Below, piece after piece: positions 1 through 64,000 of a DNA stretch of 64,000 bases (the stretch's first letter is position 1; each line of letters begins with the position of its first letter). Below the pieces are notes generated by a model, which ran no database searches, was not told the origin of the DNA, and saw only the letters and a list, made by a program, of their open reading frames with translations. The position numbers and the translations under genes were made by a program. The DNA comes from Candidatus Thorarchaeota archaeon. Lineage in GTDB: Archaea; Asgardarchaeota; Thorarchaeia; Thorarchaeales; Thorarchaeaceae. Where the stretch lies: positions 1 to 64,000 of the forward strand of contig SHMX01000003.1 of assembly GCA_008080745.1 (NCBI GenBank). The letters run 5' to 3'.

Positions 1-209
1 CTCTAAAAAATTAATTATAAAAAAAGAAAAACAAATTTTTAATAAGTATAGAAACCATAATGATAAATGGTTCGCATGAGTCAACACCGATTATTTGGTC
101 CATGTATAGATTGTGCAGCCCGCCTTATGAATGTACTAGAAAGAAGTTTGCTAACTAATGGAAAGTATTGGACTCCATTCTTTCAGACATGAACCTTACC
201 AGCCATACA
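1..209. other. Intergenic, possible tiny ORF
   Basis: No convincing gene is visible in this left-edge stretch. The first 60 bases are very A/T-rich. A plus-strand ORF of 38 codons runs from an ATG at 76 to a TGA at 190-192 and contains a CxxC pair (FGPCIDCAARL), which could be a small zinc-binding protein or the remnant of a longer gene. There is no clear ribosome site in front of it, so it is only noted. Confidence 0.2.
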
Positions 210-1025
210 TTACTCTTTGGTAGCCATAATTGAGAATACGAGTGGTAATTCGATGTCCGAATCCTCATACCGATAATACCCATCATCTGACTTTGTTGTA
301 AAGGAGAAATTCTTGAATGGGGACATTGGAAATTCGTGAATATACTTTATCTTAAGGCCTACACTAATGAGAGCATTAAGTACATCGCTCATCGTATGAG
401 CCCATTCATGACCCTCTCTCTCTCCGCAGCTCTTATCGCTTTCAGCATAGGAGCCTTCTGTTGTGTAACTTAGTGGATTGGGATCATGAAAATAGCTATG
501 TTTAACGATGGGTTTTTCTCCATCCCAATCAAATATCCACATGAAGCGATGAAATTCTACGATATAGAATATTCCACCATTCTTTAGAAAGTGATGGATT
601 ATCTCAGCCCAACGTTCTATGTCCTTCAACCAACATAATACTCCATAAGAGGTGAATATGATATCGAATTGTTCATCGAGTAAATCAGGCAAGTCATAGA
701 TATTTGATTTAATGAATTCAGCCGGAAGGTTTGTTTTTTCAGCCAATATTCTCGCAAAATCAATGGCTTTTCCTGAAATATCAACACCAGTTGGAATAGC
801 ACCTTCACGCGCCCAGGAAAGGGTATCAAGCCCAAAATGACATTGTAGATGAAGTAGTGATTTTCCTTTAACAAATGGACTCAATTCTTCTAATTCTATG
901 GTGTTCAAAACACTATCACCCTTGAGGAAGTCTTCTGTTCTGTAGGAAGGAGAATCGAAATGTAATTCTGCAAACGCATCCCACATAATCTCATTGTCCT
1001 GATAGTATCGGTGGATATCCTTCAT
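210..1025 (-). CDS. Class I SAM-dependent methyltransferase
   Basis: A 271-residue soluble protein with the Rossmann methyltransferase pattern. A glycine-containing motif I (LLHLQCHFGLDTLSWA, about residues 57-72) is followed by an acidic motif II end (GVDISGKAIDFAR, about 80-92), then a motif near DEQFDIIFTSYGVLCWL and a hydrophobic strand ending GGIFYIVEFHRF. The C-terminal third is aromatic-rich, as in small-molecule methyltransferases, and would form the substrate cap. Motif I has LQCHFG in place of the classical GxGxG, a variant common in one subfamily. It lies alone downstream of the hydrogenase operon, separated by 143 bp. The substrate cannot be deduced. Confidence 0.85.
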   Translation of the reverse strand: MKDIHRYYQDNEIMWDAFAELHFDSPSYRTEDFLKGDSVLNTIELEELSPFVKGKSLLHLQCHFGLDTLSWAREGAIPTGVDISGKAIDFARILAEKTNLPAEFIKSNIYDLPDLLDEQFDIIFTSYGVLCWLKDIERWAEIIHHFLKNGGIFYIVEFHRFMWIFDWDGEKPIVKHSYFHDPNPLSYTTEGSYAESDKSCGEREGHEWAHTMSDVLNALISVGLKIKYIHEFPMSPFKNFSFTTKSDDGYYRYEDSDIELPLVFSIMATKE

Positions 1026-1168
1026 CGTCAGTCAATCCTGAATTATACGTGTTTTCTCAAAATGTATTTTCTTCTATTTAATCAAATCTTTAAAGCAAGA
1101 CCATGCTGACTTGATAAATATTAAAAAGAGTGAGAAGAGATTGCGATTGGTCGCAACCTCATTATATT

Positions 1169-2446
1169 CTATTTTACTTCTGCTACATGACATGAACAGC
1201 TTATACAGGGATCGTATGCACGAATCAATCTGTTAAGCATTAATTCAAGCTCGGGTCGTGGTAAGTCCGCAATTGATGGATATAGAGCTCTAACGTCCTC
1301 TTCCATGTTCAGATAATTCATGGTGGTGGGTGCAATGATGTCAGCCTTCTTCAAGAGACCGTCATCACCGAACTCGTAAGAGTGTACCAATGAACCACGT
1401 GGTGCCTCAGTGATATGTGTACCGAACCCAGCCTTAGGCACAGTCTCAAACTCGTGCCATTCTAGGTCGCTCTTTAGCAATGCATCAATGGTGTCAATAG
1501 CCATATCAAAGACCTGAGCGGTCTCGATTAGCTGAGCAGCATTATTATGGAATGTATTGTAGCTTGGTAATTTGATTCCAAGCTGACTAAGAGCCTTCTT
1601 GGCAAATGGTGAGAGCTGATCTGTATTATTATTCAATCGCGGTAGTGCACCAACAAAGAATCCATGACCATCGTGAACTCCAGACTTAGCAAAGCTATAA
1701 GCTGGTTGATCTTCACCAATTATTTCCTTGTATTTTTCAACAGGAACTCGATGACCCTCGGAAGTGATCAAATCTCCATCCACAAGTGCGTACTCATCAT
1801 CACGCTTGATGGACACATATGTCGTCTTTCGTTCAAAGTCTGGTTCTTCCAATGTAGCCCAAACATCTAGACATTTTTGAAGGTCCGCTCGAGCTTCATT
1901 GATTCGCTCCTTTATCTCATCAAGAGTTTGATGGGTTGGGTAGCTTGTGAAACCACCCACAGCAGTTGAAACCTGATGAACCTCACGTCCACCTGTCAGA
2001 ATCTGCATGTCATTACCGAGTTTTTTCAGTTTAAGAGCAATCTTGACAACTTCTGGAAAGTCTGCAGCAGCAGAGATAACACTCTCATGGCCAACATAGT
2101 CAGGAAGAGCGAGATATAAAGCGTGTAGAATGTGCGATTCAATATACTCACCCCAGACAAGGAGTCTGCGTAGATCAACAACTTGTTGGTCCACCTTAAT
2201 ACCCATTGCTTTCTCGACAGCCTTGGTTGATGCAACTCGATGAGAGGCACTACAGATTGCACATATACGACATGCCATCTCAGGAACCTCTGTGTATTCA
2301 CGACCGCGGAGGAATGCTTCAAATAAGCGAGCTCCCTCATCAACAGCCATCTTTACATCAACTAGTTCTTTGTCTTTAGTTGTAACGTAGAGAGAACCAT
2401 GTCCCTCTACTCTTGCAATGTGTTTGATATCAATACTTTCAGTCAT
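1169..2446 (-). CDS. hydA: [NiFe]-hydrogenase large subunit (alpha), group 3b type
   Basis: This is the catalytic subunit of a cytosolic NAD(P)-linked hydrogenase/sulfhydrogenase. Both nickel-binding motifs are intact. L1 is at residues 59-69 (CRICAICSASH, ligands C62 and C65). L2 is near the C-terminus (DPCISCSCH, D412-H420, ligands C414 and C417). An additional cysteine, C419, sits next to the conserved H420. The 425-residue length is typical of archaeal HydA. Only five residues follow H420, so the extension normally removed by the maturation protease is very short. It is the last gene of hydBGDA, and its start overlaps the hydD stop by one base. The enzyme probably links H2 to NAD(P)H; the direction cannot be seen in sequence. 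Confidence 0.95.
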   Translation of the reverse strand: MTESIDIKHIARVEGHGSLYVTTKDKELVDVKMAVDEGARLFEAFLRGREYTEVPEMACRICAICSASHRVASTKAVEKAMGIKVDQQVVDLRRLLVWGEYIESHILHALYLALPDYVGHESVISAAADFPEVVKIALKLKKLGNDMQILTGGREVHQVSTAVGGFTSYPTHQTLDEIKERINEARADLQKCLDVWATLEEPDFERKTTYVSIKRDDEYALVDGDLITSEGHRVPVEKYKEIIGEDQPAYSFAKSGVHDGHGFFVGALPRLNNNTDQLSPFAKKALSQLGIKLPSYNTFHNNAAQLIETAQVFDMAIDTIDALLKSDLEWHEFETVPKAGFGTHITEAPRGSLVHSYEFGDDGLLKKADIIAPTTMNYLNMEEDVRALYPSIADLPRPELELMLNRLIRAYDPCISCSCHVAEVK

Positions 2447-3219
2447 TAGAATTCCAACTCCTTGAATTCCTCCATATCAGCCACAGATGGACAATACTTC
2501 AGGAATTTCCGTTTTACATCTTCACTAGTTGCTCCTATCTTTTTCAGGATTTCAACTTCTGCAGCCCAGTTAGCCTCAGGAGCAGGACCTCGACATCCTT
2601 CACATGCTGCACCGTATGTTGGACAGAGTGCATCACAGCCAGCTTGGACAACGGGCCCCATGCAGAACTTCCCCTCCTTCAGAAGACAGACATTTTCCTT
2701 TGCCTTGCACTCACCACAGACACTGTATTGTGGAATGTAAGGGGTCTTTCCTATGAGGAGTGCTTTTACAGCTTCTACAAATTCAGCTTTGTCCATTGGA
2801 CACCCTGGAAGTGAATAATCGACTTTGACGTAATGCGAAACTGGTTTGATGTCAATTGCATCAATACGTTCATAGTCATCGCCATAGACCTCTTTCTTCC
2901 ATTCATCAGTATCTGCAAGGTTACGCAGAGCAGGAAGGCCACCATGAGTGGCACAAGCACCTATTGCTACTAAGACACCAGATTTCTCCCGGATTTTCTT
3001 GAGTCGTTCGATATCGGTTGATTTAGCTATTGATCCTTCAACGAAAGCTACATCCCAAGGGCCATCATCATTTTCAGCCTTTGCCATGACCCAGGAGGTG
3101 ATATCAACGAGGCTGATAATGTCGAGCAAGTGATCCTCAAGATTCAAGATATTGAGCTGACAACCAGCACATCCTGTAAATCCAAAGATACCTACGGTTG
3201 GCTTGCCATTATTCCCCAT
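2446..3219 (-). CDS. hydD: [NiFe]-hydrogenase small subunit (delta)
   Basis: The electron-transfer partner of the large subunit. The N-terminal GFTGCAGCQLNIL motif (C17, C20), the GACATHGG segment and SLPGCPMD supply the proximal [4Fe-4S] cluster. Later cysteine groups (CGECKAKENVCL, CMGPVVQAGCDALCP, CEGC) fit the medial and distal clusters. There is no twin-arginine signal or membrane anchor, which fits a cytosolic group 3 enzyme. The 257 residues match archaeal HydD. It overlaps hydA and hydG by one base each, so the operon is probably translationally coupled. Confidence 0.95.
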   Translation of the reverse strand: MGNNGKPTVGIFGFTGCAGCQLNILNLEDHLLDIISLVDITSWVMAKAENDDGPWDVAFVEGSIAKSTDIERLKKIREKSGVLVAIGACATHGGLPALRNLADTDEWKKEVYGDDYERIDAIDIKPVSHYVKVDYSLPGCPMDKAEFVEAVKALLIGKTPYIPQYSVCGECKAKENVCLLKEGKFCMGPVVQAGCDALCPTYGAACEGCRGPAPEANWAAEVEILKKIGATSEDVKRKFLKYCPSVADMEEFKELEF

Positions 3220-4067
3220 TAGATCGCCTCCTGCATCTGCTCAACTTGGAACAAAGTGAATACAGGTCCATCAATACAGGTGAGTTTGTGACCAATCTGG
3301 CAGTGTGCACATTTGCCTACACCACATTTCATCTTTCTTTCAAGAGAGAGAAGAATCTGATCCTTACCTACACCAATGTCTAGTAGTTCCTTTACAACGA
3401 ACTTGTAGACAATAGGTGGACCACAGACCACTGCGCTGAGATTTTCAGTTTTGAACTTCTTCTTCTTGAATAAGGTAGTAACAACACCAACATTGCCTTT
3501 CCAATCATCGTCGCCTGCATCTACAGTTACGTGGAGATCGATATCATCTAGTGCTTCCCAGGCTGCAAGTTCGTCCTTGAAGAGGAGCAAATCGGGTGAG
3601 CGAGTTCCATAGAAGATAGTTACTTCACCAAAATCATCCCGATTATCAATAACGTAGTTAATCAATGAACGTAGAGGAACTAGACCGATTCCACCTGCAA
3701 CAAACAGAATGTCACGTCCCTTGAGAGACTCTGTTGGGAATCCATTACCATAAGGGCCTCGGATACCTACAACATCTCCAACTTCAAGCTCATGAATCTT
3801 GTTAGTTACATCACCAGTCTTACGAATACCTAGTTCAAGATAACCACGTTTTGTAGGACTAGAACTGATTGAGAATGGAGCTTCACCAATACCAAACATG
3901 CTGAGTTGGACAAATTGACCAGGTTTGTAAGTAAATAGGTCTTTCATTCTGCCTTCAACAAATTCGAAGGTGAACAGAGTTTCCCACTCGGTCATCTTTC
4001 TTTTCTTAATCAACTTTGCTAGATCAGGAACGTATACATTTTCTTTCTTAATCTGTAATTGAACCAT
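3219..4067 (-). CDS. hydG: Hydrogenase gamma subunit, FAD/NAD(P)/[2Fe-2S] reductase
   Basis: The diaphorase subunit, related to ferredoxin-NADP reductases and PyrK. The FAD-binding barrel carries the APFSISSSP segment (residues 63-71). The nucleotide-binding domain begins at VAGGIGLVPLRSL (123-135) and includes VVCGPP near 213-218. The C-terminal cysteines C248, C253, C256 and C264 form the [2Fe-2S] site. It exchanges hydride with NAD(P)H and passes electrons through HydB and HydD to the nickel site. It is the second gene of the operon and directly abuts hydB. Length (282 residues) is normal. Confidence 0.94.
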   Translation of the reverse strand: MVQLQIKKENVYVPDLAKLIKKRKMTEWETLFTFEFVEGRMKDLFTYKPGQFVQLSMFGIGEAPFSISSSPTKRGYLELGIRKTGDVTNKIHELEVGDVVGIRGPYGNGFPTESLKGRDILFVAGGIGLVPLRSLINYVIDNRDDFGEVTIFYGTRSPDLLLFKDELAAWEALDDIDLHVTVDAGDDDWKGNVGVVTTLFKKKKFKTENLSAVVCGPPIVYKFVVKELLDIGVGKDQILLSLERKMKCGVGKCAHCQIGHKLTCIDGPVFTLFQVEQMQEAI

Positions 4068-5144
4068 CTATTTCCCTCCCTGAGCTGTGGGAGCTACTTC
4101 CCAGATTCCTGAGAGCTCCTTGAGTACATCTTTGATGCTGATATCACTGGGACAAGCGGCGGTACAACGACCACAACCCGTACATCCTAGAATGCCTTGA
4201 TCATGGGCAAAACCTCTCATCTTATGATAGAATCGATACTTGAAACGAGCTGCAGGTGACTCTCTAAAATTATGTCCACCAGCAACAAGTGCGAACTCTT
4301 GGAATAAGCAAGCATCCCATTTCCTTGTTCTATCTGCAGATGTTAGGGAGAGATCAAGGTCATCCACCACATCATAACAATAACAGGTTGGACAAACCAT
4401 AGCACATGCACCACAATTGACACAATCCTCTGCCATTTTATCCCAAAATTCATGATGGAATGATAGGTCAAGATATTCATTGATACCTTCAACATCTACC
4501 TCATGTGGTAATGACTCATTCTTGTGCTTGAGGGCTGCTTTGAATGCTCCAAAGTCTTCTGGTCCTGCCTCTTGGAAAATATCTCTAGCCATGTGAACTA
4601 GATGTTCACCTTTAGCAGTACCAACTTGTACATAGTATCTATCTCCAGATATTGGAGTCAAGAAGAGGTCATAACCTTCAACAACATGATGGGTATTCAT
4701 TGATCGACAGAAACCATATTCACAAGAATCTAAACAATTTATTCCAACAATAGTGGTTTTCTCCCGTCGTGCGAAATAGTATTTGTCTGTATATTCTCCG
4801 CCAAATACTCTATCAAGATGCAGAATTCCGTTAAGGTCACAGGAATGCACTGCCATCAATAAACGAGGACGCATTGCACGAAGCTCGTCTAGGGTATCCT
4901 CAACTTTATTTTCCTCAAGGTCAAAACTCATCATGACCTCGTTCTGCGGTTGGAAATATTTGCGAGGGGATAGAATGGTGCTATCATAATCCATGACAAG
5001 ATTGTCAGGATTATCTATCTTCCCGAAAACGTGCTTACTCCTTTTCTTTACTGGTCCGAATACATCATACTCGTTTGACGCAGCCTCTACGAGCTTTTTG
5101 ATGTCGGTCCGCTTCATTACATAGGGTGGACTCATAATTATCAT
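4068..5144 (-). CDS. hydB: Hydrogenase beta subunit, 4Fe-4S electron-transfer protein
   Basis: First gene of the operon. An N-terminal region of about 230 residues typical of sulfhydrogenase beta/AsrA-like proteins precedes two ferredoxin clusters: C241/C244/C247/C251 (DCVNCGACAMVCP) and C321/C324/C327/C331 (GCTGCGRCTAACP). A CLDSCEYGFC group near 137-146 may bind another cofactor. It carries electrons between HydG and HydD. Two ATGs lie at the front (M1 and M4). A GAAGGA ribosome site sits just before M1, so either could be used. The gene order B-G-D-A is that of the Thermococcales cytosolic hydrogenase. Confidence 0.93.
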   Translation of the reverse strand: MIIMSPPYVMKRTDIKKLVEAASNEYDVFGPVKKRSKHVFGKIDNPDNLVMDYDSTILSPRKYFQPQNEVMMSFDLEENKVEDTLDELRAMRPRLLMAVHSCDLNGILHLDRVFGGEYTDKYYFARREKTTIVGINCLDSCEYGFCRSMNTHHVVEGYDLFLTPISGDRYYVQVGTAKGEHLVHMARDIFQEAGPEDFGAFKAALKHKNESLPHEVDVEGINEYLDLSFHHEFWDKMAEDCVNCGACAMVCPTCYCYDVVDDLDLSLTSADRTRKWDACLFQEFALVAGGHNFRESPAARFKYRFYHKMRGFAHDQGILGCTGCGRCTAACPSDISIKDVLKELSGIWEVAPTAQGGK

Positions 5145-5367
5145 CGGTCCTTCTTTGGTCTAAGATATGTGTGTTGCATTGATTTAATACCAATAAGGTT
5201 TGAGGAACGGCAAATTACACGAATTGTAAAGATTTCTTTCGAAAACAAAAATTTTCATGGATAATGTGTCCAAAATCAATAAAAATCAAGAATTCCTTGA
5301 ATTAAGGTCTGTAACTTACAAAAATTGGTGTTTAAAGAGGCTGGTGTAGAACATAATAAGGAGAAAA

Positions 5368-5859
5368 ATGGCTGACGATGTCACCAGAAAAACACCTGAT
5401 GGATTGGAATTCACATTCATTCGAGAATTAAGAAGAGAATCGAAGGATGTTAGGGTTCGATTCACAGTACTAGAAATTTCGGAACCGAGAGAAGTATTTT
5501 CGCGAAGGTCCAATCGCATATATTTAGTTGCTAATGCATTACTAGCTGATGAAACAGCTAAAGTAACACTTCAGTTGTGGAACTCAGATATTGATAAGAT
5601 TGAGGTAGGAGAAACCTATGTTCTTGAGAATGCGTACATATCAGTTTACAATGAATGCATGTATCTCAATAGAGGGTACACAGGAGGTATTATTCAAAGC
5701 CATGAATCAATTGAAGTTCCCTCTGATCTCAAAAATATGAGTCTGCCTTTTGTGGGTGTAAAAGTATCAAAGAGAACATCAGATGTGAAAACTGGAAAAA
5801 CATTCCGAGGAGAACCAGGAAGAGCAGCAAAGGGATACTGCTCATCCAAAGAGTTCTAA
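5368..5859 (+). CDS. OB-fold single-stranded DNA-binding protein (RPA/SOSS-B-like)
   Basis: A 163-residue protein with one OB-fold. Beta-strand segments such as RVRFTVLEISEPREV, AKVTLQLWNSDIDKIEVGE and TYVLENAYISVYN span residues about 25-105, and the LQLWN..ID.IEVGETY pattern is characteristic of archaeal and eukaryotic SSB (SOSS-B/RPA-like) domains. A basic, disordered C-terminal tail follows (residues 130-163). It probably binds single-stranded DNA in repair or replication. An AAGGAG ribosome site at 5358-5363 stands four bases before the ATG. It is divergent from the hydrogenase operon and its stop lies three bases from the stop of the giant membrane gene. Confidence 0.8.
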   Translation: MADDVTRKTPDGLEFTFIRELRRESKDVRVRFTVLEISEPREVFSRRSNRIYLVANALLADETAKVTLQLWNSDIDKIEVGETYVLENAYISVYNECMYLNRGYTGGIIQSHESIEVPSDLKNMSLPFVGVKVSKRTSDVKTGKTFRGEPGRAAKGYCSSKEF

Positions 5860-5862
5860 GTT

Positions 5863-8800
5863 TCAACTTACCATTAGACCAAGTGCAATGGTTCCACCAA
5901 AGATTGCAATTGAGGCGACTAGTGCAATAAGCACGACGAGCCGCAGATAAACAAGATTTGGATTATCTTTTTCCTTCTCTCGAATAAAGAGAGCAAAGAA
6001 TAGGAATGACACCGCTAATGCTAACATCAGACTTTGCAGGAAGATTCCAAAGACTGAGGTATAAGCAAAACCCGTCACTCCAAAGAATAAGAGAGAGAAG
6101 AAGACGTATTTGGAATCTTTACCAATCACAGGAAATAGGACAATCGATGCCATAACAATTGTTAGATATCCTGACGCAACCAGAGAAAAGGTAGCTAACT
6201 GGGAAGCAATGTAAACTATCACACCTAGACTGATAGATTTCGTAATCCATAGGGGGTTACCAAGTTTCTTTGGTAGATAGCCAAGGGAGGTCGAGATTGT
6301 ATAAAGAACAGATGTTGCTAAGACACTTAGTGTAAAAACCAAGATCTGAATATCCAGTGTAACTGCCGCAATTAGTAGTCTATCCAATAGGATTACACCT
6401 AATGCTGCAGGAATAGGAACCCAAAATATAGTACGCCACTTTTGTGTCTTATCTGCTTCAGAAATAACAACCAATCCAGCAATGGACAGAGCCAAGATAC
6501 CAAGAGAACCAGCAAGTAGAAATTCACCATATTCTGTGAGCCATGAGGCAGTAGTAGCACCTAGACCAATTGATATGAGAAATAGGCTGACCGAACCAAA
6601 AGAGGTCTTGACCTGTCGCCGGATAATAGCAATAACAAGTAGCATCATCCCCAGAATACTCATTGGAAGGGATATGCTGGGAACCACATAGAGAGAACCA
6701 GTGGGAGGCATGGCTACTAGTTCACTGAAGAATGGAAAACTGAATACTGCTATTGTGATAGTAAATGCAGACGAGAATACTCCCCACATGATGTAACCAA
6801 ATCGGTCAAAGAGATAGCGAAGTGTACCCGTGAAATCACGTAGGAGTTGACCAAGTAAAGAACCAAGATTCTTCACTACATTAATGATTCGTTGAATCTG
6901 ATTAGGAATCAGAGGGGCCATCACCATTAATCCAACTACAAGTCCAGCTATAATGGAGTATGCAATATTGATAGTTGTGAATAGAAGAGTACCAATGGAA
7001 ACCGTTGGAATGAGTGTGAAGCTGATCAACCAATGTGCAGTTTTCTTCATAGATTCAAGGTGATTGAATGAAAATACCGGATAGCTAATCACACAAGATA
7101 ATACCACCACAGCTCCTACTTGATAGCCCAGGGAGAGGATATCTGTAAATATATCTGGAATTACGAAATACAATATTGCCTGATACAATCCGAATACGAA
7201 TAAAACTCCGCTTGGAGTTCTCAAACGTATTCCATCTTCTAGTGATAGTATCGTATTCGCAACGAGATACAAAATTCCAGTTATGAGGTAGATAGTCGCT
7301 ATAAACCCAATTGTCGATCTAATGTTGAGACCCAAAACCAAACCACCAGAAGTATTACTGAAAAGAGCAGTTGCAATCAAAATTCCCAAAATAGGTGGTA
7401 TAGTACTGGAAAAGAAGAATATATTCCTGCGAATAAAATCTGCAGAGTGTTCGATAAAACGTATGGTAGGATCGATTAATGAGGGTATAGCCAAAATATA
7501 CCAGAATGCAAATGTCCAGATAGCATAGCTGACTGGTTCCAGTGAAAATCTAGCTAACCAGAACAGTCCAGCCATTGAGCTAGCAAATCCGAGGTTCAAT
7601 GCTGAAGGCATCCAGCTAGGTTGCTCAGGAAGGGTGAGATAATACAAACCGGAACCAATGCAAAGAACCGCACTAGTTGCGAATAGTCCAAATATTGGGT
7701 TCCATTCCAAATATGAACCAGCTGAATAAGTTAGAAGAGCAGCTCCTGCTATGCCTGGTAGCAAAGTCATGTGACCTGCTGAACTATTGCTATGAGTTCT
7801 TAGCTGACTTTCGTATTTCAAGAAGACAGGTGTTGTAAGCAGACTCATCAGAAATAGAGAAACCCCGAGTGTTCCTGAAATATTAGCAGGAGGAATAAGA
7901 GTAGTATATTCCCAACCTGTGATATAAGCTGCTAACAGAATAGATGTAATTCCGGTTTGAATCTCCCAGATGTGGCTAAAGTTTTCCCACTTCACAGAAT
8001 GAAGGTACAATCCAAATAGAGAAAGAAGGGATAATCCAGCAGCTCCAGCAACAACACCTGTAAATGGTAAAATGGGATAGGAATAGGAAATCCAAATTGA
8101 CTCTAACCAAATTATGGATGAAACAACGAAACTCTGAACAACAATCCCACTTTTCATATCTTGCCCAATAGGCCGTATTTGAGTCAGGAGGAAGGTCGTA
8201 GTCCACGTAGTAATGAATAGAATAGGAGAGGAGGAGATACCAAGAAGATACCAAACTAAAGAAACAAGGGTTGATAGTGTTATACCAAACAGCCCCCATC
8301 CAATAGTATGATATTTCTCAACAAGCGATACATCGAGAAGAATCAACAATACAGGAATAGCAGAGATATAAAGAGAAATACCAAATGGAGCTAAAAGAAT
8401 ATCGTAGAAAAAGTGGAATATTGCAATTGAAGATAGTATTGCTACCCCATTGATAGACCCAACCAATATTAGATCAGATAACTCACTCCAGATCGATAGC
8501 AAATTCATAAGAATAAAGACAAATGCTGCAACTTCAATTGAAAGAACTAAACTTACAGGAAGAATTAGTAGACCTGTGCCAACTGCAAGAATTGAAGAAC
8601 GCACTAACGAAAATGCGATTGAGAGGTTTGATAGGTCATTATCTTTGGAAGGTGTGATTCGTATCAATTCAGAAACAACTAGCACACTTGCCAAAACCGC
8701 AAAGATGCCAAAGCCCTGAAGAAGATAGTACATCCCCAACCCCACTAGAATACTGAAGCCCCACCATGTATAGCTCTTTCTGAGCTCTTTTGGCATAGAC

Positions 8801-11800
8801 AAAGAAGCCATTTCAAAGACAAGAAATCCAAGCCCGACCAACACTGGATCACGAAGTATTGATAACAGGTTCCAAAATATGACAGCCAGAGTGAGAGTGA
8901 TAACAAGAGTGTAACTCACGATGATTCTTTTTTCACGAGGTACAAAGAAAGCTCCTAATAGAATGGTTTCGATTGATAACAATATAATTTTTGAAAGGAT
9001 ATCAATTGGTAGTAGATATATTCCTAGAACAGTCGAAGCGGTTATAGTGGCTATGAATGCAGGAATGACTGAACCAGATATATGTATTTCAGAGGATCCC
9101 AACATAGAGAAAAGTGATACTAAGCAAACCCAACCAAGAATGGCGACAATAGGATCGGGAGGGTTCATGTAGGTTATAATTTCAAAACTGATAGTCCCTA
9201 CAAACAATAGAAACACTCCAGTCAACAAAGACGGATATTGTTCCTTTTTGATATGAAGAATGGGAATCCACAAAATAGTGAATAACACCATATACAATGA
9301 ACCTATTATTAGAATATCAAAACCCATCTGCAGAAGAGAAGTATAGGTAGAAGATGCCACATAATATGTTAGACCAAAGAATACGGCACCGAAGAAAGGT
9401 ACAGCGTTACGATTTATGAATTTCACAATTTGCTTTATCCCAACTAAAATAGTTGTGCCAATAGTCTGTAATGTTCTAATGTAGAGAGAATATGCGTATG
9501 GAATCGGAGCTAAAATACAGACTAATCCACTTAGTATTAGGTCAAGAGTAATCATGTATGTGAATAATACTGCAGGAATAGCTGAGAGACCTATATACAT
9601 TCCACCTACTACCCTCTTTGGTAATCCGATAACTCTGTAACCTGTAGCCCCAATCCCCGAAGCTATAGAGGTTAGAAGAATAGCATGAATTGTGCTCATT
9701 AAGGGCGATACTAATAGATAAAATTCGTTGGTCACTGCAGCCAATATCAGTGAATATCCAATAACTGGTAATGCAGTAGAGATACTCTCAGAGAACTCAT
9801 TTCTTCCCAAGAGGAGTATACCCATTGAACTAATGGATGCTATCAGTATTTGACTAATAGGATTGACGAGTGCTACGTAGGTGTAGACTAATCCACCTGT
9901 AGCTATAGATAGACCAACGACTGAAGCCTGTGTGAGTATTGGAGATGGACGGTCTATTTTTACCAGCATCCCGAGATAGAGTATGAAGAAGCAACAGCCG
10001 AGAACGAATGCAGTTGGTATGAAAGACATTCCAAGATAGGGTATTAGCACTCCATAACCAAGAGACAAGCAGAGAAAAATCGAAAAAACTGCCCAGGATA
10101 TAAAAATGAACTTGAGCAAAATTTGTCCAGCAACAACAGCAGCATCATAAGCAACCTTACCGGCCTTGGTAAATCCGTTCTTGATGGTGGAACCAATCCA
10201 TCCCAAACCTCTGCGGATTACAGAAATAATTCTAACAACACCATTTTTGATTTTATTCCCAACTAAAATTAGACCCGCATGTATCCATCTTCCGAAACGT
10301 ATCCCAGCCCCTATGAGAATATGTCCAACTCGGATATAGCCGGGATGTGCTACCGGAATTGGGAGAAGAACCAAAGCTACAATGATGACAAGAGGACTGA
10401 TTATTGATAGATATGTTGCTTGAATATTCCATGATATCCAGAGACCTCCAACGAATCCTGGAAGATATGGAATGGAAGTTTTTCTTAGTGAGACCCCATT
10501 CTTCTGAAGTGCACTAGTAGCCAACATCAAGAGAAGAGCAATTGGCAATGCCTCTCCAATATTCATCGCAATAGGACCGATTAGATACCACAGTATTAGG
10601 GCAGAAAGACTGGCCAGAAAACAGACTGATCCAATACTAAGGAGCTGACCTCTTCTCTTCAACTTAGTGAGAGCCCCGACACCCAGAGTTCCACAACCTG
10701 CAAAAATCACACCAGATAACGCCGCTAACCCCATAAAGGGATGATTGAAACTTAGAAATAGAGGATAGAGAAGGTATGCAATTGTACCAGTGAAGATTAC
10801 ATTAAGTGCAGTTCCAGATATTAGAATGTGCTGCTTAACCCAATATTTCATTCTTCGAAAGGCATTTGTGAAAGATTCCCAAATAGTACGAAAAACCCTT
10901 CGTACTCTTTTGAAAAGTCCCGTTATACCTGCTAAGAAAGTCATTGATGAAAACGAAATAGATAGAGCTATTGGAAACAAGTAAAATTGAGTCCATAAGT
11001 ATAGTGATAATGCTGCAGTGATTACCACCATAGTGCCAAATATTCGTACTATAATTCCTTCAAAGCTTCGTTTTAGAGTACCACCTAATCTCAGATATAC
11101 GGGAAATGGCATCAGAATCAGAAGTGAAATCATAATGCTAAGTGGAGCGAACAACGGAATGAACTGGGATACCAATCCCCAACTAGTCTGAGATGTTAGG
11201 AAAATAAAAACTGTAGGAGTTCCCAATGCTATCAATAGTAGACCAAATGCAGCTAAAATTTGGGCTAGTTCCACATCAATAATCCATTCTGCAGCTTCCA
11301 TTTTGATGTGCAAAGGATCTTCTTTAGTTGTATGAGTCTCAGCATGTGGTTCAAAATTACCTTCTTTAACCAAACTGCTGTTGGAAACGATTGGAGGTGT
11401 CATGGGAATTTGGGAGATTACCCGTAATTGAAAACGACGTAGAATCCTAGTTGTAGCTAGTAAGCTTAGACCCGTTCCCATCGAGAAGACAGACAGGTAC
11501 AATAGCAAGTCTATCATAGGATATAGAACTCGTGATTGTTCTACTAGAATCAGACCAAGACCTACGGAAAGTATCACACTAATAATGGGTCCTAATATTT
11601 TGTTTCGAAGAACTACCTGTGTAATCAAGAGGTATGCGCTTAGCGTAATCAGAGCCAAGAAAACACTATGAAGGGGGCTAAATAGGTTGAAAGTTAGAAT
11701 GTAGACGAATAAAGGCCCAGTGAGAACGATTAGGATTCCTAACCCCTTCTGAATGTTCAACCAAGTTGATTCTGTTAGATTTTCATTCCGATTTAAACTG

Positions 11801-12150
11801 GTAGAAACAACCAAAGTCATCCCTAGTAGGACGTGAAGTCCAAGAGCTATTGTAGCAAAAGAAGATATTGTCATGTATGCAGCTATACATGCCATACCTG
11901 AACCAGCTAAAACAGCCACTGAACCAATATATCGATGATTAATTCGATTCAGTAATAGTCCAGCTAACATTACTCCTACCGAGAGCGACACTAACATCCG
12001 TATAGAGTAGTCACTGATAATAGGTACAGTAATGAAAAATGTAGCTAAAAGTACCGCAAGGGGTACAATAATTACCAATATTATGAACCTTAATACCGCT
12101 AGTAAGAGATCGGCCAACCTAGCGGCGCGTACTGTTCGATGGTCGTCCAT
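5863..12150 (-). CDS. Giant polytopic membrane protein (2095 residues)
   Basis: I do not recognise this family. The protein is almost entirely hydrophobic helices, probably more than 50, separated by short loops. No soluble catalytic domain is visible. Several long amphipathic basic stretches occur, for example about residues 410-440, 600-670 (RFGRWIHAGLILVGNKIKNG and following), 880-915 and 1745-1790. They tend to follow a recurring Pro-x-Pro...Tyr-Ile-Arg-like turn (PFPVYLR near 348, PIPVAHPGYIR near 600, PIPYAYSLYIR near 880, LIPNQIQR near 1745), so the chain may be built from diverged modules joined by cytoplasmic amphipathic helices. The ATG gives a basic N-terminus before the first helix. 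It is a single uninterrupted frame. A scaffold, transporter or envelope protein are all possible; none is proven. Confidence 0.8.
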   Translation of the reverse strand: MDDHRTVRAARLADLLLAVLRFIILVIIVPLAVLLATFFITVPIISDYSIRMLVSLSVGVMLAGLLLNRINHRYIGSVAVLAGSGMACIAAYMTISSFATIALGLHVLLGMTLVVSTSLNRNENLTESTWLNIQKGLGILIVLTGPLFVYILTFNLFSPLHSVFLALITLSAYLLITQVVLRNKILGPIISVILSVGLGLILVEQSRVLYPMIDLLLYLSVFSMGTGLSLLATTRILRRFQLRVISQIPMTPPIVSNSSLVKEGNFEPHAETHTTKEDPLHIKMEAAEWIIDVELAQILAAFGLLLIALGTPTVFIFLTSQTSWGLVSQFIPLFAPLSIMISLLILMPFPVYLRLGGTLKRSFEGIIVRIFGTMVVITAALSLYLWTQFYLFPIALSISFSSMTFLAGITGLFKRVRRVFRTIWESFTNAFRRMKYWVKQHILISGTALNVIFTGTIAYLLYPLFLSFNHPFMGLAALSGVIFAGCGTLGVGALTKLKRRGQLLSIGSVCFLASLSALILWYLIGPIAMNIGEALPIALLLMLATSALQKNGVSLRKTSIPYLPGFVGGLWISWNIQATYLSIISPLVIIVALVLLPIPVAHPGYIRVGHILIGAGIRFGRWIHAGLILVGNKIKNGVVRIISVIRRGLGWIGSTIKNGFTKAGKVAYDAAVVAGQILLKFIFISWAVFSIFLCLSLGYGVLIPYLGMSFIPTAFVLGCCFFILYLGMLVKIDRPSPILTQASVVGLSIATGGLVYTYVALVNPISQILIASISSMGILLLGRNEFSESISTALPVIGYSLILAAVTNEFYLLVSPLMSTIHAILLTSIASGIGATGYRVIGLPKRVVGGMYIGLSAIPAVLFTYMITLDLILSGLVCILAPIPYAYSLYIRTLQTIGTTILVGIKQIVKFINRNAVPFFGAVFFGLTYYVASSTYTSLLQMGFDILIIGSLYMVLFTILWIPILHIKKEQYPSLLTGVFLLFVGTISFEIITYMNPPDPIVAILGWVCLVSLFSMLGSSEIHISGSVIPAFIATITASTVLGIYLLPIDILSKIILLSIETILLGAFFVPREKRIIVSYTLVITLTLAVIFWNLLSILRDPVLVGLGFLVFEMASLSMPKELRKSYTWWGFSILVGLGMYYLLQGFGIFAVLASVLVVSELIRITPSKDNDLSNLSIAFSLVRSSILAVGTGLLILPVSLVLSIEVAAFVFILMNLLSIWSELSDLILVGSINGVAILSSIAIFHFFYDILLAPFGISLYISAIPVLLILLDVSLVEKYHTIGWGLFGITLSTLVSLVWYLLGISSSPILFITTWTTTFLLTQIRPIGQDMKSGIVVQSFVVSSIIWLESIWISYSYPILPFTGVVAGAAGLSLLSLFGLYLHSVKWENFSHIWEIQTGITSILLAAYITGWEYTTLIPPANISGTLGVSLFLMSLLTTPVFLKYESQLRTHSNSSAGHMTLLPGIAGAALLTYSAGSYLEWNPIFGLFATSAVLCIGSGLYYLTLPEQPSWMPSALNLGFASSMAGLFWLARFSLEPVSYAIWTFAFWYILAIPSLIDPTIRFIEHSADFIRRNIFFFSSTIPPILGILIATALFSNTSGGLVLGLNIRSTIGFIATIYLITGILYLVANTILSLEDGIRLRTPSGVLFVFGLYQAILYFVIPDIFTDILSLGYQVGAVVVLSCVISYPVFSFNHLESMKKTAHWLISFTLIPTVSIGTLLFTTINIAYSIIAGLVVGLMVMAPLIPNQIQRIINVVKNLGSLLGQLLRDFTGTLRYLFDRFGYIMWGVFSSAFTITIAVFSFPFFSELVAMPPTGSLYVVPSISLPMSILGMMLLVIAIIRRQVKTSFGSVSLFLISIGLGATTASWLTEYGEFLLAGSLGILALSIAGLVVISEADKTQKWRTIFWVPIPAALGVILLDRLLIAAVTLDIQILVFTLSVLATSVLYTISTSLGYLPKKLGNPLWITKSISLGVIVYIASQLATFSLVASGYLTIVMASIVLFPVIGKDSKYVFFSLLFFGVTGFAYTSVFGIFLQSLMLALAVSFLFFALFIREKEKDNPNLVYLRLVVLIALVASIAIFGGTIALGLMVS

Positions 12151-12405
12151 CCTCTATCATCGCCTCTCTCATTGATTCGATGTGAATTCAATGCGTGCGT
12201 GCTCCTCAAGCCTCGAACCAATGAGCAAGTAAACATTTTGCGCGACTGCTTATAACCTAATATTGATTGTTTGGGGGTTTTTACTAGATGAAATGCGCAA
12301 ATGGTATTGCACAAACTTTGAACTAGGTAGTTGATAAAAATATCCACAGGACAGATTTATCTCTTTTGAAGAACAAAATAGTATGTACGCTTTGAGGGAA
12401 AAACC
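12151..12405. promoter_or_regulatory. Divergent intergenic region with TATA-like element
   Basis: A 255-bp gap between the giant membrane gene (minus) and the zinc-ribbon gene (plus). A GGTTATAAGC sequence (minus strand, 12250-12259) resembles an archaeal TATA box about 100 bases before the giant gene. GAGGG at 12394-12398, eight bases before the GTG at 12406, is the ribosome site of the plus-strand gene. No RNA gene or repeat is evident. Confidence 0.3.
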
Positions 12406-12906
12406 GTGCCAGAAAAAGTTCAATGCCGATATTGTGGCAAAGAAAACAAAGCTGATGAGACAATATGTGTCCATTGTGGAGCAGGACTCTCTGATGCATT
12501 CAAGAAAGTATTTTGTGATCGATGTGGAGTACCATTATCAGAAGACATAGACCCATTTGGTAAATGTGTAGAATGTCAAAAACCAGTATATCTTTGTGAA
12601 AAACACAAGAAGAAGGTAGTTGGTGAAGAAGTTTACTGCAAGGAACATGAATCTGAATGTTTCATAGCCACTGCAGTTATTGGTACACCACTCGACCCAC
12701 ATATAGACCTTCTAAGGGATTTCCGTGACGAATGGCTCCAATCAAACCCACTAGGCCGGGCAGCGGTCTATACATATTATGAAATTTCGCCACCTATAGC
12801 CAACGCAATTAGACACAATTCAATTCTTCGCCGAGTTTTCAGAAGGGTAGTAGTTGAACCTGCATTGTCAATTGCAAAGACTATTCTTGGAAGAGAAGAA
12901 ACTTAA
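12406..12906 (+). CDS. Zinc-ribbon protein with C-terminal CFI-box domain
   Basis: A 166-residue cytosolic protein. Three cysteine-rich ribbons come first: CRYCGKENKADETICVHCG (residues 6-24), CDRCGVPL...CVEC (about 38-60) and a Cys/His group ending YCKEH near 83. The second half contains CFIATAVIGTPLDPHIDLLRDFRDEWL followed by NPLGRAAVYTYYEISPPIA. This is the CFI-box motif found at the C-terminus of diverse prokaryotic proteins of unknown function. The start is GTG, supported by GAGGG upstream; no ATG fits. Function unknown; zinc binding is likely. Confidence 0.75.
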   Translation: MPEKVQCRYCGKENKADETICVHCGAGLSDAFKKVFCDRCGVPLSEDIDPFGKCVECQKPVYLCEKHKKKVVGEEVYCKEHESECFIATAVIGTPLDPHIDLLRDFRDEWLQSNPLGRAAVYTYYEISPPIANAIRHNSILRRVFRRVVVEPALSIAKTILGREET

Positions 12907-12941
12907 AGACTAAACAAGTACCGGGTATTTGAGCGATTCAA

Positions 12942-13805
12942 ATGAGAGATAAGAAAGAATCTCTACCATATCCTCTAGTAGTTCTTACAGGAAGGATGAG
13001 ACTAAGTGGTCTTTCCTGGGTGTTAGCTGAGAGTATAACTCAACAGATTAGAAAAAAGAATCCTGATGACTTGATTCAGACCTGTATAGATCATATAACT
13101 CCATTCTCTACTGAAGCTGCAGAACGATTCGAATTTCTCTCCGAATTCAGTAATTCAAGAAAGGAAGATATTCCCTCGATTATTCTCTCACTTGAAGGAG
13201 CTTCTGCTACTGGAAAATCAATTCTTTCAATGGGTATGATTCGTGCCCTTTCGGCATCGAGAATCGTTAGCACTGATACTATTCGACAAGTCCTACGAGC
13301 TAAAGGTTCCGTCGAAAAACATCCTGAACTCTATTGTCACACGTATCAAGCTCATAGGCATAAACAAGTAGGAGATGAAGAACTTAATCCAGTAGTAAGA
13401 GGTTTCCTCGCTCAATGTGAGCAAATTACACCAACAATTCGTAAATTAGTGAAACGTCTTACCAATGAAGGAACAACTGGTCTCATTGAAGGAGTGCATA
13501 TCATACCAGGAACACTGCAGGAGATTGCTGAGGGAGTGCTAGAGATACTGATTCATCCACCTGAATTCGTCCATCGTGATATGTTCCTCTCAAAGGGAAC
13601 TGACACTAAATTGAAGACAGTTTCAAAAGACGAGTCAATTCGGCTGAGTGAGTATGAAGCAACTAGGAAAATTCAGAACTTCATGCTAGATAGAGCACAA
13701 GTACACGAATGTGCTATTATAGAGATGAAAGACTTCGATGAAGCGGAATCAGCTATATGTGACCTTGTGGTTTCAAAGGTTTCAGAAATAATAATGAAAG
13801 AATAG
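12942..13805 (+). CDS. 2-phosphoglycerate kinase-like protein with N-terminal ATP-cone
   Basis: Residues 10-65 form an ATP-cone-like regulatory module (GRMRLSGLSWVLAESITQQI). A P-loop kinase domain follows, with Walker A GASATGKS at 86-93 and IVSTDTIRQVLR at 108-119. HPELYCHTYQAH matches 2-phosphoglycerate kinase, which in some methanogens makes 2,3-bisphosphoglycerate for cyclic diphosphoglycerate. The length (287) is near normal. No cyclic-DPG synthetase is nearby, so the true substrate may differ. It sits 3 bp upstream of the acyl-CoA synthetase gene, which suggests cotranscription. Confidence 0.75.
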   Translation: MRDKKESLPYPLVVLTGRMRLSGLSWVLAESITQQIRKKNPDDLIQTCIDHITPFSTEAAERFEFLSEFSNSRKEDIPSIILSLEGASATGKSILSMGMIRALSASRIVSTDTIRQVLRAKGSVEKHPELYCHTYQAHRHKQVGDEELNPVVRGFLAQCEQITPTIRKLVKRLTNEGTTGLIEGVHIIPGTLQEIAEGVLEILIHPPEFVHRDMFLSKGTDTKLKTVSKDESIRLSEYEATRKIQNFMLDRAQVHECAIIEMKDFDEAESAICDLVVSKVSEIIMKE

Positions 13806-13808
13806 CTC

Positions 13809-15269
13809 ATGTGGGCAATCTTATCAAGGATTTTGTTGCCGAAGCAGATGAGGTCTAGAAAGTTGAGTTGGAAAAACGAGTCCTTGGACAAGTTATTCAA
13901 TGCACAATCAATCGCAGTAATTGGTGCCTCGGATAAATCAGAGAAACTTGGAGCACTCACTCTTAAGTGTCTTGAAGAGTTTCAGGGTGAAGTATATCCT
14001 GTAAATCCACGACTAGAAAATATTGGAGAAATGAAGTGTTATCCAAGTGTTACTGCTATTGAAAATCAGGTGGATATGGCAATCATATGCCTTGGAGCAC
14101 ATCATATTATTCGGACACTTGAAGAGTGTATCGAGGCAGGTGTACGAAGTGCTATAATATTCTCTGCAGGTTTCAAAGAATTAGGATCAGAAGGAGAAGA
14201 GCTGCAGGAAAGAGTTAGAGAAACAGCTGACAGAGGGAAGATTGCTGTAATAGGACCCAATTGTCTTGGAGCGGGAAACGTGAGAGCAGACCTCAATGCA
14301 ACCTTCTTTCCGCATCCCATTCCTCCACGAAAAGGAAAGGTATCCTTTGTAAGTCAGAGCGGAGGAGTGGTGAGCTTGATACTGTACCGATCTGCAGATT
14401 CTAATCTTGGTATATCAAAATTCGCTAGTGTTGGGAATCGTGTTAATATCGACTTTCATGACCTAATCAAATATTACCGAAATGATCCAGAAACTGATGT
14501 AATTGGATTATTTGTTGAGGGGACTGGACATGCACGTGAGATGGCCGAAGAGATTGCAAAGACAACACCGAAGAAACCAGTTGTAGTCTTCAAAGTCGGT
14601 AAGACACCAACTTCCAAACAAGCTGCTCTAAGCCACACTGGGAGTCTCGCAGGAAATGCCGACCTCTATTCAGCGGCAATCAAACAGTCAGAGGGGCTCG
14701 AAGTTGAAAGTATTCAAGAAATGATTGATGCGGTTAGTGTACTATCGATATGTAGGACGAGACCAAAAGGAAAACGTGTCGCAGTAATAACTCATAGCCT
14801 AGGAATTGCCCTGATTGCTGCGCAGACATTGGAGCTACATGGTGCTGAATTACCATTGCCAGATGATGAAACTGTGCAGGTTGTTCAAAAACTACTAGAC
14901 ATGCCAGTAGAGATACCAATTAAAAACCCAATAGATCTTCTTGCAAAAGGATGGGCAGAACCGCGTGTATTTGCTGAAGCTTTCAAACATGTCGTGCAAT
15001 CAGATACGTATGATGCTGTTCTGACTGTTTTTTCACCGAACTATCAAGAGGGAATCGGTGGCGGGATGCCCGTTACGGATGTTGTCGAAGCCGCTAAGAA
15101 AGCAGGAAAACCAGTGGTAAGTGTCCTGAATTCCCCAGCAGATCGAAAGCCCCCTGGAAGAGAAGAGCTTGAAGAAGGGGGAATACCTTTCTTTGCAAGT
15201 CCTCAAAGGGCAGGGAGAGCATTAGCAACCGTGCTTAGGTTAGCAGATCGACATAAGACACAAGTCTAG
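13809..15269 (+). CDS. ADP-forming acyl-CoA synthetase, alpha chain
   Basis: It carries an N-terminal CoA-binding Rossmann domain (SIAVIGASDKSEKLG, residues 34-48), a succinyl-CoA-ligase-like domain with the SFVSQSGGV motif (179-187) and the phospho-acceptor histidine candidate H276 in ALSHTGSLAG, and a third flavodoxin-like ligase domain to residue 486. This is the alpha chain of archaeal NDP-forming acetyl-CoA synthetase, which conserves energy from acyl-CoA as ATP. The ATP-grasp beta chain is not fused and is not in this window, so it must be encoded elsewhere. An internal ATG at 13848 (MRSRKLSWKN) is an equally plausible start because the first 13 residues are atypical. Confidence 0.88.
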   Translation: MWAILSRILLPKQMRSRKLSWKNESLDKLFNAQSIAVIGASDKSEKLGALTLKCLEEFQGEVYPVNPRLENIGEMKCYPSVTAIENQVDMAIICLGAHHIIRTLEECIEAGVRSAIIFSAGFKELGSEGEELQERVRETADRGKIAVIGPNCLGAGNVRADLNATFFPHPIPPRKGKVSFVSQSGGVVSLILYRSADSNLGISKFASVGNRVNIDFHDLIKYYRNDPETDVIGLFVEGTGHAREMAEEIAKTTPKKPVVVFKVGKTPTSKQAALSHTGSLAGNADLYSAAIKQSEGLEVESIQEMIDAVSVLSICRTRPKGKRVAVITHSLGIALIAAQTLELHGAELPLPDDETVQVVQKLLDMPVEIPIKNPIDLLAKGWAEPRVFAEAFKHVVQSDTYDAVLTVFSPNYQEGIGGGMPVTDVVEAAKKAGKPVVSVLNSPADRKPPGREELEEGGIPFFASPQRAGRALATVLRLADRHKTQV

Positions 15270-15301
15270 AAATTCATATAGGTAATCATCATTATACGAG
15301 T

Positions 15302-15970
15302 GTGTTCAAAATGGTAGACTCTGAGGATTGTGCACTAGGATGCGATGATAAACCAAATCCAGGCATCATAGATAGATTGGAGGATGAACTGCAACTCACT
15401 CATCGATATGAAATTGTACGCAGACACATTGCAATGGATGTGTTTTCAGGAATCCTTCCACTTCTGGGAATTCTCATGGCAGGGATTATAGCTGCTCACG
15501 CACAAGAGAGCTTTTTAGTATTTGAAACCACAATCTTAGCTGCTGTTGGTACAGGTATCGCACACTTTTTCGCAGGTTTTAGCTCAGCATATTTGACTGA
15601 AACTGCAGAAGGAAAAGTCCTGATAGAAGAACTTGAGAAACAACATGTGCCTCTTTCTCACGATAGAATTGTCGCTATAGAACACGAAACAACCCTTCTG
15701 ATTTCAGTCATGAATGGAATAGTTCCATCGGGGTCTGTGTTTATCACATCAATCCCAATGATCCTATCTGCTGCTGGAGTCTTCCCACACCTCTACCTTG
15801 AGTCAATGTACGCATCTGTTGGAGTTGGATTCCTTCTTCTGCTCATTGTGGGAATCTATCTGGGTTTTATAGCTCGTGACAATATCTGGATTTATGTTGT
15901 TAGAACAATGGCAGCGGGGGGTCTCACTATATTTCTCTTGATGATAGTATCCTTAATTACAGGAGCTTGA
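15302..15970 (+). CDS. VIT1/CCC1-family-like membrane protein
   Basis: A 222-residue protein with an acidic cytoplasmic N-terminus and about five membrane helices. The arrangement (RRHIAMDVFSGILPLLGIL, GIAHFFAGFSSAYLTETAE, a charged segment EELEKQH, two or three closing helices) resembles VIT1/CCC1 iron or manganese transporters. The signature is weak and the substrate is not demonstrated. The upstream GTG at 15302 is followed by an ATG at 15311, which is the more likely start. A terminator hairpin follows the gene. Confidence 0.55.
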   Translation: MFKMVDSEDCALGCDDKPNPGIIDRLEDELQLTHRYEIVRRHIAMDVFSGILPLLGILMAGIIAAHAQESFLVFETTILAAVGTGIAHFFAGFSSAYLTETAEGKVLIEELEKQHVPLSHDRIVAIEHETTLLISVMNGIVPSGSVFITSIPMILSAAGVFPHLYLESMYASVGVGFLLLLIVGIYLGFIARDNIWIYVVRTMAAGGLTIFLLMIVSLITGA

Positions 15971-16021
15971 ATCTTAAGTAAAATAGATGGGAATGGAGCA
16001 GTAGTCCATAAAAAATGATAA

Positions 16022-16043
16022 GCCTAGAAGGTCTAGGCCTTTT
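16022..16043. terminator. Bidirectional hairpin terminator
   Basis: A perfect 7-bp inverted repeat, GCCTAGA (16022-16028) and TCTAGGC (16032-16038), has a 3-base loop. It is followed by CTTTT on the plus strand and by a T-rich run on the minus strand. It lies between two convergent genes, so it could end both transcripts. Confidence 0.6.
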
Positions 16044-16051
16044 GATTCATC

Positions 16052-16423
16052 TTATCGGTTGAAACGCCTTTTGATATTTTCCTGATTTAGGTAAATCAGT
16101 ATAATTATACTGATTATTACACCGCCCCAATTCTGCCCAGCAATTCCAATTATGATACTGATGATATTTATAATAAATGCCCACTGCCATGCCCATTCTT
16201 CCAAGTTTAAAAGACCATTCCCAACATAGAATGAAACTAAACCTAGAATAAGAAGCAGACCACCAATAATCCAACCAATGATTGGAATTATCATTATGAG
16301 AGCACCAACTACGACCATGAACACTCCTGCAATAACTTGAAGGAATCCGAGAATGGTAATTCCCAATGGTCTATCATCAGAGGTGTGGTATTCTCTGTCC
16401 TCAGGCATAGGAATCTCTGACAT
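16052..16423 (-). CDS. Small four-helix membrane protein
   Basis: A 123-residue protein. A short acidic N-terminus (MSEIPMPEDREYH) is followed by a helix starting RPLGITILGFLQVIAG, a glycine-rich helix GWIIGGLLLILGLVSFY, and two more helices ending in the basic tail NQENIKRRFNR. The RPxGITILGFLQ opening is common in small archaeal membrane proteins of unknown function. It is transcribed toward the terminator hairpin and is monocistronic. No function can be given. Confidence 0.65.
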   Translation of the reverse strand: MSEIPMPEDREYHTSDDRPLGITILGFLQVIAGVFMVVVGALIMIIPIIGWIIGGLLLILGLVSFYVGNGLLNLEEWAWQWAFIINIISIIIGIAGQNWGGVIISIIILIYLNQENIKRRFNR

Positions 16424-16576
16424 TTTGTATTATCTCCAATGATAAGTATACTATACTTTGTTTTTAAAACAAACTGAAATGTCCAAGATGTCAAATTATA
16501 GGATACTTAGTATTTTGGATTAGATAAGCCAAAGATATAATTGCAGATGGTGATATTCATACGGGAGGTTTTCTAG

Positions 16577-18157
16577 ATGGGAGATTATACCGAACTAATG
16601 GGTGCTGCTGGGGCAGGTCATCTGGGGAATGTTGAACGATTGCTGAAAATGGGTCACGATCCAAATGCTAGAAGATTGTCAGGGAGAACACCGTTGATGT
16701 ATGCTGTGTTTAGTGGTTCAGTTCCAGTTGTGAAACGTCTGATTGAAGCTGGAGCGGACATTGATACTCAAGACAACGACGGATGGACTGCATTAATGGT
16801 TGCAATTGACCAGGGATATGAAGAAGTGGCGAAGATTCTCATTGAATTAGGTGCTGATGTAGACCGATCAACAAAAAGAAATCAGTCTCCACTCATGTTA
16901 GCTGCTGGAAGAAAACAACTTGATTTAGCTCGGTATATTCTCCAAAGTGGAGCAAATCCTCATCATGTAAGAGTAGATGGTTTCACGGTTTTGATGTCAG
17001 CCTGTCAAGGCAATCTCCTGCAACTAGTCCAAGATCTTATTGGAAAATACCAATGTGAGATAAATGCCACCGCAAATGATGGATGGAATGTCTTATCTTA
17101 TGCTCTTCAGTATGCAAGTGATGATTTGGTCATATATCTGATACAGAACGGAGCTAAGCCAAACTGGAATCACCCTAGCCAAGAAGAATTGATTACTGGA
17201 ATCATAAAGAGTCAGAAAACCAATCTCATCAGACTCATGCTTGAAAATGGAGCGGACATTGATGCGAAATTTGACAGGGGTTGGACACCACTGATGATTG
17301 CCGCTAGATTTGGAGATGAAGATATGGTCAAACTATTTCTTGACCATGATGTGGATATAAACGCAAGAACAGAGGAGGGATACACAGCACTCATGATTGC
17401 AGCGGAATTTGAAAGACCCCAATCAATAGATTTACTTCTTGAATATGGAGCAGATTTCAGAATAATAAGTGATACAGGATATACATGTCTAATGGCGGCT
17501 TCAATGGGTGGAATGAAAGAGTTTGTGCAATTTCTGATTGATAAAGGAGAAGATGTGAACCAAAGAAATCATGTGGATTGGACAGCACTCTTTTGTGCAG
17601 CAAAGATGGGAAATCGGGATGTCTTAGATCCTCTAATAGAAGCTGGTGCGAAAATTGACTTGAAGGATACAGATGGACAAACTCCTCTCTTCATAGCAAT
17701 AATGTACGATAAAGTGGAGTTTGCACTACGATTGATTGAAATCGGTGCGGATGTTAATATTATAGATAATGATGGTTGGTCACCACTAATTGCTGCCGCA
17801 TCACATGGTCAGCATGAGGTGTGCAACAATCTGATAGAGAAGGGAGCAGATACAAAACATCGAAGACCTAATGGGTATGGATTGTTTCTGGCAGCATCAA
17901 CAGGAGGTTTGACTAGTCTTGTCAAACGAGCACTCGAAGAGGGCAGTGAAATCAATGAAACAGATGAAGAACAGATTTCTGCGCTCATATATGCTGCAGA
18001 GAACGGTAACCTTGACACTGTGAAATTTCTGATTGAGAATGGTGCAGATCCAAATCTTACAGATGGAAATGGTCATACGGCATTAGAATGTGCCCGAGCT
18101 ACAAGAGAAAATGCAGTAGCTGAGTTCTTAGAAGGATTAGAGAGCAGACCAGATTAG
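16577..18157 (+). CDS. Ankyrin-repeat protein
   Basis: A 526-residue protein built from about fifteen ankyrin repeats of 33 residues. Each repeat shows the G-x-TPLM-x-A and LL-x-x-G-A-x-x-D/N consensus (for example SGRTPLMYAVFSG, NDGWTALMVAIDQG, NGHTALECARATR). There is no signal peptide or other domain, so it is a soluble protein-interaction scaffold. The ATG is preceded by GGAGG at 16563-16567, a good ribosome site. The gene is monocistronic. The partner is unknown. Ankyrin proteins occur in many archaea, so this is not evidence of recent transfer. Confidence 0.92.
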   Translation: MGDYTELMGAAGAGHLGNVERLLKMGHDPNARRLSGRTPLMYAVFSGSVPVVKRLIEAGADIDTQDNDGWTALMVAIDQGYEEVAKILIELGADVDRSTKRNQSPLMLAAGRKQLDLARYILQSGANPHHVRVDGFTVLMSACQGNLLQLVQDLIGKYQCEINATANDGWNVLSYALQYASDDLVIYLIQNGAKPNWNHPSQEELITGIIKSQKTNLIRLMLENGADIDAKFDRGWTPLMIAARFGDEDMVKLFLDHDVDINARTEEGYTALMIAAEFERPQSIDLLLEYGADFRIISDTGYTCLMAASMGGMKEFVQFLIDKGEDVNQRNHVDWTALFCAAKMGNRDVLDPLIEAGAKIDLKDTDGQTPLFIAIMYDKVEFALRLIEIGADVNIIDNDGWSPLIAAASHGQHEVCNNLIEKGADTKHRRPNGYGLFLAASTGGLTSLVKRALEEGSEINETDEEQISALIYAAENGNLDTVKFLIENGADPNLTDGNGHTALECARATRENAVAEFLEGLESRPD

Positions 18158-18254
18158 GTACAAGACAACAAATCCAAGAAAGCGATGAATCGATAACTTT
18201 CATAGAATTGCAGAGTTTATTAGTTTGCGGAACTAAAGTGAGTTGGTCAATATT

Positions 18255-18482
18255 ATGTTCAGTAGATTATCTACCTCAGCAATCTTATTTTTCATTGTTC
18301 TTTTTTTGGCCCTTCCCCCTTTGGCATCATCTATAGATGATTCTACCAAACGACTAACTCGTAGTTATACTCCTAGTTCAGGGTATTTTGAATATTTATC
18401 AATTGTAATTACGAGCGGGTCGCTTGGAGTAATTATCATATTTGGCACCCTAATAGGGATGAATTACAAGGAAGGTAGATGA
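18255..18482 (+). CDS. Small protein with signal-like helix and C-terminal membrane helix
   Basis: About 75 residues from the ATG at 18255; a TTG at 18243 in the same frame would add four residues. A hydrophobic N-terminal segment (AILFFIVLFLALPPLASS) resembles a signal peptide. A short Ser/Thr-rich exterior loop follows, then a second helix (SIVITSGSLGVIIIFGTLIG) and a basic cytoplasmic end. It is convergent with nuoN, 18 bp away. No homologue recognised. Confidence 0.5.
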   Translation: MFSRLSTSAILFFIVLFLALPPLASSIDDSTKRLTRSYTPSSGYFEYLSIVITSGSLGVIIIFGTLIGMNYKEGR

Positions 18483-18500
18483 TTACCTTTCAAATCGAAA

Positions 18501-20027
18501 TCAGCCGAGCAAAAACGTAGCCGCTTCTACAGCATAATCCAACAAGATCCCAGGCATAATAAACAGAATAAGAACAGCTATGCTAGAAATTATGACCGCA
18601 ATCATTGGGATTCGGGGCAGATTCAGTTCATTAGCAGAATCGTCAGTACTCTTAGTGGAATGATCTCCATCCATGTACATCACTTTCAAGACACGAAGGT
18701 AATAACCCAGAGAGAAGACAGAATTTAGGAGAGCAATCAGAGCTAACCACCACATTCCTACTTCAACTGCACTCTGAAATAATATCAACTTTGACCAAAA
18801 TCCAGCAGTCAGGGGCATCCCAGCTAATGATAGAATAAGGACCGAAAAAGAAGCTGCTGCCATAGGAGCTTTTTTGCTAAGACCAATCAGATGATCATAT
18901 GTGATTTGCTTTCCAAGAACCACTGCCATGGACCAAATGAGAATGAAGCTACCAGTCTTCATTATTGCATGAATGAAAGCGTGAAAGAGAGCCGCTGCGG
19001 TTCCCAACTCGGTCCCTACCGCCATTCCAATTAATAGATACCCCATCATCGCGATACTGGAGTATGCTAACATTCTCATGATGTTTTTCTCAGCAAGTGC
19101 GAACAAGTTACCAATTATCATGGTCAATATTGAAACGATGACTAAGAGCGGCATCCATTCGATTCGAGCTGCAAACATTCCAACCATCAGAATCTGAATG
19201 AGTGCTGCAATACCTGCCTTCTTTGTAGCACCAGCAAGGTAAGAAGTGACACTGCCATCTGCTGTACTATAAGTATCAGGCACCCACATCCAACCAGGAA
19301 ACACGCCAATCTTAAACCCGAATGCAATGATGAACGTAATCAGAGCTAAAATGATAGTGTATGCCGCAGCAGGTGATGTTGCAGATTCCAACCAGATGGT
19401 GCTAATAGATGCTCCGACGGCAGATAACGACGTAACACCAGTGACACCAATAATGATTGCAATTCCAAATATCAGGAAGGTAGTTGAGAGTAGACCCATT
19501 ACGAAATATTTTGTTGCCCCATCTACAGCTCCTCGATGAGGACCAAGGGCTGCCAGTATATACGTTGGAGTTGACATCAATTCCCATGCTATGAAAAGAG
19601 CAACAAGATCCGTAGCCATTACAACCCATATAGCTCCTGCAAAGGACATTAACAAGAGAAAGTTGTAAGGCCCCTTATCACCTCCAAAAAGGGTAGAAGA
19701 CATTAGGACAAAAACAGCTACGACAAGAATCATGATGATAAAGAAATCTGACATGGGATTCCGGACAAAGAGACCACCAAAGGAACTTCCATAAAGTGTA
19801 GAATCAAAAACTAACATCCAAACTCCAGAAGTGATAACCCCAATAAAACTTAGCAAGAGAGGATTCCTTTTCATCCCCACTAATAGAATCAAGAGGGAAA
19901 AGCCGACCAGATTGAGAGCTGGCAGAGATCCGATCCATTCTACAGGAATGACTTGAAGTGCAATATCCCGAAGAGGAGCCAAGGCAAGTCTAAGTGAGTC
20001 TAAAATAGTTGATATTTGTATCATCAA
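18501..20027 (-). CDS. nuoN: Complex I subunit N (antiporter-like)
   Basis: A 508-residue polytopic subunit of the proton-pumping arm. The family core is clear: AWELMSTPTYILAAL with the helix-5 glutamate, GFKIGVFPGWMWVPDTYSTADGSVTSYLAGATKKAG with the channel lysines, and EKNIMRMLAYSSIAMMGYLLIG. It is the last gene of the operon and overlaps nuoM by four bases. It would conduct ions driven by redox chemistry in the C/D/B/I module. Confidence 0.93.
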   Translation of the reverse strand: MMIQISTILDSLRLALAPLRDIALQVIPVEWIGSLPALNLVGFSLLILLVGMKRNPLLLSFIGVITSGVWMLVFDSTLYGSSFGGLFVRNPMSDFFIIMILVVAVFVLMSSTLFGGDKGPYNFLLLMSFAGAIWVVMATDLVALFIAWELMSTPTYILAALGPHRGAVDGATKYFVMGLLSTTFLIFGIAIIIGVTGVTSLSAVGASISTIWLESATSPAAAYTIILALITFIIAFGFKIGVFPGWMWVPDTYSTADGSVTSYLAGATKKAGIAALIQILMVGMFAARIEWMPLLVIVSILTMIIGNLFALAEKNIMRMLAYSSIAMMGYLLIGMAVGTELGTAAALFHAFIHAIMKTGSFILIWSMAVVLGKQITYDHLIGLSKKAPMAAASFSVLILSLAGMPLTAGFWSKLILFQSAVEVGMWWLALIALLNSVFSLGYYLRVLKVMYMDGDHSTKSTDDSANELNLPRIPMIAVIISSIAVLILFIMPGILLDYAVEAATFLLG

Positions 20028-21541
20028 GGTACACCTCCAACAATGAAGTCTGTTGACGTTCGTATAAGATCTAAAATAAGATCAGGCCAGACTCCAAGAA
20101 GAATCACGGGAATCAACATGATAATAGGAGCTATAAGGTCTGACCACGGAGCATCAACAACATCCTTCTCAGGGTCCGGATCACTGAAAACGATTCGATT
20201 TAGTGTCCAGAGTAAATATCCAACCGTGAGAAAAATACCAAAGGCGATCACTGGAGCCCATATGTAGACCACTACAGCTCCAAATAATATCAATGCCTCT
20301 GCTACAAAACCGCTCAGGCCTGGAAGACCAAAGGCAGCAAAAGATGCTAGTATCAAGACCGTTGACATCTTAGGAGCCCTTTCCATTAACCCATGAATCT
20401 CTGGAATCTCCCGGGTTCCTGATGCATGCTTGAGTTGTCCAGCCATGATAAACATCACAGAGATTATCACGCCATGAGATACCATCATGAATACAGCCCC
20501 TTGAATAGCCAAGCTGGTGCCTACCGCAACTCCAAGAAGGACCCATGCCATGTGATTGATGGAAGTATAGGCAACCATTGATTTCATGTCGGTCTGAGCC
20601 AATGCTGTAAAGGCTGCATAGATACAAGTGAATATCGCAAGAATAGCAAAGGGAATACTTAGTCTTACAAAAGCGTCAGGAATAAGCCAAAGACCCAATC
20701 GAATGAAACCATATCCACCCATTTTCAAAAGAATGCCTGCAAGAATAACTGAACCAGGCGTGGGGGCTTTCACATGAGCCCATGGAAGCCAGTTGTGCAA
20801 TGGAAACACTGGGAGTTTCACGCCAGCACCCATAAAAATAGCGAGCGCGAATCCGATCTGAATATCTGCTGGTAGCCCCATCTCTCTAAGTAATAGCATG
20901 TTGAATGTATTGGGAGTTGATACAAAGAAGAGAACGAAGAATCCAACTAGCATCACTGCGGAACCAAGATGAGTATAGATGAAGAATTTGACCGCTGCGT
21001 GTTCACTGCCTTCTTCACCCCAACGACCGATGATGAAAAACATTGGTATCAGAACTAGCTCCCAGAATATGAAGAATCCAATCAAATCCAGTGACATGAA
21101 TACCCCTAAAAGTCCGGATTGGAGTAGGAGTAAGAGTGCATAATACAGTCCTTTTGATTTGTTAATGTGATTCGAACTGATTGTTGCGATAAACACAACT
21201 AGATTAGCGAGGATAACCATTGCTACAGAAATTCCATCAACACCAAGATAAATCTGAAATGTGATATCTGAGCTACCAGTAGATATAGTTGCGAAAGTAT
21301 ACTCCCATAGAAATTGCATTCCAGCAAAAGAGTCGCCTTCAGTGTAGGTGGTGTTGATTGTTAAGGCGAGGATAAAAGCTAAAACGAGTTCTATGAAGGT
21401 AATGATAAGAGTGATGAAACGTGACCCTCTCGACCCGGCGATATAAGCGATGATTGTACCCAACAAGGGTAGAAATACCATTAATGGGAGTATATCATAT
21501 GGTAAAAGGGCTAAGATGTCTTGAGCTAGATCCAGTTGCAT
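20024..21541 (-). CDS. nuoM: Complex I subunit M (antiporter-like)
   Basis: A 505-residue canonical NuoM. Helix 5 is FIFWELVLIPMFFIIGRWG, with the conserved glutamate. The broken-helix region reads GVKLPVFPLHNWLPWAHVKAPTPGS, with the conserved lysine, followed by LKMGGYGFIRLG. DMKSMVAYTSINHMAWVLLG is also typical. It overlaps nuoN and directly abuts nuoL. It is distinct from the second NuoM-like subunit at 23749-25257, so this operon carries two M-type paralogues. Confidence 0.93.
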   Translation of the reverse strand: MQLDLAQDILALLPYDILPLMVFLPLLGTIIAYIAGSRGSRFITLIITFIELVLAFILALTINTTYTEGDSFAGMQFLWEYTFATISTGSSDITFQIYLGVDGISVAMVILANLVVFIATISSNHINKSKGLYYALLLLLQSGLLGVFMSLDLIGFFIFWELVLIPMFFIIGRWGEEGSEHAAVKFFIYTHLGSAVMLVGFFVLFFVSTPNTFNMLLLREMGLPADIQIGFALAIFMGAGVKLPVFPLHNWLPWAHVKAPTPGSVILAGILLKMGGYGFIRLGLWLIPDAFVRLSIPFAILAIFTCIYAAFTALAQTDMKSMVAYTSINHMAWVLLGVAVGTSLAIQGAVFMMVSHGVIISVMFIMAGQLKHASGTREIPEIHGLMERAPKMSTVLILASFAAFGLPGLSGFVAEALILFGAVVVYIWAPVIAFGIFLTVGYLLWTLNRIVFSDPDPEKDVVDAPWSDLIAPIIMLIPVILLGVWPDLILDLIRTSTDFIVGGVP

Positions 21542-23737
21542 TTAGATTACCCCCAGCCAAATTAGTGCAATAATCGCCATCAACCCCACACCAAAAATAA
21601 TCACCGAAACATAATCATTGATCCTACCCGTTTGGGCATGGAGACTGACTTCGGAGGCATCAATACTTCTAGAGGAAACACCCTCGGCAAATCCATCAAC
21701 TACATTATCATCAAACCAGCGAATTCGCCTAGATAATCCTATAGCCAGATCTGCTGAACGAAAGTCAATTCCATCTATAATACGATTGTCAATCTTTTCC
21801 CTCCACCAACTGGCAAAATTGAGGAATTTGTTCAGAATCCAATAATATCCCTCATTGATATACCAACGATGTTTCAAGAAATCGTAGATCTTTCTTTTGA
21901 TGCCCTTTTCTGGAATGATAGTGTTGCCCTTTTCAGCCCCTTTAATGTAGATGAGATATGCGGGAAATCCACCAATAGCTAACGCACCTAATGTAATTGT
22001 AAATGGAATCAGACCAGGTAAGGTCAGCTTCACCAATAACATTTCGACCATCGTATCTGACCAGAGAGATAGTGTAAGTGCACCTTCCTCCAATAGTATC
22101 CCCTGAACAAATGGATATATTGCAAATGCAATGATAGTAAATGCAGCAAGTATGTAAAGAGGAATCATCATAGCTGGACCAGGATCATGAGGTGCTTTAT
22201 GGCTCTCTTCATGAGTTTCTTGTGAGTGAGATGCATCAGTATCTTCAAACTTTGATGATCCGTAGAAGGTCATTCCCATTAGCCGTAAACTGTAGAAAAT
22301 GGTACATGCTGCTGCAATAACAGCAAATGAAAAGAGAATCCAACCAATTGGCTCATGCAGTGCTAGCTCATAAGTGTATTCGATAATCGAGTCCTTAGAC
22401 CAAAATCCAGAGAAGGGAGGGATTCCAGCTAACGCTAGAACGCCAATCCACATAACAATGAAGGTCTTCCGCATATGTTTTTTGAGACCTCCCATCTTCG
22501 TCATGTATTTGGTGTGTAAGGCATGAATCACCCCTCCTGATGCCAAGAATAGTAACGCTTTGAATGCCCCGTGACTGATTACGTGAAGAATACTTGATAG
22601 GTAGGCATGTTCGTAATGGGCCAATACACCGCCCACTCCAATTGCCAACATCATGTATCCCAATTGACTAAGGGTTGAGAATGCAAGCACCTGTTTCAAT
22701 TCATTAGAAACCATACCCATTGTAGCTGTCATTAGTGCAGTAATCGCTCCAACGATGGCCACTATTGTGAAAAAGGGTATTGCAGCCTCAAATCCAACGA
22801 TCTGTAAAGGATTGAAGAACGACTCCGCATGACTTGAGCCAGCTGCATCCACCATGGTGACTAAAAATCGAGCACTGATGTAAACACCCGCTTTGACCAT
22901 TGTTGCAGCATGGATAAGTGCTGAAACTGCGGTAGGCCCTGCCATAGCCTCAGGGAGCCATATTTGTAGAGGAGCTTGACCAGATTTTCCGATTGCGCCC
23001 ATAAACAAGAGTAAGAAAGTTGGAACCAACATTCCAGTGGTGGCCATTGCACTCCACCAGTGCTGAGCATCATGGGACATACCAGTGAAGGAGAAAGTTC
23101 CAGTGAATACGAAGAGAAGTAGAATGCCAGCGAGCATGAAGGCATCACCAATACGAGTTACAATGAATGCCTTTGTTCCACAATGGGTATTGTATTCTCC
23201 TTCAGTGTCAAATTGTAAGAGGGGGTTATTATATTCAACATCAGTTGGGTCTGTTTCAGGGGGATTCCGCTTATCATTCCAAAAGCCAATGAGGCCATAA
23301 GAACAGAAGCCCATAATTTCCCAGCCGATAAAAGCAATCAGCAGACTATCACTCAGAACCAATGTGAGCATTCCTCCACCGAAAGCCAACATCAAGAAGA
23401 AGAATCGATCTCGGTCCTCCTCATGGGCCATGTATTCAGTACTATAAACGTAAATCAAAAAACAGAGGGTGCTTGCAAGTACCCCCATAATGATAGATAA
23501 TGGGTCTAATAGTATTGTGAAGTTCAGATTTAAAGAATCAATCCAAATCCAAGAAGTAATAGTAGCGGGGTTGTTAATCTCAAACAATAGAGACCAACAA
23601 AGAATCATTGATAGGCCCATGAATAACGATGGAGTCCAATCCCTTAGTTTCTCGTTGAATCTTCCAATCACTGGTACTAATAGAGAGCCCGCTAAGGGTA
23701 GAACAATGATGAGATAGTATGGTAGTCCAAATAGCAT
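21542..23737 (-). CDS. nuoL: Complex I subunit L (antiporter-like)
   Basis: A 731-residue NuoL. Signature segments are AFIGWEIMGFCSYGLIGFW, GKSGQAPLQIWLPEAMAGPTAVSALIHAATMVKAG and LKQVLAFSTLSQLGYMMLAIG. The C-terminal section after about residue 590 contains the RWYINEGYYWILNKF segment and a last helix (YVSVIIFGVGLMAIIALIW), as expected for the lateral helix and its anchor. The length is somewhat greater than the usual 610-660 because of a charged loop (HSQETHEESHKAPHDPGP) near residue 500. Confidence 0.93.
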   Translation of the reverse strand: MLFGLPYYLIIVLPLAGSLLVPVIGRFNEKLRDWTPSLFMGLSMILCWSLLFEINNPATITSWIWIDSLNLNFTILLDPLSIIMGVLASTLCFLIYVYSTEYMAHEEDRDRFFFLMLAFGGGMLTLVLSDSLLIAFIGWEIMGFCSYGLIGFWNDKRNPPETDPTDVEYNNPLLQFDTEGEYNTHCGTKAFIVTRIGDAFMLAGILLLFVFTGTFSFTGMSHDAQHWWSAMATTGMLVPTFLLLFMGAIGKSGQAPLQIWLPEAMAGPTAVSALIHAATMVKAGVYISARFLVTMVDAAGSSHAESFFNPLQIVGFEAAIPFFTIVAIVGAITALMTATMGMVSNELKQVLAFSTLSQLGYMMLAIGVGGVLAHYEHAYLSSILHVISHGAFKALLFLASGGVIHALHTKYMTKMGGLKKHMRKTFIVMWIGVLALAGIPPFSGFWSKDSIIEYTYELALHEPIGWILFSFAVIAAACTIFYSLRLMGMTFYGSSKFEDTDASHSQETHEESHKAPHDPGPAMMIPLYILAAFTIIAFAIYPFVQGILLEEGALTLSLWSDTMVEMLLVKLTLPGLIPFTITLGALAIGGFPAYLIYIKGAEKGNTIIPEKGIKRKIYDFLKHRWYINEGYYWILNKFLNFASWWREKIDNRIIDGIDFRSADLAIGLSRRIRWFDDNVVDGFAEGVSSRSIDASEVSLHAQTGRINDYVSVIIFGVGLMAIIALIWLGVI

Positions 23738-23748
23738 CTTATTTCACC

Positions 23749-25257
23749 TCATGGAATAAGCCCACTCACTCCCTCTAACCCCGCAAATATGATATCCACT
23801 GCGATACCGGGAAAGATTCCAAAGAACACGATCAACACAGCAAGTACCACCATGGGAATGACCATCGATTGTGGTGCCTCTGAAGTGTCTTCAAGCTCTC
23901 GTGGATGAGGGCCAAGAAAGACCTTCCAAAGAAACCGGAGCATATACCCAGCACTTACAATTGAACTAGTAACTGCCAAGATACTTAGAAGAATAAATTC
24001 AGGTCGTAGAATAATTGCGCCGGATATCTGTGCAGCATCGAAGCCGCCTAGAAACATCATCCACTCACTAGCAAAACCAGAAAGGGGTGGACTTCCAGCT
24101 ATACTTAGGGCACCAATTGCTGCTGTAAATGCAGTAAGAGGCATTTTATTTGAGAGACCCCCCATTTTCGTGATATCACGTAAACCAGTCTGATGAATGA
24201 CTGCTCCGGCGGTCATAAACAGCAACCCCTTTGAGAAAGCATGATTGATAAGGTGAAATAGCCCCCCAGTGACACCTACGGTTGTATAGACACCGAGAGA
24301 GAAGAGTATGTATCCCATCTGAGAAACTGAAGAATATGCTAGGAGTCGTTTGATATCTATCTGTGCCAGTGCCATAAAACCGCCATAGAACATCGTAAGG
24401 ACACCAATAGCTGCAATCCAGAATGCTAGAGCAGCGGCAGCAGGTCCGAGTAAAATAGTACCAAATCTCACTAATGCATAAGCACCAGTTTCAATCATAG
24501 CTCCAGATAGAAGAACCGAGATGGGAGTTGGAGCTTCGGCATGAACAGGGGGTAACCACCAATGTATTGGAAAGACTGCCATCTTTACCAAGAAACCAGC
24601 AGCCATTAGAATAAAGATAATCTTGAGTAAATCAGTAACAGTGGAGCCCATTAATGTATCTTGGATAGTTTGTAATTCAAATGATCCCGTAAGCATGTAA
24701 AGTAGTCCAAATCCAACAAGGATACAGAGAGCACCTGATTGAGTATAAAGCCAAAATTTCAGTGCAGTTCTCTTTCTTGTTTCCGGGAGACCCCAGAATA
24801 AAATGAGGAAGTAACTTGGAACCAGCATTATCTCCCATGCAATAAAGAATTCTATGAGATTCGTTGCAAGAACAACCCATTGCATACCCATAAGGAAGAA
24901 GAGTTGATTTGCAAAGAAAGTTGGTCTGTTCTTGGTGTGTTCAGTATATCCTACAGCATATACTACTGAGAGAAAACCAAGCACAACAATAGCAAAAACT
25001 ATGGGAAATGAGACACCATCAAGAAACAGTCCGAATTCTCCAAATACTTCAGACCATGTAGCTGACTCTTTCACAACACTTCTTTCAACTATAATTCGGT
25101 AGAAGGGGGGGAGCATGAATACTAAGGATAAAAATGAAAATCCTACCGCAACCTTTCCTGCTGAGTGTTCAAGCTTAGACTTTAAGAGGTAGATTAGTAA
25201 AGCACCTATGAATAGAACGGCCAATGAACTTGCCATGAAGGGCATTTCGATTTGCAT
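23749..25257 (-). CDS. Second NuoM-like (extra antiporter-like) subunit
   Basis: About 502 residues from the ATG at 25257, which overlaps the nuoI stop (TAATG) and is preceded by GGAGG. An in-frame upstream start at 25281 is less likely. The MrpD/NuoM core is complete: FFIAWEIMLVPSYFLILFWG, VKMAVFPIHWWLPPVHAEAPTPISVLLSGAMIETGAYAL and DIKRLLAYSSVSQMGYILFSLG. Together with L, M and N it gives four antiporter-type subunits where standard complex I has three. It lies between nuoI and nuoL, so it is probably a genuine structural subunit. Confidence 0.85.
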   Translation of the reverse strand: MQIEMPFMASSLAVLFIGALLIYLLKSKLEHSAGKVAVGFSFLSLVFMLPPFYRIIVERSVVKESATWSEVFGEFGLFLDGVSFPIVFAIVVLGFLSVVYAVGYTEHTKNRPTFFANQLFFLMGMQWVVLATNLIEFFIAWEIMLVPSYFLILFWGLPETRKRTALKFWLYTQSGALCILVGFGLLYMLTGSFELQTIQDTLMGSTVTDLLKIIFILMAAGFLVKMAVFPIHWWLPPVHAEAPTPISVLLSGAMIETGAYALVRFGTILLGPAAAALAFWIAAIGVLTMFYGGFMALAQIDIKRLLAYSSVSQMGYILFSLGVYTTVGVTGGLFHLINHAFSKGLLFMTAGAVIHQTGLRDITKMGGLSNKMPLTAFTAAIGALSIAGSPPLSGFASEWMMFLGGFDAAQISGAIILRPEFILLSILAVTSSIVSAGYMLRFLWKVFLGPHPRELEDTSEAPQSMVIPMVVLAVLIVFFGIFPGIAVDIIFAGLEGVSGLIP

Positions 25258-25688
25258 TACCTGAACCTCCTTCCTCGCCATTCTAACGGTTCTCTATCTA
25301 ATGTCGTAATTTCATCCGGTCCATAAATCAGGTCTTCTCTGTTTTCAGCACTGATATCGACAACTTTAGTATGATAAAGCGCATTGAATCTACAGGCCTG
25401 AACACATAAACCGCAGAAAATGCATCGTGTATAGTCAAAATAGAGAGCGGCATCCTTGTTGTATTTTTGATCCATAACATCAATCCTGATTGCTACGACC
25501 GGACAGACACGTACACATTGTTTGCACGCTGTGCAATTTTCTCGCACATGTATATGTCTTCCACGGGTACGTTCAGGGTATTCTCGATCTTCAAAAGGAT
25601 AAAAGTATGTGAAAGGTCTCTTGAAAATCTGTCTGAACACATGCCTTAGAATTCTGAAGATATCGCCTAGTGTTGAGAAGAATCCCAT
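25257..25688 (-). CDS. nuoI: Complex I subunit I, two-[4Fe-4S] ferredoxin subunit
   Basis: A 143-residue subunit carrying clusters N6a and N6b. The ligands are C52/C55/C58/C62 (CTACKQCVRVCP) and C89/C92/C95/C99 (CIFCGLCVQACR). The usual proline after the last cysteine of the second motif is arginine here. An N-terminal amphipathic stretch (FRILRHVFRQIFKRPFTYFYP) would lie along the membrane. In this operon, which lacks NuoEFG, it would be the entry point for ferredoxin or another external donor. Confidence 0.93.
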   Translation of the reverse strand: MGFFSTLGDIFRILRHVFRQIFKRPFTYFYPFEDREYPERTRGRHIHVRENCTACKQCVRVCPVVAIRIDVMDQKYNKDAALYFDYTRCIFCGLCVQACRFNALYHTKVVDISAENREDLIYGPDEITTLDREPLEWRGRRFR

Positions 25689-25693
25689 TCATA

Positions 25694-26824
25694 TCAACCT
25701 CCAATCATCAGTAACCCAGCTAATCCGGGCAGATACACAATAGCCAGCATGGCAAGTACGACATTGAGTATCGAAAGTGGCAGTAGATATTTCCAACAAT
25801 ATTCTACAATCTGATCAGGTCTCAATCTATAGAAAGAAGATGTGACCACGATATAAAGGAAGAACACTATCAAGAACTTGATAATGAAGTTCATAGCAGG
25901 GGGTAGGAACGGAAGTCCGTGAAAGCCTCCAAGGAATAATGCAACCATCATAGCACTGTAAAGCATCTGTTCTGCAAATTCAGCAAAATACGTCATGGTG
26001 AAATAGATTCCTGAGAATTCAGTTCGCCATCCAAAAATGATTTCTGAATCAGCCACAGGGGAATCAAAAGGAAAAGTACCTACAGATGCAATTGAGCTTA
26101 CCATAAATGTAGCTAAATTGATGGGTAACAACACAACAAACCAAACATTACTCTGGGCTTGAGCAATGCCCATCAAACTAAGAGAACCAGCCAGAAGTGT
26201 CGGACCAACTGAAGAGATAATCATTGGAATCTCTGCTGCGAACTGATTGTTGGCTGCTCTGAATCCACCTATTAGAGAATACTTGGAACCTGAAACCCAT
26301 CCTGCAAGAAGAGCAATCACTGGTACAGCAGTTAAGAATGCAAAAATCAGAACCAAGCTTACAGATAGATCAGCAATGAACCAAGAGGGAGACCAAGGTA
26401 TGAAAGCAAAGGGTAAGAGCACAATTACCAAGAGAAGGCATGGAAGAAATCTAAACATCCAGCGTTTTGCTTTATCAGGAATTATGGTCTCCTTTGAAAC
26501 TAGTTTAATCGCATCTGCGAAGAGTTGAAAACCACCATATTTGCCAATATGAGTAGGACCTCTCCGATCTTGTATTCTGCCCCACATCTTTCGTGTGAAC
26601 CAGACTGCAAAGATAATACCTAGCACTATGAATACCAAGCCTGGGAATATGATAGCTCTGAAGAGGAACCAGAAGTTTCCAACCACTGCTGCCCATACAA
26701 ACACAAAGATACCCCAGACGCCATTAAATATCCAGACTATGATTCCATGCAACCACATGATTATATCGTATAACCAAGTAGGTATTCCAGCCAACCATTG
26801 GAAGAAATCTATCTGCAACGTCAC
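25694..26824 (-). CDS. nuoH: Complex I subunit H, membrane subunit near the quinone site
   Basis: A 376-residue subunit with the hallmark loop GRIQDRRGPTHIGKYGGFQLFADAIKLVSKE, the GSKYSLIGGFRAANNQFAAEIPM segment and PFDSPVADSEIIFGWRTEFSG. In the last motif the usual PEAExEL reads PVADSEI, so one conserved acidic residue is replaced by valine and another by aspartate. An extra hydrophobic stretch of about 50 residues precedes the usual first helix, making the protein longer than most NuoH. Confidence 0.92.
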   Translation of the reverse strand: MTLQIDFFQWLAGIPTWLYDIIMWLHGIIVWIFNGVWGIFVFVWAAVVGNFWFLFRAIIFPGLVFIVLGIIFAVWFTRKMWGRIQDRRGPTHIGKYGGFQLFADAIKLVSKETIIPDKAKRWMFRFLPCLLLVIVLLPFAFIPWSPSWFIADLSVSLVLIFAFLTAVPVIALLAGWVSGSKYSLIGGFRAANNQFAAEIPMIISSVGPTLLAGSLSLMGIAQAQSNVWFVVLLPINLATFMVSSIASVGTFPFDSPVADSEIIFGWRTEFSGIYFTMTYFAEFAEQMLYSAMMVALFLGGFHGLPFLPPAMNFIIKFLIVFFLYIVVTSSFYRLRPDQIVEYCWKYLLPLSILNVVLAMLAIVYLPGLAGLLMIGG

Positions 26825-26832
26825 GCTTCCTC

Positions 26833-27966
26833 CTATCTATCCCACCATCCAGGATATGGATCTAGACTGCCAAATATCACAATGAAATCAGCAAACTTGT
26901 TTCCGGGGACAAGATGCTTCAATGAATAATACGAGTTGAAACAAGGACCGCGTATCTTTGCACGATAAGGGGTCTGTGCTTTATCCATAGTTCTAAGATA
27001 GAGTGATGTGACTCCTCTTGTTCCCTCCACACGTCCATAAGCTTCTCCCTCAGGAAGTCGATTAACTTTGCCACGAGCTTTTCTTTCGTAAATTTCACCC
27101 TCGGGAACTTGGGGTAACAATTGACGAATTATATCTACTGAGGTCTCTATTTCTAAAAATCTCTGAACCATCCTGTCATAAGCATCACTCTCACCAGGAT
27201 GATCTTCATTGGTATAGGTGGGAACTTCCCAGTCAGCCATATCATAAGTGAGATTTTCATCTGGAGAATCCTTTCTGAGATCCATTGGAACACCACAGGC
27301 CCGGATATTTGGTCCACTGATTCCCCAACGCAATCCTTGGTTTGCATCAAATCGACCTATTCCTTTAGTTCGTACTTTGAATGTGGGACTTCTCAGTAGC
27401 ATATCACGAAACTTGGGCATCCGCTCTTCCAGACGTTGAATGGCTCTATCTAACTTGGACAGAAATTTATCTGTAAAATCGTACTTCACTCCCCCCGGAG
27501 TATTATAGGATACAGCATGTCTAGACCCAGTCAATTCTTCAAAAGCATCAAGGAAGAACTCTCTGTCAACCCAAGGCCAAAGTAGCATTGTAAATAATCC
27601 TAGTTCTGCTGCGAATTGCCCCCACCAGAACTGGAGACTATGAATTCGACTCGCTTCCATCATAATTGTTCGCATGATTTTAGCACGGTCTGGTACATCT
27701 ATTCCAGCAATTTTCTCAACTGCTGATACATACGGATATTCAGCAAGAAATGCCTCAAGCATGCAAAGCCGTTCCATTATTAGTGCGCCCTGCCGGAAAT
27801 CTCTAAACTCTAAACACTTCTCAGCAGATCGATGGAAATAACCAGCATTGGGATCACATTCCACTATGTAATCTCCTACTAGCGTGAGTTTTGCTGCCCA
27901 GCCATGCGCTGAAACGTGCTGAGGACCAAACCAGATTTCAGTTGCCTCTTCAAGAACGTCTTTCAC
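26833..27966 (-). CDS. nuoD: Complex I subunit D (49-kDa type), hydrogenase-like large subunit
   Basis: A 377-residue subunit. FGPQHVSAHGW (H17, H21), DPNAGYFHRSAEKCLE and AVEKIAGIDVPDRAKIMR are typical. The nickel ligands of hydrogenases are lost: the first motif reads ERLCMLEA, keeping only C68, and the C-terminal DPCxxC equivalent is DPYPGWWDR. In an ungapped alignment by eye to Thermus Nqo4, the quinone-binding tyrosine (Y87) corresponds to M69, while the quinone-site histidine (H38) is kept as H21. The acceptor may therefore be unusual. It overlaps nuoC by four bases. Confidence 0.93.
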   Translation of the reverse strand: MKDVLEEATEIWFGPQHVSAHGWAAKLTLVGDYIVECDPNAGYFHRSAEKCLEFRDFRQGALIMERLCMLEAFLAEYPYVSAVEKIAGIDVPDRAKIMRTIMMEASRIHSLQFWWGQFAAELGLFTMLLWPWVDREFFLDAFEELTGSRHAVSYNTPGGVKYDFTDKFLSKLDRAIQRLEERMPKFRDMLLRSPTFKVRTKGIGRFDANQGLRWGISGPNIRACGVPMDLRKDSPDENLTYDMADWEVPTYTNEDHPGESDAYDRMVQRFLEIETSVDIIRQLLPQVPEGEIYERKARGKVNRLPEGEAYGRVEGTRGVTSLYLRTMDKAQTPYRAKIRGPCFNSYYSLKHLVPGNKFADFIVIFGSLDPYPGWWDR

Positions 27967-28493
27967 TCGTCCTCACCTCCCTCTGAGGGTCCGGGACGTC
28001 GTTGAGTTAAGCCAGATTCATGGATTCTACTTCTATCAATCTCAAAACTTTTCCTCAAAGGGAATTCTCCCTTCAATTCATCTGGAAGTAGCAATAATCT
28101 TAGGTCTGGATGCCCGGAAAAATTAATTCCAAACATCTCATGAGTTTCTCTTTCATGCCATTCCATGCCGGGAAATATATCAGCTATAGTAGGGACTTCT
28201 GGAGAATCAGCTGGCAGCTTGAGAACTATCTTACAAAGAACTCTACTATTTCGAGACCAGAAATAATAGATAATTTCAAACCCATCTTCTTCAAAATCAA
28301 TACCTATTAGATTTTCAGGAAAGATATCCGAATACAGTCTATCTAGCATCTCAACAAGTTCTCTAAGCTGTTCCGGAGTAATACGAATTTGGACGGTTTC
28401 TTTTCCGATGGCTCGAGTTTTGATGGTATCATCTACCTGTTTCAATTCGTGAATCAGTAAGGCTCCAGATTTTCCTTGTTCTGAATCAGACAC
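27963..28493 (-). CDS. nuoC: Complex I subunit C (30-kDa type)
   Basis: A 176-residue peripheral subunit. It contains the diagnostic segment WHERETHEMFGINFSGHPDLR followed by LLPDELKGEFPLRKSF. The C-terminus is short and ends in an acidic tail (GPSEGGEDE). It is a separate protein rather than a C-D fusion. It bridges NuoD to the rest of the connecting module. It overlaps nuoK at its start and nuoD at its end. Confidence 0.92.
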   Translation of the reverse strand: MSDSEQGKSGALLIHELKQVDDTIKTRAIGKETVQIRITPEQLRELVEMLDRLYSDIFPENLIGIDFEEDGFEIIYYFWSRNSRVLCKIVLKLPADSPEVPTIADIFPGMEWHERETHEMFGINFSGHPDLRLLLLPDELKGEFPLRKSFEIDRSRIHESGLTQRRPGPSEGGEDE

Positions 28494-28806
28494 CTGTAAT
28501 CTCCTCCTGTCTTACTGGTTGTCCAAGATCTACAGTTCCATATCTACGATGATACATTAGCATGAGGACCATTGCAAGAGCAGTATGTGCAGCTGCTATA
28601 GCTATGATAATGATAGTTAGACCTTGACCTGTGAAGGTGAAAGGAGAATTGTAGAGAGCAAGAGCTACCAATGCGATGGTCACTCCATTGCCAATTATTT
28701 CTGCCCCAATGAGTACTCTGATGAGATTTCTTTTCACCATCATCCCGTATACTCCAAGGCCAATTAGTATGAAAGCCAAGACCAAATACCACGAAAGTGG
28801 AATCAT
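28486..28806 (-). CDS. nuoK: Complex I subunit K
   Basis: A 106-residue, three-helix subunit. The conserved core is recognisable: a first helix WYLVLAFILIGLGVYGMMVKRNLIRVLIGAEIIGNGV with the buried glutamate, then IIIIAIAAAHTALAMVLMLM, with the helix-3 region where a second glutamate is usual occupied by A/H residues. It overlaps nuoJ by four bases and nuoC by eight. It belongs to the ion path between NuoH/A/J and the antiporter subunits. Confidence 0.9.
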   Translation of the reverse strand: MIPLSWYLVLAFILIGLGVYGMMVKRNLIRVLIGAEIIGNGVTIALVALALYNSPFTFTGQGLTIIIIAIAAAHTALAMVLMLMYHRRYGTVDLGQPVRQEEITGV

Positions 28807-29414
28807 TGTTCTTCCTCCTGGGTTTCAGTATATGCTGGATGTGTTTCTGCCTCGATACCAAATTCACCTTTTATAGGTTCGAGACGTTCAGCCTTCTCCA
28901 TCTTCATAATCACAACGGCACCCACCAAAGCAGTGAGAATTATTAGCGCCGTCATTTGCACATATATTCCATGAGACCCCCATAGCCATTTAGCTAGCTC
29001 CTCTAGATTTTGGGAGAGATTGATATTTTCGCTAACAAAGCTTTCAGGCCATGGGAACAAGAGGGCTAAAATTCCAGAGAGAATCATCACAACTGATGTA
29101 ATCAGAACACCAATACGTTTTGCCCGGGATGTTGGAAATACTTCAAGAGTGCTATCCTGTGCACGTGGGAGCAATAACACACCAAAGATAATCAACGCAC
29201 TTATTCCACCAGTATAGACAGCAATTTGCATTCCAGCAATAAATGGTGCTTCTAGAAGCAGATAGAAGCCAGCGACAACAGAAGCCATCATGCCAAAGAA
29301 AAATGCTGCATAGACAATATCTTCGTGTTCTAAAGCAAGATATGCAAGTATTAGTACTAATCCAGCTAGCAGAATGAATTCAACCTGTTCAAAGAGGGTT
29401 TCAAAACCTTGCAT
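28803..29414 (-). CDS. nuoJ: Complex I subunit J
   Basis: A 203-residue membrane subunit with about five helices. YAAFFFGMMASVVAGFYLLLEAPFIAGMQIAVYTGGISALIIFGVLLL is the characteristic helix-3 region with the pi-bulge tyrosine. The C-terminal charged tail (KMEKAERLEPIKGEFGIEAETHP) is cytoplasmic. It lies between nuoA and nuoK. Confidence 0.9.
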   Translation of the reverse strand: MQGFETLFEQVEFILLAGLVLILAYLALEHEDIVYAAFFFGMMASVVAGFYLLLEAPFIAGMQIAVYTGGISALIIFGVLLLPRAQDSTLEVFPTSRAKRIGVLITSVVMILSGILALLFPWPESFVSENINLSQNLEELAKWLWGSHGIYVQMTALIILTALVGAVVIMKMEKAERLEPIKGEFGIEAETHPAYTETQEEEQ

Positions 29415-29417
29415 TCT

Positions 29418-29858
29418 CTAAGCCTCCTCATGTGCCGAAGATGATTTACTCGATGCCCTAGCCTTCTGATACAGTTCTACCGTTTCAGAACCTGAAAGGT
29501 ATGTTTCGGGAAGTCTTTTGATAACATACCATATTCCCACCATAAAAATTCCAGTGAAAAGAATGAATTGCCAGACAGTAATTTCTGTGAATCGCAGAGA
29601 AGATGATGATAGTAACCATAGAAATGCTCCTAGAACATCAACGACAAGAAAGAGTATCGTATAGGTCAAATAGTTATAAGGAAAGGAAACTCGTGCCGGG
29701 CCAATGGGTTCCTCACCACACTCGTAAGTAGAGGTCTTTTCTGAATTCTGAAGCACATGTGGTCGTAATACCCAAGATGCAAAGAGCATTACAATTACAA
29801 GGACAGCGGCAAGCATAGCCCAGATTAGAACTGGGATGAAGTCGATGAAGAGCCTCAT
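29418..29858 (-). CDS. nuoA: Complex I subunit A
   Basis: First gene of the operon, about 146 residues from the ATG at 29858, which has GGTGG about seven bases upstream; an in-frame GTG at 29876 is weaker. The loop TYECGEEPIGPARVSFPYNYL matches the conserved NuoA loop YECGxxPxGxAR with its cysteine near the quinone tunnel. ILFLVVDVLGAFLWLL contains the conserved aspartate of the second helix. The operon promoter must lie in the 150-bp gap shared with the divergent gene at 30044. Confidence 0.9.
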   Translation of the reverse strand: MRLFIDFIPVLIWAMLAAVLVIVMLFASWVLRPHVLQNSEKTSTYECGEEPIGPARVSFPYNYLTYTILFLVVDVLGAFLWLLSSSSLRFTEITVWQFILFTGIFMVGIWYVIKRLPETYLSGSETVELYQKARASSKSSSAHEEA

Positions 29859-29989
29859 TTTTTCCACCAAGTGCACACATTTCTCATATGACCAAGACTA
29901 ATCACCGCATTCGCTGTGATTGAAATCGTTCAGTCACTGAAGGAGCAAGTATCGTAGTCTATCATAAAAACGTTCTGTCTTTTTCATCT

Positions 29990-30004
29990 CGAAAGTCTTA
30001 TAGA
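29990..30004 (+). promoter_or_regulatory. Archaeal BRE/TATA promoter candidate
   Basis: CGAAAGT followed by CTTATAG (TATA part about 29997-30003) resembles a BRE plus TATA box. It sits about 40 bases before the ATG at 30044, which would leave a leader of roughly 17 bases carrying the AGGTG ribosome site at 30033-30037. It would serve the small membrane protein gene. Spacing and sequence are the only support. Confidence 0.4.
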
Positions 30005-30043
30005 GAACGTTGTTAGAAACAATCATTAACGTAGGTGTCTATT

Positions 30044-30397
30044 ATGGAAAAAGATAGCCATGTTGGAGCATTTCATTACATCGCACTGATTCTAGGAATC
30101 CTTACTCTCACAATATATGCATGGTGGATTTTTTCTGTAGGTAGCTGGGTGCTTAATTTTATGGAAACCCTGTTTATTGCAGCTGGAATTTCCATGATCC
30201 CTATCACACTCCTGATAGGCAAGTCAGATACTCGGTCTGGTCGAGTACTATTCACCATAATCTCTGCTGCTCTTGGAGGTGTTCACGGTTATCTGGTCTT
30301 GGCTTTCTTTCCAACTACTGGTGCAATGATGTTTCTCCTTTTTGGTTTCGGACTTCTAATGACTGCAGCTTCTATAACATGGATACAAAAGGGATAA
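30044..30397 (+). CDS. Small four-helix membrane protein
   Basis: About 117 residues from the ATG at 30044, chosen because AGGTG lies seven bases upstream; a GTG at 30035 is in frame. Four hydrophobic helices are separated by short loops, with a basic loop (GKSDTRSGR) between helices two and three. It is divergent from the complex I operon. I do not recognise the family, and nothing ties it to complex I beyond position. Confidence 0.6.
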   Translation: MEKDSHVGAFHYIALILGILTLTIYAWWIFSVGSWVLNFMETLFIAAGISMIPITLLIGKSDTRSGRVLFTIISAALGGVHGYLVLAFFPTTGAMMFLLFGFGLLMTAASITWIQKG

Positions 30398-30407
30398 GCT
30401 AAAAGTC

Positions 30408-31412
30408 CTAGCTATCATCTTCTAATGGTGAGAACTGCACTATTGCCCAAGTGATATCGGTTGAAATAACTGGAAGACCATCAATCCCAATATCAAAGAT
30501 CTCGCTTGAAACAGTTGGTTCTACCGACGAAACATCTTCAAACAGGATTTGAGTTTCAAGCAATGGTGAAGACATGGATAGTAATCGGTTCTTGAATCCG
30601 AATTCCATATTGTGTTCTATGAGAACATCTGCATTGGCATCTCCATTATCTGGAAAGAAAAATGTAAGAAAGTAAGCTACACCACCAAGACATCTTACCA
30701 ATTCATTGAGAAATTCTTCACTACTGGTTATATTGGTCAATCCCATATTGGTCGTAATGACCTCTACTGATTTTTCTTTGAAAGGCATCTTTCTAGCATC
30801 AAATGCAATAAGGCTTACTTTCTCATAGATACCGAAATGCTCCAATCTATCCTTATTTCTCTGAAGAATACTTGGACTGATATCACTCAAGATGACAGGA
30901 TTTTCCAATTCAGAGAATAATTCAGCGAATCCACCCATTCCAGATGCAATATCAATAATGACGCCTGTTTTATCAGAGAGTAATTTTTGTAGCTGTGTTT
31001 TCTTTTCTTGATATGCTTGAGTATAAGAACTAGTATATAGGTCCCTCACGGCTTCAGCTCTAATTTCTCTTGCAGTATCATAGTCTCCTCGCTCATCAAG
31101 AATCATTGAATGTAAGAGTTTGTCTGCGGGATTCAAATTATCCAAATCAGTTTGCATGAGTTTTCGTTCATATTCAGGATTGCTACGCAATGCCTTTGAT
31201 AGATTACTTTGCACAACTTTCCAAAAATCTTCATCATTTGATGCATCTAAAAGAAAAATAGCAATACCATTCTTTACAAAATAAGATTTATGACATGCGA
31301 TACAAGAAACCTCAGCATCAATAATCCGATGATCTGTTTCTTTTTGAATATCCCATGCTAAAGAATCATGACAGATAGGACAATAAAGCAAATTTTGAAT
31401 AGATTTTAGCAT
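30408..31412 (-). CDS. Methyltransferase with N-terminal Trm112-like zinc ribbon
   Basis: About 334 residues from the ATG at 31412, which removes an unlikely hydrophobic leader; the open frame extends to 31502. A ribbon (YCPICHDSL ... CIACHKSYFVKNGIAIFLL) resembles Trm112/UPF0434. A class I methyltransferase domain follows, with motif I VIIDIASGMGGFAELF, ILSDISPSIL, the post-I segment and FDARKMPFKEKSVEVITTNMGL. Similar architectures modify rRNA, tRNA or small molecules. The substrate is unknown. It converges with the preceding small gene, 10 bp apart. Confidence 0.75.
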   Translation of the reverse strand: MLKSIQNLLYCPICHDSLAWDIQKETDHRIIDAEVSCIACHKSYFVKNGIAIFLLDASNDEDFWKVVQSNLSKALRSNPEYERKLMQTDLDNLNPADKLLHSMILDERGDYDTAREIRAEAVRDLYTSSYTQAYQEKKTQLQKLLSDKTGVIIDIASGMGGFAELFSELENPVILSDISPSILQRNKDRLEHFGIYEKVSLIAFDARKMPFKEKSVEVITTNMGLTNITSSEEFLNELVRCLGGVAYFLTFFFPDNGDANADVLIEHNMEFGFKNRLLSMSSPLLETQILFEDVSSVEPTVSSEIFDIGIDGLPVISTDITWAIVQFSPLEDDS

Positions 31413-31564
31413 GAATATCAAAGATTGAAGATATTCGAAATCTAAAATAGATTTACAACTAAGCAAAATAAAGAAAATAGCCCATTCTATTTTAGAAAAC
31501 AATTCAGTAATTCACTCGTAAAGATTAAGAGGGCTCGTTAATAATTCTAATTTGAGATTTGAGA

Positions 31565-31801
31565 ATGAATGCCTCCAAACTAATGGCTATATTAACTGGA
31601 ATACTCGGATGTGTAATTCTAGCGATTAGCGGCTGGCTAATACTCTTTGGAATTCAATGGGCAATATGGAATGCACCATTATCAGGTCATCCTCCAACTG
31701 ATATTGCATGGTTAGTCAATTCTGCAGTACCGCTAGGTTTTTTTCTCTTAGGACTAGGTTTTATGATGATACTATGGAGTAAACCATTAAGTGTGCAATA
31801 A
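31565..31801 (+). CDS. Small two-helix membrane protein
   Basis: 78 residues from the ATG at 31565; an in-frame TTG lies two codons earlier. Helix one is LMAILTGILGCVILAISGWLILFG. After an exterior loop with His/Pro residues, helix two is VPLGFFLLGLGFMMILW. No family recognised. It is divergent from the methyltransferase gene. Confidence 0.5.
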   Translation: MNASKLMAILTGILGCVILAISGWLILFGIQWAIWNAPLSGHPPTDIAWLVNSAVPLGFFLLGLGFMMILWSKPLSVQ

Positions 31802-31929
31802 TCTCTGCAATCGGTTCTTATTTCATAAAAGAATGATATGATAGTGAAGAACCCAGATAGATAAAAAAGCAGAGGTGAATACTTTAAGATATTATTACCT
31901 CTAACAAAATTCCATCGAGAGAGTCATCT

Positions 31930-33771
31930 ATGAGTATGAGAGAAAAATTTCAGAAAGTCAGAAATGATAAGCTGTTCGATGAAATAAAAGAACATATGAT
32001 AATGGGCCAATTTAAAGACGCACTTGAGAAAATTGATCTTCTCGATTTACAGTACCATTCAGATGCAGAAAAGGCAAAACTAAGAATTAAAGCATGGGAG
32101 ATAATGTGCATCACCCGCCAGGGGAAATATCAGGAAGGTCTGCAACTTGCAGATGAGTTCCTCCAATCTTACAATGATGAAGAGCTATACAAAGAACCTA
32201 TTCTGGATATTATAATTGCAAAATCATACTCATTTAGTGCACTTGGTAAGATTGATGAAGGTTTAGAAATGTGTAGAAAGGCAGAAGAGATACTCAAGAA
32301 TCTCGACCTGACTACACGAGAGAATCGAGCTCGTCTGGCAAGTGTCTTGACTATTCAGGGATTGAATGCACTTCACCAAGGAGATCTCGACCTAGCAATA
32401 GAGATCTATTCACAAAGCTATCCAATATTGGATGAGCTGGGAAATAAAAAGAGCGCTGCTGCAGCACTGCATAATATTGGTAGCACATATAGAGTCATGG
32501 GATACCTTGACCGAGCTTTAGAATATGTCGAGATGTCTAGAGCAATATCTGAGGAAATAGGATATACTCCAAATCTGGCAGGTGCATACACAACAACCGG
32601 AATCATACTCTATCAAAAAGGACGCCTTAAAGAAGCTGCAGATAGTCTTGAAAAGAGTCTTGATATGTTCGGAGAGATTGGGCATAAGGTATACCTTGCG
32701 AGAGGATTATACTACGCAGTAATAATCGAGGTAGCTCAGAAAAATCTGGAACGTGCAGAAGAGTATCTTTTCCAAATGGCATCGATAAATGACGAGCTTG
32801 AGAGTCTACTCATCAGTCAACATTATCGAGTAGCTAAAGCTATCTGGCTTAAGGCAAAAGCAGATCCCGTATCACTCCAACAAGCACAAGAATTATTCGA
32901 TTGTGTTGTCGATGAAAAAATTACCTTCTTCGAAGTGACATTTCAATCGCTCCTTAGCCTTAGTGATCTTCTAATAGACCAAATGAAAAGATCCGAAAGT
33001 GAGAAAGATATAGCAATCATTAAGGAATATACTGAGATAGCACTTGAGTTAGCAACAAGTCAAGGTTCACACTGGCTTGAGGCGGAAACATATTGTTTAC
33101 AGGCACAGATTGCATTGGTTGAACTTGAGTATGAAGAAGCCAAGAAGCTTCTTACAAAAGCCCAATTGATTGCAGATGAAAGAGGTCTATATCAGCTTGC
33201 TAGACGAATCTCTAATGAATTCGATGAGCTACTTAGGAAGGAAGAGAGATGGACAGAGATAAGCAAAAAGGGTGCGACATTTTCTGAGAGAGTAGAGATA
33301 GCTCAGATAAATGAACGAGTAGAACGGATGGCAAAGATTCAGGAAGCTGTTCCTCTACAAGAATCTAAAGATCAGCCAATTCAATTCATGCTTCTCTCAG
33401 CACACGAAGGATATTGTATTGTTTCTAAAGAGTTTGAAACTACATTCAAAGTAGACGAGTCTCTTGTGAGTGGCTTTCTAAGTGCTATTACCAGTTTTAG
33501 CGACGAGGTTTTTTCGTTGCCTCTTGACAGAATCAAAGTTGGTGAGTTTATACTTCTGTTTAGAGCAATAGTACCATTCCTATTCTGCTATGTCTTCAAA
33601 GGAGAATCATATTCAGCGTTAAAAAAGGTTGAACAAATTATCGAATATATACAACAAGATGAAGACCTATGGAGTTCACTGGAAGACACAATAGATACTG
33701 GAAAACAGAATACTCTTGTAAATCAACAGATACAAAGAATGGTTACAGAAGTTTTTCAAATGACTGGTTAG
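31930..33771 (+). CDS. TPR protein with C-terminal longin/roadblock-like domain
   Basis: A 613-residue soluble protein. Residues about 30-440 form tandem tetratricopeptide repeats, for example AAALHNIGSTYRVMGYLDRALEY and AGAYTTTGIILYQKGRLKEAA. Residues 482-590 form a separate globular domain: a beta hairpin FMLLSAHEGYCIVSKEF, then LVSGFLSAITSFSDEVFS, then VPFLFCYVFKGESYSALKKV. I read this by eye as similar to roadblock/longin-type small sensory domains that are numerous in Asgard archaea, where they are thought to work with small GTPases. That assignment is an inference. No GTPase gene adjoins it. Confidence 0.75.
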   Translation: MSMREKFQKVRNDKLFDEIKEHMIMGQFKDALEKIDLLDLQYHSDAEKAKLRIKAWEIMCITRQGKYQEGLQLADEFLQSYNDEELYKEPILDIIIAKSYSFSALGKIDEGLEMCRKAEEILKNLDLTTRENRARLASVLTIQGLNALHQGDLDLAIEIYSQSYPILDELGNKKSAAAALHNIGSTYRVMGYLDRALEYVEMSRAISEEIGYTPNLAGAYTTTGIILYQKGRLKEAADSLEKSLDMFGEIGHKVYLARGLYYAVIIEVAQKNLERAEEYLFQMASINDELESLLISQHYRVAKAIWLKAKADPVSLQQAQELFDCVVDEKITFFEVTFQSLLSLSDLLIDQMKRSESEKDIAIIKEYTEIALELATSQGSHWLEAETYCLQAQIALVELEYEEAKKLLTKAQLIADERGLYQLARRISNEFDELLRKEERWTEISKKGATFSERVEIAQINERVERMAKIQEAVPLQESKDQPIQFMLLSAHEGYCIVSKEFETTFKVDESLVSGFLSAITSFSDEVFSLPLDRIKVGEFILLFRAIVPFLFCYVFKGESYSALKKVEQIIEYIQQDEDLWSSLEDTIDTGKQNTLVNQQIQRMVTEVFQMTG

Positions 33772-33857
33772 CTACCAATAAGAGAGGATGCATTAAGAAT
33801 AACTTCAATTAGTAACTTTAAAACGAAAATTTTACAACTGAGAAATAGGTTATTTTC

Positions 33858-34142
33858 ATGCAAAACAAATGTACAAGATGTGGTCAAGAGATTGATGCGC
33901 GAAAAGCTAAGTTTATGCAAAAATACCAATCAAGCGAAGGACTTGTTTGTTTAAAGTGTATAAATGAAAGTATTAGGGAAACAGAAATTGAATACCCAAT
34001 ATGCACAAAATGTGCAGAACCCATAGATCCATCCCAATTGCAAATCTTTGCTATTAGTAAGACCAAGGAAACCATTCCAAAGTTATGTGAAGGGTGCCAG
34101 AGCAAAGACCATCCTAAGTTACCACCAAAACGTTTACACTGA
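33858..34142 (+). CDS. Small treble-CxxC zinc-binding protein
   Basis: A 94-residue protein with four CxxC knuckles (CTRCG, CLKC, CTKCAEPID, CEGC), enough for two zinc sites arranged as two similar halves of about 45 residues. It resembles archaeal zinc-finger proteins with no assigned function. AGGT stands about nine bases before the ATG. It is convergent with the histidine kinase. Confidence 0.6.
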   Translation: MQNKCTRCGQEIDARKAKFMQKYQSSEGLVCLKCINESIRETEIEYPICTKCAEPIDPSQLQIFAISKTKETIPKLCEGCQSKDHPKLPPKRLH

Positions 34143-34188
34143 CTCGGAATATAAAATTTCAAAGATGTGACAATTTAGTAATCTTTGA

Positions 34189-36006
34189 TTATTCCGCTCT
34201 CGGGAGCCAAATTATGAACTCGGTACCTTTTGTATAATCTCCTTCAACACGATTGTTAACATCAATTGTACCACCATATTTCTGTACCATATGTTTGCAT
34301 AAGTGAAGATCTACACCACCATATCGACGGGAAATATCAAACAGAGCTTCTTTTCGTTGATCGGGTATGCCAATACCATTATCTGAGATGCTAATGCGAT
34401 AACCATCATTGAACTCAAAGACTTGAATCCATACACGTTTGGATTCAGAAACGTTATGCTTGATAGCATTCTCAATCAGCATTATGAAGAGTTGTTCCAA
34501 TAGTGCATCTCCTACAATATTAGCTCGAGTATAATGTCCTTCTATTTGGATAGAAACTTCACCATATTTTGATTGGATATGATTGATTGTATTAGCGAGG
34601 GCAATATCCAATTGTCGTATAGCAATAGGATTAGATGTCAAAGATTCTGTTAGAGTCATTTTCGTAAGGAGGTCTCTACATTCTGCGATAGCATTCTCAG
34701 ACTCAATGATCAAGTTATCATGCTGTTCTCCTGTAGTCTCACGGGTTATGAGGTTCATGCAGGCAATTATGACTTGAAACTTGTTCATTATATCGTGCCC
34801 AATCAAATCGAGATAGAGAACTGCACGGTCCTTTGATTCCTCTAGACTTCTAACCATCTTATTGAGACTAATTGATAATGTCTTTAGTTCGGTAGTACTA
34901 TATTCAGTAATCTCGTGGTCAAGAACACCTTGAGAGATAATTTGCGCATCCTCTGCAATCTTATGAATTGGTTTTGTTAGTCTAGATGTCCCGAAATATG
35001 TGATAAGTGAAGTAAAGAAGAAAGTGACAATTCCCAGAAGTATATGATATCCAATTAGACTTGTTAGTTGATTGCTGATGATGGTGGTAGTATAGACCAA
35101 TTCGATTACAAAATCAACCGATTCGGTGGGATAATCGCCATTTGTCAGACTCAGAAATATGTATTTTGTAAGAGTATTCGAGGTTATGTTGGAAACGGTT
35201 CGGTCTTGTTCTGTGTCACGGACATCAAATACAATTTCCAATAGAGAGTTCGAAGGATGAAAACTTGTATCTCCTAGAAGATCTCCAAAAATGGAAAAGA
35301 TACGTATTGATTCTAGAAATGAATTGCCAGAAACAAATTCATCTGCTGCATGTAGATAGCTTAATTCACTCGTGAGTTCAGAAAATTCATCTATCACTAA
35401 GCCCAATTCAAACACGTATTGTCGGTCGGGACTTGGCATATATGCGTAAATTCTAACATCCCCTGTCTGAATTTCAGGAGAAACCCGATCCAGAGTAAAA
35501 TTACCCTCAAGTCGAATTTGGGTAAGTTGTTCATAAAAGGAACATGAGAAATCACTAAAATTTAGTCCCAAATCTGGTGCATAAGTTGTGGAAATAATAA
35601 TACCGTCACAATCAATAATATACAAATCGTATGTCTTATTCAATATCTCATAGACCTTTGTGAGATTCATATCTTCAACATTACGACCAACGTCCTCGTA
35701 TTCAGAAATGAAATATTGAAAACCATCAAGCATATCTGATTCGTAATTTTTTCCGATGGTGTTTAATCCAATGTCTACCAAATTGAAAGTAGTTTCAATA
35801 TCTTGCTCTATTTGATTCTGCATGAGCTCATGACTACGCTCAAGATTGACCTTTGCAGTATTGTAATCAGAATAGGATATGAAACTAATAAGTGGAATAA
35901 TCAAAAGCAGAATAGCTAAAGTCAATTGAATTTTAAATGACCGTTTTTTAAGGAAGTCAATCACATTTGACAATTTATCTGCCTCAAATGAAATATTCTT
36001 GTCCAT
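34189..36006 (-). CDS. Membrane sensor histidine kinase
   Basis: A 605-residue protein. TM1 lies at about 25-45, an extracellular Cache-like sensing region at about 46-315, TM2 at about 316-338, and a HAMP-like linker (SRLTKPIHKIAEDAQIISQG) at 341-360. A coiled helix leads to a dimerisation helix with H404 in LYLDLIGHDIMNKFQVI, the predicted phospho-acceptor. The ATPase domain shows N513 (IENAIKHN), DNG at 542-544, GGVDLHLCKH and the G2-like KGTEFIIWLP. No response regulator is next to it, so it is an orphan. The ligand is unknown. Confidence 0.88.
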   Translation of the reverse strand: MDKNISFEADKLSNVIDFLKKRSFKIQLTLAILLLIIPLISFISYSDYNTAKVNLERSHELMQNQIEQDIETTFNLVDIGLNTIGKNYESDMLDGFQYFISEYEDVGRNVEDMNLTKVYEILNKTYDLYIIDCDGIIISTTYAPDLGLNFSDFSCSFYEQLTQIRLEGNFTLDRVSPEIQTGDVRIYAYMPSPDRQYVFELGLVIDEFSELTSELSYLHAADEFVSGNSFLESIRIFSIFGDLLGDTSFHPSNSLLEIVFDVRDTEQDRTVSNITSNTLTKYIFLSLTNGDYPTESVDFVIELVYTTTIISNQLTSLIGYHILLGIVTFFFTSLITYFGTSRLTKPIHKIAEDAQIISQGVLDHEITEYSTTELKTLSISLNKMVRSLEESKDRAVLYLDLIGHDIMNKFQVIIACMNLITRETTGEQHDNLIIESENAIAECRDLLTKMTLTESLTSNPIAIRQLDIALANTINHIQSKYGEVSIQIEGHYTRANIVGDALLEQLFIMLIENAIKHNVSESKRVWIQVFEFNDGYRISISDNGIGIPDQRKEALFDISRRYGGVDLHLCKHMVQKYGGTIDVNNRVEGDYTKGTEFIIWLPRAE

Positions 36007-36091
36007 CAGAATGATTATTATGAATTATAATACATAACTGATGTTTTATTATTTTAATATACTAGAGGAAGGAAGACAGCTATTAAAGACT

Positions 36092-36550
36092 TCAGTTTTC
36101 TAAGGTGGTTTGCGGGCTGTAATCTGATTCATCTACTTCAAGTGTGCCTAAAGAAGTACTCTCGTCCAACGAATGCATGACGGATAGTCCACCTGCTATA
36201 AAGAGTGCTGCTCCTGTGCCCCAAGAAGTTAGAAAGAGAGCGTCAGAAAATGTAGCAGAACCTTCAAGGATGGGCATAATTAAAGCAGTGATGAACATCA
36301 TTGTTACAATTACCACTGATACTGCCAACATGGTTGGTTTTATCCTACTTCTTTCAGGTTTCAGATAACCAACAAATGTAAAAATTAGAATTAATGGTGC
36401 AGGAAGCAACCAAGAAAGGAAAGACACTCTTGCTAATACGTATCCAGGATTTGCTAGTTCTAGATAGAGAAAGTTGAAAAAATACGCACTAAGCAATAAT
36501 ATGCCGAGCCAGAGAATGCAATATGGTTCACTGTCCTCACGTAGTTTCAT
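36092..36550 (-). CDS. Small membrane protein coupled to the GlcD-NuoB gene
   Basis: About 152 residues from the ATG at 36550. AGGTGAT overlaps the stop of the preceding gene four bases upstream, so translation is probably coupled to the fusion gene. Four helices (ILWLGILLLSAYFFNFLYLEL, FLSWLLPAPLILIFTFVGYL, MLAVSVVIVTMMFITALIM, FLTSWGTGAALFIAGGLSVM) and an acidic cytoplasmic tail are visible. No family recognised. Position suggests a membrane partner or assembly factor for the fusion protein, but this is inference. Confidence 0.65.
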   Translation of the reverse strand: MKLREDSEPYCILWLGILLLSAYFFNFLYLELANPGYVLARVSFLSWLLPAPLILIFTFVGYLKPERSRIKPTMLAVSVVIVTMMFITALIMPILEGSATFSDALFLTSWGTGAALFIAGGLSVMHSLDESTSLGTLEVDESDYSPQTTLEN

Positions 36551-36559
36551 TATCATCAC

Positions 36560-38500
36560 CTATGAAATAATCCCAAGAGCATCTTGGTTCTCATTCTTCA
36601 TCTGCCAGTGAGTGGTCCCAGCTCTGATCTTATTCTGGAGAATAAGATGAGCACGAATGAAATCTGATGGTTTTGGTGGACAACCGGGTAGATAGACATC
36701 CACAGGTACAACCTTATCCGGAGGAGTAACTAGAGAATATCCATCCCAGAACAAACCACCACTTGCAGCACATTGTCCGAAAGAGATAACGAATTTTGGT
36801 TCTGGCATCTGTTCGTAAATTCTTCTTAATCGGGGTGCCATTTTCTTAGTCAGACTTCCAGAAATCCAAAGTACATCAGTCTGACGTGGACCAAATAGAG
36901 GAAGCATTCCAAAGCGTTCCACATCCCAACGAGAAGCAACACCAGCTGCTCCATCAACCATACAACAACCAAGACCATATTGGATTGGCCATGGGCTATG
37001 GGCCCGACCCCAACGGAGAAGCCATTTAATAGGAGGTACATTTTGGAGCCATTTGAGAAGAATTGGTGCAATCCTACCAAAACCATTTCGAAGGAAATCA
37101 AAAGCTACCCACATGAAATATTTTCCAATGCGTAGGATAAATGGCAGCCAGTATGCGAAAATTTTTCCTGGATTTGAAATTTCCTTAGGATCATATTTCA
37201 GCTTCGCACTTCGAATCCGACTGAGTCTTTTCTTTCCAAAATACTCTGCGGCATAATTGGCAAACCATATTCCCGTTGAATGTGCATGTCCACCATGGCG
37301 TTGTGCAATTTTGAAAATGACAAAACTTTGAGACCATGATAACATATAGAACCGACGTCGCTCATCCTCAAGAAAATAGCCCATCATGGTAACTCCTGAT
37401 TTGGACGTGACATAGCCATCCACACCAGCCTTAGCCGATGCCTGTTCGAATTGAAAATCATCAAGAATAGCATGGAGATTTTCTAGAGGTGCAAAAGCCT
37501 GACCAACAACTAAAGTAGGTCCTGCTTTCTTTATCTTCATTGGATAGAAACGTTCTTCCCATTCGTGTTCAGCTACATGACGGTCATATATGGTACCTTT
37601 GTATTCCTCAACAACATTACGAACTATTCTAAGCCCAGCCTCTCGATCTTCATTACTTCCGTCGAATGCAAATAGCACTACGCAATGATGAACCGGATAT
37701 GGGAAAGGTGTATCTTTATCCCAGATTTTCTTCTTGAGATCAACATACTTGCTCTCTTTGAATTTAATAGTATGAGGTAGTGGTGCTTCTTCTATTATCT
37801 TCTCTATTGCCATGTTCATAAGATAATTTTCTGGGAAACTTGCAACGATTGGGTCGATGGGTGTAAGTTTCTTAGCTTTGATTCTTATCTTTGTGATGAT
37901 TCCAAGAATACCCTCTGTATCACAGAACAACTCACGTTCTTTGGTCTCGATGATTCTACCATTTGGGAGTACCACTTCAAACTCAAGAACACTGTCATTA
38001 ACTAATCCGTATTTCAACGAGCCAATACCATCTCCACCCTGAGCAACCCACCCACCAACAGTTGCTGAAAGACCTGATGAAGGGTAGCAACGAAGGTCCA
38101 AACCATGACGGTTAAGATGATGCTGAAGATGCGCCCAAGATATTCCTGGTTCGGTAATCACCCATTCTTCTTCCTCGTTTATCTCAAGAACACGATTCAT
38201 TTCTCGCATATCAACAATGATTCCGCCCTTACGAGGAATAGCTCCACCATAGCCAGATGTCCCAGCTCCACGGGGAACAAGGGGAACCTCCTCTTCGTTA
38301 GCAAATTTGTAAAGAGCCTTTACCTCTTCTGTAGTAACAGGCCTAACAAGAGCGTCAGGGTTGTTGTTCATCAGCCAACCAACCTGTTTAGGTAGAGACC
38401 CCACATCCTGGGAATGAACTATCAATTCGTGTTTAGCAGTGACCAATCGATGGTTGAATATCGCCTTGAGTTTCTCAAGCTGCTTTTCCTTCAATCCCAT
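36560..38500 (-). CDS. glcD-nuoB: Fusion of GlcD-type FAD oxidase and complex I subunit B
   Basis: A single 646-residue frame. Residues about 30-230 form a PCMH-type FAD-binding domain (LVPRGAGTSGYGGAIP, YPSSGLSATVGGWVAQGGDGIG, GILGIITKIRI). Residues about 240-455 form the FAD-oxidase C-terminal domain, ending YDPKEISNPGKIF. A basic linker (about 460-500) leads to a complete NuoB domain at 505-646. All four N2-cluster ligands are present: C512 and C513 (GLGCCMVD), C577 (GQCAASGG) and C607 (LPGCPPKP). No other nuoB is in the window, and the complex I operon lacks one. The FAD half resembles glycolate/lactate dehydrogenases and alkyl-DHAP synthases; its substrate is unknown. Divergent from the GlcF-like gene. 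Confidence 0.92.
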   Translation of the reverse strand: MGLKEKQLEKLKAIFNHRLVTAKHELIVHSQDVGSLPKQVGWLMNNNPDALVRPVTTEEVKALYKFANEEEVPLVPRGAGTSGYGGAIPRKGGIIVDMREMNRVLEINEEEEWVITEPGISWAHLQHHLNRHGLDLRCYPSSGLSATVGGWVAQGGDGIGSLKYGLVNDSVLEFEVVLPNGRIIETKERELFCDTEGILGIITKIRIKAKKLTPIDPIVASFPENYLMNMAIEKIIEEAPLPHTIKFKESKYVDLKKKIWDKDTPFPYPVHHCVVLFAFDGSNEDREAGLRIVRNVVEEYKGTIYDRHVAEHEWEERFYPMKIKKAGPTLVVGQAFAPLENLHAILDDFQFEQASAKAGVDGYVTSKSGVTMMGYFLEDERRRFYMLSWSQSFVIFKIAQRHGGHAHSTGIWFANYAAEYFGKKRLSRIRSAKLKYDPKEISNPGKIFAYWLPFILRIGKYFMWVAFDFLRNGFGRIAPILLKWLQNVPPIKWLLRWGRAHSPWPIQYGLGCCMVDGAAGVASRWDVERFGMLPLFGPRQTDVLWISGSLTKKMAPRLRRIYEQMPEPKFVISFGQCAASGGLFWDGYSLVTPPDKVVPVDVYLPGCPPKPSDFIRAHLILQNKIRAGTTHWQMKNENQDALGIIS

Positions 38501-38681
38501 TGCTAGACCTCTAGAAGATTTGGTTAGGAAACAACAGACTAATTCCGTACATAAAAAGTTAGCGAGTGATACAAAACGAACATGATAGTTATTTCCTCTT
38601 TCGAATACGTTAAAGATATTAGATACAATAGAAAAAAGAAAGATTATCTCCGCATTGTTAAAATGAATAGGAGTGAAACGA

Positions 38682-39905
38682 ATGGAATTTCCATCTCTAA
38701 AAGAACGTGGTCTAGATATTCACGCATTCACATGTGCCCAATGTAGCTTCTGCCAAGTTGGGCATGGAGCATGTCCCACCTACAAGGTGAAACGTGTAGA
38801 TAGCTATTCAGGAAAAGGAAAGATGCTGATAACTAGAGCTCTAGCTCAAAAAAGAATTAGTAAGGAAGAGGGTCTCGAAGGATTACGTGATGGAATATTT
38901 GGATGCACACTCTGTGGTGGATGTGAAGAAGTTTGCCAAGTAGATATTCCATTCATTCAAATATACCAGTTGATGCGATCAGACTTCAAGGATATGGGGA
39001 TGTGGCCCGAAGGTCTTGGTGATGCGAAAGCTATGCTCATGAAATCAAGAAATATTCAAGGCCAACCACAGATGGATCGAATTGAGGGATGGTCTTATTG
39101 GCATCCAGAGGAAGATTACCTACTTGATCGTGAAGGTGTAAAAAGTAAGACGGCAATTTTTTTGGGTTGTGCCTCATCCTTCAAAGCGGTACCAATTCAG
39201 GCTTCAATTGCAACAGCCATGATAATGGAGAAGATTGATGAAGAATTCACCATGCTTGGAGAAGAGGAATGGTGTTGTGGGGCCCCCCTCATAATGACAG
39301 GGGATTTCGAAGGAGCTAAAGAGTTTGCCCTTCATAATATTCGGAAATACAAAGAATTGGGAGTTGAGAGAATCGTCACTAATTGCCCCGGATGTTATAA
39401 GATGTGGGCTCATGAATACCATGAGTTTCTAGATATAGATCATGAGTTCGAAATAATATATGGTGCAGATTTCTTCATGCGACTGATTGACGAGGGAAAG
39501 ATGAACAATATCAGTAGCGATTACGAGGCCACCGTAACTTTTCATGATGGGTGCGATGCTGGACGAAATGCAGGATTCTATGAAGAACCTAGAAAAGTAC
39601 TTGAAAATCTCCCAGGGGTCACGTTTGAAGAGTTACCCCATAATAAAGCAAATTGTTATTGTTGCGGTTCGGGTGGAGTTCTGAGAGCTTTTGACAACGA
39701 ATTCGCACTTCAGATTAATGAGTTAAAAGTGGAAGATATTGAACAGACAAATACCGATATCGTAGTTTCCATGTGCCCATCATGTGTTGACTTTATGCAT
39801 GGTCAGCTACCTGTAGCCGGTTCCGAAAAGGCCTCGATGGATTTGGCTGTAATCATAGCAAAATCTCTTGGTCTTGAATGGGAGGGATTGGACGAAGTAT
39901 ATTAG
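38682..39905 (+). CDS. GlcF/HdrD-like iron-sulfur protein with two CCG domains
   Basis: 407 residues from the ATG at 38682, supported by AGGAG at 38669-38673; an in-frame GTG lies nine bases earlier. Two [4Fe-4S] sites come first: C18/C21/C24/C31 and C75/C78/C81/C85. Two full CCG motifs follow: C163-X34-C198C199-X35-C235xxC238 and C291-X35-C327C328-X36-C365xxC368. Both fit the spacing that binds the noncubane clusters of HdrB. Divergent neighbour of the FAD oxidase-NuoB gene, just as GlcF accompanies GlcD, so it probably forms an electron relay with it. Cytosolic; no membrane helix. Confidence 0.88.
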   Translation: MEFPSLKERGLDIHAFTCAQCSFCQVGHGACPTYKVKRVDSYSGKGKMLITRALAQKRISKEEGLEGLRDGIFGCTLCGGCEEVCQVDIPFIQIYQLMRSDFKDMGMWPEGLGDAKAMLMKSRNIQGQPQMDRIEGWSYWHPEEDYLLDREGVKSKTAIFLGCASSFKAVPIQASIATAMIMEKIDEEFTMLGEEEWCCGAPLIMTGDFEGAKEFALHNIRKYKELGVERIVTNCPGCYKMWAHEYHEFLDIDHEFEIIYGADFFMRLIDEGKMNNISSDYEATVTFHDGCDAGRNAGFYEEPRKVLENLPGVTFEELPHNKANCYCCGSGGVLRAFDNEFALQINELKVEDIEQTNTDIVVSMCPSCVDFMHGQLPVAGSEKASMDLAVIIAKSLGLEWEGLDEVY

Positions 39906-39906
39906 T

Positions 39907-41001
39907 TCAATCCATGAATAATTTAATGCTAAATAGTGGTCCAATGAAAATAGTCAGAAGAAGCGCAATCTCCCAGGGTAGCATAAGGCCCAGCATAAGA
40001 TAAGCAATACATAGTAATATGCCAGTAATCATGTGATTTTGAATGGTGCCTACATTAGCAGAAACAAGTTTTGGTATGGTATCAAAATTTGTAAGAGTCA
40101 CTATTGAGCATTTGATAGCAAGTGGAATCGTAATCAATGCGAGAAGAGTATGGAGATGTACATACCCTAGGAGCATTCCAATTATCAGAAAGATATAGGT
40201 AGCAAACATGATTAGACTGTATCCAATCGAGGCTTTTTTTCTGCCAAGTCTAACAACTAGAGTCTTCTTTCCAGCATCACGGTCAGCATCATGATCGGGA
40301 AATTCGTTGATGTAGAGAACCCCCATGATTAGAAAGGCGATGGGTAATGAAGCGATGATGGGTTCTATTAGAGCTTGGAGGAGAAGGAATGGAATTGATA
40401 GGAGGGGTTCAAGGAGGATACTTTGAACAGAATAAGGATATTGAACATAGTATGCACCGATTACCATTAACGTACCAAAATTCAGAGCAATAAAAAACTC
40501 ACCGAATCCGCGTGTCACGAGCTTGAAAGGAGGAGCGGTGTAGAAGAATCCAGAACCAACTCCAATGACTCCAAGCAGTATTATGAAAATACCCAATTGT
40601 AAGAACAGATAGATTCCAATCAGGGCTCCGATTACAAAAAAGACTAAAGAGCCAATTAATACCTCACGCGCTGAAAGAAACCCTCTTTGAATCATTCTAC
40701 TACCCCCTGTAAAGGGGCGTATGAATTCTTTGTTAATATCGTCTGATCCAGTCAGGTCTTCGCTATGATCAAAATAATCATTGGAAACATTAGCTCCTAT
40801 ATGAAGACAAATACCTGCAATTAATGTTAGGAGAAAATAGTCCAATCGAAACACCGAATGCAATCCCCAGGCAATAGCAGACCCTAGTAAAATTGGAATA
40901 GTAGATGCTGTAAGAAATGGAACTCTTAGCTCTATTAACCAAGCTCGGAATTTACCAGGATTCATTTTATCCTGAACTGGAATCGATTCGTCTTCGGTCA
41001 T
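39907..41001 (-). CDS. UbiA-family prenyltransferase, MenA-like
   Basis: About 364 residues from the ATG at 41001 (another ATG at 41010). The open frame runs to 41160 but would overlap the divergent gene. About eight to nine helices carry the two aspartate motifs: NDYFDHSEDLTGSDDINKE with RPFTGGSRM, and YINEFPDHDADRDAGKKTL. These are typical of 1,4-dihydroxy-2-naphthoate prenyltransferase-like UbiA proteins. It would attach a polyprenyl chain to an aromatic acceptor to make a quinone, or act in lipid synthesis. Next to a long-chain synthase and a chain reductase. Its stop is two bases from the GlcF-like stop. Confidence 0.85.
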   Translation of the reverse strand: MTEDESIPVQDKMNPGKFRAWLIELRVPFLTASTIPILLGSAIAWGLHSVFRLDYFLLTLIAGICLHIGANVSNDYFDHSEDLTGSDDINKEFIRPFTGGSRMIQRGFLSAREVLIGSLVFFVIGALIGIYLFLQLGIFIILLGVIGVGSGFFYTAPPFKLVTRGFGEFFIALNFGTLMVIGAYYVQYPYSVQSILLEPLLSIPFLLLQALIEPIIASLPIAFLIMGVLYINEFPDHDADRDAGKKTLVVRLGRKKASIGYSLIMFATYIFLIIGMLLGYVHLHTLLALITIPLAIKCSIVTLTNFDTIPKLVSANVGTIQNHMITGILLCIAYLMLGLMLPWEIALLLTIFIGPLFSIKLFMD

Positions 41002-41120
41002 AAGAAACATGCATCCAAATCCAATCCAATAGAAAAGATTTGCCCCAGAACGAATTTGGTCCAGAATCGCAAGTGCTAATAAGTTAATTTTTCTACAAGC
41101 ACTATCACGGAGGAGCTCTC

Positions 41121-42191
41121 TTGGAGGAAAAACCCAAAGACTTGATGAAAGGTATACCAATAACTGATGGTGAAAAACTGATCAGGGATAACCAAGAAGA
41201 GATTATACTAAAGGAGTCCTTCAAGAAACTCTATAGACATCCAGCATTAGTCGAAAGAGTTACTAGAATTGAAAAGAGCATTCAGGATTTTATCAGAAAT
41301 AATGATGGTCAACCACAAATTCTCTATGATGCGGCCAACCACTTGATTCAAGCAGGAGGTAAGAGAACGAGGTCGCTTCTCTCTTTGCTCGCCTGTGAAT
41401 CAGTGGGTGGCGATACGGAAAAAGCCCTACCTCTTACAATAGCAGCTGAATTATTGCAGACAGCTTCATTGATTCATGACGATATCATTGATGCGGGGAC
41501 AACTCGAAGAGGGGTCGAAACAGTCCACCAAAAATATGGCCATCATATAGCAATCTTAGCAGGAGACCTCCTAATTGCAAAGTCAATAGAAATGATTGGT
41601 AAACATGGCTCAACCGAGCTTCTACAGCACATTGGAAATGGCGGTGTCAGGATGTGTGAAGGAGAGGCAATCGATCTTGCCCTAAGTACAGATAAGCCAG
41701 ATGTATTCTCAAAAGATCAATATTTCAAAATGATTGAACTAAAAACCGTCGCATTTCTTAGTGAATCAGCAAGGCTAGGAGCCATGATGGGAGAGGGAAC
41801 AGAAGATCATGTGGAGGTTCTATCCGAGTTTGGAGAACATTTGGGATATGCATTCCAGATTCAAGATGATATGCTTGATATGAGAACAACCCATGAAGAG
41901 AGCGGCAAGGTTCCTCTTGCCGATTTAAAAAGTCGAAGATGTAATTTCCTCTTGGTCCATGCGTTAGAGGTTTCACACCAGAGCCATATAGACACCATCA
42001 ATCAAGCGATAAATGAAGGTAAATTCTTTGATGCCGCAGAATATATTTTAGAAACTGGTGCAGAACAGGTAGCAATGGATTTAGCTGAAGGTTATGTGAA
42101 AAAGGCAAAAGAAACTCTATTACAAAGTAACCTAAGAGGCATAGACTTGCTCAATGAATTTGCAGACTCTGTAATTCACCGAAACCGTTGA
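41121..42191 (+). CDS. Trans-polyprenyl diphosphate synthase
   Basis: A 356-residue all-helical synthase. The first aspartate motif is DDIID at 120-124, followed by the RR pair. The second is QIQDDMLD. GGKRTR (79-84) binds the diphosphate. The residues four and five before the first motif are Ser and Ala (TASLIHDD), small side chains that usually allow products longer than C20. The start is TTG, well supported by GGAGGAG at 41109-41115, five bases upstream. It converges closely with the reductase gene. It probably supplies the chain used by the UbiA enzyme. Confidence 0.88.
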   Translation: MEEKPKDLMKGIPITDGEKLIRDNQEEIILKESFKKLYRHPALVERVTRIEKSIQDFIRNNDGQPQILYDAANHLIQAGGKRTRSLLSLLACESVGGDTEKALPLTIAAELLQTASLIHDDIIDAGTTRRGVETVHQKYGHHIAILAGDLLIAKSIEMIGKHGSTELLQHIGNGGVRMCEGEAIDLALSTDKPDVFSKDQYFKMIELKTVAFLSESARLGAMMGEGTEDHVEVLSEFGEHLGYAFQIQDDMLDMRTTHEESGKVPLADLKSRRCNFLLVHALEVSHQSHIDTINQAINEGKFFDAAEYILETGAEQVAMDLAEGYVKKAKETLLQSNLRGIDLLNEFADSVIHRNR

Positions 42192-42199
42192 TTTTGAAC

Positions 42200-43393
42200 C
42201 TAATTAAGAATCCTCGTTAAAGGAATTAGAATTTTTGACCCAAGCTTAACAGCAAAAGGCAATCTACATCTAATCAATGATTCAAGCAGATATGGACCAG
42301 CAAGGCTCATACAGATATGTGTTACAATATCATTAGACAGTACTGAATCTGCGATATTCCTAACAGCAACAGCTGAGCTAAGTGTTTGTCCAATCTCTGA
42401 GGTCCACCTTAGGGCATAATCTGATAGCGGAGTGGATTTCGAAAAGTGATCTAGTATTGTTTCTGCTGCTATCTCTCCACCAATAATAGCCGTTGGAATT
42501 CCCCCACCATTTGACGCCATAACATGACTTGCCGCATCACCCACTAACAGAACATTGTTACTAAAGGTGCGGCCAACGGGACCTCCAATAGGTATTAGCG
42601 CAGAAACTCTTTGTTCAATTTCTCCACCTCTCATAAGAGGAGATATCAGAGGATTGTGTTTCATGAGATGCTGCAAAAGTACTCGCAAAGGAGTATTGAA
42701 CTTGTTGAAGTGTTGTCTTAGACCGAGTCCAAAATTTACTCTCCCATCTCCTTTAGGGATAATCCACGCATATCCACCAGGCGCTATTTGCTCACCAAAA
42801 TACATCTCGGTAACATCAGGATTACAATGAGTGTTCTTTACCACGAATTGAATAGAGTGACTAACAGCAGAAGAATCTAGGATGTTACCAATGGAACGGG
42901 ATATCATCGAATTGGGACCGTCTGCACCTACTACAACCCGCGCTGAAAGTGTTCGAGTGCTGTTTCCTTTTCTGATTTTCAGTTTGTTCGAAGAAGACCT
43001 TTTTGCAACACTAGAATCCAGATATAATTCAGCACCAGAATCAATGGCTTCGTCTACCAGATGTTTGTCATACAATTTGCGATCAATAATGTTTGCTTTG
43101 AATCTGAATCGAGTTCTATTACCAAAAGGAGAAACCAGATGTGTCCAATAAGTCTGGTTTGTTACAAATCGTGAAGGAATGCAAGCAATTCTCTTAGCTC
43201 TTGATGAATAAGGAAATAGATCCGCACATTCTGTAGATGTTGGAAAATATTCACCACATTGGATTGGAACCCCGATTGTCTTTCTTCTCTCTATAAGTGC
43301 TACATGTAAACCATTCTCAGCTAACATGTGAGCTACGGTACTTCCTGCAGGACCTGCACCGACAACAGCAACGTCGTAATCAGTGTCTCGCAT
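42200..43393 (-). CDS. Geranylgeranyl reductase-family flavoprotein
   Basis: A 397-residue FAD enzyme. The N-terminal dinucleotide motif is VAVVGAGPAGSTVAHMLAENG. PIQCGEYFP carries the family cysteine. VVGADGPNS, GGYAWIIPKGDGRVNFGLGL and VLLVGDAASHVMASNGGGI are classical. It hydrogenates isoprenoid double bonds in archaeal lipids or quinone side chains. With the adjacent UbiA and polyprenyl synthase it may make a saturated or partially saturated quinone. The C-terminal helices contain hydrophobic stretches consistent with membrane association. Confidence 0.85.
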   Translation of the reverse strand: MRDTDYDVAVVGAGPAGSTVAHMLAENGLHVALIERRKTIGVPIQCGEYFPTSTECADLFPYSSRAKRIACIPSRFVTNQTYWTHLVSPFGNRTRFRFKANIIDRKLYDKHLVDEAIDSGAELYLDSSVAKRSSSNKLKIRKGNSTRTLSARVVVGADGPNSMISRSIGNILDSSAVSHSIQFVVKNTHCNPDVTEMYFGEQIAPGGYAWIIPKGDGRVNFGLGLRQHFNKFNTPLRVLLQHLMKHNPLISPLMRGGEIEQRVSALIPIGGPVGRTFSNNVLLVGDAASHVMASNGGGIPTAIIGGEIAAETILDHFSKSTPLSDYALRWTSEIGQTLSSAVAVRNIADSVLSNDIVTHICMSLAGPYLLESLIRCRLPFAVKLGSKILIPLTRILN

Positions 43394-43420
43394 GAAGGGC
43401 CTCCAAAGAACTCAGAAATG

Positions 43421-43771
43421 TTACCATTTTTCGGAGAAAAATACTAGCCAAGCAACAACAGCCTCAAGATTGCTTAAGATTAATTCATCCAGTCTGAATA
43501 AAGTAGAACCACTCGAGGTCGATATATAATCTGATCCCAAACGAAATCTAGTGGAACCAGAGGAACTAGTAACAGAAGAATTACTGTATCTCCCAATGGT
43601 ACTACCGGATGAATTGGTAACATACCCATCTCGGACTCTGCCAATAGTGCTTCCTGAGCTACTCATGACTGAGCCAGATGAGAATCTTCCAATGGTGCTT
43701 CCTGACGAATTGGTGATGTAATCACCTCGAACATAACCAATTGTAGAACCACTACTGTTCATTATTCTCAT
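43421..43771 (-). CDS. Six-repeat 5-fold beta-flower-like protein
   Basis: A 116-residue protein made of six 16-residue repeats with consensus N/S-SSGSTIGR-x-x-x-x-x-V/I-T (residues about 4-100), followed by a hydrophobic tail LEAVVAWLVFFSEKW. The pattern of a polar turn, a hydrophobic pair and a charged turn resembles the beta-flower repeat proteins known mostly from Bacteroidetes, where repeats read like DSNGRxIGRV. The DNA repeats of 48 bp are diverged, so this is not a recent expansion. Located upstream of mutS on the opposite strand. Function unknown. Confidence 0.65.
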   Translation of the reverse strand: MRIMNSSGSTIGYVRGDYITNSSGSTIGRFSSGSVMSSSGSTIGRVRDGYVTNSSGSTIGRYSNSSVTSSSGSTRFRLGSDYISTSSGSTLFRLDELILSNLEAVVAWLVFFSEKW

Positions 43772-43904
43772 AGTAATCTAGATTAACCAGTCATAAAAGG
43801 ATATGAGTGTACCTACATGACATTTTGATAGCTGGAAATGTATTTGTAGCAGTTAGAAACAAATCAAAATACTACATAGCTTGAATGAGTAGTGGAGAGA
43901 TATT

Positions 43905-46505
43905 GTGAAAAAGCACACCCCTATGCAAAGACAATATTTGGAACTTAAGAAACAGTACAAAGACTGTATTCTTCTATTCAGACTAGGTGATTTCTATGAG
44001 ATGTTCAATGAAGATGCGAAGAAAGCTAGTGAAACGCTTGAAATCGTTCTTACCGCCAGGGGTGAAGGTATAGACAAATGGCCTATGTGTGGAGTTCCAT
44101 ATCATTCAATTGAAGGGTATATTGCAAAATTACTGGAAGCAGGATACACAGTTGCGATTGCAGAACAAGTTGAAGATGCCTCCAAAGCAAAGGGCCTAGT
44201 TAAACGAGAGGTTGTTCGAGTAATAACACCCGGTACCATTCTGGAGAGCTCAATGCTTGAAGATAGCTCTAATAATTATCTGGTTGCCGTGATAGAACAC
44301 GACCAACAAGTGGGTATTGCATCAGTGGATGTTTCAACGGGTGAATTTGTTACTACACAATTTCCGGGAACCCTACTGGGTGAGAAAACAATCAATGAAT
44401 TAGGAAGACTTGGTCCTGCTGAGTTGCTTCTCCCAGAATCAGCTATGGGGTCTCAAAGTGTTATGCAAGCTTTTGAACCACTGGAAACAAAGATAACCTT
44501 CCGAAGTGATCTGGATTTCTCAGCACGTCAATCTGAACAGCGATTGAAAGAACAGTTCAATGTGACAACACTGGATGGGTTTGGGCTAATAGAAAAAGAG
44601 GTAGCTATTGGAGCGGCTGGTGCGGTTCTAGCTTATTTGCATGACGTGTACAAAGAGAACGTAATCACTCTCACTGGTGTTAGGACATATTCTGTTGAAA
44701 GACACATGATTGTTGACAGGACTACTCAACGAAATTTAGAGCTTCTAAAGAACGCACGAGATGGATCGAAAAGAGGAACACTTCTGAGTGTTCTATCTAA
44801 GACTGTCACGCCTATGGGACGTAGGTTGCTAAAAAAATGGATACTTCAACCATTGATGGATATTGACGAAATAAATGAAAGACTGGATGCAGTGGAAGAG
44901 TTTGCAAGAAGTGCAATCGACCGACAAGAAACCATGAATAGTCTATCAAATCTTGGAGACCTTGAGAGAATAACAAGCAGAGTTGTTTTTGGGACTGGAG
45001 GAGCTCGAGACCTAGTCGCTCTTCGAAATGCTCTATCAAGAATCCCTAAAATTAAGAAAAAACTGAATTCATGCAAAGCAGATTTAGTCTACAAGTTATG
45101 CTCAGATATTGACCCATTAGAATTTTTACATGAAACATTGGAAAAAGCACTGATTGATGATCCACCTGTAAGTATCCGAGAAGGAGGGATGATTAAGGAA
45201 GGATTCAGTGAGGATTTGGACAAGCTGAAGCAGGGCATATCGGATGATAAAAAGTGGATTGCTTCATTGCAGGTTAGAGAACGAAGAAGAACTGGAATCA
45301 AATCACTCAAAGTTGGTTTCAACAAGGTCTTTGGATATTATATTGAAGTCACAAAAGCAAACATAGACAACGTTCCTGAGGAATATGAAAGAAAACAAAC
45401 CTTAACCAATGCAGAAAGATATATCATTCCCGAGCTCAAGGAAAAAGAAGCAAGTGTTCTGGCGGGAGAAGAAAAAATCAACCAACTTGAATATCGAATC
45501 TATGAAGACCTAAGAGCATTAGTAAAGGAGAGGGTTGACGCTCTGAGAAAAAATGCAGATGCCATTGCAAAGATTGATGTTTTGGCATCACTTGCAGAAG
45601 TGGCTGTTCTTAGGAAATATCACAGGCCAGAATTAACAAAAGGAAAAAGAATCAAAATTATTGATGGGCGACATCCTTCATTGGAGATGATGCTAGGGCC
45701 AAATGAGTTTGTACCAAATAGTCTTGAGATCGGCGATGGGGGAGCTACTTTACTCATCGTTACAGGGCCAAATATGGCTGGAAAATCAACCTATATGAGA
45801 CAGACTGCAATAATTGCACTACTAGCACAGATGGGAAGCTTTACTCCAGCAAAGGAAGCAGAAATCGGATTGGTTGATAGAATATTTACTAGAGTAGGTG
45901 CTTTTGATGATCTTACCGCTCGACAGAGTACATTCATGGTGGAAATGGTAGAAACAGCAAACATTCTGAACAATGCCACTGAAAGAAGTCTTGTCATTCT
46001 GGACGAGATAGGTCGAGGTACATCGACTTTCGATGGAATGGCACTCGCTTGGGCAGTAGCGGAACAGATAGTCCAAATAAAATGTCGAACCCTCTTTGCC
46101 ACACATTTTCATCAATTGACTGATATGGCATCATCCTATCATGGTGTGAAGAATGTACACACTTTAGCACGTGAAACGGGAAACACCATTGTGTTTCTTC
46201 ATAAGGTTGTGGAGGGAGGTACAGATAGAAGTTACGGAGTTCATGTCGCTTCATTAGCAGGTGTGCCAAACTCTGTTGTTCGACGTGCTCAACAACTTCT
46301 TATAAAATTAGAAAAAGAGAGTACCTTGGAACTTGGTAAAGGTATGGAGGATGCAGAAGAGGCAATTCAAACCAGTCTTGAGGCTCTAACAATTGATGAC
46401 CCAATTGTCGAACGAATTAAACACCTAGATCTTGACCGTATGACACCAGTTGATGCCTTGCTCAAACTTAAAGAAATGCAAGAAGAAGCTAAAAAACGAA
46501 GCTAG
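43905..46505 (+). CDS. mutS: DNA mismatch repair protein MutS
   Basis: An 866-residue full-length MutS1. The mismatch-reading F-x-E motif is F30-Y31-E32 in RLGDFYEMF. The connector, lever and clamp follow. The ATPase has Walker A GPNMAGKS (621-628), the FMVEMVETANIL segment, the Walker B LVILDEIGRGTSTFDG and the THFH loop. The C-terminal helix-turn-helix is present. The start is GTG, preceded by GGAGAG at 43894-43899. MutL lies 10 kb downstream on the same strand. MutS/MutL pairs in archaea are generally regarded as acquired from bacteria. Confidence 0.97.
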   Translation: MKKHTPMQRQYLELKKQYKDCILLFRLGDFYEMFNEDAKKASETLEIVLTARGEGIDKWPMCGVPYHSIEGYIAKLLEAGYTVAIAEQVEDASKAKGLVKREVVRVITPGTILESSMLEDSSNNYLVAVIEHDQQVGIASVDVSTGEFVTTQFPGTLLGEKTINELGRLGPAELLLPESAMGSQSVMQAFEPLETKITFRSDLDFSARQSEQRLKEQFNVTTLDGFGLIEKEVAIGAAGAVLAYLHDVYKENVITLTGVRTYSVERHMIVDRTTQRNLELLKNARDGSKRGTLLSVLSKTVTPMGRRLLKKWILQPLMDIDEINERLDAVEEFARSAIDRQETMNSLSNLGDLERITSRVVFGTGGARDLVALRNALSRIPKIKKKLNSCKADLVYKLCSDIDPLEFLHETLEKALIDDPPVSIREGGMIKEGFSEDLDKLKQGISDDKKWIASLQVRERRRTGIKSLKVGFNKVFGYYIEVTKANIDNVPEEYERKQTLTNAERYIIPELKEKEASVLAGEEKINQLEYRIYEDLRALVKERVDALRKNADAIAKIDVLASLAEVAVLRKYHRPELTKGKRIKIIDGRHPSLEMMLGPNEFVPNSLEIGDGGATLLIVTGPNMAGKSTYMRQTAIIALLAQMGSFTPAKEAEIGLVDRIFTRVGAFDDLTARQSTFMVEMVETANILNNATERSLVILDEIGRGTSTFDGMALAWAVAEQIVQIKCRTLFATHFHQLTDMASSYHGVKNVHTLARETGNTIVFLHKVVEGGTDRSYGVHVASLAGVPNSVVRRAQQLLIKLEKESTLELGKGMEDAEEAIQTSLEALTIDDPIVERIKHLDLDRMTPVDALLKLKEMQEEAKKRS

Positions 46506-46538
46506 AAATTATATGTGTTATATCCAATAAAATCTCAA

Positions 46539-47327
46539 ATGATGGTCCATGAGAGGGAACAAGATAGACGACTCAAAACTATAACTGCTACATGTTGCCT
46601 AGGCTTCATAGTCATAGTTCTAATTGGGGTATTCTTCATTGATACGGATGATTATTTTCAGGGATATCTTATGTTGATTTGTCTGTTTGGGTTTCTTGGA
46701 ATTATTGGTCATCGCTGCTATAGGTCCTTAGTGATACCTCAACTTGATAAAGACAAGCTTGAGAAAGCGGGACCATACCTTCAAGGGAAAACTGTATGGT
46801 CTAGTGAAGTCATTCATGCACCACTCACTCGTTCAGATATCAAATATATTCTAAAACTATCCAAGAATGAAGACAAATATGGAATTTTAAAAAAAGGGGA
46901 AAAAATTGAGGTAATTCTTGAAATAGACACTGAAACAATAAATCTGTTTTCTGACAAGCGAAATCTGGATGCCTATTTGTATTATAGAATTGAGGAGCAT
47001 GAACGATTATGGCGGTTAATCAAGAGAACAGTAGTAATTGGGATAGTATGGTTTGGGGTCCTATATATTATTTTGACTCCACTCTTTCAGCATCCTATTC
47101 TCTCAATCCTTAATTTCTATGGCACTCTAAAAGTTCTTGTCGCTATATGGACATTTTTGCCTATAGCATATCTTATGTGGAGATACCACTTTGCTTCATT
47201 TGACTTTAGTATCTATCTAAATTATACAGAATTTATTGATGTGTTAGAAAGCTTGAAAGTTAGTGCTAAGACAAAATATGAGAAGAAAAAATTACAGAGT
47301 AGAATCAATAATCTTAGAGAAAAATAA
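46539..47327 (+). CDS. Four-helix membrane protein, unknown family
   Basis: About 262 residues from ATG codons at 46539/46542; a GTG at 46515 is in frame, ten bases after the mutS stop. Two helices (CCLGFIVIVLIGVFFI and GYLMLICLFGFLGIIGH) are followed by a charged cytosolic segment of about 100 residues, two more helices (VVIGIVWFGVLYIIL and LKVLVAIWTFLPIAYLM) and a basic tail. It may be cotranscribed with mutS. No function can be assigned. Confidence 0.6.
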   Translation: MMVHEREQDRRLKTITATCCLGFIVIVLIGVFFIDTDDYFQGYLMLICLFGFLGIIGHRCYRSLVIPQLDKDKLEKAGPYLQGKTVWSSEVIHAPLTRSDIKYILKLSKNEDKYGILKKGEKIEVILEIDTETINLFSDKRNLDAYLYYRIEEHERLWRLIKRTVVIGIVWFGVLYIILTPLFQHPILSILNFYGTLKVLVAIWTFLPIAYLMWRYHFASFDFSIYLNYTEFIDVLESLKVSAKTKYEKKKLQSRINNLREK

Positions 47328-47375
47328 CAGAACCCGACCTTTTTTGCCTAAGTAAGCCCCTAATATCTTTCTAAT

Positions 47376-47510
47376 CTAGAACTCGTAATAATAACCGGAT
47401 GCTTGAGAACCACGACTATATCGGCTTATTTGAAACCGTTGCACAGAACTTGGACAAAGGTGGACAGGTGTCCTCATCTGCTGTCTGTTTCCTGCTTCAT
47501 CGAGGCTGCA
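47376..47510 (-). pseudogene. Possible detached C-terminal tail of a surface-protein paralogue
   Basis: Read on the minus strand, the frame ending at the TAG 47376-47378 finishes ...QISRYSRGSQASGYYYEF. This resembles the end of the intact surface protein at 48401-51430 (AQICRARGNTGSSGYYYG). The match is only about 18 residues, so it could be chance. Together with the remnant at 47683-48237 it suggests a paralogue interrupted by the more G/C-rich sequence between them. Confidence 0.3.
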
Positions 47511-47682
47511 TCACTGGTCACAGAGGACTGGTGTTGTCTTACTTCCTCTTCACAGGCGTTTTGGGCCTCCGTGCAACTCACGGCGGCATACTTATCTTAG
47601 ACATGATTCCTAATAACCTCCACTTCTGATGGTCTAGGTATACACTCCTGGTGGCCGAGCTGCCGGTGCTACCGTATACAGG
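47420..47682. other. More G/C-rich island inside a decayed region
   Basis: This stretch is visibly richer in G and C than the surroundings and has short overlapping open frames on both strands. None resembles a known protein. It sits between the two parts of a degraded surface-protein copy and may be inserted foreign DNA. I see no terminal repeats, transposase motif or recognisable structured RNA. Confidence 0.35.
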
Positions 47683-48237
47683 TCAATATATCAAAGAGTC
47701 AATCGATATATGTCCAAGCTTGTCCACGTTTTGATCAGCTATTGCATACCCTACAATTATAATCTCTACTATCGAACCTATTATAATGATAATCGAAATA
47801 TTATCAAATGATAGGCCAGGTGGTACAGTTGTATTGGTCGATGTAGTCCCATCAAGGACCGTGTCCATAACTTGGTCCGACACTGTACTACCAGATTGGT
47901 CGGATACCTCTATGGTAAAATTCCAAATGCCGCTTGAGAAATCGTATAAGAGAAGAGTAACAGCAGTCTGATTGGAATCAGCTACCCGCTATATTTCATC
48001 GTAAAAGAATAGGACATCATTTTCATAAATCGCGCAGCTAGTTGGAGTATTCTCAGTGATAATCCAAGTGATATAAACATCATTAACACCAGTTGTGAAT
48101 TTAATATCGAACGGATTGGATATCTCAAGAGGTTTTTTGTCAAGTGGATACTCTTCTCTATTACCCCATCGGTCATGAGCTGGTTTACCATCAGGGATCC
48201 AGTTTCTAGAAATAGGTGAACTGAAGAAATCAGAAGG
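47683..48237 (-). pseudogene. Truncated paralogue of the adjacent surface protein, with in-frame TAG
   Basis: From 48237 downward the minus strand encodes SRNWIPDGKPAHDRWGNREE, clearly related to IRNWNPNGEPLHNEWGELE in the intact protein next door. It continues through an Ig-like segment (NDVYITWIITENTPTSCAIY) to an in-frame TAG at 47989-47991. It then goes on in the same frame to a Thr-rich stretch and a membrane anchor (FDNISIIIIIGSIVEIIIVGY) and stops at 47683. The N-terminal DUF2341 modules are missing. It is a tandem duplicate that lost its 5' part and gained a stop. Confidence 0.75.
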
Positions 48238-48400
48238 TCATGCAGAAAAGCATCTCTACATAAAAAGTAAACGATTTGCCCTCCTTATAATTAGTGTCTG
48301 ACAGTAATGGAAATATCAATAATTTTCTGCAATATTATGTCAAAGGAGATTGCAAAAAAGAGAATCTCCTGACATTTTATAGGCTTATACTAGCATTCTT
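48238..48400. other. Intergenic, no gene seen
   Basis: An A/T-rich spacer between the truncated paralogue and the stop of the intact surface protein. A TGA at 48238-48240 closes the remnant frame. No hairpin, repeat or RNA is obvious. Confidence 0.4.
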
Positions 48401-51400
48401 CTATCCATAATAGTATCCAGAACTACCAGTATTACCTCTAGCTCTGCAGATTTGTGCTATCACTATTATAATCACAACAAATGAGCCAATAGTAATAATG
48501 ATAGATATTGTATCAAAAGGGTTCCCTGGATTGGTAGTAGTTGTTGTTGTGTCGTTAGTAGTAGTTGAGGTCGTGTCAGCGATAACATAAACCATTACAG
48601 TATCAGATATTGCATTTCCTCCTTCATCTACAACAACAATGGTGTAGTTATACACCCCTATGTCCAGACCATTCAGAGAAATTGCAATTCCTATTTGATC
48701 TTGGTTATCTGGCTCTCCAAATTCACTTGATACTAGTACTGTGTCGTCCAGATAGACGACATAAGATGCGGGATTTGCTTCCGTTACGGTCCATGTGATA
48801 GATTCACCCAAGGTCCCAACTATAAATTCTATATCGGAAGGTTGGGATATTTCAGGGTTGATGGTATCCACAATGGTAACAATAGTACTAGAATTACCTG
48901 TATTTCCGCTAGTATCACGAAAGATCAGAGTATAATTATAGACCCCCAATGATAAATCATCCATTGGTAGCGTAATATCGTTTCCTGACCAAGATATCAA
49001 CTCTGAAATTGTACCATTGATATATATCGAATAACTATCAGGATACAAATCCGATGCTTGCCAGGTTAATTCATTACCAGAAGATCCCAACTCAATACTC
49101 ATCGAACTAATGCTTGTAACCTCAGGTCCAGTGGTGTCGAGAACATGAACCTCAATGCTATGACTTGTGAACCTTGAGAAGGAATCATACACAACTATCT
49201 GGTACTCATACGAACCCAGTTGAAGACCGTCCACAGAGAATACTAATTCAGAACCATCCCAAGATCCACTTGTTTCCAAGTTATCATTAATGAATAGTTC
49301 ATAATTACTTGGATTATCTTCAAGAAAAGTCCAAGAAATCACATTTCCGATTGTACCTGCTTCTATAGTATCGTTTTCAAATGATACAAGTACGGGAGGA
49401 TTCATGTCAAAATTGGTAGATTCCAATTCGCCCCATTCATTATGTAGCGGTTCGCCATTAGGGTTCCAGTTTCTTATGTAGAGATGGTCTATATACCATA
49501 TCTCACCTGAGATCGAACCTTCGGTCAGACAAGGTTGTAGATCGATATCGGGAACCAGAGTGGATGTACTATGTACCTGACTATTATCTTGATACCATGT
49601 TGCAGTATCGTTCTTACGAAAGAGGGTATACGAGTGTTGATCAGTGATGGATGATGGAAAATAGGCGTATTCACCATCGAAAGATCCAGAAACTCCGGTT
49701 TCGAAATAGAAGTAGTTTGCAGAATTAGAACCATAGGAATCGATCTTTGATACGTTTTCGGGGTAGCCAGTTCTCAATTCTACAAGATGAGTGTTTTGAG
49801 TGGACAGACCGTTGGCATAACCGCGAACTGTATATGCTGTATTATAGGAGATATTTACTTTACCATCTATACTTCCTCGTGTTCCATCTGTGGATATCAA
49901 TTCTAGGTAGCCATTTGAAGTACTGATGTCCCCACTGGTCATATTCCATTTGTTCAGGTCAAGGTCCGCATTGAAATCGTCAAAGAACAGGAAGGTGGCT
50001 TCGCCATCACTGATACTCTCAGCTGTGGGATTCCCATAGTAGAGATAGATGCTCTGGTCAACATCCAGCGTATCATTCATCTCCACCCAGACCGTAGCGT
50101 AATCACCTGAAGTGGATTCCTCAATCCAGTAATCAAGAAGCGTTATTCCATCATCATCTGTGAATCGGATATCAGCAAAGTCACTCTTGCAGAGTTCGTC
50201 AAGATAGACAGTTGACCCAGAATCCGTACCCGATCCATACTGTAGGTCGAATGCAATCTGATAGTTGGTTCCAGAGCCAACCGCTCCACTGATGTTGTGG
50301 GCCTTTCTGTACTGCCAACTGGTCAACCATGGGCTCTCCACTTCACCACTAGAGCTCACAGCAGGTTCATTATAGATATACTTTCGAACGTAGAAGTCGT
50401 CCAGCATGAACTCGTCACCCAGTCCATTTTTCCCCCAGCCATAGACCCGGAAGCAGCTGAACCCACTTATTGGGTCCTCTCGTCGGTTCTCTCCTGGATA
50501 GGTGGTCCCGTCAAGGGTGAGATTGGTCTTTCCAGCTGAACTGGCCTTGTACTCGAGATCATACCAGGTATCTGGAAGGGCACTGATTCCATCCTGAAAG
50601 TCATGCAATACCCCAGCAGTGTCACGATATGCAAAGTCGTACTGTATTTCCGTAAAAGCGGACACTGAGAAGGCAGGGTCCCAGGTATGTCTGTCTACGA
50701 TACTACTGATGAACTGATAGGCCCGGATCTCCCAGTAGAACTTGAAATGTACCGCAATGTTGGTATGTTCTTCAAAGTAGGTCCCGATAACCTGGGAACC
50801 CGTTCCAGTGGGATCTTCTTGAAGATGACCAACCATACCAGAACGACCACCAGGAGCTGCTGCAAGCTCCCAGGTGTCACCAGCCTCTGTTTCGTTTACC
50901 TCCCACTTGGACAGGTCGGCCTCAAAGTCGTCAAAGGCGATGAAGGTGGCTGTACCATTGCTGATAGACTCAGCAGCTGTGTTGCCATAGTAGAGATAGA
51001 TGGTCTGGTCAACATCAAGGTTATCAGCTATCTCTACCCAGACTATTGCGTTGTTTCCAATAGTCATCTCCTCCATCCAGTAGTTCAAGAGGGTGACTCC
51101 ATCATCGTCTGTAAAGCGGATGTCGCTAAAATCACTATTGCATTGACTATCGAGATAGATATCCCAGCAGATATCAGATCCGCTTCCAAAATGGATCGTG
51201 AATCGAACTTGATAATTATTACCTGCTCCCATACTACCTTTAATGGTTACAGATTTACGACATTGCCAATCATATAACCAATTAGATTCTGCAGAGAGAG
51301 ATGAATCTTTCTGCATATATCTCGATACGGAATCAAAGTCTTCAGAAATTTCAATCTGCGGCGTATAGAAAGCACTTAAGACAAAAAGCACAATCACTAT

Positions 51401-51430
51401 CACTATGGGTATTATTTTCTTTGCCCTCAT
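48401..51430 (-). CDS. Secreted surface protein: two DUF2341 domains and Ig-like repeats
   Basis: A 1009-residue protein. A basic N-terminus and hydrophobic helix (IIPIVIVIVLFVLSAFY) act as a signal. Two DUF2341 modules follow at about 55-165 and 372-480 (DWQCRKSVTIKG..., SWQYRKAHNISG..., each with DIRFTDDDG, YYGN and FDDF), each leading into a lectin-like beta region. Three Ig/cadherin-like repeats of about 90 residues with the pattern NPSNYELFIND, YPDSYSIYING and NPASYVVYLDD occupy about 680-950. A Thr/Asn-rich linker and C-terminal helix (ISIIITIGSFVVIIIVIAQI) anchor it. It is probably a cell-surface adhesin or S-layer-associated protein. Confidence 0.88.
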   Translation of the reverse strand: MRAKKIIPIVIVIVLFVLSAFYTPQIEISEDFDSVSRYMQKDSSLSAESNWLYDWQCRKSVTIKGSMGAGNNYQVRFTIHFGSGSDICWDIYLDSQCNSDFSDIRFTDDDGVTLLNYWMEEMTIGNNAIVWVEIADNLDVDQTIYLYYGNTAAESISNGTATFIAFDDFEADLSKWEVNETEAGDTWELAAAPGGRSGMVGHLQEDPTGTGSQVIGTYFEEHTNIAVHFKFYWEIRAYQFISSIVDRHTWDPAFSVSAFTEIQYDFAYRDTAGVLHDFQDGISALPDTWYDLEYKASSAGKTNLTLDGTTYPGENRREDPISGFSCFRVYGWGKNGLGDEFMLDDFYVRKYIYNEPAVSSSGEVESPWLTSWQYRKAHNISGAVGSGTNYQIAFDLQYGSGTDSGSTVYLDELCKSDFADIRFTDDDGITLLDYWIEESTSGDYATVWVEMNDTLDVDQSIYLYYGNPTAESISDGEATFLFFDDFNADLDLNKWNMTSGDISTSNGYLELISTDGTRGSIDGKVNISYNTAYTVRGYANGLSTQNTHLVELRTGYPENVSKIDSYGSNSANYFYFETGVSGSFDGEYAYFPSSITDQHSYTLFRKNDTATWYQDNSQVHSTSTLVPDIDLQPCLTEGSISGEIWYIDHLYIRNWNPNGEPLHNEWGELESTNFDMNPPVLVSFENDTIEAGTIGNVISWTFLEDNPSNYELFINDNLETSGSWDGSELVFSVDGLQLGSYEYQIVVYDSFSRFTSHSIEVHVLDTTGPEVTSISSMSIELGSSGNELTWQASDLYPDSYSIYINGTISELISWSGNDITLPMDDLSLGVYNYTLIFRDTSGNTGNSSTIVTIVDTINPEISQPSDIEFIVGTLGESITWTVTEANPASYVVYLDDTVLVSSEFGEPDNQDQIGIAISLNGLDIGVYNYTIVVVDEGGNAISDTVMVYVIADTTSTTTNDTTTTTTNPGNPFDTISIIITIGSFVVIIIVIAQICRARGNTGSSGYYYG

Positions 51431-51469
51431 AATTATTCCAACCTATATAGTAAACATGAAACTTTCTAA

Positions 51470-51643
51470 ATAAATAAATCGGTTGTTGGTTCTGTGCTTC
51501 TTACTGTTGGATTAGTAATTTTAGGGCCCTATATTACTATAAATTGGAAAAGAAAAGTTGACAATTATGTGTATGACATATTCGATTCCGATTTTATATC
51601 AGTTCTAGAAAGACACGAGGAATTACAGGATGATGAACTATAA
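51470..51643 (+). pseudogene. Short 3' fragment of a membrane-protein gene
   Basis: The open frame lacks a plausible start. It encodes one hydrophobic helix (VVGSVLLTVGLVILGPYITI), a basic WKRK stop-transfer and an acidic tail ending ERHEELQDDEL before the TAA at 51641-51643. A GTG at 51494 could give a protein of about 49 residues, but the helix would then be cut. It reads as the surviving C-terminus of a truncated gene. The rest of 51431-51844 shows nothing else beyond the ribosome site of rpe. Confidence 0.4.
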
Positions 51644-51844
51644 TAAGAAATTATCAAAGGATAAGAAATCTACAGGAATCATAGTTTTACCACTATATTA
51701 TGAATTTACGTAAGTTATCCATAATAGGAATGACGAATAGAGTGAAGCTTAAATATCGCCTGACCGGAGCGAATCTTGAAGGATAGATTACATTTCTGAA
51801 GAGATCTATCATTCGACTCATTCAAATCTACGAGTAGGACCCCA

Positions 51845-52507
51845 ATGAAGCAGATAATTGCCCCTTCCATTTTGTCAGCAGATTTTACTAATCTCGAACA
51901 AGACATCAAGGCAGCAGAACGCGGTGGAGCTGACTATTTCCACATTGATGTGATGGATGGTCACTTCGTTCCCAACATTTCCTATGGACCAATCATGGTA
52001 AAGACCATGAAGAAAATAACGGATGTTCCACTAGATGCGCACCTGATGATAGAAAACCCCGACAAATATATCCCAGATTTTGTCAAAGCAGGAGCTGACC
52101 TGATTATTCCGCATGTGGAAGCTCCTCATGACATCTACAGATCTGTTCAGTTAATTAATAATCTAGGAGTGAAAGCGGGAATTGCTCTGAATCCAGGTAC
52201 GCCAATTTGCTGTATCGAGCCATTAATTGAACAAATTGATGCAGTTTTGGTCATGAGTGTATGCCCAGGGTTTGGTGGCCAGTCATTTCAGTTGGAAAGT
52301 CTAAGAAAAGTAAGAAAAATTAGGGAACTCCTAGATGATCTCAAACCTAGTGTTCACGTTGCAATCGATGGCGGAATTAAAAGACAGAATGTCGAAGAAG
52401 TTCAAAAAGCGGGTGCAAATTTCTTTGTGATGGGTTCGGCAGTCTTTGGTCAAGAGGACATAGAAAATACTGTTAGAGAATTGAAGGGAGTAGTAGAAAA
52501 TAGATGA
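51845..52507 (+). CDS. rpe: Ribulose-phosphate 3-epimerase
   Basis: A 220-residue TIM barrel that interconverts ribulose 5-phosphate and xylulose 5-phosphate. Motifs: APSILSADFTNL, HIDVMDGHFVPN with metal-binding His/Asp, DAHLMIENP, MSVCPGFGGQSF and VAIDGGI. Full length. First gene of the pentose-phosphate operon, with TAGGA upstream of the ATG. Its TGA overlaps the next ATG. Archaeal operons with a full non-oxidative branch feed ribose synthesis without the oxidative pathway. Confidence 0.95.
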   Translation: MKQIIAPSILSADFTNLEQDIKAAERGGADYFHIDVMDGHFVPNISYGPIMVKTMKKITDVPLDAHLMIENPDKYIPDFVKAGADLIIPHVEAPHDIYRSVQLINNLGVKAGIALNPGTPICCIEPLIEQIDAVLVMSVCPGFGGQSFQLESLRKVRKIRELLDDLKPSVHVAIDGGIKRQNVEEVQKAGANFFVMGSAVFGQEDIENTVRELKGVVENR

Positions 52508-53346
52508 ACATTGAAGAGTTGAGGAAGCAATCCATCCATAATAGAATAGATATCATTGAGATGATTGCTGAGGCTGGTTCAGGTCACCCTGGAGGGTCGT
52601 TGTCTTGTATCGATATTCTCACAGTCCTCTACTTTGATAAAATGAATATTGATCCCGCTAATCCAGAGTGGAGTGATCGTGATAGATTTGTACTTTCAAA
52701 AGGACATGCCGCTCCTGCACTCTACGCTTGCCTAGCAGAGAAAGGATATTTTTCCAAACGCACATTACTCACACTTAGAAAGCTAAAATCAATTCTTCAA
52801 GGACATCCAGACTGTGTACGCACTCCTGGAGTAGACACCTCATCTGGTTCTCTCGGACAGGGACTTTCAATCGCGAATGGCATGGCTCTTGCGGCAAAGA
52901 TTGATGGGAAAGACTACCTTGTATATGCGGTACTCGGTGATGGTGAGATACAAGAAGGACAAATTTGGGAGGCAGCAATGACTGCAGCTCATCATTGTCT
53001 TGGGAATCTTATTGCGTTTGTTGATTGGAATGGATTACAGATAGATGGTCGATGTGATGAGCTAAAATCTATTTGTCCAATTGAAGACAAATTTTCAGCT
53101 TTCGGTTGGCATGTAATATCAATTGATGGGCACGACTTTGAACAGATTATCCGAGCTATTGAAGAAGCTCAAGGTGTTACTGATAAACCGACTATGATTG
53201 TGGCAAAGACAACCAAGGGAAAAGGTGTAAGTTTCATGGAAGATAATATTGGTTTTCATGGAAAAGCCCCTAATGAAGAAGAAACCAAGCAAGCATTACA
53301 GGAACTCCAAGAATCACTAGAGCAAGAAGGGGGTACAGATGAGTGA
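52504..53346 (+). CDS. Transketolase, N-terminal (TPP-binding) subunit
   Basis: 280 residues. SGHPGGSLSCIDILTVLYF and LSKGHAAPALYACLAEKGYF are signature segments. The thiamine-diphosphate motif is GDGEIQEGQIWEAAM...VDWNG, followed by IDGHDFEQI. The C-terminal pyrimidine-binding and third domains are in the next gene, as in many archaea. Coupled by 4-base overlaps to rpe and to the partner subunit. Confidence 0.95.
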   Translation: MNIEELRKQSIHNRIDIIEMIAEAGSGHPGGSLSCIDILTVLYFDKMNIDPANPEWSDRDRFVLSKGHAAPALYACLAEKGYFSKRTLLTLRKLKSILQGHPDCVRTPGVDTSSGSLGQGLSIANGMALAAKIDGKDYLVYAVLGDGEIQEGQIWEAAMTAAHHCLGNLIAFVDWNGLQIDGRCDELKSICPIEDKFSAFGWHVISIDGHDFEQIIRAIEEAQGVTDKPTMIVAKTTKGKGVSFMEDNIGFHGKAPNEEETKQALQELQESLEQEGGTDE

Positions 53347-54305
53347 ATAAGGGAGACCTCTATGAAACTCGTGGTGCATATGGAGATGCCTTGGTAGAGC
53401 TGGGAGAAGAGATAGGCAAACAGATTGTTGTGCTTGACGCAGACCTTTCTGGCTCCACCAGAACAAGCAAGTTTGCTGCAAAATTCCCAGAACAATTCAT
53501 CAATATGGGAATTGCAGAGCAAGATATGATGGGGACAGCAGCAGGTTTAGCTCTATCCAGCAAGACTGTATTCGCTAGCACCTTTGCAATATTTGCAGCA
53601 GGACGACCATATGAACAGATTCGTAATTCAATAGCGTATTCGAAGCTAGACGTAAAAATCGTCGCTTCACATGGGGGAATCTCTGTAGGTCCCGATGGAT
53701 CATCACATCAAGCCATTGAGGACATCTCACTAATGAGAGCAGTACCAAATATGCGAGTAGTGGTGCCGTGTGATGCTCGTGAAACTATTAGTGTGATAAA
53801 GACAGCAGCAAAAACCCCCGGTCCGTTCTATATCAGAGTAATGAGACCCAAAACCAAAATTATCACTGAGGAGGATTATGAGTTTAAGTTAGGAAAATCT
53901 TCAACAATGCGAGCAGGTTCAGATATCACAATGGTCGCTTGTGGTCTTATGGTAGAGATGGCCTTGGATGCTGCTGAATTTCTAAGCAGAGAAGGAATCG
54001 AATGTGAAGTCATAAACTGTTCAACTATCAAACCAATTGATGAGGATACAATTACAAGAAGCACACTAAACACGGGAGCTTGTATCACCTTAGAAGAAAA
54101 CACAATCATTGGAGGATTGGGTTCTGCAGTAGCAGAAACTCTAGGTGAAAGAAATCCTGTTCCAATGCTCCGAATAGGCATTCAAGACAAATTTGGTCAA
54201 TCCGGAACACCTAAGGAGCTTATGGATACATATGGATTGAATAGAGCTCATATTGTGTATGCAGTACGAGAAACCCTAGCAAGAAAAGTTGAAAACGGGA
54301 GATAA
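53343..54305 (+). CDS. Transketolase, C-terminal subunit
   Basis: 320 residues from a GTG that overlaps the previous stop (GTGA). [56 protein letters not shown] with the catalytic glutamate, and [30 protein letters not shown] match the pyrimidine-binding domain. The C-terminal domain ends near [18 protein letters not shown]. It forms the active enzyme with the preceding subunit. Confidence 0.95.
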
Positions 54306-54312
54306 AAGAAAC

Positions 54313-54960
54313 ATGAAATTCTTTATAGACACAGCAAATGTTGATGCAATCAGAAAGGCACATGAACGAGGAATGGTGGATGGAGTTACGACTAATCCTT
54401 CACTCGTTGCAAAAGAAGGAAAAGACTTTAGAAAGATAGTCGATGAAATCGCTTCTTTCGTCAAAGGACCAATTAGTCTTGAAGTGGTAAGTGAAGATGC
54501 AGAAGGAATGTTCAAAGAAGCAAAAGAACTGAATGGATGGATAGACAATGCTGCAATTAAGGTTCCCATGACATGGGAAGGACTTAAGGCTACTAGAATG
54601 TGCGCTGACGAGGGAATCGCAACAAATGTTACTCTTTGTTTTAGTGCAAATCAAGCCTTACTAGCAGCAAAGGCCGGAGCTACGTTTGTATCACCATTCA
54701 TTGGTAGATTAGATGACATAGGTCATACAGGAATGGATCTCATTGCTGAGACCGTTCAGATCTTTTCAAATTATGGCATGACTACCGAGGTAATCGTAGC
54801 AAGTGTAAGACATCCCATTCACGTCAAAGAAGCAGCAATCCTAGGTGCGGATATTGCAACAATTCCACCTTCAGTGCTTGAGAAAATGGTTAATCATCCT
54901 CTAACTGATATTGGAATTGAGAGATTTCTTGCAGACTGGGAGAAAGTAAAGAATAAGTAA
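54313..54960 (+). CDS. tal: Transaldolase (FSA-like, subfamily 3)
   Basis: 215 residues from the ATG at 54313; the frame is open from 54289, but [10 protein letters not shown] is the family's usual start. The Schiff-base lysine is in [61 protein letters not shown] and [13 protein letters not shown] match the short transaldolases and fructose-6-phosphate aldolases. Context with transketolase favours transaldolase. GGGAG lies about ten bases before the start. Confidence 0.93.
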
Positions 54961-55036
54961 TGATAAGATACTTCACACTGAAATGGGAAGACAGATATGC
55001 TCGTTGCATCTTGTCTTTCCTATCAGGGTGTGGATT

Positions 55037-56590
55037 ATGCAAATCGAGGCAGACCTTGTTGCTTTCAATGGTAATATCATTACAATGGATCCCGAGCTTC
55101 CAAAGGCATCTTGTCTTGCCATAAAAAGTTGGAAGTTCCTTACTGTAGGAGAAGAAGAACACATTGAGGATTTAATCACCACAGCAAAAAGAGTCATAGA
55201 TTTGGGTGGTAAGACAGTTCTTCCGGGTTTCATTGATGCTCATACTCATATCACCAGTGCAGGAATTCGAGCAAACCATATTCATCTTCATGCCATGAAT
55301 TCTATTGAAGAAATAAAGAATGCCCTGAAAGAGGCTTTACCCAGATACGAACAAGGCTCTTGGGTATTAGGTCACGGTTGGGATGAAAGTAAGTGGGCTG
55401 AAAAGAGGTATATTGTTGCAAAAGACCTTGATGATGTCAGTACGGACCATCTCATTCTTCTAGATCGAGTAGATGGACATCTAACCTCTGTCAACTTAGC
55501 TGCATTTCAAAAGCTCAAAATTCCCGAAGATCATGAAGGAATTATCAGAGATGAAAAAGGAAACCCTACAGGGGTCCTGAAGGACATTGAAGATCTACAT
55601 AAGGCCATAAAACTTACAGATAAGGAGATATTTGATGGGATTCTTGCTGCTGGGAAGATAACTAGTCGTAATGGTATCACTACTGCAGTGGATAATGCAA
55701 GAGCTGGAATGCTTCGACACCTCAGAACTGCAGAATTTAGTAATCATCTTCACGCGAGACTTGTTATCAATCCTCCTGTAAATATGATGGATTCAATGAT
55801 TAAACTAGGAGTCACCTCATGTTGGGGAAGTCCTATGCTAAGAATTGGAGGGGTTAAGATATTTGTCGATGGGTCAATAGGAGCTAGAACTGCATACCTC
55901 TCCAAGCCTTATGATGACGATTCAGAAAACAGAGGAATACTTCTCTATGATAAGAAAAAACTGAAGAAAATTATCGAAAAGGCAGTGCAAAATGATATCC
56001 AAACTGTAACTCATGCAATTGGTGATGAAGCAATTGAGATTGTAATTTCTGCCTTTGAAGAGATAGAGGAAAAAGAAGCAATCCGGCGACAAAGACATAG
56101 AATTGAACACGCAGAGATGATTAGTGAATATCAGATTCGGCGTGCGGTGGGACAAGGTCTCATACTCTCTATGCAACCTAATTTTGTGGGTGAATGGCAA
56201 CAGGAGGATGGCATGTATGTGCAAAGAGTTGGTAAAGAACGTACTCGTGGAATGAATATGTTTCGAGTCGCATTAGATAATGGAGCCAGAGTTTGTTTTG
56301 GTTCAGATGGTATGCCTTACGGTCCACTCTATGGTATCTGGTCTGCAGTGACTCATCATAACGACAGGGTGCGTTTAGATGTAGATGAAGCAATTCGATG
56401 TTATACCATGGAAGGAGCATATTCAGTATTTATGGAAAAAACTATCGGCAGCATTTCTGTTGGAAAACGAGCAGACTTTGTAGTTCTCTCCGAAAACCTG
56501 ACTAAAGCAGCCCCTGAAAGAATCAGAGATATAGCCATTGAATCGACCTTCGTAGGCGGTATAGAGGAATATTCAGCGCATCGTGTGTGA
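55037..56590 (+). CDS. Metal-dependent amidohydrolase (YtcJ-like)
   Basis: About 517 residues from the ATG at 55037; the frame opens at 54983. The N-terminal beta sandwich begins with ADLVAFNGNIITMDPELPKASCLAI. The metal-binding DAHTH follows GKTVLPGFI. Later active-site elements are FVDGSIGARTAYL, THAIGDEAI, RIEHAEM and FGSDGMPYGPLYG. The C-terminus closes the sandwich (GKRADFVVLSENL). YtcJ-like enzymes hydrolyse amides or imides of largely unknown identity. It lies between the pentose-phosphate operon and mutL, 10 bp before mutL. Confidence 0.88.
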   Translation: MQIEADLVAFNGNIITMDPELPKASCLAIKSWKFLTVGEEEHIEDLITTAKRVIDLGGKTVLPGFIDAHTHITSAGIRANHIHLHAMNSIEEIKNALKEALPRYEQGSWVLGHGWDESKWAEKRYIVAKDLDDVSTDHLILLDRVDGHLTSVNLAAFQKLKIPEDHEGIIRDEKGNPTGVLKDIEDLHKAIKLTDKEIFDGILAAGKITSRNGITTAVDNARAGMLRHLRTAEFSNHLHARLVINPPVNMMDSMIKLGVTSCWGSPMLRIGGVKIFVDGSIGARTAYLSKPYDDDSENRGILLYDKKKLKKIIEKAVQNDIQTVTHAIGDEAIEIVISAFEEIEEKEAIRRQRHRIEHAEMISEYQIRRAVGQGLILSMQPNFVGEWQQEDGMYVQRVGKERTRGMNMFRVALDNGARVCFGSDGMPYGPLYGIWSAVTHHNDRVRLDVDEAIRCYTMEGAYSVFMEKTIGSISVGKRADFVVLSENLTKAAPERIRDIAIESTFVGGIEEYSAHRV

Positions 56591-56599
56591 GGAGTTTAC

Positions 56600-58396
56600 A
56601 TGTCAAGAATTAGAGTATTGGACGATGCCCTCGTGACATTAATTGCTGCAGGAGAAGTAATTGAAAATCCAGCTTCGGTTGTCAAAGAACTGATAGAGAA
56701 CTCTCTTGACGCTGGTGCAACCCACATCGATGTAAATATTCGTGGTGGGGGTATCGATAGTATCGTGGTTTCGGATAATGGTTCAGGAATATTGAAAGAG
56801 GACGTGCCTATCTGTGTTCTAAGACATTCAACTAGTAAAATATCCAAACGAGCTGATCTTGATGCGATAATGACTTACGGATTTCGCGGTGAAGCTCTAG
56901 CAACAATGACTGCAGTTGCGGATGTAAAAATTACTACTCGTCATAGAAGCGAAGAGATTGGTTCCCAACTTGTAGCACGGATTGGAGCAGATGTTTCTGT
57001 GACCCCGTCTAATCGATCGACAGGTACACGTGTAGAGGTTACAGACTTGTTCTCACGGGTTCCTGCACGGAGAAAACATCTTGGTTCGGAAAGAGTCGAA
57101 GGTCAACGGGTTCATGAAGTTATGATAAAACATGCAATTGTGAGAAATGACGTTGGATTTCGATTAATACGAGATGGAGAAGTCATTCTTGACTGTCCCG
57201 AGGGTCAGAGCGCAAGAGAAAGAGTTGCACTGTTATGGGGTAGTGATGTAGCAAAGAATCTGGTTGAGGTTAGATATAGGGAAGACCAGATTCAGATAAC
57301 GGGATTTATCGTTCGGCCTCCCGTTTCTAGAGGAAATCGTGGAAGAGAATATTTCTCAGTCCTAAAGCGTCCCATAGAAGATCAGAGACTTAGTAAGGCA
57401 GTTGAGAGCGCATATTCAACTCTGCTTATGTCAGGCCGATTTCCTATCTGTTCATTGGATATATCTCCACCCATATCTCATGTAGACGCTAACGTGCATC
57501 CTGCAAAAAGAGAGGTTCGTATCCAAAACATAGACGAGCTTGTTAGCACAGTCCGCCGAGCTGTGAAACTTGCACTCGAGTTGGAAACACCACCTGAAGT
57601 GACCGATACTCTTGACGCGTTTGTGGATGAAGAAACAGTACCCTATCGATATGATAGACAACCTTTCGAAACCACTGAGAGATATGAAGATACGTTGATA
57701 GAACAACAAAGTTTTGGACAAATAGATTCAACAGCTGATATTCTTCATCTGGAAGAAATTGGAGGCGTCTTTAGAGTAATTGGTCAAATTATGGAGGTTT
57801 ACTTACTCCTAGAATTTGATGAAGCACTAGTAGTTATAGATCAACATGCAGCTCATGAACGTGTGCTTTACGAAATTTTGAGAAAGCAAGTAAACGAGGG
57901 AAAAACTGCAGTGCAAGAACTGCTAGAACCAATTGTACTACATTTGGATACTAGTGATGTTGAGAGAATATTGGAGCTTGCTGATGTTTTGGAAGACATT
58001 GGATACTCTGTAAGCAGTTTTGGAGGAAACGAGATTCTTGTATCAAGTCTTCCTGAAATTCTTGGAAAACGTGCGAATGAGGATGAGCTGATTTCATTGG
58101 TTGACAGGATACTAGATATTGGAGAAGATGTAACAGAGAAATTTATGGATGATTTACTTCGAGTAACAGCATGTCACTCGGCAATACGAGCAGGACAGAC
58201 TTTGAGTAATAGCGAGATTCGAAAACTCCTCCTAGAGCTGTCAAAGACACCAAATCGGTATAATTGTGCTCACGGAAGACCAACAATCCTGCGAATTGAT
58301 AGAGAGGAATTAGACAGAAGATTTGGAAGAACTGGAGTAGCCTATTTCAAGCGGTACAAAGCCAGACATGGCATCAAAGATGATTTGGATTTATAA
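56600..58396 (+). CDS. mutL: DNA mismatch repair protein MutL with endonuclease motif
   Basis: A 598-residue protein. The GHKL ATPase motifs are intact: ENSLDAGATHIDV, DNGSGI, YGFRGEAL and the STGTRVEVTDLFSRVPARRKHL loop. Transducer residues VDANVHPAKREVR follow. The C-terminal domain has DQHAAHERVLYE (D414 onward), matching the DQHAx2Ex4E endonuclease motif, and also ACHSAIRAGQTL, CAHGRPT and an FKR end. This is therefore the nicking type used where no MutH exists. GAGGAG stands before the ATG. Confidence 0.96.
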   Translation: MSRIRVLDDALVTLIAAGEVIENPASVVKELIENSLDAGATHIDVNIRGGGIDSIVVSDNGSGILKEDVPICVLRHSTSKISKRADLDAIMTYGFRGEALATMTAVADVKITTRHRSEEIGSQLVARIGADVSVTPSNRSTGTRVEVTDLFSRVPARRKHLGSERVEGQRVHEVMIKHAIVRNDVGFRLIRDGEVILDCPEGQSARERVALLWGSDVAKNLVEVRYREDQIQITGFIVRPPVSRGNRGREYFSVLKRPIEDQRLSKAVESAYSTLLMSGRFPICSLDISPPISHVDANVHPAKREVRIQNIDELVSTVRRAVKLALELETPPEVTDTLDAFVDEETVPYRYDRQPFETTERYEDTLIEQQSFGQIDSTADILHLEEIGGVFRVIGQIMEVYLLLEFDEALVVIDQHAAHERVLYEILRKQVNEGKTAVQELLEPIVLHLDTSDVERILELADVLEDIGYSVSSFGGNEILVSSLPEILGKRANEDELISLVDRILDIGEDVTEKFMDDLLRVTACHSAIRAGQTLSNSEIRKLLLELSKTPNRYNCAHGRPTILRIDREELDRRFGRTGVAYFKRYKARHGIKDDLDL

Positions 58397-58402
58397 AAAA
58401 GT

Positions 58403-58430
58403 ATGAAGTAGAGAAAATCTCTACATTCAT
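58403..58430. terminator. Bidirectional hairpin between mutL and the flavin gene
   Basis: GTAGAGA (58408-58414) and TCTCTAC (58418-58424) pair perfectly around an AAA loop. ATGAA and TTCAT extend the stem with one bulged A. It lies in the 45-bp gap between convergent genes, so it probably stops both transcripts. Confidence 0.55.
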
Positions 58431-58441
58431 ATCATCGAAGA

Positions 58442-59311
58442 TTAGTCCTTCTCGCCACTTCGTTTGTCCCGTACCTTGTCCATAAATTCTGCAGTGATAA
58501 CGGTGACACCCTCTTTTTTAGCCTCCTCAACAACACCAGCAAAAACACGTTTCAAAAATATTCGCGGCACACTAACAAGTTTAGCAGCAGCCTCCTCTGT
58601 CCACTGGACACTTGGATCAAATCTCTTTGCGGCGAACATAATCGAATTAACATTAGTATCGTGACGGTCTGTTATCTGGACTTTATAGGGTTTATTAGCC
58701 TCGGTAAACCAGAAATATATGTTATCTCGAAAACCATAATCAATTGGAAGTTTGGGAAATTTCTTTGCTTCCATACCATGAATGATTGCTTCTCGGTAAT
58801 CCTTCTGTAGATATATCTCATCTACTCGCAGAAGGAAGTGATTGCACTCGGGAGTTACTTCTAATGGAAAACTATCATCCCACGTGCACTCCATAATTTG
58901 AACAGACTCCTTCACAACTTCAGGATATTCGATACCACTTTTCTTTTCTTTACGCATCGAAGGAATTAGACTGAAAATACTATGCTTCATTTTCTCCTCT
59001 GTTGACTCACCTGGCCAACCAAGTTCAACACAACACTCCATGTACTTTTTATCATCTGGAATGAAATTCAAAGCACATACACCGGTTCTCCGGATGTTCT
59101 CAGCTGTATTGCTTGTTGATCTGGAAATAAACATCATCGCGTGTTCTCCAGGTTCACCTGCAATAATATGTGGAAAGACAAGAGAATAAGGACCAAGATT
59201 GGTCATTCCTGATTCTGAAACAGTGCTTACCAATACAACAGGCATTGGAAAGAAAGAGCTAGTCTGATAGAAATTATCAAGTATGCGTATTGATTCAAAG
59301 TCTGCGGTCAT
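58442..59311 (-). CDS. FMN-binding split-barrel flavin reductase-like protein
   Basis: 289 residues. The N-terminal half matches flavin-reductase-like (DIM6/NTAB) proteins: FFPMPVVLVSTVSESGMTNLGPYSL, HAMMFISRSTSNTAENIRRTGVCALNFIP. The C-terminal third (HGMEAKKFPKLPIDYGFRDNIYFWFTEANKPYKV) is longer than the minimal family. It probably binds FMN; the substrate is unknown. Convergent with mutL, and a terminator hairpin separates them. Confidence 0.8.
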   Translation of the reverse strand: MTADFESIRILDNFYQTSSFFPMPVVLVSTVSESGMTNLGPYSLVFPHIIAGEPGEHAMMFISRSTSNTAENIRRTGVCALNFIPDDKKYMECCVELGWPGESTEEKMKHSIFSLIPSMRKEKKSGIEYPEVVKESVQIMECTWDDSFPLEVTPECNHFLLRVDEIYLQKDYREAIIHGMEAKKFPKLPIDYGFRDNIYFWFTEANKPYKVQITDRHDTNVNSIMFAAKRFDPSVQWTEEAAAKLVSVPRIFLKRVFAGVVEEAKKEGVTVITAEFMDKVRDKRSGEKD

Positions 59312-59470
59312 AGTCCTTTATCGATACATACTGTCTTTTTTACCCTCTTGAAGATTAGAATGTTTTCTAATAATTTAATAATAATTGTGTGAATATTCTA
59401 TCGAAGAATAGTAAGAGTGGAGTATTGCGTTGTCTGATGTTTTCTTAAGGACAATCAAGAGGGAGGAGTC

Positions 59471-60400
59471 ATGAATGCTGAATCCCCTAGAAAAAATAAG
59501 TTGGCTTTCAATACCATAGTATTTCCAAATACTTCATCTGAAAATGATGCAGTTCTGTTGGCTAAGAGTATCAGAAAGAATGGAGGTAATCTCTCTGAGT
59601 TTCAAATTAGAATGTTTCAGCCAGCTATCAGTAAAGAGGTATCCCTCGATGCCAAAAGGCATCTAAAAGAGCTTGATGTGGATATCATTCAATTCAAAAT
59701 TAAGAATGAGAAGTTGACATTCCCATTCATGTCAGAGGCAATCGCAATGGCTGAAGCTGAAAAGTTGGGACTTAATGACTCAGAACAGATTGTGTGGTTA
59801 GCGAGGAATTCAGTAATCATCAGGGAACCGGTAGAACTTCTACTAAGAGAAAAAGAACAGTTACGATATAGACCCGTTCATCATATACTCATAGGATCAC
59901 GGTATAACGAAGACAAAGATGCTTTTTGGAATTTAGTATATCAATCTTGTCGGATAGATGATGACCAGATATTTCCCATGAGGACTCACATCGATAATAT
60001 AGAGATACGACCATATTTCAATGCGGGATGTCTGGTTACAAGGCCGGAATCGGGTATATTCCAAAAATACTTGAACAATTTTCAGCGAGAATATTTGCGA
60101 GATGATTTCAAAAGATTCTACCAGAAGAATGAACTATACATGATATTTATTCACCAAGCAATTCTCTCTGGAACGATAATATCAACCGTTCAGAAAGATA
60201 TGATGGTAGAGTTACCTAGCTCATACAATTACCCAGTTCATTTACACAATGATGACAGGACGGAAAACCGTCCCAGAGTTCTTGACGATATTGTAACATT
60301 CCGACATGAAGGATTTCATCAAGAAAGTGATTGGATGGATAAGATGCCAGCTTCAAGAGGATTAAAGAAATGGTTGAGTGATAGTCTAGTTCATAGATAA
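59471..60400 (+). CDS. GT-A-like protein lacking the DxD motif
   Basis: A 309-residue soluble protein. The fold order resembles GT-A nucleotide-sugar transferases: a first strand (FNTIVFPNTSSENDAVLLAKSIRKNG), a segment IVWLARNSVIIREPVELLL where active enzymes have a D-x-D, and PYFNAGCLVTRPESGIFQKYL, typical of the acceptor side. With the metal-binding acids replaced (ARN), it may be a non-catalytic or divergent transferase. The ATG follows a GGGAGGAG ribosome site. Family identity is an inference. Confidence 0.5.
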   Translation: MNAESPRKNKLAFNTIVFPNTSSENDAVLLAKSIRKNGGNLSEFQIRMFQPAISKEVSLDAKRHLKELDVDIIQFKIKNEKLTFPFMSEAIAMAEAEKLGLNDSEQIVWLARNSVIIREPVELLLREKEQLRYRPVHHILIGSRYNEDKDAFWNLVYQSCRIDDDQIFPMRTHIDNIEIRPYFNAGCLVTRPESGIFQKYLNNFQREYLRDDFKRFYQKNELYMIFIHQAILSGTIISTVQKDMMVELPSSYNYPVHLHNDDRTENRPRVLDDIVTFRHEGFHQESDWMDKMPASRGLKKWLSDSLVHR

Positions 60401-60406
60401 ATCACA

Positions 60407-60583
60407 TCAGATTCTCGCAAGGTGTAGATAAATTGTTACATTGGAATAGAGTCCGAAGTTTAGACCAGCTACACCTACTCGATTATCCTTTAGTTTGGCA
60501 TTAAGTATTCTTTCTGCGACAGAATGATCATCTATGATTAGGAGCTTATTTTCCGATACAAAATCATGGTTGGAATTCTAAAA
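60407..60583 (-). pseudogene. Possible gene remnant without start
   Basis: A minus-strand open frame of about 58 codons ending at the TGA 60407-60409 reads ...ENKLLIIDDHSVAERILNAK and ...GVAGLNFGLYSNVTIYLHLARI. The composition is protein-like but no initiation codon is suitable and the upstream end is closed by a stop. It may be the tail of a decayed gene or simply chance. Confidence 0.25.
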
Positions 60584-60595
60584 TCTGGAATATGT

Positions 60596-60973
60596 CTAAG
60601 AGGTTTCAGATTCCTCTTGCATCTTAGCCCGGACCATATCTATCAGTTCATCAACAGAAGACACGCTGTTCATCTTTTCAGCTGAAATGAAATAGGAAAG
60701 CTTTCCATTCTTCAGCAAAAAGGCAGAAGGAAAAGAAGGATTATCAAAGTTGTGTCTATTATTGAACTCGTCCTTATGCAAAATCTCCACAGAGATGTCC
60801 AAGGAGTCAAGGAAACTCTTCCATTCACTTATCATACCTGTATTGTTGTAGGTGACTGCACAGAGATTGCACTGATAGGTATCCGGAGAAATTAACCTAT
60901 GAAAGAAATCCTTGGTAGCATTCAGAATCCCACTATCAGCGTTATAAACGAAAATGATTTTCGAATTTGGCAT
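60596..60973 (-). CDS. Conserved hypothetical protein, YNADSG/TYQCNLC type
   Basis: About 125 residues from the ATG at 60973; the frame opens at 61060 but the extension is unlike the family. The segments IIFVYNADSGILNATKDFFHRLISPDTYQCNLC, AVTYNNTGMISEWKSFLD and FPSAFLLKNGKLSYFISAEKMN match a pattern I have seen in uncharacterised bacterial proteins. The CxxC inside a strand-helix context and the late FPSAFLL could indicate a thioredoxin-like fold. Function unknown. Confidence 0.6.
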   Translation of the reverse strand: MPNSKIIFVYNADSGILNATKDFFHRLISPDTYQCNLCAVTYNNTGMISEWKSFLDSLDISVEILHKDEFNNRHNFDNPSFPSAFLLKNGKLSYFISAEKMNSVSSVDELIDMVRAKMQEESETS

Positions 60974-61096
60974 GGTAAAAGATAGGGAGAAACCTATTTG
61001 AATAAATGCTTTGAAGATATTCCATATAGATAACCTCCATCTTGTAGAAAATGACATCATTAGTTGACATAAAGTTCCAAAGGAAAATGAAATTCT

Positions 61097-62344
61097 ATGG
61101 TAAGAGAACTTCTATGGATAGATAAAGATCGAAGACTCAACGAACTAGAGATTCCAGATACTCTATTAGAACTTGATTTAGAACATATGGAAATCATGGA
61201 GATAGACCTTGAGCCATTGAGAGGTCTAGAAAATCTGGAAATGATCAACCTATCAAATAATCCAATAGAGTATATAGACCTTGAAGCCATAGCAGAATGT
61301 CCCAGCTTAAAAGCGCTAAAGCTCGCATATACCAACCTGGACAAGATTGATCTGTTACCATTTAAAGAAAATACCGAGTTGGAGGTATTTGACATCAAAT
61401 ATACAGATGTCAGCGAATTGGATCTTACCGCATTTTCAAATTGTACAAAACTGAGAGAACTACGTCTTGAATTTACCGAAATTCACAATCTTGATTTAGC
61501 ACCTTTAGTTCATTGTAAAAATTTGGAGTTCTTTTCAATAACATCACCAGAGGTTCTAGATTTTACGGTTTTTGCAGGACGTGATAAGCTGAGCGTTCCT
61601 GACACAGACTTTGTAGGTGACCCTCCGCATCTTGTCACATTTATTGGAGAAGAGCATTATCCCAATCTATCCCGTCGTGATATCAATTCTCATTTTCCAG
61701 TAATTTTTACTAGTCTTGATGTTATTGTAGAGATTCTTCCTCTTATCCAGAACCAAACTGAAACTTGGAAGTATATTCATCTATTTTGGAATATATGCAG
61801 ACTTACGGGTTTGGGTATGCTAGGCTTAGTTGAAGCTGACTTCGAACTGATATCTGATATGATAGGAGCTCGTGATTCACCAGATGCTCTCAGAGAAATT
61901 GTACTAGACAAGGTTCTGAACCATCTTGATAAAGGAGGAACAACATTGGGTTTAGACCTAGATTCTGCTTTGAAATATTCAGAAATCGCAATAAGAACGC
62001 CTCAAATTCTTGAGCAACGAAATAAAGAAATCAAAGAATTTCTCATCCCACAGAAGCCTAAGTTTCGGGATTTCCTATATTTATGGATTACTTCCTTTGG
62101 ATTCCGTATTCTTACTAAAATCAAACCAGCTAATTGGGATAATATCTCAAAAGAACTAACTAAAGAAATTATAAACGAATTAGAAAAAAATGGAATACCT
62201 ATTCAAAGAGTACCAATAGACGAATTTCAACACTCTCAGATTTCTTGGGGACCAATTCAGGATTACATCAAATTGTTGCTAGAAATGAAATACTATCAAA
62301 ATATGCCGTGGGCTATTTTTGAGATACTTGCGGGATTAAATTAA
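61097..62344 (+). CDS. Leucine-rich repeat protein
   Basis: 415 residues. Residues about 15-150 hold five to six LRRs of about 23 residues with the pattern LE-x-LxLxxNxIxxIDLxPL (for example LEMINLSNNPIEYIDLEAIA, LKALKLAYTNLDKIDLLPF, LRELRLEFTEIHNLDLAPL). The C-terminal 250 residues are mainly helical and not recognised (YIHLFWNICRLTGLGMLGL, PQILEQRNKEIKEFLIP). It probably mediates protein interaction. No signal peptide, so intracellular. Confidence 0.75.
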   Translation: MVRELLWIDKDRRLNELEIPDTLLELDLEHMEIMEIDLEPLRGLENLEMINLSNNPIEYIDLEAIAECPSLKALKLAYTNLDKIDLLPFKENTELEVFDIKYTDVSELDLTAFSNCTKLRELRLEFTEIHNLDLAPLVHCKNLEFFSITSPEVLDFTVFAGRDKLSVPDTDFVGDPPHLVTFIGEEHYPNLSRRDINSHFPVIFTSLDVIVEILPLIQNQTETWKYIHLFWNICRLTGLGMLGLVEADFELISDMIGARDSPDALREIVLDKVLNHLDKGGTTLGLDLDSALKYSEIAIRTPQILEQRNKEIKEFLIPQKPKFRDFLYLWITSFGFRILTKIKPANWDNISKELTKEIINELEKNGIPIQRVPIDEFQHSQISWGPIQDYIKLLLEMKYYQNMPWAIFEILAGLN

Positions 62345-62479
62345 TTGGCGGATTATTCATTAAGAGGTCGAGTCGTTTTTCCTCCTCTAGTACAGAGAGC
62401 AGATATAGGATCGGTGAGCAAACACGGTATGCTCATAACACCTGAATATGGACCAAGAGTGATGTTAGCTGCAATTTAA
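62345..62479 (+). other. Short open frame directly after the LRR gene
   Basis: A TTG immediately follows the LRR stop and opens 44 codons (RVVFPPLVQRADIG, KHGMLITPEYGPR) to the TAA at 62477. It could be a small coupled gene or part of a decayed longer one. No other support. The rest of 62480-62546 is non-coding A/T-rich DNA. Confidence 0.25.
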
Positions 62480-62546
62480 TAAGTATCAACAACCTTCCTT
62501 TCACACATGAAAATACACATAACTGGATTTCTGAATACTGTGTTCT

Positions 62547-62780
62547 ATGTCGACGATGATAAAGGAATGTCCATTTCAGGCAATCCTTGAAGAAGCTATT
62601 GTCAACGATTCCAGCCTCATAACAAAATTCAGACAAAACGAATGTTTTGAGTACTTTGTGCAGTATTATGGCTGTTCGACCTATGCTAAGGTCGGTCTGT
62701 TTTCAAAAGGCATGAATGCATTTACTGGATTAATAACGGTCGTGGAAAAAAGAAAAATCAGTGAATTAATGAAATCATAA
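62547..62780 (+). CDS. Small hypothetical protein
   Basis: 77 residues with a cluster of acidic and hydrophobic residues (CPFQAILEEAIVNDSSLITK) and a basic end (VEKRKISELMKS). No family recognised. A second ATG at 62556 would also serve. An overlapping 27-codon frame begins at 62507, so this stretch could instead be a frameshifted remnant. Confidence 0.4.
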   Translation: MSTMIKECPFQAILEEAIVNDSSLITKFRQNECFEYFVQYYGCSTYAKVGLFSKGMNAFTGLITVVEKRKISELMKS

Positions 62781-62847
62781 GAATATAACTCGAAAAGTAA
62801 TCATAATACTATTATATCGCCAATAATGCCAAAATTTGTGATTCACA

Positions 62848-63159
62848 TTGTCTCAAGAGCAAAGTACACTTCAGAAATATATTCCACATCTCATTATTCT
62901 CTCTGTTTTATTGGTAATAGAATACTGGGCGTTCATGACACAGATATCATCTTTCACCCTTAGTGGAGACTATGGTCCTATATTGGGAATAATTTCTATG
63001 GTAGGTCTTGTACTATTCACCATTATTGTTTTAGGATTCTACACAATTATCAGTGACTCAGATAAGTATAAGCTAATGGTAAAACTAAGCCTTTTTGTTT
63101 TCCTCATCCAAATGTTCTTGCTGTTCATAGGTTACGTATTCATTGCAACAAACATGTAA
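62848..63159 (+). CDS. Small three-helix membrane protein
   Basis: 103 residues starting with TTG (MSQEQSTLQKYIPHL). Three helices (LIILSVLLVIEYWAFM, GPILGIISMVGLVLFTIIVLGFYTII, LSLFVFLIQMFLLFIGYVFIA) are separated by polar loops, the second with a DSDKYKLMVK segment. No good ribosome site is present, which may mean a leaderless transcript. It is followed by a clear terminator. Confidence 0.55.
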   Translation: MSQEQSTLQKYIPHLIILSVLLVIEYWAFMTQISSFTLSGDYGPILGIISMVGLVLFTIIVLGFYTIISDSDKYKLMVKLSLFVFLIQMFLLFIGYVFIATNM

Positions 63160-63194
63160 TGAAAAGGAAAAGAAGAATAGTATTCTAATTGTAA

Positions 63195-63229
63195 GGGGAG
63201 AGTTTCCAATACTCTCTCCTTTTAGTTTT
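63195..63229 (+). terminator. Hairpin terminator with T-tract
   Basis: GGGGAGAGT (63195-63203) pairs with ACTCTCTCC (63211-63219), with one G-T wobble and a seven-base loop. TTTTAGTTTTA follows directly. It stands 35 bp after the small membrane protein gene. Confidence 0.65.
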
Positions 63230-63318
63230 ACAAAGTAAAACAGTGTTCATATCAATTTATTTTTTGAAATGTCAAAAATTTTTATCCAAAAGAAAAGGAT
63301 CGGTAGCAGTGAGATATA

Positions 63319-63740
63319 ATGATACGAGAGGCAGTTGGTGCAATTGTCTATAAAGGCGATAAGTTTCTTTTAGTTGGAAAGTAAAAATGATGGATTTACC
63401 TAATGGTCTAACCGATATTCCATTTCAATAGCATATCCCTGGGGGAGAAGTATTGGAAGGGGAAAAACCTCTTGAGGCGATGAAAAGAAAACTTTTAGAA
63501 GAAACAAGTTCAGAACAATTTAAGATTATTAAACAATTAAATAAGAGAACCCAATTCAAATTTCCAAAAGAAATCCAAGAAAAAGTAGGATACGATAAAC
63601 AAGAAACCATTGTGTATTTGGTAGAGTATATGGGAGATGGAGATGCTTTAGTTCCAATTGATGATGAGATAGATAGAATTGAATTTATTACAAAAGATGC
63701 GCTTTTCGAGGGAATATTTGTAGAAGAAACGCGAAAATAG
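63319..63740 (+). pseudogene. Decayed Nudix hydrolase gene
   Basis: The front (MIREAVGAIVYKGDKFLLVGK) is a typical Nudix N-terminus. After it, at about 63380, the frame shifts by one base, and the second part (MMDLPNGLTDIPFQ) meets an in-frame TAG at 63429-63431. The Nudix box follows (HIPGGEVLEGEKPLEAMKRKLLEETS), and the protein continues to the TAG at 63738-63740. In the box the usual RE pair is RK and the final glycine is serine, so activity would be doubtful even if the frame were restored. Two lesions make sequencing error less likely. Confidence 0.75.
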
Positions 63741-63776
63741 CTTGTAGGAAAAATATCTAATGTTCTCGTCTAGTTT

Positions 63777-64000
63777 CTATACTACTATTTTTCTAGCACT
63801 GATGCAATTTAGTATCTCTTCATCAATCACATTAAAAGAAGACTCCGAGTATGAGAGAATATTTTTTTCACAATGATAAGATTCTCCATTTGCATACAAA
63901 AAAGTTGCATCTGGAGATTCATACTCGATTACTCCTTCGACCATAGTCATTAGTACATCCAGGTTTACCAGCTCATTAGCAGGAATCGAAACTGGATTTT
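63777..64000 (-). CDS. 3' part of a gene cut by the window edge
   Basis: An uninterrupted minus-strand frame runs from the window end to the TAG at 63777-63779. It encodes about 73 residues such as IPANELVNLDVLMTMVEGVI, TFLYANGESYHCEKNILSYS and EEILNCISARKIVV. The composition is protein-like and there is no stop in 220 bases. The beginning of the gene is outside the window and the product is not recognised. Confidence 0.5.
   Translation of the reverse strand, partial: NPVSIPANELVNLDVLMTMVEGVIEYESPDATFLYANGESYHCEKNILSYSESSFNVIDEEILNCISARKIVV

Follow-up and report, generated by a model that had tools for sequence, protein, structure and literature searches.

The window analysed here, i.e., the whole stretch of 64,000 nucleotides, carries on its minus strand a gene (36560..38500) for a protein of 646 amino acids, in which a flavin domain is followed by a short amphipathic helix and a complete NuoB. 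The frame is open from the ATG at position 38500 to the stop at position 36560. The Pfam families FAD_binding_4 (residues 48-186, 138.5 bits), FAD-oxidase_C (residues 231-447, 38.3 bits) and Oxidored_q6 (residues 523-617, 83.9 bits) match it above their curated cut-offs, and it passes the NCBIfam NuoB models NF005012 (180.2, cut-off 116) and TIGR01957 (172.5, cut-off 142.7). The open frame and both model collections confirm what the first-pass annotation had claimed, namely a flavin domain and a complete NuoB in one unbroken frame. The flavin half (residues 1-447; 37160..38500, minus strand) is predicted to adopt the VAO/D-lactate dehydrogenase fold and is without the GDGN-x-H motif. The linker (residues 448-500; 37001..37159, minus strand) consists of an amphipathic helix at about residues 450-471 and a following segment that resembles the N-terminus of stand-alone NuoB. 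These assignments make use of an AlphaFold model with a mean pLDDT of 79.3, weak near the linker and in parts of the NuoB half, which was used to assess just the flavin fold and the helices of the linker, not domain placement; the fold comparison covers residues 1-451. The NuoB half (from residue 490; 36560..37033, minus strand) aligns with NuoB chains of chloroplasts, cyanobacteria and mitochondria (best E-value 1.6e-43). It holds all four ligands of cluster N2, as had been stated before: C512, C513, C577 and C607, with the adjacent-cysteine N2 motif, are invariant in 12 aligned fusions (the alignment numbering is one lower than the gene numbering, M1 being omitted).

On the same strand the window contains a nuo operon (18501-29876) with nuoA (29418..29876), nuoJ (28803..29414), nuoK (28486..28806), nuoC (27963..28493), nuoD (26833..27966), nuoH (25694..26824), nuoI (25257..25688), a gene for a NuoM-like antiporter subunit (23749..25281), nuoL (21542..23737), nuoM (20024..21541) and nuoN (18501..20027; NuoN is its best model, with a score below the cut-off). 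This is the 11-subunit complex set minus B plus one extra M-like subunit, in agreement with the earlier description of a nearby complex I operon without nuoB. Both 4Fe-4S motifs of NuoI are intact, offering a possible entry for ferredoxin. Neither the NuoF/51K domain nor the FpoF-type FrhB_FdhB_C domain was found in the window's own genome. Judged by the 51K/NuoF domain search, the complex is not a 14-subunit NADH dehydrogenase with NuoE, F and G, and the absence of an NADH module noted earlier holds. By the FrhB_FdhB_C search it does not qualify as an F420H2 dehydrogenase (Fpo/Fqo) either. Nor is it a group 4 [NiFe] hydrogenase, as the window's NuoD is without the two CxxC nickel-ligand pairs, which are present in the other complex of the same genome, on contig C11. 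Directly downstream of the fusion lies a gene for a predicted hydrophobic membrane protein of 155 amino acids (36092..36559, minus strand), which matches no Pfam or NCBIfam family and is found in 14/14 relatives' loci. D9, Y13 and C14 are invariant in 13 aligned sequences; this protein is a candidate extra subunit. Another small hydrophobic protein (30035..30397, plus strand) is encoded near nuoA in 13 of the 14 relatives' loci.

A search of 227 genomes of the phylum located the fusion in 32 of the 47 genomes of the window's family; in 29 of these the match spans 637 residues or more, whereas the remaining three fusions are cut by contig ends. Among the matches listed in this search, in which full fusions would rank at the top, every fusion falls in the window's family. 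The first-pass annotation had named the presence of the fusion in related genomes as a check, and the result bears it out. Moreover, both Pfam parts are carried by 46 of the best 120 of 870 homologues, the window protein included; the other 45 show 72-79% identity, and 44 of them cover at least 98% of the window protein. Where an organism is named for such two-domain homologues among the best 120, it is a thorarchaeote in 13 of 14 cases and a hodarchaeote in one. Of 29 loci on named genome contigs, which overlap with the 32 family genomes, 25 are titled Thorarchaeota, two Lokiarchaeota and two just archaeon; one locus lies on the single-contig chromosome record CP070761.1 and one, L135, has a flavin-only form. 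That two genes were joined by an assembly or frame error has practically no probability: beyond these homologues and the chromosome record, 29 near-complete copies from different genomes are without inner stops, and this conservation across genomes refutes an artefact.

The occurrence of the fusion tracks that of complex I. A complex I-type NuoD is encoded in 32 of the 47 family genomes (in two as fragments), fusion and NuoD are both present in 31 and both absent in 14, and the two discordant genomes, G187 with the fusion but no NuoD and G182 with NuoD but no fusion, are fragmented assemblies. Furthermore, the fusion, the 155-amino-acid membrane protein, nuoA and nuoJ onward follow each other on one strand in 14/14 relatives' loci, as far as the fetched stretches reach, i.e., the fusion heads the nuo operon in the relatives. 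The distance of 7 kb between fusion and operon reported earlier is correct for the window but does not hold elsewhere: in 13 of the 14 loci nuoA follows the fusion on the same strand after 1.0-3.2 kb. The exception, with about 8 kb, is from the other genome of the window's genus, and the 7-kb gap is a genus-level insertion. Genes for a methyltransferase, a TPR protein and a histidine kinase (30408-36006) sit between fusion and nuoA in the window, and such a wide spacing is confined to its genus among the loci seen. In a MutS tree, 10 of 17 inner branches are open, too many for fusion, loss and truncation to be put in order. In the window itself, mutS and mutL (43905-46505 and 56600-58396) are about 10 kb apart.

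A stand-alone nuoB of the complex I type, another check named in the first-pass annotation, was not found in the window's own genome. Its four other Oxidored_q6 genes are all hydrogenase small subunit-like: the one on C11 is of the group 4 hydrogenase type and those on C10 and C5 are of the soluble [NiFe] hydrogenase type, as the motifs in them and in the adjacent genes indicate, and the one in the window (2446-3219) is of the soluble [NiFe] hydrogenase type by model match. With a stand-alone Asgard NuoB as query, the fusion frames were recovered in 31 of the 32 fusion genomes, that of G199 being cut by a contig end. Besides the fusions, the 32 genomes yielded nine short NuoB-like frames and a 52-amino-acid contig-edge remainder in G190, and no other complex I-type NuoB was among the matches. 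The hydrogenase motif CNGCD occurs in 9/9 of the short frames; the motif pattern is without match in 8 of 30 loci, of which five are from family genomes lacking complex I and three are frames of 269-308 amino acids. Judged by these sequence features, the fusion genomes gave no complex I-type NuoB other than that of the fusion. No hidden stand-alone nuoB was found, the other NuoB-like genes of the window's own genome and the nine short frames being hydrogenase-like. As observations in their own right, a second complex I-like cluster of the window's genome (L006:2303-6436) is by its sequence a group 4 [NiFe] hydrogenase with a NuoA-like gene, and the window holds a four-gene soluble [NiFe] sulfhydrogenase-like cluster (1169-5144; Hyd/Shy alpha, beta, gamma and delta, all below the equivalog cut-offs) and an open frame of 2095 amino acids without Pfam match (5863-12150).

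By its predicted fold the flavin half belongs with GlcD and the D-2-hydroxyacid dehydrogenases, and its FAD-binding motifs are kept. None of the best 120 among 870 homologues has the GDGN-x-H motif of the 2-hydroxyacid dehydrogenase class, and the GlcD equivalog TIGR00387 is missed by far (144.7, cut-off 567.9). The earlier idea of a 2-hydroxyacid as substrate is not supported by these results. An identity as 2-hydroxyacid dehydrogenase was rejected on the motif, this class verdict being drawn from GDGN-x-H only; the region of the second motif (GEHG) is ambiguous in the alignments. A different signature, EW-x-(E/D)-RF, is kept in 97 of the same best 120 homologues. In two named bacterial relatives of the flavin half, P0087 (903 amino acids) and P0084 (1007 amino acids), a single chain holds the flavin domain along with iron-sulfur and CCG domains, which suggests that electron transfer from flavin to CCG domain is the ancestral wiring.

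Divergently to the fusion, a gene for an HdrD-like protein is encoded on the plus strand (38673..39905), which combines a 4Fe-4S dicluster part with two complete CCG motifs. Orthologues with 62% identity or more are present in 31/32 fusion genomes, in 29 of the 32 on the same contig as the fusion and in 22 within 1 kb. Both CCG motifs are complete in 14/14 orthologues examined, one of them from the fusion-less genome G216. While the two CCG motifs are those of HdrB/HdrD, the equivalog scores stay below the cut-offs (TIGR03288: 60.9, cut-off 345.15; TfrB model: 156.2, cut-off 385), and no HdrE or HdrA gene was recognised adjoining the HdrD-like gene. The latter was absent from the first-pass annotation, as were the tyrosine loss in NuoD and the flavin/HdrD-like pairs beside complex I with a separate nuoB, both described below. 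The genes next door encode a UbiA prenyltransferase (39907..41160, minus strand), which is closest to MenA models but below their cut-offs, a polyprenyl diphosphate synthase (41121..42191, plus strand) and a protein of the geranylgeranyl-reductase family (42200..43393, minus strand). As these three genes adjoin the fusion, some prenylated carrier may be made by the host; MenD and MqnA/D gave no match in its genome.

In NDUFS2/NuoD the ligands of the quinone head-group are a tyrosine that is strictly conserved and a histidine in a loop, as stated in the part of a review covering this site (PMC8119997). Aligned to cyanobacterial NdhH, the window's NuoD keeps the histidine (in an AHG motif) and has methionine in place of the tyrosine, so that only one of the two residues marking a quinone-reducing complex I is left. 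Methionine is found at this position in 13/13 Thorarchaeal loci; of 61 NuoD relatives from the database with 72% identity or more, 59 have methionine or leucine and two lack a residue at the site. The tyrosine is also absent in 7/7 relatives of 47-50% identity. Among other Asgard families, f7, f8, f9 and f24 retain it; it is replaced in f27/f28 (Leu), f4/f21 (Val) and f23 (Phe), and L169 has no residue at the position. Judged by these alignments, the loss of the tyrosine does not go hand in hand with the fusion, because it also occurs in the relatives of 47-50% identity, in f27/f28 with their separate NuoB and in f4, f21 and f23. A lipid carrier for the complex remains likely, since the loop histidine and NuoH are kept and the genes for UbiA, polyprenyl synthase and reductase lie next door.

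Flavin and HdrD-like genes also occur at complex I loci without fusion. As an example, G177 and G178 of family f27 have an ordinary nuoA-B-C-D-H run with a separate nuoB (the contig of G178 ends inside nuoH), and on another contig nuoL, M and N, two small frames and then genes for a 156-amino-acid protein, a flavin protein (about 36% identity to the window counterpart) and an HdrD-like protein (33-35%). The run continues with a desaturase-like flavoprotein (below all cut-offs) and the UbiA, reductase and polyprenyl synthase genes. This is an apparent pre-fusion state. Similarly, G001 (family f2; L053) carries flavin/HdrD-like genes of other paralogue groups near nuoN, K, J and A and a separate nuoB. 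As these three genomes have a separate nuoB, the flavin/HdrD-like module was associated with complex I genes before the fusion or in its absence. The nuo loci of other f27/f28 members gave no flavin gene: a CCG protein of 635 amino acids, encoded upstream of ATPase and nuo genes, is all that G175 and G176 have, and the short locus of G179 has neither a flavin nor a CCG gene. By BLAST, no flavin/HdrD-like gene was found near nuoB in 13 loci of f7, f8, f9 and f24 (stretches of 7-20 kb). G216, which lost complex I or never had it, keeps an HdrD-like gene and the FAD-only protein P0050, which ends just past the linker. The C-terminal stretch of P0050 resembles the NuoB N-terminus (a short match), which suggests that this protein may derive by loss from a fusion. 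As G216 keeps both genes in the absence of complex I, the flavin/HdrD-like module can probably work alone. Further flavin/HdrD-like pairs are clustered with a desaturase-like flavoprotein in L139 (3102-17629) and L140, the latter also with UbiA and polyprenyl synthase; two flavin proteins of such clusters were examined and have hydrophobic C-terminal helices. These clusters form a large uncharacterised redox system of Thorarchaeia.

We tentatively propose that the flavin half and the HdrD-like partner act as an arm for electron exchange that is built into a predicted ferredoxin-fed ion pump of 11 subunits. What the sequences show is a conserved fusion that co-occurs with complex I, no other complex I-type NuoB found in the fusion genomes, a partner gene and the loss of the tyrosine; the direction of electron flow through the HdrD-flavin arm is what we infer. 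Reduced ferredoxin would donate electrons to the two NuoI clusters, from which they would pass to N2 in the NuoB half, the electron step at N2 being coupled to ion pumping. The HdrD-like protein would pass the electrons to the tethered flavin and this to an acceptor, directly or via a bound lipid carrier, and the reaction might also proceed in the opposite direction. The linker, with its amphipathic helix running on into the NuoB N-terminus, would hold the exchange arm to the membrane surface, where the peripheral arm has its foot. The intact NuoI motifs are in favor of this proposal, as is the finding that no NuoF, FpoF-type domain, MenD or MqnA/D was detected in the window's genome. So are the two bacterial proteins with flavin and CCG domains in one chain and the flavin and HdrD-like genes near nuoL, M and N in G177 and G178. 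Against it stand the retained loop histidine and NuoH, the UbiA, polyprenyl synthase and reductase genes adjoining the fusion, the tyrosine loss in complexes without fusion, the module of G216 and the 13 loci of f7, f8, f9 and f24. More far-reaching, and doubtful though possible, is the view that the Thorarchaeal complex I is a ferredoxin-driven pump and no longer a quinone reductase, with electrons leaving through the covalent HdrD-flavin arm to a disulfide or small molecule as acceptor, or flowing in reverse to yield reduced ferredoxin. If true, this would be a new respiratory enzyme class built from complex I, with related forms of separate subunits in other Asgard archaea.

The same components could also be used for electron input, with an organic donor reducing the flavin and electrons passing to N2, directly or via the HdrD-like partner, and on to a lipid carrier, thereby driving ion pumping. 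Known flavin/CCG pairs are mostly dehydrogenases, which favors the input direction, but the missing GDGN-x-H motif, the missed GlcD equivalog, the loss of the quinone-site tyrosine and the lack of a known donor make this reading rather unlikely. Less probable still, the flavin/HdrD-like pair could be an independent membrane enzyme that trades electrons only with the lipid carrier, the fusion to NuoB placing it at the carrier tunnel and keeping the stoichiometry, like a covalent supercomplex. This would fit with G216, with the amphipathic linker and with the related flavin proteins P0055 and P0109 (two examined), which have hydrophobic C-terminal helices of their own; it leaves unexplained the tyrosine loss and the lack of any other input module found. 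Finally, the absence of the canonical catalytic motif might mean that the flavin half is no longer catalytic and serves complex I as a structural or assembly domain, which is very improbable in view of the retained FAD-binding motifs and EW-x-(E/D)-RF signature and of the HdrD-like gene kept alongside the fusion.

Thorarchaeia are Asgard archaea, the closest archaeal relatives of eukaryotes, and their energy conservation is unsettled. If the fused arm transfers electrons, substrates can be connected to complex I without NADH or F420 and perhaps without quinone, which bears on the evolution of complex I from hydrogenase- and MBS-like ancestors, and fusion and partner constitute a concrete, testable enzyme. 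The link between flavin domain and NuoB is easily missed in annotation, since the fusion proteins go, among the record names seen, by NuoB, FAD-binding protein or hypothetical protein. No description of a flavin-NuoB fusion was found in the open-access literature searched, and relative to what was found this variant of complex I with a flavoenzyme-fused NuoB is a new architecture.

Compared to known systems, the complex shares with the 11-subunit complex I (Nuo/Fpo without NuoEFG) subunits A, J, K, C, D, H, I, L, M and N, the NuoB domain, the tandem-cysteine N2 motif and the lack of a detectable NuoF; it differs in NuoB following a flavin domain, in having no FpoF-type domain found and in the methionine replacing the quinone-site tyrosine. 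Fusions in archaeal complex I are B-C and B-C-D only, according to the part of a survey dealing with them, e.g., FqoBC of Archaeoglobus, in which NuoB is fused to complex I subunits and not, as here, to a flavoenzyme domain (PMC11237513). The closest solved homologue of the window's NuoD by E-value is that of the sulfane reductase MBS of Pyrococcus, a complex I-like, ferredoxin-fed enzyme (PMC7684303), which likewise has no tyrosine at the quinone-site position. MBS keeps two of the four [NiFe] cysteines and has no flavin arm in the parts of its description consulted (PMC7684303), whereas the NuoB half described here has the adjacent-cysteine motif of complex I. With GlcD, D-lactate dehydrogenase and LctD the flavin half shares the predicted fold and the FAD-binding domain; it differs from this class in lacking GDGN-x-H, in scoring below the GlcD equivalog cut-off and in being joined to NuoB. 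The partner protein falls below the equivalog cut-offs of all models listed for HdrD, TfrB and GlcF and has no HdrE or HdrA recognised alongside, but it shares with these proteins the dicluster part and the two complete CCG motifs. GlcD is partnered by the CCG iron-sulfur protein GlcF, and the fusion and its HdrD-like partner resemble this partnership of a flavoprotein with a CCG iron-sulfur protein.
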